Shown piece by piece: positions 1-22,780 of a stretch of DNA of 22,780 nt; within the stretch, counting starts at the first letter, position 1, and every line of letters starts with the position of its first letter. The position numbers and the translations under genes were made by a program. Below the pieces are notes generated by a model. It had not been told where the DNA came from and did not search any database. It saw only the letters and a program-made list of their open reading frames with translations. The stretch spans positions 1 through 22,780 of IMG/VR virus record IMGVR_UViG_3300007345_000302; one strand, given 5' to 3'. The DNA comes from a virus.

Positions 1-3000
1 ACGCTACTACCTGCTCTATTGGGAGCTTGAATATCGTAAGTATCAATACCAGAATTGGTAACTTCAAATAGATTTGTATTCAAAACGGAACTTGTGATTC
101 CTCCAACATCTCTTGCATTATCAAAGAATACATAGGACTTACCACCACCCTCAAAACCATGATTCTTGTGAGAAACTCTCAGAATGGTATTGTTATTTTT
201 GAATAACGTAGAAGTTGCAGTTGAATCTGATCTAGCAGAAGTCTCAAAAGGATCTACTGATAATCTTTCATATCCAAGAGGATCATTCTTCAAGAATAAT
301 TCTGCTGTTCTACTAATATCAAATTCTGCTCTGTATAGAGTAAACTTGACATCTTCAAACAGATCTTCTGTCCAATTATCAATATTCTGGGACTTATAAA
401 GAGAACCTAGAGCAGGTTGTGTTGTAACTGTTACACTTGTTGCAATATCAGGATCGCCAAGTTTAGACGCCCACATCATATAATCGGTAGAGTCTGTTTC
501 TACGACAAGAGCATATTGAATATTATTTTGTAAGTAAACTGGATGCTTGAACTTGAAGTTGGTTGGAGTTACCGAATTGAAAGTTCCAAAATTGGTAAAG
601 TCGTCAACTGCAACACCCATGGAAACTGCAGGACTATTAATTTCAATATTTGCTTTTACAACTGCTCCTGCTGCTCCAGATCCAACTCCTCTAATAACAA
701 CCGAAGGATTTTCTGTATAACCACTACCACTTAGAGTTATCTCTGTAGCATAAATTTTTCCACCAGATACTTTACAAACAGCAGCTGCTGTGCTTCCACC
801 AGGAAGTTGTGGACTCTCAATAGTTAGAATAGCGCCTTCATAATTTGATCCTGTGGAATCAATAACAAGTTCTGAAATTTTTCCAGAATCTTTAGCAATC
901 TTTAGAGTTAGATTTGTTGAATTTTTATTATTGTATACTGTTAGAGAATTTGTATTGACTTGCTCATCTTGAACAAATGTCTTACCATTATGATTAGATA
1001 GAACAAATGTATATACTTGCTCATTTGTCAGATTATATGTTCCATCTGATAGAGGAACTACCTCAATATTGCTTCTATCAAAGATCTTTTCTAGAGGACC
1101 AGAAGCTCCCGACTTAGCACCATTTACAAGTTCTCCTTGCTTGACTGAAAGATTGCCACTAGCAAATACTTTCAACTTAGTTTCGGGATTCAATACGCTT
1201 TCAGTTCCAGGAACAATATTCTTGGATGGTTTACCTAGATCTACATTAGTTAGATAAACTCTAATTGGAATAGTAGAACTCTTCTTATTGAAGAACAAGT
1301 CAACTCCAGTAGCAAATACACCACCTTGATAATTTTCAATCTTGAATGTTTGTGCTAATGGATTTGGTTTTACTTCAATATCTGTATTGCTGTCTGCTAA
1401 TTGAATTCCTTCATTTGCCTTGAAGTATGAAGGTCTAGTAGAAATAATAGAACTTGGATTTTCTGGAAGAATTCCAGATGCATAATATTTTACTTCTGCA
1501 TATGTATCTACTTCATCTTTATTAGCATTTACAGAGCTTGATGTAAATCTAATAGTCTTCACTCCAGTTGGGAATCTTAGTTGATCAGTATTCGTATCGT
1601 ATAAAACAGTTTGAATATCATTAGTCCAAGGAGTTCCTTCTACTGGAGGATATCCACCAGGAATAATAATAATGCCACTCGCATTACCATTCTCATCTGT
1701 GATTACAGATCTTCCAAATGCTGATGGAGAATTTCCAGCAATACCAGTAAATCTAGAATCAGGGACAACCCATCTTCCAATATCTTTACCTTCCATGAAC
1801 ACAAAGACCTGAGTCTTTGGTTTCATTCTTCTAATAACGTATTTTACATCCTGACTTCTGGCAAACAACTGCAACGAATTTGCTACGGACTTGTTACCGA
1901 TTGTAGTTTTTCCTACACCTTGTGCCAACTCATAGTTTTGTGGTGTGATATTTGAACTACTTGAAACAAGAGCAAGATCTACATTTGCAGATGATTTTTC
2001 ACTATCTGTTTGAGTAAGAGGATCAATATTGAAGAATGTTCTATTTGTACCTATCCAATTGATGATTGAACTATTGTAGATGCTTGAGAATGCCTCCTCA
2101 GCATTTGACTTAGCAGAGAAAATTGAAAATAGTCCAGTATTGTCGTTAACAACAATTGGTTGAATTGAACTATCATACCATGTATCAACTTGAGGGAATA
2201 ATTCACCATCGCCAGCATATTGAATAACAACAAATGGATTTGGGTTGATAGTTTTAGTAGCAAATTGATTTGATACTAACTCAAGATTTGTATACGGTAA
2301 AGTTACAATACCATTATTATTTGTGTAACCGTATATAGATCTCTCATCATTTGTAGTAAATACTTCTCTGAGAGAAATTGAATCTTCTTTTACCTGAGGT
2401 CTCAATACAGATTGCTGCGTATCAATAGAGCACTCATAGTCAATAGACTTTAGATTGCCTACCTTGTGATATTCAAAGTTATCTACGATAAAACCACTCT
2501 TGAATCTATCAAGACCAATCTCATCTTTTACTTGCATATTCAGAGCTTGTTGCTCAAGAATGCTTAGAGTTGTATAATGCTCAAGACGCTCAATACGCTT
2601 CTCAAGTTTTCCAATATCTCTCATCGTATATCTACGATTGTCAACTGGAATAATCTTTACGTCTTTGCTTGTATTGGTATAAGCTGGAACGTAGATGTAA
2701 TATAGAGGAATACTATCATCAATAGTTTCTGGTTTTGCTGGATTTAGCGAGGAATTTCCTTCCTTAATAGCAAACTCTCCCTTCTTGGTTAGGAAGACGC
2801 CATCAATTCTATCAAGATATTGTGTTTCGCTAAATGAAATCGTAAATTCTAAATTGGAATCTATAGCAGGAGTGCTGCTTGCAATTCCTCCTGGACCTGC
2901 AAAACTGGAAGCATTTGTTTGTGAAAGTATTGATGTATCTTGGAATCCTGTTACGATTGAATTAGAATCAACCTTAGGTCTGAAATCAATTACGTTCTTG

Positions 3001-6000
3001 AGAGAAACGTTACCAAATACAGAAGAATTGAATGCTGGAATTTCTTGTTCTCCAACGCCAGCTTCATGTAAATAAGAATCTACCGTGCAGAAATCTCCCT
3101 GGGAATGATCAAAGTAATCAAACCCAACTACTAATTGACCGATAGGAGGATCAAATCCTGGTTTTAGTACAATTCTAGAAACATCATAGAATGTATCTCT
3201 CTGACCATCATCAAAAGTAAATCTGCTAGTAATATCATTACCACTAATCAAAACACCATCTGAGTCTACTACTGGAGGATTTGCTCCACCTTCGTAGATA
3301 TATCTTAGTTTATAAACATCGGAGTAAGTAAATACTTCTGTATCTGCTGTGTCATAATCATAACCACGTAGAGGAACAACTCTATCTCCAGCAGCAGTAA
3401 TTACAATTCTCTTATTTGCAATTGAAGTTTTTAGTCTTGGTTTTGCTTTAGAAACTTCTAAAGTAGCAGTAAGTTTCAGAGTTGGGAATCCAGTTGCAAT
3501 ATCACCAAAGAAATCGGAAGGGAGAGTTAGAGTAATACTTCCAGAAGTAAGACCACTCGTAGAATCAGTTGATGTGTTTATATTGACATAACTTTCATCA
3601 ATATAAACAATATCTCCATTATTGACTACATCTGAACTTCCTTTATTCAGAACAGTAAATACGTAATTCTCTTTTGTGTATGATACAAATCTCTGTGTTC
3701 CGAAAGGTAATTGAGCAGCAAATGTTAGATTACCTCCACTTGAAGATCCAGTAGTTACAAAATCTCTTCTGAAGTAATACTTGAATTTAGAATCAGATAC
3801 ATCTTTGATTAGAGATTTTACTTGTCTGCTTCCTGTTGGGAAAATCAGAGTTGACGTTGTTGTATTTGATTGCTTTGGTCTTACTCTAACAACAGATGAG
3901 TTTAGTACATCATTTCGTAAAGCAGAATCTAAGTAAATTCTTACTTTTTTTGTTCCTAAAGATTTGGTTGCATACTGAACAACAGATCTGTTTACAACAC
4001 CAGTAGAGTCGGTAAACTGAATTAGATCTCCCTGCTCTACATAATTTGATCCATCGTCACCAAATCCATTACACTCAAGGAATTTATATCCCTGTGTTCC
4101 AGAGAAAGTAAATGATGTTACTTGATCGATGAATGAGTATTCTTCTTTGCTGAGCTCAGCATCTGCAGTAAATCTGTTTGCATTTCCAGATCCAAATACC
4201 GAATAGAAAGACTTAATATTTTCTGGAGAATAAGTAAGTACAGTATTTCTAAACAATACTGCAATTACTTCTGCTTCTGAAGTTGGATCTCCAGAAGATA
4301 GTTTTGCTGTTACTGCTGGAGGATTTGCATAGGTTTGCAATAACGCATTTCTATTGGCAACCGTAACTTTGTAAAGAGCACCAGTATTATCAACACCAAC
4401 AGAAATCTTTGATGCATCGTATGAGACACCATCAACCGAAATCTGTGTAGCACTTTGAGTATATCCACTACCTCTTCTTGTTACAACAAAATGAGAAATG
4501 GTATTTTCATTTGCAATTCTTCTTACATTATTGTCTTCGTCAAAGATAGTTTCACCAGGAATAAAGTTACCATATAGGGTTTTTACGAATAGAGTATCAC
4601 CATAAGAATAGAACCCGTTTGGAGAACCCTCTACGACCCCATAAGCGCCGCTTTTCGTTCCTACAATATATTTTCCTGCTATAAAGGTGTTTAGTGTTAC
4701 AGGGGCATCTAGAGTTAGTTTAGTGAAGAAGACTGGATTGAAGTATGATAGTGAGAAAGTGGCATCATCAAAATTAGATCCAGATAGTACCTTGTCATTA
4801 TTTGGGTTGAATCCTGATGGAAGATCTCTGAAATAGAAGTTCTTTGGTTTTGCTACACCTACTAATGGAGTAAATGAATTGTTGTAATCTCTTACAATAC
4901 CAAATTCTTGACCAGTTGGACTAATAGCTTGATTTCTATCTCTGAAGATTTTAGTTTCTTTTAGGTTATCATTTTCATTATATTCTTTTAGATAAGCATC
5001 TAATTGATCTTTTCTTCCATAAACAGTAAGTTCTAAGTAATCATTAGTTCCTGTACCATCAATTTCTGGTCTCTTTACAATAGACCACGCAATAGAACGG
5101 AAAGAATCTACGGTATCTTCTGTTTTTCTAAACCATAAGGTTCCTAATTCAGTCTCGAAATTTAAATTTGTAATATCACCAAAAGTAAATGAAGTATCTC
5201 TTTGCTCTATGTAAATCGTTCTTATAGCAATATCTTCATTACTAAAAGTTACTCCCTCTGAAGAGTATGCATATTCTTCACCTCTTCTGGAAATTGTATT
5301 TTTGTACCCTCCTTCAGACGCTTTTGAATTCAGTCCAATACTGGAATCATTAAATGTGGAATATAGAAAAACGTTTGGATATGCAGTCAACTCTGCGCCA
5401 TCTGCATTTAGAGGAACTGATCCATAAACGTTTGAAATCTTGAAGTCTACTAGACCTTTACCTTTGATGGTAATATTGTCTCTTTCAATCGTATCTCTTG
5501 CTTTATCTACCTCAAGAAACTTAGTCTCTTTATTTACAATTTCATATCCTCTAACGTAAGCCTTTCCAGGACCTACAGAAGCAACCATCTTTCTTTCTGC
5601 TTCTACTACAGGAATATCATTTACAGTATTTGTTTCCCTGTTTAGATTATAAAATCCTAGATTGCCATCTTTTTGATAATACTCTCTAATATCAATAGAG
5701 AAATCCTGTACAACATAATCTCCGGACTCATCAAAAGTTCTTCTAGCTAGAGTATCTTCAATAAGAGTATAATCTGCCTTCTTGATCTTCTTCTCAATTA
5801 CACCAGACTTGATCTTGAGTAACTGAATAAAATTGTTATCAGTTGATTCTGTATAACCATACTTTTGAAGATCTAGTGTAATCTTCAGTCTATTTGCTCC
5901 AGGTGAAGCAAAGTTTGAGAATCCTCTTGCGTTATCGTATAGAGAATTATCATCTTCTGCAGCTGCTATAGATTCAGATATTCTAAATCCAACCTTTGCA

Positions 6001-6701
6001 GATGGTCTATCGTAATACTTATTAACTACTAATAGTTGCTCACTATTTCTTACAAAGAATCCATTTACAAAATAAATTCCTTCTTCTACCTTGACAGCAG
6101 AAGCAAAACCCATCGCTGGACTCAACTTTGTTGTAGTCTCACCAGTATCTGGATTTGTTATAGTAATAGAAGTAGGAAGAACGCTGCCATCTGTTCCTAC
6201 GACCAATAGAGGTGTATTTACACCATCAACTACTTCTAGAGTTTCTCCTTGTCTAAAAGTTGCTTCATCTGCAGCATCGCCACTATTTGTATAATTTACA
6301 AAAAGAGTATCTGCTTCTGAAGGATTTGAATATTCTGCTGTGACAATAGTAGCAACAACACCCGAGGTAATTCCCTGAACTTTTTGTCCTACTAATTGCT
6401 TGATATCATATTTCTGATACGTTATCTCGCCATTAACATTTACTGCCACTTCGGAAACTGATGACAGCTTTACGTAGTCTAGTCTATTATTAAGACCAAC
6501 CTCTCCAGGTACTACAAGCTCTCCCTGTTTGAATTGGAACTTTCCATAGCTCTCTATTTGATTTTGTAAAATAGATTGCAAGGAAGTGAGTTCCCTACTT
6601 TGGATAGAATATCCAGGTCTAAAAAGAACTCTATAGAAATTTTTAGACGGATCAAAATCGTCAAAGTAGGGATCTACATTGAGGTTAGTCTTCTGTGGCA
6701 T
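1..6701 (-). CDS. Giant DUF4815-type virion structural protein (C-terminus beyond window)
   Basis: An open frame runs from an ATG at 6701 to the left edge without a stop, giving 2233 complete codons. The N-terminus (MPQKTNLNVDPYFDDF, then RPGYSIQSRELTSLQ near residue 30) is what I recall of DUF4815 proteins of T4-like cyanophages. Further landmarks are a predicted coiled coil near residues 1355-1390 (MRDIGKLEKRIERLEHYT), a GVFATGVDLFF segment near 1790, GxGY-type motifs near 740, 1950 and 1990, and GSLYKSQNIDNWTEDLFED near 2100. These later segments also occur in long tail or baseplate-periphery proteins. It lies just downstream of gp8, where T4 has genes 9 and 10, so a role at the baseplate edge or in fibre attachment is inferred. 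The ribosome binding site is weak. Structural role: fairly sure; exact role: not known. Confidence 0.75.
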   Translation of the reverse strand, partial: MPQKTNLNVDPYFDDFDPSKNFYRVLFRPGYSIQSRELTSLQSILQNQIESYGKFQFKQGELVVPGEVGLNNRLDYVKLSSVSEVAVNVNGEITYQKYDIKQLVGQKVQGITSGVVATIVTAEYSNPSEADTLFVNYTNSGDAADEATFRQGETLEVVDGVNTPLLVVGTDGSVLPTSITITNPDTGETTTKLSPAMGFASAVKVEEGIYFVNGFFVRNSEQLLVVNKYYDRPSAKVGFRISESIAAAEDDNSLYDNARGFSNFASPGANRLKITLDLQKYGYTESTDNNFIQLLKIKSGVIEKKIKKADYTLIEDTLARRTFDESGDYVVQDFSIDIREYYQKDGNLGFYNLNRETNTVNDIPVVEAERKMVASVGPGKAYVRGYEIVNKETKFLEVDKARDTIERDNITIKGKGLVDFKISNVYGSVPLNADGAELTAYPNVFLYSTFNDSSIGLNSKASEGGYKNTISRRGEEYAYSSEGVTFSNEDIAIRTIYIEQRDTSFTFGDITNLNFETELGTLWFRKTEDTVDSFRSIAWSIVKRPEIDGTGTNDYLELTVYGRKDQLDAYLKEYNENDNLKETKIFRDRNQAISPTGQEFGIVRDYNNSFTPLVGVAKPKNFYFRDLPSGFNPNNDKVLSGSNFDDATFSLSYFNPVFFTKLTLDAPVTLNTFIAGKYIVGTKSGAYGVVEGSPNGFYSYGDTLFVKTLYGNFIPGETIFDEDNNVRRIANENTISHFVVTRRGSGYTQSATQISVDGVSYDASKISVGVDNTGALYKVTVANRNALLQTYANPPAVTAKLSSGDPTSEAEVIAVLFRNTVLTYSPENIKSFYSVFGSGNANRFTADAELSKEEYSFIDQVTSFTFSGTQGYKFLECNGFGDDGSNYVEQGDLIQFTDSTGVVNRSVVQYATKSLGTKKVRIYLDSALRNDVLNSSVVRVRPKQSNTTTSTLIFPTGSRQVKSLIKDVSDSKFKYYFRRDFVTTGSSSGGNLTFAAQLPFGTQRFVSYTKENYVFTVLNKGSSDVVNNGDIVYIDESYVNINTSTDSTSGLTSGSITLTLPSDFFGDIATGFPTLKLTATLEVSKAKPRLKTSIANKRIVITAAGDRVVPLRGYDYDTADTEVFTYSDVYKLRYIYEGGANPPVVDSDGVLISGNDITSRFTFDDGQRDTFYDVSRIVLKPGFDPPIGQLVVGFDYFDHSQGDFCTVDSYLHEAGVGEQEIPAFNSSVFGNVSLKNVIDFRPKVDSNSIVTGFQDTSILSQTNASSFAGPGGIASSTPAIDSNLEFTISFSETQYLDRIDGVFLTKKGEFAIKEGNSSLNPAKPETIDDSIPLYYIYVPAYTNTSKDVKIIPVDNRRYTMRDIGKLEKRIERLEHYTTLSILEQQALNMQVKDEIGLDRFKSGFIVDNFEYHKVGNLKSIDYECSIDTQQSVLRPQVKEDSISLREVFTTNDERSIYGYTNNNGIVTLPYTNLELVSNQFATKTINPNPFVVIQYAGDGELFPQVDTWYDSSIQPIVVNDNTGLFSIFSAKSNAEEAFSSIYNSSIINWIGTNRTFFNIDPLTQTDSEKSSANVDLALVSSSSNITPQNYELAQGVGKTTIGNKSVANSLQLFARSQDVKYVIRRMKPKTQVFVFMEGKDIGRWVVPDSRFTGIAGNSPSAFGRSVITDENGNASGIIIIPGGYPPVEGTPWTNDIQTVLYDTNTDQLRFPTGVKTIRFTSSSVNANKDEVDTYAEVKYYASGILPENPSSIISTRPSYFKANEGIQLADSNTDIEVKPNPLAQTFKIENYQGGVFATGVDLFFNKKSSTIPIRVYLTNVDLGKPSKNIVPGTESVLNPETKLKVFASGNLSVKQGELVNGAKSGASGPLEKIFDRSNIEVVPLSDGTYNLTNEQVYTFVLSNHNGKTFVQDEQVNTNSLTVYNNKNSTNLTLKIAKDSGKISELVIDSTGSNYEGAILTIESPQLPGGSTAAAVCKVSGGKIYATEITLSGSGYTENPSVVIRGVGSGAAGAVVKANIEINSPAVSMGVAVDDFTNFGTFNSVTPTNFKFKHPVYLQNNIQYALVVETDSTDYMMWASKLGDPDIATSVTVTTQPALGSLYKSQNIDNWTEDLFEDVKFTLYRAEFDISRTAELFLKNDPLGYERLSVDPFETSARSDSTATSTLFKNNNTILRVSHKNHGFEGGGKSYVFFDNARDVGGITSSVLNTNLFEVTNSGIDTYDIQAPNRAGSS

Positions 6702-6723
6702 TTTGTGATTCTATCTACTTTTT

Positions 6724-6731
6724 TATTGATA
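6724..6731 (-). promoter_or_regulatory. Possible degenerate late promoter for the DUF4815 gene
   Basis: On the minus strand the 42-base gap between gp8 and the DUF4815 gene contains TATCAATA, one mismatch from the T4 late promoter core TATAAATA. It is 22 bases before the ATG at 6701, similar to the distance of the exact late promoter in front of gp8. One mismatch in AT-rich DNA is weak evidence. Confidence 0.25.
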
Positions 6732-6743
6732 TAAGCAGGTTAA

Positions 6744-8570
6744 TCAGAACTCAATAACTAGTTTGATATCCTCAATCTGGTCGGCAGCTCTTGTGATTAA
6801 TCTTCTATTCTCTATGTATATGATATCTCCAGAATTATTATCAATTTCGGGCTGAGAAATGCCGCTAGCAAAGTTTCCAAAGAATGGAGAAATTGGATCA
6901 TTGTTTTCAGAAGCATTATATGAGGAATCAACAGTTCCTGATGCTAAAGAATCTTCTCCATCAACAGTAGCAGGACCATTTTCAAATGCTCTTACAACAC
7001 CATTATCTTTGTGATATCTTGGTGACTGGAAGATTTTTAGAATACCACTAAAACTTCCTGGAGCATCTGGAGTCCAAGAAACAACAGTTCCCTTTGCAAT
7101 TCCTCCAGTAACTGTTTGAGTTACAACTTCATCTGGGGTATAATCTGCTCCAGCACTATCAATCTTTAGTGCAGTCAATCCATTTAGAGTATCTGTTGTA
7201 GCATAAGTAGTAGTTCCATTTACGTATGGATCTTTGATAATACCAATTCTACGGAAGTCGTTGTCAACAGGGAAGTCACCAAAACCTTCTGCATAAGTAA
7301 GACGAATATTCGCCATTACTCTCTTGCCATTTAGTTCTAGTTCCATGTCACTACCATGACCACCTTGTGGAGGAATAATGACTTTGATCTTACCAGTTGC
7401 TCCAGCACCAACAGTAGCTGCACTAGTTAAAGCAGAATTTGTGAATAGTCCATATGCAGTTGCACCAGAACCCGTTCCTGTCTTGAGGAAAATTTCTCCA
7501 TAAGTATAATCTTGACCACGACCACCAACAGTTACAGATGTAACAGCGCCAGATGCAATAGTAATCGTAGCGTATGCGGCAGTACCATCACCAACAACAG
7601 GAGCATAGTAAGTTCCGTCAGCAGGAAGACCAGATCCAGCATCTTCAATCAAATATGCATCAATAGCACCTGGAACTGCTATACCTTCCGTTGCGATTCT
7701 AGTTGCATCTGTAGCAGATACAATTGGCATAAAGTCAGATGAAAGAAATCTTAGAACATCATCTGTTGGAATAGTATACATGTATTTCCAAGTATACGCT
7801 CCAAGAGTAAGCAACCCTGTAGCGCCAACATATCCAGGGTCTGTGGTTGTGGGTTCGTTAACTGATAATTGCCCATTTGGATTTGCTGGATTTGTTCCGT
7901 TATAAATGCACTTCCAAACTTCATACTGAGCATTCATTACATAGAACTTAGCATCAGCAATAGATGATTGACCAGTAGCAGTTAGATTGCCTGTTCTACC
8001 AGTTCCAGATGGAGCATAATCTGGTCTCCACATATCATATGTGGTATTCACTTGCCAATTATATCTTCTGATCACAGATCTTACATACTGATCCGTAATT
8101 CTCTTTGCTGCAATCAGATCATCATAGACTTCAAATTTTTCATCTTGATTATCTTCGGGAACTGTTGGAAACTCCTCAGTTCCATAACGATAGATGCCTG
8201 TTTTAGCAGTAGCTCCTGTGTCTGATCCACCCAAATATCCTTTTAGGGTTGAACCTGGAGTTGGTACGCTAGAAACTCCACTAGCACCATTAACATTATA
8301 AAGTAAAAGACTATCTGTATAAACTTCTCTGACCACTCCTTTGAAGGTAGATGAGAGATATGATGTTCCAACATATACTTCGTCACCTTCGTTAAAAGCA
8401 GTTGCGTTTTGACTATAGATTTCTAAATACGCATCCCATCTTTGTGGACGACCAACAAAGAAATACAATCTGCTTCTTTCATCGCTAGTATCACTACTAC
8501 CTTCACTGAAAGACTCTATGAATTGTTTCGCATTAAAAATTCTAAACTTATCTGAAATGATGGCAGGCAT
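6744..8570 (-). CDS. 8: Baseplate wedge protein gp8
   Basis: The product has 608 residues. T4 gp8 has about 334 and is a wedge component that bridges other wedge proteins. Segments match T4 gp8 as I remember it: YFFVGRPQRW at 36-45 (T4 FITFGRSEPW), AYTWKYMYTIP in the middle, DFRRIGIIKDP near 440, and the C-terminus IIYIENRRLITRAADQIED (T4 MIYMENRPPIIMAMDQTEE). The extra length includes a Gly/Thr/Ala-rich stretch around residues 305-400 with a GRGQDYTYGEIFL motif, and a second such motif near 470, so beta modules appear to be inserted into the gp8 fold. The start is supported by AAGAG about ten bases upstream and by a late promoter 29 bases upstream. It is the third conserved wedge gene in T4 order. 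Confidence 0.88.
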   Translation of the reverse strand: MPAIISDKFRIFNAKQFIESFSEGSSDTSDERSRLYFFVGRPQRWDAYLEIYSQNATAFNEGDEVYVGTSYLSSTFKGVVREVYTDSLLLYNVNGASGVSSVPTPGSTLKGYLGGSDTGATAKTGIYRYGTEEFPTVPEDNQDEKFEVYDDLIAAKRITDQYVRSVIRRYNWQVNTTYDMWRPDYAPSGTGRTGNLTATGQSSIADAKFYVMNAQYEVWKCIYNGTNPANPNGQLSVNEPTTTDPGYVGATGLLTLGAYTWKYMYTIPTDDVLRFLSSDFMPIVSATDATRIATEGIAVPGAIDAYLIEDAGSGLPADGTYYAPVVGDGTAAYATITIASGAVTSVTVGGRGQDYTYGEIFLKTGTGSGATAYGLFTNSALTSAATVGAGATGKIKVIIPPQGGHGSDMELELNGKRVMANIRLTYAEGFGDFPVDNDFRRIGIIKDPYVNGTTTYATTDTLNGLTALKIDSAGADYTPDEVVTQTVTGGIAKGTVVSWTPDAPGSFSGILKIFQSPRYHKDNGVVRAFENGPATVDGEDSLASGTVDSSYNASENNDPISPFFGNFASGISQPEIDNNSGDIIYIENRRLITRAADQIEDIKLVIEF

Positions 8571-8598
8571 TTATAAGACTCTTTTACAATTTCTGATT

Positions 8599-8606
8599 TA
8601 TTTATA
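8599..8606 (-). promoter_or_regulatory. T4-type late promoter upstream of gp8
   Basis: The minus strand reads TTATAAATAA, containing the exact T4 late promoter octamer TATAAATA. T4 late transcription uses the phage sigma gp55 with the sliding clamp and needs only this -10-type element. Initiation would be expected near 8590, giving a leader of about 20 bases before the gp8 ATG at 8570. It lies in the 46-base gap between the giant gene and gp8, one of the few non-coding gaps in the cluster. Confidence 0.75.
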
Positions 8607-8626
8607 ACGTTTGAATTCAGAACGTT
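8606..8626. repeat. Inverted repeat across the stop codon of the giant wedge gene
   Basis: The arms AACGTT (8606-8611 and 8621-8626) flank the palindrome TGAATTCA (8612-8619), with one unpaired base at 8620. The TGA stop of the 3360-residue gene (8617-8619) lies inside. It abuts the late promoter at 8599-8606. There is no T-tract, so it is not a typical factor-independent terminator. It could be an RNA hairpin at the 3' end of the upstream message or a protein-binding palindrome. Confidence 0.45.
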
Positions 8627-11600
8627 CTGATATAATCACCTGCAGAATGATTCTGCTCTATAGTTCCATTAAGAGCTCTGGTTATTCCCAATAAACGATC
8701 GGATAGTTTGGATGTATATGAGATTATTTCATCGCCAACTAGCAGTTCTCCTTCAGATGGGAAAGCAGAAGTGTCCGTATAAAGAACAGTATCTCCAATA
8801 TTAAAATCAAATCCTTGAGTGATCATAGATCCAAAATTATTGATAGATGGATATCCAGAAATATATTTACGAGACTTGGATGGTGAAACTTTGAGAGTAT
8901 CTGGATTATCAAAATCTTCAATTGTCAATTCTGGATATAATGCGGAGTATTCTTCAATTGTAACTTCCGAGACATTTGAATATCCATAATCAATAAACTT
9001 GAATGATTCTAATGTAACAAGTCTATTTCCTAGAATATTTTGCGTATAGAAATCATTAGGATATGTACCATCATACAACTTATCAACTGCACCAACAAAA
9101 GTACTTTGTTTTGATACAGTCTTGTTATGAATGGAAGTTACTATGCTAACATCAGATTCTATTATGGATTCTATAGATTTTTCAATACTTACAATAGAAT
9201 CTTCTATTACTGATGGTTCTATTATTATAATTTTATTTGTTGTTGACGTAGAACTAATACTTACTACATCTTGTACTTGTACTATTTCGGTAATTTGTCT
9301 TTCTACCGTAGTATCTCGACCAAACCCCAACGTAGCTTCCGAAGTAATAGTATTAATACCCTCTGTATCAGTACCGCTAACTGAAGTAAAAACAATTAGA
9401 TCATCTACTTCAATTCTTGGACTAATGCTAAAGAAAGTAATATAATCAATCTTTCTATTTTCTTTTACTCTCTTATATCTTCTGGAAACTACAACCTTAG
9501 GAGCTTCTGTGTAACCAGATCCTGGATTTGTGATGATTATATCAACTACGCTCTTATTGACTACCAATACCTCAGCCTGTGCTCCCCCTCCATTTTCATT
9601 TACTGGGATGAAATTCAATATTGGTGGAGTATAATAACCAGTAGCAGTTTCTTTATCTTTGATATCGTTATCAACAAATAATTGTATATCTCTCTTATTC
9701 CAATCAAGAGAAACTACTGAACCATTTTCAATATTTGCTGTAACTCCAAGACCAGTTCCATAAGTAAACCCATTATAATTCGTTGCACCAACCTTACCAT
9801 AAATTTGATTAGACACTTCTTTTTCGTGTCTAAAATCTTTTAGATGGACAAATTCTGGAATTCTTGTAATCTTTCTGTAATTAGATTCGCCATCAATTTT
9901 TACAGTATCATTAACTTGCAAGTTTGATAAAGATTTTGTTCTAAATGCTTCATCTCGTACTAACTTTCTAAGATCATTATCACCTCGGAAATACGTATAT
10001 TCTATAGAAAGATCTTGAGTTCTTGTAAACAAGAACAGATCTGGATTATCTAATCTACCATTAGGTGAAATTATATAAGTACCATTTGGATCTAAATCAA
10101 CGACGTTATTACCCAACAACGTAACATCAAAATAATTGACAAAATCATCAATTCTTATAATTTTACCAATACTAGAAATATTTCCAGTATCAGAATTTTG
10201 CTCAAAAAGATATGCTCCATTTCTAGAAGAAACGATTGGGTAATTGTCAGGGAATAAAGAATTAAAGAAAGATTTTATATTCAATAAAGTAGTCTTATCT
10301 TGACTACTATCAGAAATTCTCAAAGATATTCTATTGTAGTAAGTATCTGGTTCAAAGTTATAGAAAGTAAGTTCTTTCTCTAGATCTCTTCCATACAGAA
10401 CTAAAATATCAACTCTCTGTAAAACCTCTGTTCCATCTGGTAAAGTAAAAGATCTTAGTGGTTCTGTAAAGGTTATCGTGTTTCCATTAATATTATACGA
10501 ACTTTGATCTCTTTGTAAAACTCCATCTATAAACACATAAGCGTATTTGCTATCATCAATACCTCTGATAGATCTAGTCTCCCTATCAAACATTAGGAAT
10601 GGACCTGTTTTCTTGATAGAAATTCTTTCGTTGTTTATAGTTAGAGTTTCATAACTTCCAACTCTAACTACAAAAGTTTTATCTACCGCAATTGGTTCTT
10701 GTACGGTTATTGTATTTTCTTCTTGTGCCCATATTGGTGGCGAAGAGAATGAAACTGTATCGGAAGTATTTTGATCTTCTGACCTAATGATATCGTATGT
10801 TCCTGGTAATTGTAGAACACCATTTACAAAGACTAGTAAGTCTTCAGTCTCGTTAGTTTTTACAATAGATCCATCTTCATAGAAGAGTTCAAAATCAGTA
10901 TTTTCTCCATCAATATAATCTGGATTTGTTTTTTGTACAGCACCTACACCTGAAGTAAGAACAGTTTCAATACCAGAATATAGAGATACTAGTGAAGACT
11001 CAACATCAGAGCATTCTTCATCTAGAAGTAATGGATCTGGTATAATGTTATAGTTTGAATATGTTCTTAGATTTGTCCAGTTGCCCCTTCTCTGATTGTT
11101 TTCTGGTTCGGGTTGAATAAGGTTGATACCCTGTAAAAGGAGAGTTTCAATTATTCCAGAGTATGCATTCAAAGCTGACTCTACCTGGAAACATTTTGGT
11201 AGAATATCATTTGAATCGTCAAAAATATTTGAATCATAGAAAGGAACTGCGGATGTATATGTACCTGCAGGTAGTTCTCCTCTCATAGAAAGAACCATCA
11301 AACCAATAGCATATTGGAAAGCGTCTACAGATTCTGTGAGTTCATTATTGATAAACTTAACGTTATTACCATCGTAATATGCTTTTGCGAAATCAATTAT
11401 CTCTTGCGTCCCACCATATCTTAGAGAATACACTATTGCATCTACTAGATATCCAGTATCTCTCTTGCACTTGGTTTCATCTGGGATTATTAGAGCAGGA
11501 TACTCATTTTTTACCCATCCTAGAGTCTCTTCTTGGATATATGTTTTATTTCTTTCAATAAGGTTAGAAGCATCATAGAAAGTTCCGCTGTTTATCTTAC

Positions 11601-14600
11601 TGAAAGAGAATGTTGCTTGTGGAATTGACTGAATAGAATCAACCGAAGTTAGCGTAACTGCTCCAACAGGAACAGGATCAACGCCAACATTCAAATCTCC
11701 AGCGTTCAAAACACCAGCATAAGTTTCATCTTGTGTTATGGTAACGGTTTCTGTTGGACCAACAATCAAAGCACTAAGTCCAGCTCCAGATCTAGCAGCA
11801 TTTGATAGTCTTACTTGAGTATCATTAATAATTTCCGATACAACAGTTCCTTCTGGTAGTTGTGTACCACTACTGACATTCATTCCAACTACAATTCCAA
11901 ATGTAGATGGAACTGTTACTATGTCAGATGCAGAAGTAAATACAGCATTAGTTACTGTATAATCCCAGTTTCTGGCAGCAGCAGAGCACAATTTTGCTGT
12001 ATATTTGAACGCATCTAAGGTCTCTGTAAGTTCTTCGTTGATATGATCTAATACATTTCCAGTATAATAAGACTCTGCAGAGAAGATTGATTTGAAGTTT
12101 CCGCCAAATCTTAAATCATGTTCATATGCATCAATAACAAATCTAATATCTCTAATACACTTAGATCTGTAGATATTCCATGGAACATTTGGATACTTAT
12201 CAATTACATATCCAATAGATTCTTCTGCAATAAAATCTTTATTGAATCTAACTTGATTTGCTGCATCCAACCATCTTCCATTTCTCTGGAAGAAGTTTCT
12301 AGCTTTTCTAAGATACTGCTGATTTAGAGTATCTGACTTGAATCTGAAAGACTTGCAATAGAAAGATTGTGCTGGTATTGTTTGACCTTCTGAGACACGA
12401 GTGCCTAATGGAGCATCTGCAAATGTAATGCTAGACCCAGAAACTGTATATGCTATACCAGGCTCTTGAATAACACCATCAATCGTAATCAATAATTGTT
12501 CTTCATTATATGGTGCAATTGCAAGACCAGTTGATTTATCAATCAAACTGAAAGTTTTTGTACCAACAACCTTTCCAGTATCTGGATCATATTCTCCATC
12601 AAAAGCAGTACCCAATATAATTTCTGTTGAATAAGTCTCAGCATTACTTTGATTATCAACAGAAACTGATCCCAATCCATACTCTTCATTAAGATTGTTG
12701 AGACTTACAAAAGATTGCTTCAAGGTTCTCTTTGTGGAGAGATTCAAAACACTCTTTGGTTCTAGGTTAATAATAGTAAAATTGCTTGACGATGTATTTC
12801 TTACTCTGCTCTCTCCAAAAGATTCTACTATTACTTCACCGAATAGTTTAAATCCAGCTGGGTGAGTAGTCTCTTTGATGAGATTTCTCCATACTTCAAT
12901 TGGAGTTTTTGATTTTATGACATATGAAAAGTCTTGGTAGAAGAATGAGTCTGTTATTCTTTGTGAATTTGCACTCAGTTTACCTTTATCAGAAGTATAA
13001 GAACCAATATTATCATAATAAGATCTGATATTTGGAGTAAATTTAGAAGTAGCAACATCAACAATCTTCGCTGTATTGCCCTTGGCAGATCCTTTGATAG
13101 TAAATCCTCTTATGAATTCACCAGTTACATTCACAAGTTTTAGAATGTTGCTTCCATTTTTCCATCCATTTTTAGATACACGACCAGTTGCATAAACAAT
13201 ACCATTACTTTCTGCTACTACTCTTTCTCCAAATGAAAATGCATTTTCAGGAAAATCCTTTAGTAGAAGTATGATGCTTGAAGAATAATCTCTAAGAATG
13301 GTGTGGTCATTTGTAAACAAGAATCCGCTGTTCTCTACCTTTATTCTCTCTGGCAAACCAATATTCTTTGATTGTAAATAAACTTTGGTTGAAGATTCTA
13401 CTACTTTTACGGTTGGTTTTTCTGTATAGTTTACTCCTCCATTCTTAAGATCCGCAGAAATAACTACACCATCTTTGACAAAAAGATCTATCTGTGCTTT
13501 TGATCCATTGCCAGTAATAACCGCTTTTGCATTCACATAATTAGAACCACCATCAGCAACAGAAACTGCGGTAATTTTATTACCTATAGGATCATATGAA
13601 AGGTCTAAAGTAGCTTCATATGATGCAGTTGGTCTAACACCAATAACGGAAGGGATTGAATCATAGTCTCTACCAACATTATCAATCTTGATAGAATTTA
13701 TTTTTCCGATCGCAGAGGGATTTGAAGTGGTATATTTGATCTCTCCAGAACCATCGTATTGTGGTGCTATAGAATAATCATACGCAAATCCCGTATCAGT
13801 AATGAATATTACTTTCTTTTGTCCCTGTAAAGGATCTTGAGTAATGTTGAAAAATCCTTCATTAACGTCTACGTCATTATTTTTGTCAAAGAAATAGTAT
13901 CTTGTGTACTCCACTTTTTGTGAAGCAGAGTCTATAAGTCCAAAATTATCAATAACAGAATCGTTGTTTAGCGTTGTCCCATAGAAGTATATAAAATCTT
14001 CTCCTGGTTTTAGTTTAATGAAAGATCCAGAATTGCCAGGATCTACACTTGATCTAAAACTATCTACTGCAATAATATTTCTATTGTTACTTGGAGAGAA
14101 CTCTAAGTAAGTATTTGCCATAGAAAAATGACTTGTATCAAACTTATACAAATATTTTCTTTGTAGATCTAGATTCTGAAGAATGCTAAAGGTAGCATTA
14201 TCTTTTGAGTACTCAAATCTATTAGAAATTCTAATCAGTTTATTTACTTTGACTCTTTTAGCTGGGACACTATTGTCAACAAATAGAGAATTTGTTTGAA
14301 CTTGATTTACATTAGAAACGCCATAGTTATATGATAGAGTCAGAGTTTGTGTTTCTCTTTCGTAAGATACTACAAATGGATCTTCTTGATTTGCTCCATT
14401 CAATTGAGAACCAATCGTAAATCTATATTCAGGAAGTGCAAAACCAATATTTGTGCCATTAAAATGATCTGTTGCATTAGTATTGTTTTGACCTCTCAAA
14501 ACAACTAATTTATTAGTCTGACTATCTACAGAAACAACTTTTACTATTTCTGCTCCAATTTGAATCAAATCATCGGCAGATACCTCTCTTACATCTGCAA

Positions 14601-17600
14601 CAAATAAATCCGCATTTGATCTTGAGAATCCAACATGATCTACAATAGCAAGATAATCTCTGCTATTTGGTACTGTGCCCTTATCTAAGTCAGAATCTTT
14701 GAATGATACGGTATCGCCTCTTCTATAATCTTTTCCTTTGGATGTTATTGTTACGGATGTTACAACACCTGGATTGAAAACAACTGATGAAACAACGCCA
14801 GTAATTGGGAAATCTACATCTAGATTAGTTAATGTAACTACATTTGTCGTAGTATCAACAGATAGAACAGTAGTTCCATCTGCGATATTTTCTCCACGAA
14901 TATTAGTCCCAACAAAAATATCAGATGCATCATCAATAGTTATTGTATTGATAGCTTCATTATAAGCACTTACTACTTTTGTATTACCAACAACTACAGT
15001 TGCTCTTGCGTTATTTTGACCATCTTCATTACCAATAACAGAGTCCGAAGAAACACCAACTGTTTGACCTACTGAATTTCTTGATAACTCTGGATTTGAG
15101 AATAAAACTTCAACATCGGTAAATGTAGATCCACCAAAAGTAGATGCTGCATAATCAATTCCACTAACTAAAGTATCAATTCTTCCAATACCAGTATCTT
15201 TTATACTAGAATCATACTTTGGAGTTTCTAGTTGGACAGTTTGATACTTTTTCTTTCTTACATAATAAGTAGTTTCTGTTACTAGGTCATCAGGAGTTAC
15301 TTCAATATCTACCAGATCATCTATGTCTAGATTATGATTATCTGTAGTTCTTACTAGTGCAATATTCTCTTTCTTGGAGAATAATTCAATATTTTCACTT
15401 AGTGATATGATAGAAATAATTCTAGATCCAGGAGTGTCAGATCCTACGCTACTAGAAATAATATAGTCTTCATCAATAATAAATGATCCAGATAATACTT
15501 TTACTTTTACCGAGTTTTGATCGTTTACTGATTCTAATACTTCACCAGTTGCAATAATAGTATCAATTCCATCAAAAAGACTTATTACAGCACCTTTCGT
15601 AAATTCAGATTGTTTATCTACAATAACATTCAATACATTTGTATTAGAGGATACTCTATCGGTAAGATTAAAATTACCAGTAACTGTTCTCAATAATACT
15701 TGATCTGTGCTAAACGAATTACCATATATTTCACCAGTAGCACCAGTATTTTCTTGAGTGATTGTGTCACCTTCAAAGAAATAAATTTGAGATTTTGTCT
15801 TTAATTGTACAACTTTATTTTGTACACTTTCAATCGCTTCTACATTTCTTCCAAAAACTTTACTTACGGAGGCTGCGGCACCTTCTCCACCACCTGTAGT
15901 AGATAATGCTAATTGAGACCCAACTGAGAATGTTTCTGGTGAATCTTCAACTAATGCTGATGATATAGAACCCTTGGTGATTGATTGAATTGTTGCTTGA
16001 GAACCATAACCATTAGCACTAATGTTGTTGGCATTCAATCTCTTGCTATTTGTTGGAATATCATTTTGTGAGATTGAGAAATCATAATTAGAACTTATAG
16101 GAAGAGAATAAAAATTCTTTCCTATAATAAATGGGAAGGTTGGAGCATTTGAAGAATTAGTTGAAATGAAGTATGCATAAGTTCCTTCTGGATAATCTGG
16201 AGTTACACAAAATCTTCCATTATTCTTATCTAAACGAGTTTTTCCTGTTTCCTGAGTCTGAGACCAAGTATAGTCATCAATAAAGGTTCCTAATGGGTAC
16301 TGAGATACAGAAGGTCCATTAGGTCTTGAACTATTCAAAGTATAACCAGATTCTAATCTGGCAATAGAAGATGATGGATCTCCAGGTTCGGAATATCCAA
16401 ATGGTCCATATATTGGATTGCCATCATATGCATATCCAAGTATTTTTGAATGAGTTTTTGTAGATGGTTCTTGATATAAACTATTGAGGTTATCTCCAAC
16501 TAATGCTCTAAGCTTTAATGGATTTGCTACAATACCATATTGCTTTTTGTTGAAGAAGTTGAAAACATAACCATTTGCTGTGTCAAGTGAAGACTGGTTC
16601 TTTTTGTATCTATTTTTTATCCACTTTTTGATTTCTGCACTTGCAGTAGCACCTGAACCCTGTGGAACAACAGTAACTTCTACAGTACTTGCTCCATATA
16701 GTCTTCCTGTGCTTATCTGAGTAAAATCAACAATCTGACCATCTTTAGAAACTATAGCTTCATATTCTGCAAATCTTCCTTTGCCATTTGTATCAGTAAT
16801 AACAATAGAAGGAGGACTTGAATAATATTCTCCTGGATTTTCTATTACTAAGCTTGTAATTTGACCACGAGTAACTACTGCCTTCACTACGGCATTTCTT
16901 CCAGAAGTTATTGTAATTTGTGGATTTTCTGTGTAAATTTCGTTATTTGTAATAGTAATGGAACCTACAGTCTCTCCTAAAAGTGAGGACTCTGCTTTTC
17001 CAGGAACATTATTGATAAGAACAAATGGAGGATTTACATATCCGTTACCTTTTGAAGTAACATTTGTTTTTACAATATTTCCATAACTTACAAAGTCTTC
17101 ATCCTTATAACCAAATGCTAGTGTACCATCAACAAAAACACCAACATCATTTGCTGGAGTCTCGTATATCTCGGTAGTTTCAATTGGGGATTTTCTGATT
17201 ACCTTTAGATTCTTTGGATCTTCTAAAGTTGCAGATACTGAAGACGACAATATATCATATGATGGATATCCAGATGAACAAATATAGTAGTATTGATCGT
17301 CTTCATATATTGCAGAAACTTCTGCAATAAATTTATTTACTTGAGATTGTAGTGCTGGATTTGTTTGAATGACTGGTGAAGAGTTGTCATCATTAATTTT
17401 CCATCTCAGAGCTCCTGATACTGGATCTGTGATGATACGATCCCTCGTAGTAAATCCAGACTCAGTTTTTTCAATCTTATCACCTACTGATGAATATGGT
17501 AGATTTAGAGTCTTTTGTAAATCATAAAGAACACCAAACACCATAATTTCAGTATTTCCAGATACTACTGGAGAATAATCATATATTTCTTTACCTGCTG

Positions 17601-18699
17601 TATATGAAATAGATGATGTTCTGGACTTGATGTAAAATTGCTTTGCGTTTTTCTGATCGTAGAAAAATCTTTCTGATCCAATTACAAATGATCCTGTCTT
17701 ACCCCACCCTAAAGTAGATTCTACTGTAACTCTATCTCCCTCTGTTGCAGTTGCAGAAATAGGATTTTCTAATTTTGTTCTAGTAGATACTCTAAAGTTA
17801 CCATTAACAGTAGATGGATTTAATATAATTTGATATAATTGCTCGCCGTCTTCTCCACCAATATTCCTTACATTATCTACAATAGCAGATGCATATCCAA
17901 ATGTAGGATCATTCTGAATAATTTGGTTACCAATAAGATCATTAACATCACCAGAAACCAACTTCACTTTGAGTGAATACGAAGTTTCCCAATCGGAAGT
18001 TGATGCCTTTAGTGTAAAATCTTTTGGATTGTATGTAGTAGGAACATTTTCAATATCCCTAGCAACAATAGAATTGAAAATAAAGCGAATAGAACTCTCT
18101 GTTCCCTTTGCTTTGTAGAACTTCTGAATGTTTTTAATCAGAGTTCTCTTGTCTACATCACTCTTTAGATATTTTTCTGGGAATGATGCAAGATACTGCG
18201 ACTCAAAGTTTCTTACAAATGCATATAAAAACAGATTGCTGATATTATATACAGTATCACCAACAGAATGTGGTTCTGCAATAGTGGATTGAAAACTAGA
18301 AGAATTGTATAGATCTCCTAATGTAGTATTGCCACTTACTCCTCTAGAGCACTCCAACAACTGAGTGTCATTTCTAGTTGCATAAAAAATAATTTCTTCG
18401 CCAATTCTTACATATCCATTCTTCTCTGGAAATGAAGAAGCATCATTTAGAGTAATAGTCTTATCTGATGAAGTAACAGAAGAAGCTAGAGAATCATTTT
18501 GCTTAAGAATATTTTTCTCATAAAAATCTATATCCAAATATTTTTGGATATTATTGATCACATCTAAAGTACCACCTTGTACTTCTTGTGACTCGTAGTA
18601 TTTTTCAACAAACTTCCCAAAAAGTTCATACTCTGTAGAGATGAACTCGGGTAGTTGAGATTCAATAAGAGTAGAAATTCTCTTGGTCTTTACGTTCAT
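8617..18699 (-). CDS. Giant baseplate wedge protein in gp7 position (3360 aa)
   Basis: This frame has 3360 residues and lies between gp6 and gp8, where T4 has gp7 (about 1032 residues), so a wedge role is inferred from position. Residues 1-60 (MNVKTKRISTLIESQLPEFI, then FVEKYYES) and 160-215 (LIKNIQKFYKAKGTESSIRF) look like the conserved N-terminal region of cyanophage gp7-position proteins. The rest is a mosaic: an IGEE-type beta module at 81-152, again near 315-363 and 1367-1420, and as the last 57 residues; a YHYH-like domain at about 753-864; GxGY motifs throughout; two copies of a helical domain at about 2137-2245 and 2370-2475; and three DGVLQ-type segments near 2063, 2620 and 2721. The ATG is 4 bases after the gp6 stop, with AAAGAG upstream. 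No internal stop is present. Confidence 0.8.
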   Translation of the reverse strand: MNVKTKRISTLIESQLPEFISTEYELFGKFVEKYYESQEVQGGTLDVINNIQKYLDIDFYEKNILKQNDSLASSVTSSDKTITLNDASSFPEKNGYVRIGEEIIFYATRNDTQLLECSRGVSGNTTLGDLYNSSSFQSTIAEPHSVGDTVYNISNLFLYAFVRNFESQYLASFPEKYLKSDVDKRTLIKNIQKFYKAKGTESSIRFIFNSIVARDIENVPTTYNPKDFTLKASTSDWETSYSLKVKLVSGDVNDLIGNQIIQNDPTFGYASAIVDNVRNIGGEDGEQLYQIILNPSTVNGNFRVSTRTKLENPISATATEGDRVTVESTLGWGKTGSFVIGSERFFYDQKNAKQFYIKSRTSSISYTAGKEIYDYSPVVSGNTEIMVFGVLYDLQKTLNLPYSSVGDKIEKTESGFTTRDRIITDPVSGALRWKINDDNSSPVIQTNPALQSQVNKFIAEVSAIYEDDQYYYICSSGYPSYDILSSSVSATLEDPKNLKVIRKSPIETTEIYETPANDVGVFVDGTLAFGYKDEDFVSYGNIVKTNVTSKGNGYVNPPFVLINNVPGKAESSLLGETVGSITITNNEIYTENPQITITSGRNAVVKAVVTRGQITSLVIENPGEYYSSPPSIVITDTNGKGRFAEYEAIVSKDGQIVDFTQISTGRLYGASTVEVTVVPQGSGATASAEIKKWIKNRYKKNQSSLDTANGYVFNFFNKKQYGIVANPLKLRALVGDNLNSLYQEPSTKTHSKILGYAYDGNPIYGPFGYSEPGDPSSSIARLESGYTLNSSRPNGPSVSQYPLGTFIDDYTWSQTQETGKTRLDKNNGRFCVTPDYPEGTYAYFISTNSSNAPTFPFIIGKNFYSLPISSNYDFSISQNDIPTNSKRLNANNISANGYGSQATIQSITKGSISSALVEDSPETFSVGSQLALSTTGGGEGAAASVSKVFGRNVEAIESVQNKVVQLKTKSQIYFFEGDTITQENTGATGEIYGNSFSTDQVLLRTVTGNFNLTDRVSSNTNVLNVIVDKQSEFTKGAVISLFDGIDTIIATGEVLESVNDQNSVKVKVLSGSFIIDEDYIISSSVGSDTPGSRIISIISLSENIELFSKKENIALVRTTDNHNLDIDDLVDIEVTPDDLVTETTYYVRKKKYQTVQLETPKYDSSIKDTGIGRIDTLVSGIDYAASTFGGSTFTDVEVLFSNPELSRNSVGQTVGVSSDSVIGNEDGQNNARATVVVGNTKVVSAYNEAINTITIDDASDIFVGTNIRGENIADGTTVLSVDTTTNVVTLTNLDVDFPITGVVSSVVFNPGVVTSVTITSKGKDYRRGDTVSFKDSDLDKGTVPNSRDYLAIVDHVGFSRSNADLFVADVREVSADDLIQIGAEIVKVVSVDSQTNKLVVLRGQNNTNATDHFNGTNIGFALPEYRFTIGSQLNGANQEDPFVVSYERETQTLTLSYNYGVSNVNQVQTNSLFVDNSVPAKRVKVNKLIRISNRFEYSKDNATFSILQNLDLQRKYLYKFDTSHFSMANTYLEFSPSNNRNIIAVDSFRSSVDPGNSGSFIKLKPGEDFIYFYGTTLNNDSVIDNFGLIDSASQKVEYTRYYFFDKNNDVDVNEGFFNITQDPLQGQKKVIFITDTGFAYDYSIAPQYDGSGEIKYTTSNPSAIGKINSIKIDNVGRDYDSIPSVIGVRPTASYEATLDLSYDPIGNKITAVSVADGGSNYVNAKAVITGNGSKAQIDLFVKDGVVISADLKNGGVNYTEKPTVKVVESSTKVYLQSKNIGLPERIKVENSGFLFTNDHTILRDYSSSIILLLKDFPENAFSFGERVVAESNGIVYATGRVSKNGWKNGSNILKLVNVTGEFIRGFTIKGSAKGNTAKIVDVATSKFTPNIRSYYDNIGSYTSDKGKLSANSQRITDSFFYQDFSYVIKSKTPIEVWRNLIKETTHPAGFKLFGEVIVESFGESRVRNTSSSNFTIINLEPKSVLNLSTKRTLKQSFVSLNNLNEEYGLGSVSVDNQSNAETYSTEIILGTAFDGEYDPDTGKVVGTKTFSLIDKSTGLAIAPYNEEQLLITIDGVIQEPGIAYTVSGSSITFADAPLGTRVSEGQTIPAQSFYCKSFRFKSDTLNQQYLRKARNFFQRNGRWLDAANQVRFNKDFIAEESIGYVIDKYPNVPWNIYRSKCIRDIRFVIDAYEHDLRFGGNFKSIFSAESYYTGNVLDHINEELTETLDAFKYTAKLCSAAARNWDYTVTNAVFTSASDIVTVPSTFGIVVGMNVSSGTQLPEGTVVSEIINDTQVRLSNAARSGAGLSALIVGPTETVTITQDETYAGVLNAGDLNVGVDPVPVGAVTLTSVDSIQSIPQATFSFSKINSGTFYDASNLIERNKTYIQEETLGWVKNEYPALIIPDETKCKRDTGYLVDAIVYSLRYGGTQEIIDFAKAYYDGNNVKFINNELTESVDAFQYAIGLMVLSMRGELPAGTYTSAVPFYDSNIFDDSNDILPKCFQVESALNAYSGIIETLLLQGINLIQPEPENNQRRGNWTNLRTYSNYNIIPDPLLLDEECSDVESSLVSLYSGIETVLTSGVGAVQKTNPDYIDGENTDFELFYEDGSIVKTNETEDLLVFVNGVLQLPGTYDIIRSEDQNTSDTVSFSSPPIWAQEENTITVQEPIAVDKTFVVRVGSYETLTINNERISIKKTGPFLMFDRETRSIRGIDDSKYAYVFIDGVLQRDQSSYNINGNTITFTEPLRSFTLPDGTEVLQRVDILVLYGRDLEKELTFYNFEPDTYYNRISLRISDSSQDKTTLLNIKSFFNSLFPDNYPIVSSRNGAYLFEQNSDTGNISSIGKIIRIDDFVNYFDVTLLGNNVVDLDPNGTYIISPNGRLDNPDLFLFTRTQDLSIEYTYFRGDNDLRKLVRDEAFRTKSLSNLQVNDTVKIDGESNYRKITRIPEFVHLKDFRHEKEVSNQIYGKVGATNYNGFTYGTGLGVTANIENGSVVSLDWNKRDIQLFVDNDIKDKETATGYYTPPILNFIPVNENGGGAQAEVLVVNKSVVDIIITNPGSGYTEAPKVVVSRRYKRVKENRKIDYITFFSISPRIEVDDLIVFTSVSGTDTEGINTITSEATLGFGRDTTVERQITEIVQVQDVVSISSTSTTNKIIIIEPSVIEDSIVSIEKSIESIIESDVSIVTSIHNKTVSKQSTFVGAVDKLYDGTYPNDFYTQNILGNRLVTLESFKFIDYGYSNVSEVTIEEYSALYPELTIEDFDNPDTLKVSPSKSRKYISGYPSINNFGSMITQGFDFNIGDTVLYTDTSAFPSEGELLVGDEIISYTSKLSDRLLGITRALNGTIEQNHSAGDYIRTF
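11272..12290 (-). repeat. Duplicated helical domain inside the giant wedge protein
   Basis: Two copies of a domain of about 105-109 residues lie about 125 residues apart. Copy one is at 11963-12290 and copy two at 11272-11588. Shared landmarks in order are WLDAAN / FYDASN, EESIGYVIDKYP / EETLGWVKNEYP, CIRD / CKRD, VDAI-or-IDAY followed by LRFGGN / LRYGGT, SYYTGNV / AYYDGNNV, and NEELTETLDAFKYT / NNELTESVDAFQYA. Two shorter segments downstream, CFQVESALNAYSGIIETLL and CSDVESSLVSLYSGIETVL, look like a further degenerate pair. Function is unknown. Similar units recur, as I recall, in other cyanophage structural proteins. Confidence 0.7.
16108..16442 (-). other. YHYH-like domain within the giant wedge protein
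   Basis: Residues about 753-864 contain ILGYAYDGNPIYGPFGY, then GRFCVTPDYPEGTYAYF, then FPFIIGKNFY. This order matches the YHYH domain family (PF14240), in which the middle motif is usually TYHYH. Here the two histidines are replaced (TYAYF), so any metal or ligand binding that depends on them is probably lost and the domain may be purely structural. The family assignment is from memory of the motif pattern. Confidence 0.6.
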
Positions 18700-18703
18700 C
18701 TAA

Positions 18704-20500
18704 TTACTCTTTGTAAGCAACGAAACTTGAATTTGCAACATCAACATCAAGGTAAACTTCACGAAGTGCCTTGATATCATTAGATAGTGGTTTTACTCTT
18801 ACTGAAATTCTATTGTCTGTAAAGCTGCCTTTAATAATAGTCAAATTGTATAATTTTACTTCACCTTTTGCGTAATCAATATCACCAATTTCTTTGTTCA
18901 GAACAACTTTTTCACCAGTTAGAGGGTCTAGTCTATATAGGACAATTTTGCCATCCCTGTCTTCTAAATACACATCAAAATTGGGATACTCAGTAACTCT
19001 AAATGCAGTTGTAGAAAGGACTGGATCATCGCAATCTACATCAAATGCATTCTGGAAACATACTTCATAATAGAAGGTTGAATTCAACTGAGGGAAGAAA
19101 TCTTTCCTCATAGTTACAGATGTAAGATTAGATGTGATGCTACGATCTGCATTATCAATAACACCTACTACTTTACTATACCTAAACTTACCGTTGAACT
19201 TCTCAACACTAGATGTATTCAAATAATCCTGAACTGCTCCAATTGCTTTGTCTCTAATTTGAGCAGGAGTCTGATCTGTGATTGACGTGTCATAGAAAAT
19301 CTTGCTACTCAGTTCAACATAGAGAATAGATGGATCTAAAATCTCTGGTTGAATAGAAGCAACAACAAATTTCTTCAATTCTGCAATAATTTCATTCTTT
19401 GTAATAGATGTAAGGAATGCAGCATTTGTTGGTTTTAGTACAACAAAGACTTTACCATAACTTGGAGGATCTTGCTCCTCTCCTCCAAAGATAATGATAT
19501 CACTTACTGCTGGATATACATTACGTACAATTGCATCATAATCACTTGCAGTCACAGCACGATTCTGCGTACCATAAGTTTTTGGTGCATTAAACTTGAT
19601 CTTACTGATGGATTCCATCTCCTCACCACCAGAAGATGCAATAGTGGAATTGATCGTTACATCAAATGAATTTGGTGATACACCATCAGGATTCTCTAAT
19701 ACACCAGAGAATACAAATGTCTTTACTCCATTTGTCTCTGGTCCTGCAGTAGTAATATAAGAAACTTCTACTCTTGCTCCATTATCTAATTTCTTACCAA
19801 TAACACCATCACCAAACAGAATCTCATATCTCTCATCATCAATCTCATCTAAGAAAAAGATCTTTGATAATCCATCTACTCCTAAGATGTTATCAGATAC
19901 CAAATATTCTTCGTTGAATGATCCACCAGTAGGAAATACCTTTACTCTAATCGTATTTGTATCAATATTCTGGTTATCTAGAATAAATCTCTGTGATTTT
20001 AATGCAGTATTGATTACAAATGTATTTGTGATCTGTGTTCCCTCTCTAATGGGAACATCTGTAAATACTGCAGTCTGATTTACAACTTGTGCCTTTACAT
20101 CATCTAATACAACATATTGATAGATGTTATTATCAAACGAGGCAATAAATCCCGTTCCTTTCTTCAATAATAACTCAGTATCAGTTGTTGGATTTGTATA
20201 ATTTACAGTAAACGAAATATAAGCAGTAGGTGAAGTGATACTCTTCGGTCTGTATCCTAATTGCTTCGCTAATGCTACTACGTTGTCTCGTAAGGTGGCA
20301 GAATCTATGAATAGTTCATTCACCACCATGTTGGTGTTAAATGCCGTATAATACGTGTTATAGGCAAGAGTATCAATCAACACAGATAGTGCTGATCCTT
20401 CAAAGTCATAATCAGTAAAATCTGATTGTGCTCTAAGATAATCCTTTAGAGCATCTTTTATATCTTCAAAATCTAAGTTTGCAACCTGAGTATATGGCAT
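18704..20500 (-). CDS. 6: Baseplate wedge protein gp6 (J-like)
   Basis: The product has 598 residues; T4 gp6 has 660. In T4, gp6 forms the inner ring that joins the wedges of the baseplate and is related to the gpJ proteins of P2-type phages. The N-terminal region fits this family: FEGSALSVLIDTLAYNTYY at about 34-52, then VVNELFIDSATLRDNVVALA and LGYRPKS. The middle carries FGDGVIGKKLDNGARVEVSY and, further on, TASDYDAIVRNVYPAVSDI, which is typical of J-like baseplate proteins. Its ATG overlaps the gp25 stop codon by one base (TAATG), which implies coupled translation, and the giant gp7-position gene starts 4 bases after its own stop. Confidence 0.9.
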   Translation of the reverse strand: MPYTQVANLDFEDIKDALKDYLRAQSDFTDYDFEGSALSVLIDTLAYNTYYTAFNTNMVVNELFIDSATLRDNVVALAKQLGYRPKSITSPTAYISFTVNYTNPTTDTELLLKKGTGFIASFDNNIYQYVVLDDVKAQVVNQTAVFTDVPIREGTQITNTFVINTALKSQRFILDNQNIDTNTIRVKVFPTGGSFNEEYLVSDNILGVDGLSKIFFLDEIDDERYEILFGDGVIGKKLDNGARVEVSYITTAGPETNGVKTFVFSGVLENPDGVSPNSFDVTINSTIASSGGEEMESISKIKFNAPKTYGTQNRAVTASDYDAIVRNVYPAVSDIIIFGGEEQDPPSYGKVFVVLKPTNAAFLTSITKNEIIAELKKFVVASIQPEILDPSILYVELSSKIFYDTSITDQTPAQIRDKAIGAVQDYLNTSSVEKFNGKFRYSKVVGVIDNADRSITSNLTSVTMRKDFFPQLNSTFYYEVCFQNAFDVDCDDPVLSTTAFRVTEYPNFDVYLEDRDGKIVLYRLDPLTGEKVVLNKEIGDIDYAKGEVKLYNLTIIKGSFTDNRISVRVKPLSNDIKALREVYLDVDVANSSFVAYKE

Positions 20501-20892
20501 TATCGTGTACGCTCTAAGAAGAATTCTACTGCTATTGGTGCATCATCTCTTCCAATAATAGTATATGTCAATTCAACTTCATACCCATTATTCATTTCAT
20601 CTGGTGTACATCTGATCGAATCTACATCAATTCGTGGTTCATAACGATTCAATACATCACGAATCTCAGATCTGATGATACCAGCACTACCAAAATCTAA
20701 TGGTTCAAATAATATATTCTGAATACCACATCCCAACTCTGGTTGAAATGGTCTTTCACCCTTTCTTGTAAGAAGCAATCCTGTTATTGCCTGAACAATA
20801 GCAGCTTTATCTTTTACAGTTACTAGATCATTCGTAACAGGATGCTTCTTAAATGTAACACTCAAATCCTTGAATGTCTGAAAGGTTGACAT
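20500..20892 (-). CDS. 25: Baseplate wedge protein gp25
   Basis: The product has 130 residues; T4 gp25 has 132. The GPW/gp25 family (PF04965) includes TssE of type VI secretion and is thought to nucleate sheath assembly on the baseplate. The sequence shows LLLTRKGERPFQPELGCG at about 39-56 and RYEPRID at 83-89, the family's conserved EPR core, aligned with T4 TTRKGSRPFDPEFGCD and NYEPRID as I recall them. The last bases overlap the gp6 start (TAATG). There is no clear Shine-Dalgarno sequence before the ATG at 20892. A near-consensus late promoter lies 25-32 bases upstream, so this gene probably opens the wedge operon gp25, gp6, gp7-position. Confidence 0.95.
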   Translation of the reverse strand: MSTFQTFKDLSVTFKKHPVTNDLVTVKDKAAIVQAITGLLLTRKGERPFQPELGCGIQNILFEPLDFGSAGIIRSEIRDVLNRYEPRIDVDSIRCTPDEMNNGYEVELTYTIIGRDDAPIAVEFFLERTR

Positions 20893-20916
20893 CTATACAC
20901 AGCAATAGTCTGCAAT

Positions 20917-20924
20917 TATTTATT
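20917..20924 (-). promoter_or_regulatory. Probable late promoter for gp25
   Basis: The minus strand reads AATAAATA, one mismatch (first base) from TATAAATA. It begins on the final base of the TGA stop of the 68-residue gene (TGAATAAATA). Distance to the gp25 ATG is 24 bases, close to the spacing of the exact late promoter before gp8. This position suits a start of late transcription for the wedge operon. Confidence 0.5.
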
Positions 20925-21130
20925 CACTCGTGCCATCGCTCTACAAAGTCATCAAACCCTCCAGAACCGCCACAGGGACGTGATAAACGATCTTCTGGTA
21001 GATCGTATAGTTCATCACGTTTCTTTGCCCTTCTGTGCTGTCTCAGGTACTTCTCACTATCATGTTCGGTGATAAGTGTTTTACCTTCTTCAAGAAATTC
21101 ATTTCCTTTATCTACTGGGTATAATCCCAT
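20924..21130 (-). CDS. Small charged protein, unknown function (68 aa)
   Basis: The product has 68 residues rich in Lys, Arg, Glu and Asp (SEKYLRQHRRAKKRDELYDL in the middle) and a glycine-rich turn (PCGGSGGFDDF) near the C-terminus. It has no signal peptide or membrane segment and is probably cytoplasmic or a minor virion component. I do not recognise a family. It is considered real because a GGAG Shine-Dalgarno sequence sits 7 bases before the ATG at 21130, it fills the space between two neighbours on the same strand, and its stop abuts the gp25 late promoter. The 79-base leader is unusually structured. Confidence 0.7.
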   Translation of the reverse strand: MGLYPVDKGNEFLEEGKTLITEHDSEKYLRQHRRAKKRDELYDLPEDRLSRPCGGSGGFDDFVERWHE

Positions 21131-21137
21131 CCTTTTT

Positions 21138-21188
21138 CTCCGCTAGATGTTATCTAGAACTTTTTAAGGGGTTACTATCCCTTTAAAG
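21138..21188 (-). promoter_or_regulatory. Structured leader with two hairpins and strong RBS before the 68-aa gene
   Basis: In transcript order there is an imperfect hairpin at 21188-21160 (CTTTAAAGGG, loop, CCCCTTAAAAAG), then a perfect six-base stem with a three-base loop at 21157-21143 (CTAGAT AAC ATCTAG), then GGAG at 21141-21138, 7 bases before the ATG. Neither hairpin is followed by a T-tract, so they are not classical terminators. They may be mRNA processing, stability or translation-control elements. No promoter-like sequence is evident in the 79-base gap. Confidence 0.5.
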
Positions 21189-21209
21189 TCGGATTTTCGG
21201 TTTCGGCAC

Positions 21210-21722
21210 TCATGCCCAGTGATTATTCGGTCTCTCCCACCAGAAATGTAAATCTTTCACAGTATCATCATAATATAGTGAAACCAGATCACTCTTATAT
21301 TTACTACTTATATTCTCACAAAGTGATAACGTATAATAATTCTTCCCACAAAGATCATTATACTTCTTAATACAATCAGTAATCCATGTATAATTACCTC
21401 CTCGGATAACACCTGCTTCACATAATACAAAGTTATCCCACTCTAATATCCACTGTGCAAGGTTTATCTCAAAGTCAATCCTATACTTCGTAATATCTTC
21501 ATCAGGAAATGGCACATTGACTGCCTCAATATGAAAAATCTCCCGATCCATTGATAATGAATGCGAGAGATGTTGGGTGACAATACTAGAATAATCAGGA
21601 GAAACACACAAAAAACATGTCTTACTTGGGTGTATATCCCAATCTGACATCTGAATCTTGTATGTCATCTCCTGTATAAGTGCCATCTCTTTATCCTGTG
21701 AGATGAACAGTAAATCTTTCAT
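21210..21722 (-). CDS. Conserved-looking protein of unknown function (170 aa)
   Basis: The product has 170 residues, begins MKDLLFISQDKEMALIQEMT and ends WWERPNNHWA. The only suggestive motif is FVLCEAGVIRGGNYTWI at 98-114, which resembles the loop of phosphoribosyltransferases (hydrophobic strand, acidic pair, glycine-rich turn), but the usual second acidic residue is missing (CEAG), so activity is doubtful and the likeness may be chance. There is no signal peptide or membrane segment, and it has six cysteines. The ATG overlaps the stop of the upstream 48-residue gene by one base (TAATG), with AAGGAAAG just upstream. It lies among small genes upstream of the baseplate wedge operon. Confidence 0.8.
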   Translation of the reverse strand: MKDLLFISQDKEMALIQEMTYKIQMSDWDIHPSKTCFLCVSPDYSSIVTQHLSHSLSMDREIFHIEAVNVPFPDEDITKYRIDFEINLAQWILEWDNFVLCEAGVIRGGNYTWITDCIKKYNDLCGKNYYTLSLCENISSKYKSDLVSLYYDDTVKDLHFWWERPNNHWA

Positions 21723-21868
21723 TACTTTCCTTGTCCTCTATATGCTTTACGTGCTTTGTTACGACTTGTTGCAGCATACTTTGTATGTTGCCCTTCACCC
21801 TGTCGTGTGCCCTTCGGTTTAGATTCAATAATCTGCTTACCGCTAATTCCAACTTTGCTTCGTGCCAT
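21722..21868 (-). CDS. Small highly basic protein (48 aa)
   Basis: Translation gives MARSKVGISGKQIIESKPKG at the start and SRNKARKAYRGQGK at the end, 48 residues in all. There are 14 Lys/Arg and only two acidic residues, so nucleic-acid or acidic-surface binding is possible. Evidence that it is real: an AGGAG sequence 8 bases before the ATG, a start two bases after the TAG of the upstream gene, and a TAA that overlaps the ATG of the next gene (TAATG). I recall similar short basic proteins in cyanophage genomes but cannot give a function. Confidence 0.8.
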   Translation of the reverse strand: MARSKVGISGKQIIESKPKGTRQGEGQHTKYAATSRNKARKAYRGQGK

Positions 21869-21870
21869 AA

Positions 21871-22269
21871 CTATTCTCCTAAGGTTTGTGTTCCAATCTG
21901 TATTGTAGGATAACTAAACGGTCCTGTCAAGGTCCTTGGTGTTGATATCCCAGTCACTAAATCTGCCTCGTCTCCAGTAACTGCGAATAATTGTCCATTT
22001 ATAAACACCGTCTTGTTTACTACTGGATCGATCCTTCGCATCCCTGGTTGACATGGCAAAGGTATTAATGGATTTATCTTTACTCCTGCTACACTCGCAG
22101 GCTGCGAGCTCGCAGGTAAATTCAACGAATTATATATCCTTGCTGGTTGTCCCTCTATAACAACATTAGGTGATACATACGGCGTACCTCCTAATGGCGC
22201 TGCAGCATATGCACAATTCCCATCAGTACTAGGTGTGTCTACTGTCTCTGGTCCAACAATATTTGGCAT
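21871..22269 (-). CDS. PAAR-like candidate baseplate spike-tip protein (132 aa)
   Basis: The product has 132 residues and is rich in Pro, Gly and Val. Three short beta motifs recall PAAR-repeat proteins, the sharp caps of spike proteins in T4 (gp5.4) and type VI secretion: VVIEGQPARI at 36-45, VFINGQLFAVTGDEAD at 88-103 and PTIQIGTQTL at 121-130. Its place shortly upstream of gp25 also suits a central-spike gene. However it is longer than T4 gp5.4 (97 residues) and contains no histidine at all, whereas canonical PAAR tips bind a metal with histidines and a cysteine; only Cys19 and Cys73 are present. It overlaps the upstream coiled-coil gene by 31 bases and has GAGGAG before its ATG. The alternative is an unrelated beta-rich virion protein. 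Confidence 0.6.
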   Translation of the reverse strand: MPNIVGPETVDTPSTDGNCAYAAAPLGGTPYVSPNVVIEGQPARIYNSLNLPASSQPASVAGVKINPLIPLPCQPGMRRIDPVVNKTVFINGQLFAVTGDEADLVTGISTPRTLTGPFSYPTIQIGTQTLGE

Positions 22270-22445
22270 CTCATCTCCTCTATACTATTGTGCAAATAAT
22301 CTAGAGTGTTTGACAAACTTTCATACTCACTCGCCTTCGGGCGCCTGTATGCTATCGTCGGTCTCTCTAATTCCCTCACCCTCTCCTCTAATACCTTCAC
22401 CCTTTCCTCTAAGTCGCTCACTAGCTTCTCGTATGACTCGCTCAT
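22239..22445 (-). CDS. Coiled-coil protein, unknown function (68 aa)
   Basis: The start is placed at ATG 22445 (MSESYEKLV) rather than ATG 22451, because GAGGGGGG lies at proper spacing before 22445 but directly abuts 22451. Residues 3-27 show a clear heptad pattern (LVSDLEERVKVLEERVRELE), indicating a parallel coiled coil, followed by ASEYESLSNTLDYLHNSIEE, a second helix. There is no membrane segment. The 3' end overlaps the PAAR-like gene by 31 bases and the 5' part overlaps the preceding short ORF in another frame. It might be an assembly or chaperone-like partner of the adjacent protein; that is only inference. Confidence 0.65.
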   Translation of the reverse strand: MSESYEKLVSDLEERVKVLEERVRELERPTIAYRRPKASEYESLSNTLDYLHNSIEEMRCQILLDQRQ

Positions 22446-22554
22446 TATCATCCCCCCTCATATATGCCTCTGCTGCTCTCGTCTCAAAACTATTACAAAA
22501 TTCATCAAAATTATTCAGAATATTATCAAAGTCTCCATATCCGTCTTTTTTCAT
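22327..22554 (-). CDS. Short acidic hypothetical protein overlapping the coiled-coil gene
   Basis: From ATG 22554 the frame gives 75 residues: MKKDGYGDFDNILNNFDEFC, then ETRAAEAYMRGDDNE, then a low-complexity tail with GKGEGIRGEGEGIRET. An in-frame TTG at 22596 could extend it by 14 residues. The first 37 residues look like a genuine protein. The tail lies over the coiled-coil gene in a different frame for 119 bases, and its repeats reflect the heptad codons of that gene. There is no good Shine-Dalgarno sequence. It may be a real short gene with a long overlap, or an upstream leader ORF. A frameshifted extension of the coiled-coil gene is a further possibility. Confidence 0.45.
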   Translation of the reverse strand: MKKDGYGDFDNILNNFDEFCNSFETRAAEAYMRGDDNERVIREASERLRGKGEGIRGEGEGIRETDDSIQAPEGE

Positions 22555-22599
22555 GATTTTTTTCTGGGCAAATTTTTTTTCTTCAAAGGTTTTCAAAAA

Positions 22600-22607
22600 T
22601 ATTTAGA
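22600..22607 (-). promoter_or_regulatory. Possible late promoter at the head of the small-gene cluster
   Basis: The minus strand reads TCTAAATA, one mismatch from the T4 late core TATAAATA. It lies 45 bases before the ATG at 22554. Being near another promoter element in a non-coding gap adds some support, but AT-rich sequence makes such matches common. Confidence 0.3.
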
Positions 22608-22664
22608 ATACCTTGCGAACTTTGTGGGGAGAATTTTCATGGCGGAATTTTTTATTTTTCGAAT

Positions 22665-22673
22665 ATTATAGCA
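22665..22673 (-). promoter_or_regulatory. Extended -10 promoter (TGCTATAAT)
   Basis: On the minus strand TGCTATAAT fits the extended -10 element TGnTATAAT of host sigma-70-type promoters exactly. No good -35 hexamer is visible at 17 bases upstream, as is usual for extended -10 promoters. Transcription would begin near 22658 and read the small genes below, after a leader of about 100 bases. It could be an early or middle promoter used by host RNA polymerase. Confidence 0.55.
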
Positions 22674-22682
22674 TACAAAAAA

Positions 22683-22743
22683 GCCCCCTCTGGGAAACGT
22701 TTGTAGGTTAGGAAGGACCCATGAATTTCGCTCGGGCCCCCTA
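22683..22743 (-). other. GC-rich non-coding stretch with G-tracts and a T-tract
   Basis: This stretch between the terminator and the promoter holds no convincing gene. In transcript order it has GGGGGCCC at its start and GGGGGC at its end, the latter followed by six T. Only short nested stems are possible (GCCC with GGGC, TGGG with CCCA). It may be a second weak terminator or part of an alternative fold with the upstream hairpin. It lacks the arms and TTCGA loop of a tRNA. Confidence 0.35.
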
Positions 22744-22751
22744 AGTATAAC

Positions 22752-22775
22752 AAAAGGGGCATAAAATACTGCCCC
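22752..22775 (-). terminator. Factor-independent terminator of the gene to the right
   Basis: On the minus strand the perfect six-base stem GGGGCA / TGCCCC encloses an eight-base loop (GTATTTTA) and is followed by TTTTGTT. On the plus strand the stem is followed by TAAGT, so the orientation fits minus-strand transcription. It would end a transcript of a gene beyond the window and separates it from the small-gene cluster. Confidence 0.65.
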
Positions 22776-22780
22776 TAAGT

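Follow-up and report, generated by a model that had tools for sequence, protein, structure and literature searches.

Genomic locus and core of the gp7-position protein

The window analyzed here, the whole 22,780-nucleotide stretch of IMG/VR record IMGVR_UViG_3300007345_000302, harbors baseplate genes on the minus strand in the order gp25-gp6-gp7-gp8, which is that of the T4 gp7 wedge family. A single open frame of 3360 aa lies directly between gp6 and gp8.

20500..20892, minus strand: gp25 baseplate wedge protein (PF04965)
18704..20500, minus strand: gp6 baseplate wedge protein (Pfam Gp6 domains)
8617..18699, minus strand: giant gp7-position baseplate wedge protein, 3360 aa (best family match PHROG 4406, 3215 bits)
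6744..8570, minus strand: gp8 baseplate wedge protein (Phage-Gp8, PF09215)

The initial annotation had described an uninterrupted frame about three times the size of T4 gp7, and both points were borne out, as the protein is 3.3 times longer than T4 gp7 (1032 aa) and orthologous intact frames are present in many contigs. About 40 closed relatives, with identical or orthologous intact frames, measured 3360–3790 aa, and the orthologs from the isolates S-CAM4 (3494 aa) and S-WAM2 (3446 aa) were also uninterrupted. An assembly join of two genes was rejected in view of these many closed orthologs of similar length. Size as a novelty was likewise rejected, since the shortest gp7-position protein of the relatives examined had 896 aa and the longest 6619 aa; a large gp7-position protein is the norm among cyanophages and no peculiarity of the window. 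Proteins annotated as gp7 or baseplate wedge initiator in P-SSM2 (5195 aa), P-HM1 (4446 aa), S-SZBM1 (6619 aa) and S-CAM4 share the gene order and core of the window protein but differ in module content. Those of S-CAM4 and S-WAM2 are its direct orthologs and contain both helical domains described below, with the cysteine of domain 1 lost in S-CAM4-type proteins, whereas the gp7 proteins of P-SSM2 and ACG-2014f lack this pair.

Compact gp7 homologs (900–1000 aa) matched the window protein at residues 6–312 and 1779–1971 only, the remainder being an insert and a C-terminal extension.

17764..18684, minus strand: gp7 N-terminal core, residues 6–312, common to compact gp7 homologs (phmmer, Melnitz gp7 against the window, E = 7e-17)
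13366..17763, minus strand: insert, residues 313–1778, with repeated GxGY beta modules (the compact Melnitz homolog has about 200 aa here)
16153..16626, minus strand: YHYH domain (PF14240), residues 692–849, within the insert (Pfam E = 2.2e-26, 93.5 bits against a cut-off of 25)
12787..13365, minus strand: gp7 C-terminal core, residues 1779–1971, including the THPAGFKLFGEV motif (PF23786 end; phmmer E = 8e-21)

PF23786 itself matched the C-terminal core with an E-value of 2e-5, under its Pfam cut-off. The N-terminal ~215 residues had earlier been singled out as conserved; conservation held, but the block runs to residue ~312, and the second block at 1779–1971 had been overlooked. The homology to the T4 gp7 core was found via the compact homologs as a bridge. 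Their sequence matched T4-type gp7 at 733–759 (E = 0.096), and the AF2 model of a compact gp7 (pLDDT 51 overall) matched it structurally through its confident part, at 760–840 (~80 residues, Z about 9), the C-terminal part of T4 gp7 alone being matched. Three gp7 chains headed the structure list (Z of 9.1, 9.0, and 8.8), the next unrelated rows being at 8.5 and 6.8. The comparison with T4 gp7 suggested at the outset did reveal a relation, with the compact model closest to T4 gp7, and together with the core matches it supported the reading of a gp7 homolog with accreted modules. The window protein is almost certainly a homolog of gp7. It is similar to T4 gp7 in its position between gp6 and gp8 and differs in its length, the insert, the YHYH domain, and a pair of phycobiliprotein-like domains.

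The proposed patchwork of repeated beta modules and helical repeats is present, with about 6–11 modules of the GxGYxxxPxVxI type and two helical repeats. This patchwork had been read as an adhesive surface of the baseplate, with modules that are peripheral and possibly host-binding or fibre-like. Module accretion is real, and the occurrence of one domain in tandem in giant tail proteins would suit an adhesin, but the window protein yielded neither a receptor-binding nor a fibre fold, YHYH being its sole Pfam domain above cut-off, and the helical repeats turned out to be phycobiliprotein-like. The adhesin interpretation is unlikely, and is compatible with the explanation favored below, the two not being mutually exclusive.

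Giant gp7-position proteins have been detected in purified virions by mass spectrometry, namely, S-SZBM1_208 (6619 aa) with 71 peptides (PMC9146016) and S-CREM2 gp122 with 91 peptides (PMC10665884). The sequence of S-SZBM1_208 contains at least six copies of the phycobiliprotein-like domain.

Phycobiliprotein-like domains in the C-terminal extension

The two helical repeats are located in the C-terminal extension, and such domains were found as a conserved pair per gp7.

11896..12306, minus strand: phycobiliprotein-like domain 1, residues 2132–2268 (Pfam and profile evidence)
11134..11613, minus strand: phycobiliprotein-like domain 2, residues 2363–2522, whole globin-like fold including the last helix H (AF2 and VIA-align)

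A profile built from 29 phage repeats retrieved phycobiliproteins exclusively among the best 60 PDB matches listed (E = 3.8e-8), and Pfam Phycobilisome matched 10 of the 29 repeats (best 2e-6). Alignment of the phage repeats with phycobiliproteins by hhalign scored 96% (E = 3e-9), the best of 20 column-shuffled controls reaching 1.4%. In four whole cyanobacterial genomes, the phage-repeat profile picked frames of phycobiliprotein size (167–207 aa). The template-free AF2 model of domain 2, of middling confidence (pLDDT 71 overall), superposed on phycobiliproteins by VIA-align with Z of 15–16 and 1.7–2.1 Å over 128–137 residues; phycocyanin beta gave Z 15.6 and 1.7 Å over 128 residues, and the best 50 structural rows were all phycobiliproteins.

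Profile homology and the globin-like fold of the phycobiliprotein family (PF00502; phycocyanin, phycoerythrin, and allophycocyanin) were both found, the likeness extending over helices A, B, and E by sequence and over the whole fold by model. The sequence alignment covered the first half of the domain alone, and the second half was not aligned by hhalign with extended repeats. The domains also share with phycobiliproteins the K-C-x-R-D motif and, probably, a cysteine at the beta-153/155 site. They differ in being embedded in a 3360-aa baseplate protein, in their low identity (about 15%), in the unmatched N-terminal X/Y helices, and in a longer loop preceding helix H. As the window sequence fell short of the curated PF00502 cut-off (21.6 against 22.2 bits), the domains were designated phycobiliprotein-like and not family members. 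That shortfall and the middling pLDDT would suit an unrelated helical repeat resembling phycobiliproteins by chance, helped by AlphaFold memory; however, the profile, profile–profile, genome-wide, and structural tests all gave phycobiliproteins, so such convergence is highly improbable. There is very little doubt that the helical repeats are homologous to phycobiliproteins. No report of phycobiliprotein-like domains in phage virion proteins was found in the open-licence papers searched, and to our knowledge an acceptor of this kind in the virion would be the first antenna-protein fold recognized in a virus particle.

Bilin-site residues and cysteines

The Cys-84, Arg, and Asp residues of the bilin site are conserved in both domains of the window protein, and each domain contains a second cysteine.

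12148..12162, minus strand: K2180-C2181-x-R2183-D2184, Cys-84-type bilin-site motif of domain 1 (sequence comparison)
11986..11988, minus strand: Cys2238, second cysteine of domain 1, +57 from C2181 (spacing)
11458..11472, minus strand: K2410-C2411-K-R2413-D2414, Cys-84-type bilin-site motif of domain 2 (sequence comparison)
11191..11193, minus strand: Cys2503, start of helix H of domain 2, putative position of the beta-Cys153/155 bilin site (unchanged across 34 aligned orthologs)
10954..11013, minus strand: second helix-H-like unit CSDVESSLVSLYSGIETVLT, residues 2563–2582 (helix-H scoring)

The spacing of C2181 and Cys2238 is as in Cys82/Cys139 of alpha-phycoerythrin, to which they may correspond. 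The register of the second cysteine in domain 2 was taken from the structural alignment, as hhalign left the latter half of the fold unaligned. Counting back 19 residues from the model's last aligned position, which corresponds to phycocyanin beta residue 172, places Cys2503 at 153; the same count in the 177-residue phycoerythrin beta gives 158. Of 435 offsets, that of Cys2503 had the highest family-averaged helix-H score when the Cys column was included and the second highest when it was left out. With the single window sequence, the site ranked 12th of 3341 (167th without Cys), and support for a beta-type second bilin cysteine near position 150 in domain 2 was therefore graded as moderate. 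Six of the nine cysteines of the 3360-aa protein fall within the domain region, which makes up 14% of its length (binomial P = 5e-4).

Among 86 copies under 80% identity, those with the cysteine retained R in 56/58 and D in 58/58 cases, and R was retained in 1/27 of those without it. The main rival to bilin attachment is an exapted fold, i.e., a captured and amplified helical module with a structural or interaction role, in which the conserved Cys, Arg, and Asp would support the fold or take part in disulfides linking helices or adjacent domains. Tail proteins work outside the cell, and a second cysteine was present within −70..+130 in 48 of the 53 copies with the first cysteine and in 5 of the 18 without it; disulfides are thus possible, which also speaks against a bilin-carrying domain, as do the 11 of 53 Cys copies in the wider family that lack Arg (C-x-D-D and C-x-T-D). 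Against exaptation, the domain 2 cysteines fall on two separate bilin sites of the beta subunit, and the two bilin sites of phycobiliprotein beta subunits are far apart in the fold. Moreover, some copies have no second cysteine at all (L025, L121, L125, and domain 1 of L035), and Cys-less copies keep the rest of the domain while dropping K and R, which suits a ligand site over a need of the fold. Exaptation without pigment remains a serious contender, at rather less than an even chance.

Distribution among phages and a possible pigmented baseplate

When 50,697 phage records were searched twice by tblastn, the domain matches fell in cyanophages throughout, save for one record named only 'Marine', with as many as 18 matches in one genome; the domain was not found in compact gp7 phages of heterotrophs. 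Tandem arrays of the phycobiliprotein-like domain occur in giant tail proteins. S-PM2 has 13 matches, and in P-HM2 two KCxRD domains lie in gp7, with at least three further matches in another protein. Phages isolated on Prochlorococcus, a host lacking phycobilisomes, also have copies. The fold match and the occurrence in phages of cyanobacteria could indicate mimicry, in which the domain binds host antenna or linker proteins as a docking site or decoy, with no pigment; but phycobilisomes are intracellular, baseplates act extracellularly, and the copies in Prochlorococcus phages would have no phycobilisome to address, making mimicry improbable.

CpeT was detected in 16 of the 22 genomes with the domain and in none of the six without it (Fisher 0.0025, a value that overstates independence because of common ancestry among the 28 genomes and the choice of many of them as domain matches). 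CpcT, a member of the T-type lyase family that includes CpeT, acts at the second (beta-153 type) bilin site (PMC2327270). CpeS-type lyases did not track with the domain across genomes. Several observations count against bilin carriage: the domain was undetected in P-SSM2, which has a bilin reductase, and in S-CREM2, which has a CpeS-type lyase; CpeT was undetected in S-B43, ACG-2014f, S-SSM4, S-SKS1, Sf-CH5, and S-T4, which have the domain; and sequence alone aligns no more than helices A, B, and E, the first half of the domain.

The explanation we favor is that the window protein is a cyanophage gp7, with a T4-type wedge core (6–312 and 1779–1971) enlarged by the beta-module insert and a C-terminal extension, whose two domains descend from phycobiliproteins or have an ancestor in common with them. 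The computations establish the frame, the gp7 core, the phycobiliprotein homology, and the conserved bilin-site residues. In the infected cell, bilin of host origin or made by phage HO/PebS/PcyA would become attached through thioether bonds to the cysteine of each K-C-x-R-D motif and to that of helix H, the phage T-type lyase CpeT being a likely loader at helix H. The finished baseplate would then carry pigmented domains on its wedges, with stability, light-dependent adsorption, and photoprotection as candidate roles of the pigment. This account as a whole, an enlarged gp7 with phycobiliprotein-derived, bilin-loaded domains, is judged to be evenly balanced. A covalent bilin on the gp7 domains in the virion is conceivable at just under an even chance, and the wider proposal, in which phage CpeT loads covalent bilins onto phycobiliprotein-like domains in the baseplate and tail proteins of cyanophage virions, is tentative, standing somewhat below even.

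The puzzle posed by phage bilin genes is sharpest for Prochlorococcus phages, whose host is devoid of phycobilisomes. The purpose of cyanophage bilin-synthesis and bilin-lyase genes "remains a mystery" (PMC3037559). If the proposal is true, an acceptor domain in the virion would provide a target or direct substrate for phage cpeT, ho1, pebS, and pcyA. Adsorption of S-PM2 was reportedly found to be light-dependent by Jia and colleagues in 2010. P-HM2 fails to adsorb in darkness (PMC7112961). Virion bilins could, if present, underlie light-dependent adsorption, as P-HM2 and S-PM2 carry the domain and P-SSM2 has none. A pigmented domain would offer a possible means by which some cyanophages perceive light ahead of adsorption.

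The giant gp7-position frame

8617-18699, minus strand: giant gp7-position frame of 3360 aa, uninterrupted, between gp6 and gp8

The single uninterrupted frame described in the initial annotation was borne out by about forty near-identical and orthologous closed frames (3360-3790 aa) on other contigs and by same-place frames in the isolates S-CAM4 (3494 aa) and S-WAM2 (3446 aa). Since these closed orthologous frames are of similar length, an assembly join of two genes was ruled out. Compact proteins occupy this place in marine relatives infecting heterotrophs, namely, Methylophilales phage Melnitz (896 aa) and Pelagibacter phage HTVC008M (1016 aa). Melnitz gp7 matched two segments of the window protein, one at residues 6-312 with E 7e-17 and the other at 1779-1971 with E 8e-21, in agreement with HTVC008M. 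A profile of the compact family gave one PDB match, a T4-type gp7 (E 0.096; 193-219 on 733-759), and three gp7 chains headed the structural matches to the confident part of an AF2 model of the compact protein (Z 8.8-9.1; model 230-319 on 760-840). As these registers from sequence and structure adjoin, the assignment of the window protein as a gp7 relative is well supported. Compared with Melnitz gp7, it carries an insert of ~1470 aa in place of ~200 aa, and a C-terminal extension of ~1390 aa as against ~210. A YHYH domain (PF14240, E 2e-26) lies within the insert (window 16153-16626).

The outsize length proposed earlier proved not unusual, whereas the homology to gp7 stood: gp7-position proteins measure 1937 aa in S-CREM2, 4225 in ACG-2014f, 4446 in P-HM1, 5195 in P-SSM2, 6603 in P-RSM4 and 6619 in S-SZBM1. 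Another giant frame (window 3-6701; >2233 aa, running off the window) is the next gene downstream of gp8, in the place of relatives' VrlC or virulence-associated structural proteins.

Phycobiliprotein-like domains in the C-terminal extension

The helical repeats noted earlier were found as two repeats (residues 2132-2268 and 2363-2500, with YRSKCIRDIRF and DETKCKRDTGY), their nature now being read as phycobiliprotein-like. Pfam Phycobilisome matched residues 2124-2188 (E 2e-4, slightly below its cut-off), and the sole PDB matches, weak ones, were phycoerythrin alpha chains. With a profile built from 29 diverse phage repeats, 137 PDB sequences were matched at E up to 5; the best 60 of the 137, among them one engineered fluorescent member of the family, were phycobiliproteins (best E 3.8e-8), with helices A, B and E aligned as well as the C-x-R-D motif. 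Individually, 10 of the 29 repeats matched PF00502, and any other family was matched at most once. Compared profile to profile with 33 cyanobacterial phycobiliproteins, the repeats scored 96% (E 3e-9), as against 1.4% at most in 20 column-shuffled controls. Over four cyanobacterial genomes, the profile retrieved frames of phycobiliprotein size (167-207 aa) and, in one genome, a frame of 1229 aa. This latter frame (L290; contig C63 of G001) matches the phage domain full-length, better than that genome's own phycobiliproteins, and the contig is possibly of phage origin.

Modelled by template-free AF2 from 34 orthologs, residues 2105-2560 showed most domain helices at pLDDT 80-93. The best 20 Foldseek rows were phycobiliproteins, at a weak E (0.03) for a query holding several domains. 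In VIA-align, domain 2 was superposed on residues 34-172 of phycocyanin beta (1.7 A over 128 residues) with Z 15.6, where chance values up to 13 are possible for helical folds, and all 50 entries listed were phycobiliproteins. AlphaFold training structures include phycobiliproteins, and the sequence evidence is independent of the model for the first half of the domain only.

Bilin-site residues and cysteines

Among 86 domain copies below 80% identity, the cysteine was present in 58, accompanied by R in 56, D in all 58 and a preceding K/R in 50. In the 27 copies without it, the rest of the domain is retained and the R position varies freely (R in 1, K/R in 2, D in 15); these are mostly domain 1 of S-CAM4-type gp7, which implies few independent losses. 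With more distant copies added (71 below 70% identity), D was kept in 53/53 cysteine copies and R in 42/53, the others being mostly C-x-D-D and C-x-T-D.

A second cysteine of domain 2, C2503 (PKCFQVESALNAY), opens its last helix and is invariant in 34 aligned orthologs. Counted from the VIA-align ranges, assuming an ungapped last helix, it falls on residue 153 in phycocyanin beta and 158 in phycoerythrin beta, the second bilin site. When orthologs were scored with a helix-H matrix derived from 16 beta subunits and the scores averaged, this register came first among 435 offsets, and second when the Cys column was left out; with the window sequence taken singly, its rank is lower. Domain 1 has its other cysteine at +57 from the first, the spacing of Cys82 and Cys139 in alpha-phycoerythrin, to which the pair may correspond. 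Residues 2115-2563 contain six of the window protein's nine cysteines. The main rival to bilin attachment, a lesser though serious possibility, is the same phycobiliprotein-type fold without pigment, the cysteines being engaged in disulfides. Attachment of bilins in the infected cell and their retention on the particle is considered likely, at about an even chance.

Distribution, bilin lyase and virions

In two tblastn searches over 50,697 phage records, the repeat was found in 332 and 361 records; apart from one called marine virus, these belong to phages of Synechococcus or Prochlorococcus or bear a cyanophage name. Domain-bearing frames reach 7312 aa in other phages, and copies also form tandem arrays in giant tail proteins; records L020-L024 and L028-L033 hold tail proteins of >4000-5500 aa with 14 to 16 matches each, several shortened, with a C-x-D-V helix in place of helices A and B. 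In S-B43 (L001, 14120-27527), the gp7 frame breaks within domain 1 and resumes on the other strand (2162 aa + 1392 aa), the 1392-aa part starting with a copy of the same domain-1 segment, as if gp25-gp6-gp7N were inverted by a real rearrangement or an assembly artefact.

The domain was present in 22 of 28 complete genomes. The bilin lyase CpeT was encoded in 16 of these 22 and in none of the six others (Fisher, 0.0025; cyanophages only, 0.014). Lyases of the T type, to which CpeT belongs, attach bilin at Cys-155 of beta subunits, as CpcT does (PMC2327270; PMC10452541). The giant frame S-PM2p218 of phage S-PM2 (L122, 3824-15053) bears several domain copies and has CpeT 1.5 kb upstream; over the stretch covered, many same-strand tRNA genes are annotated inside it. 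Bilin genes also occur without a detectable phycobiliprotein-like domain in S-CREM2 (L118, cpcV) and P-SSM2 (L116, bilin reductase).

Both S-SZBM1_208 (71 peptides; PMC9146016) and S-CREM2 gp122 (91 peptides; PMC10665884) appear in published virion proteomes. S-SZBM1_208 bears at least six domain copies, VKCKRDIGH and NKCRRDIGY among them, and CpeT is encoded in the same genome. Both gp7 itself and its large size are already known; among open-licence papers, no report linking phycobiliprotein-like domains to phage virions was found.

In the best-supported arrangement, the gp7 core builds the baseplate wedge, the insert and extension would sit on its periphery by analogy with T4, and the extension presents the domain pair. 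Virion bilins could possibly serve light-dependent adsorption: P-HM2, whose gp7 has two KCxRD domains, fails to adsorb in darkness (PMC7112961), a correlation across few phages only. Pigmented virions, if true, would be a larger claim, beyond the phycobiliprotein-like domains themselves.
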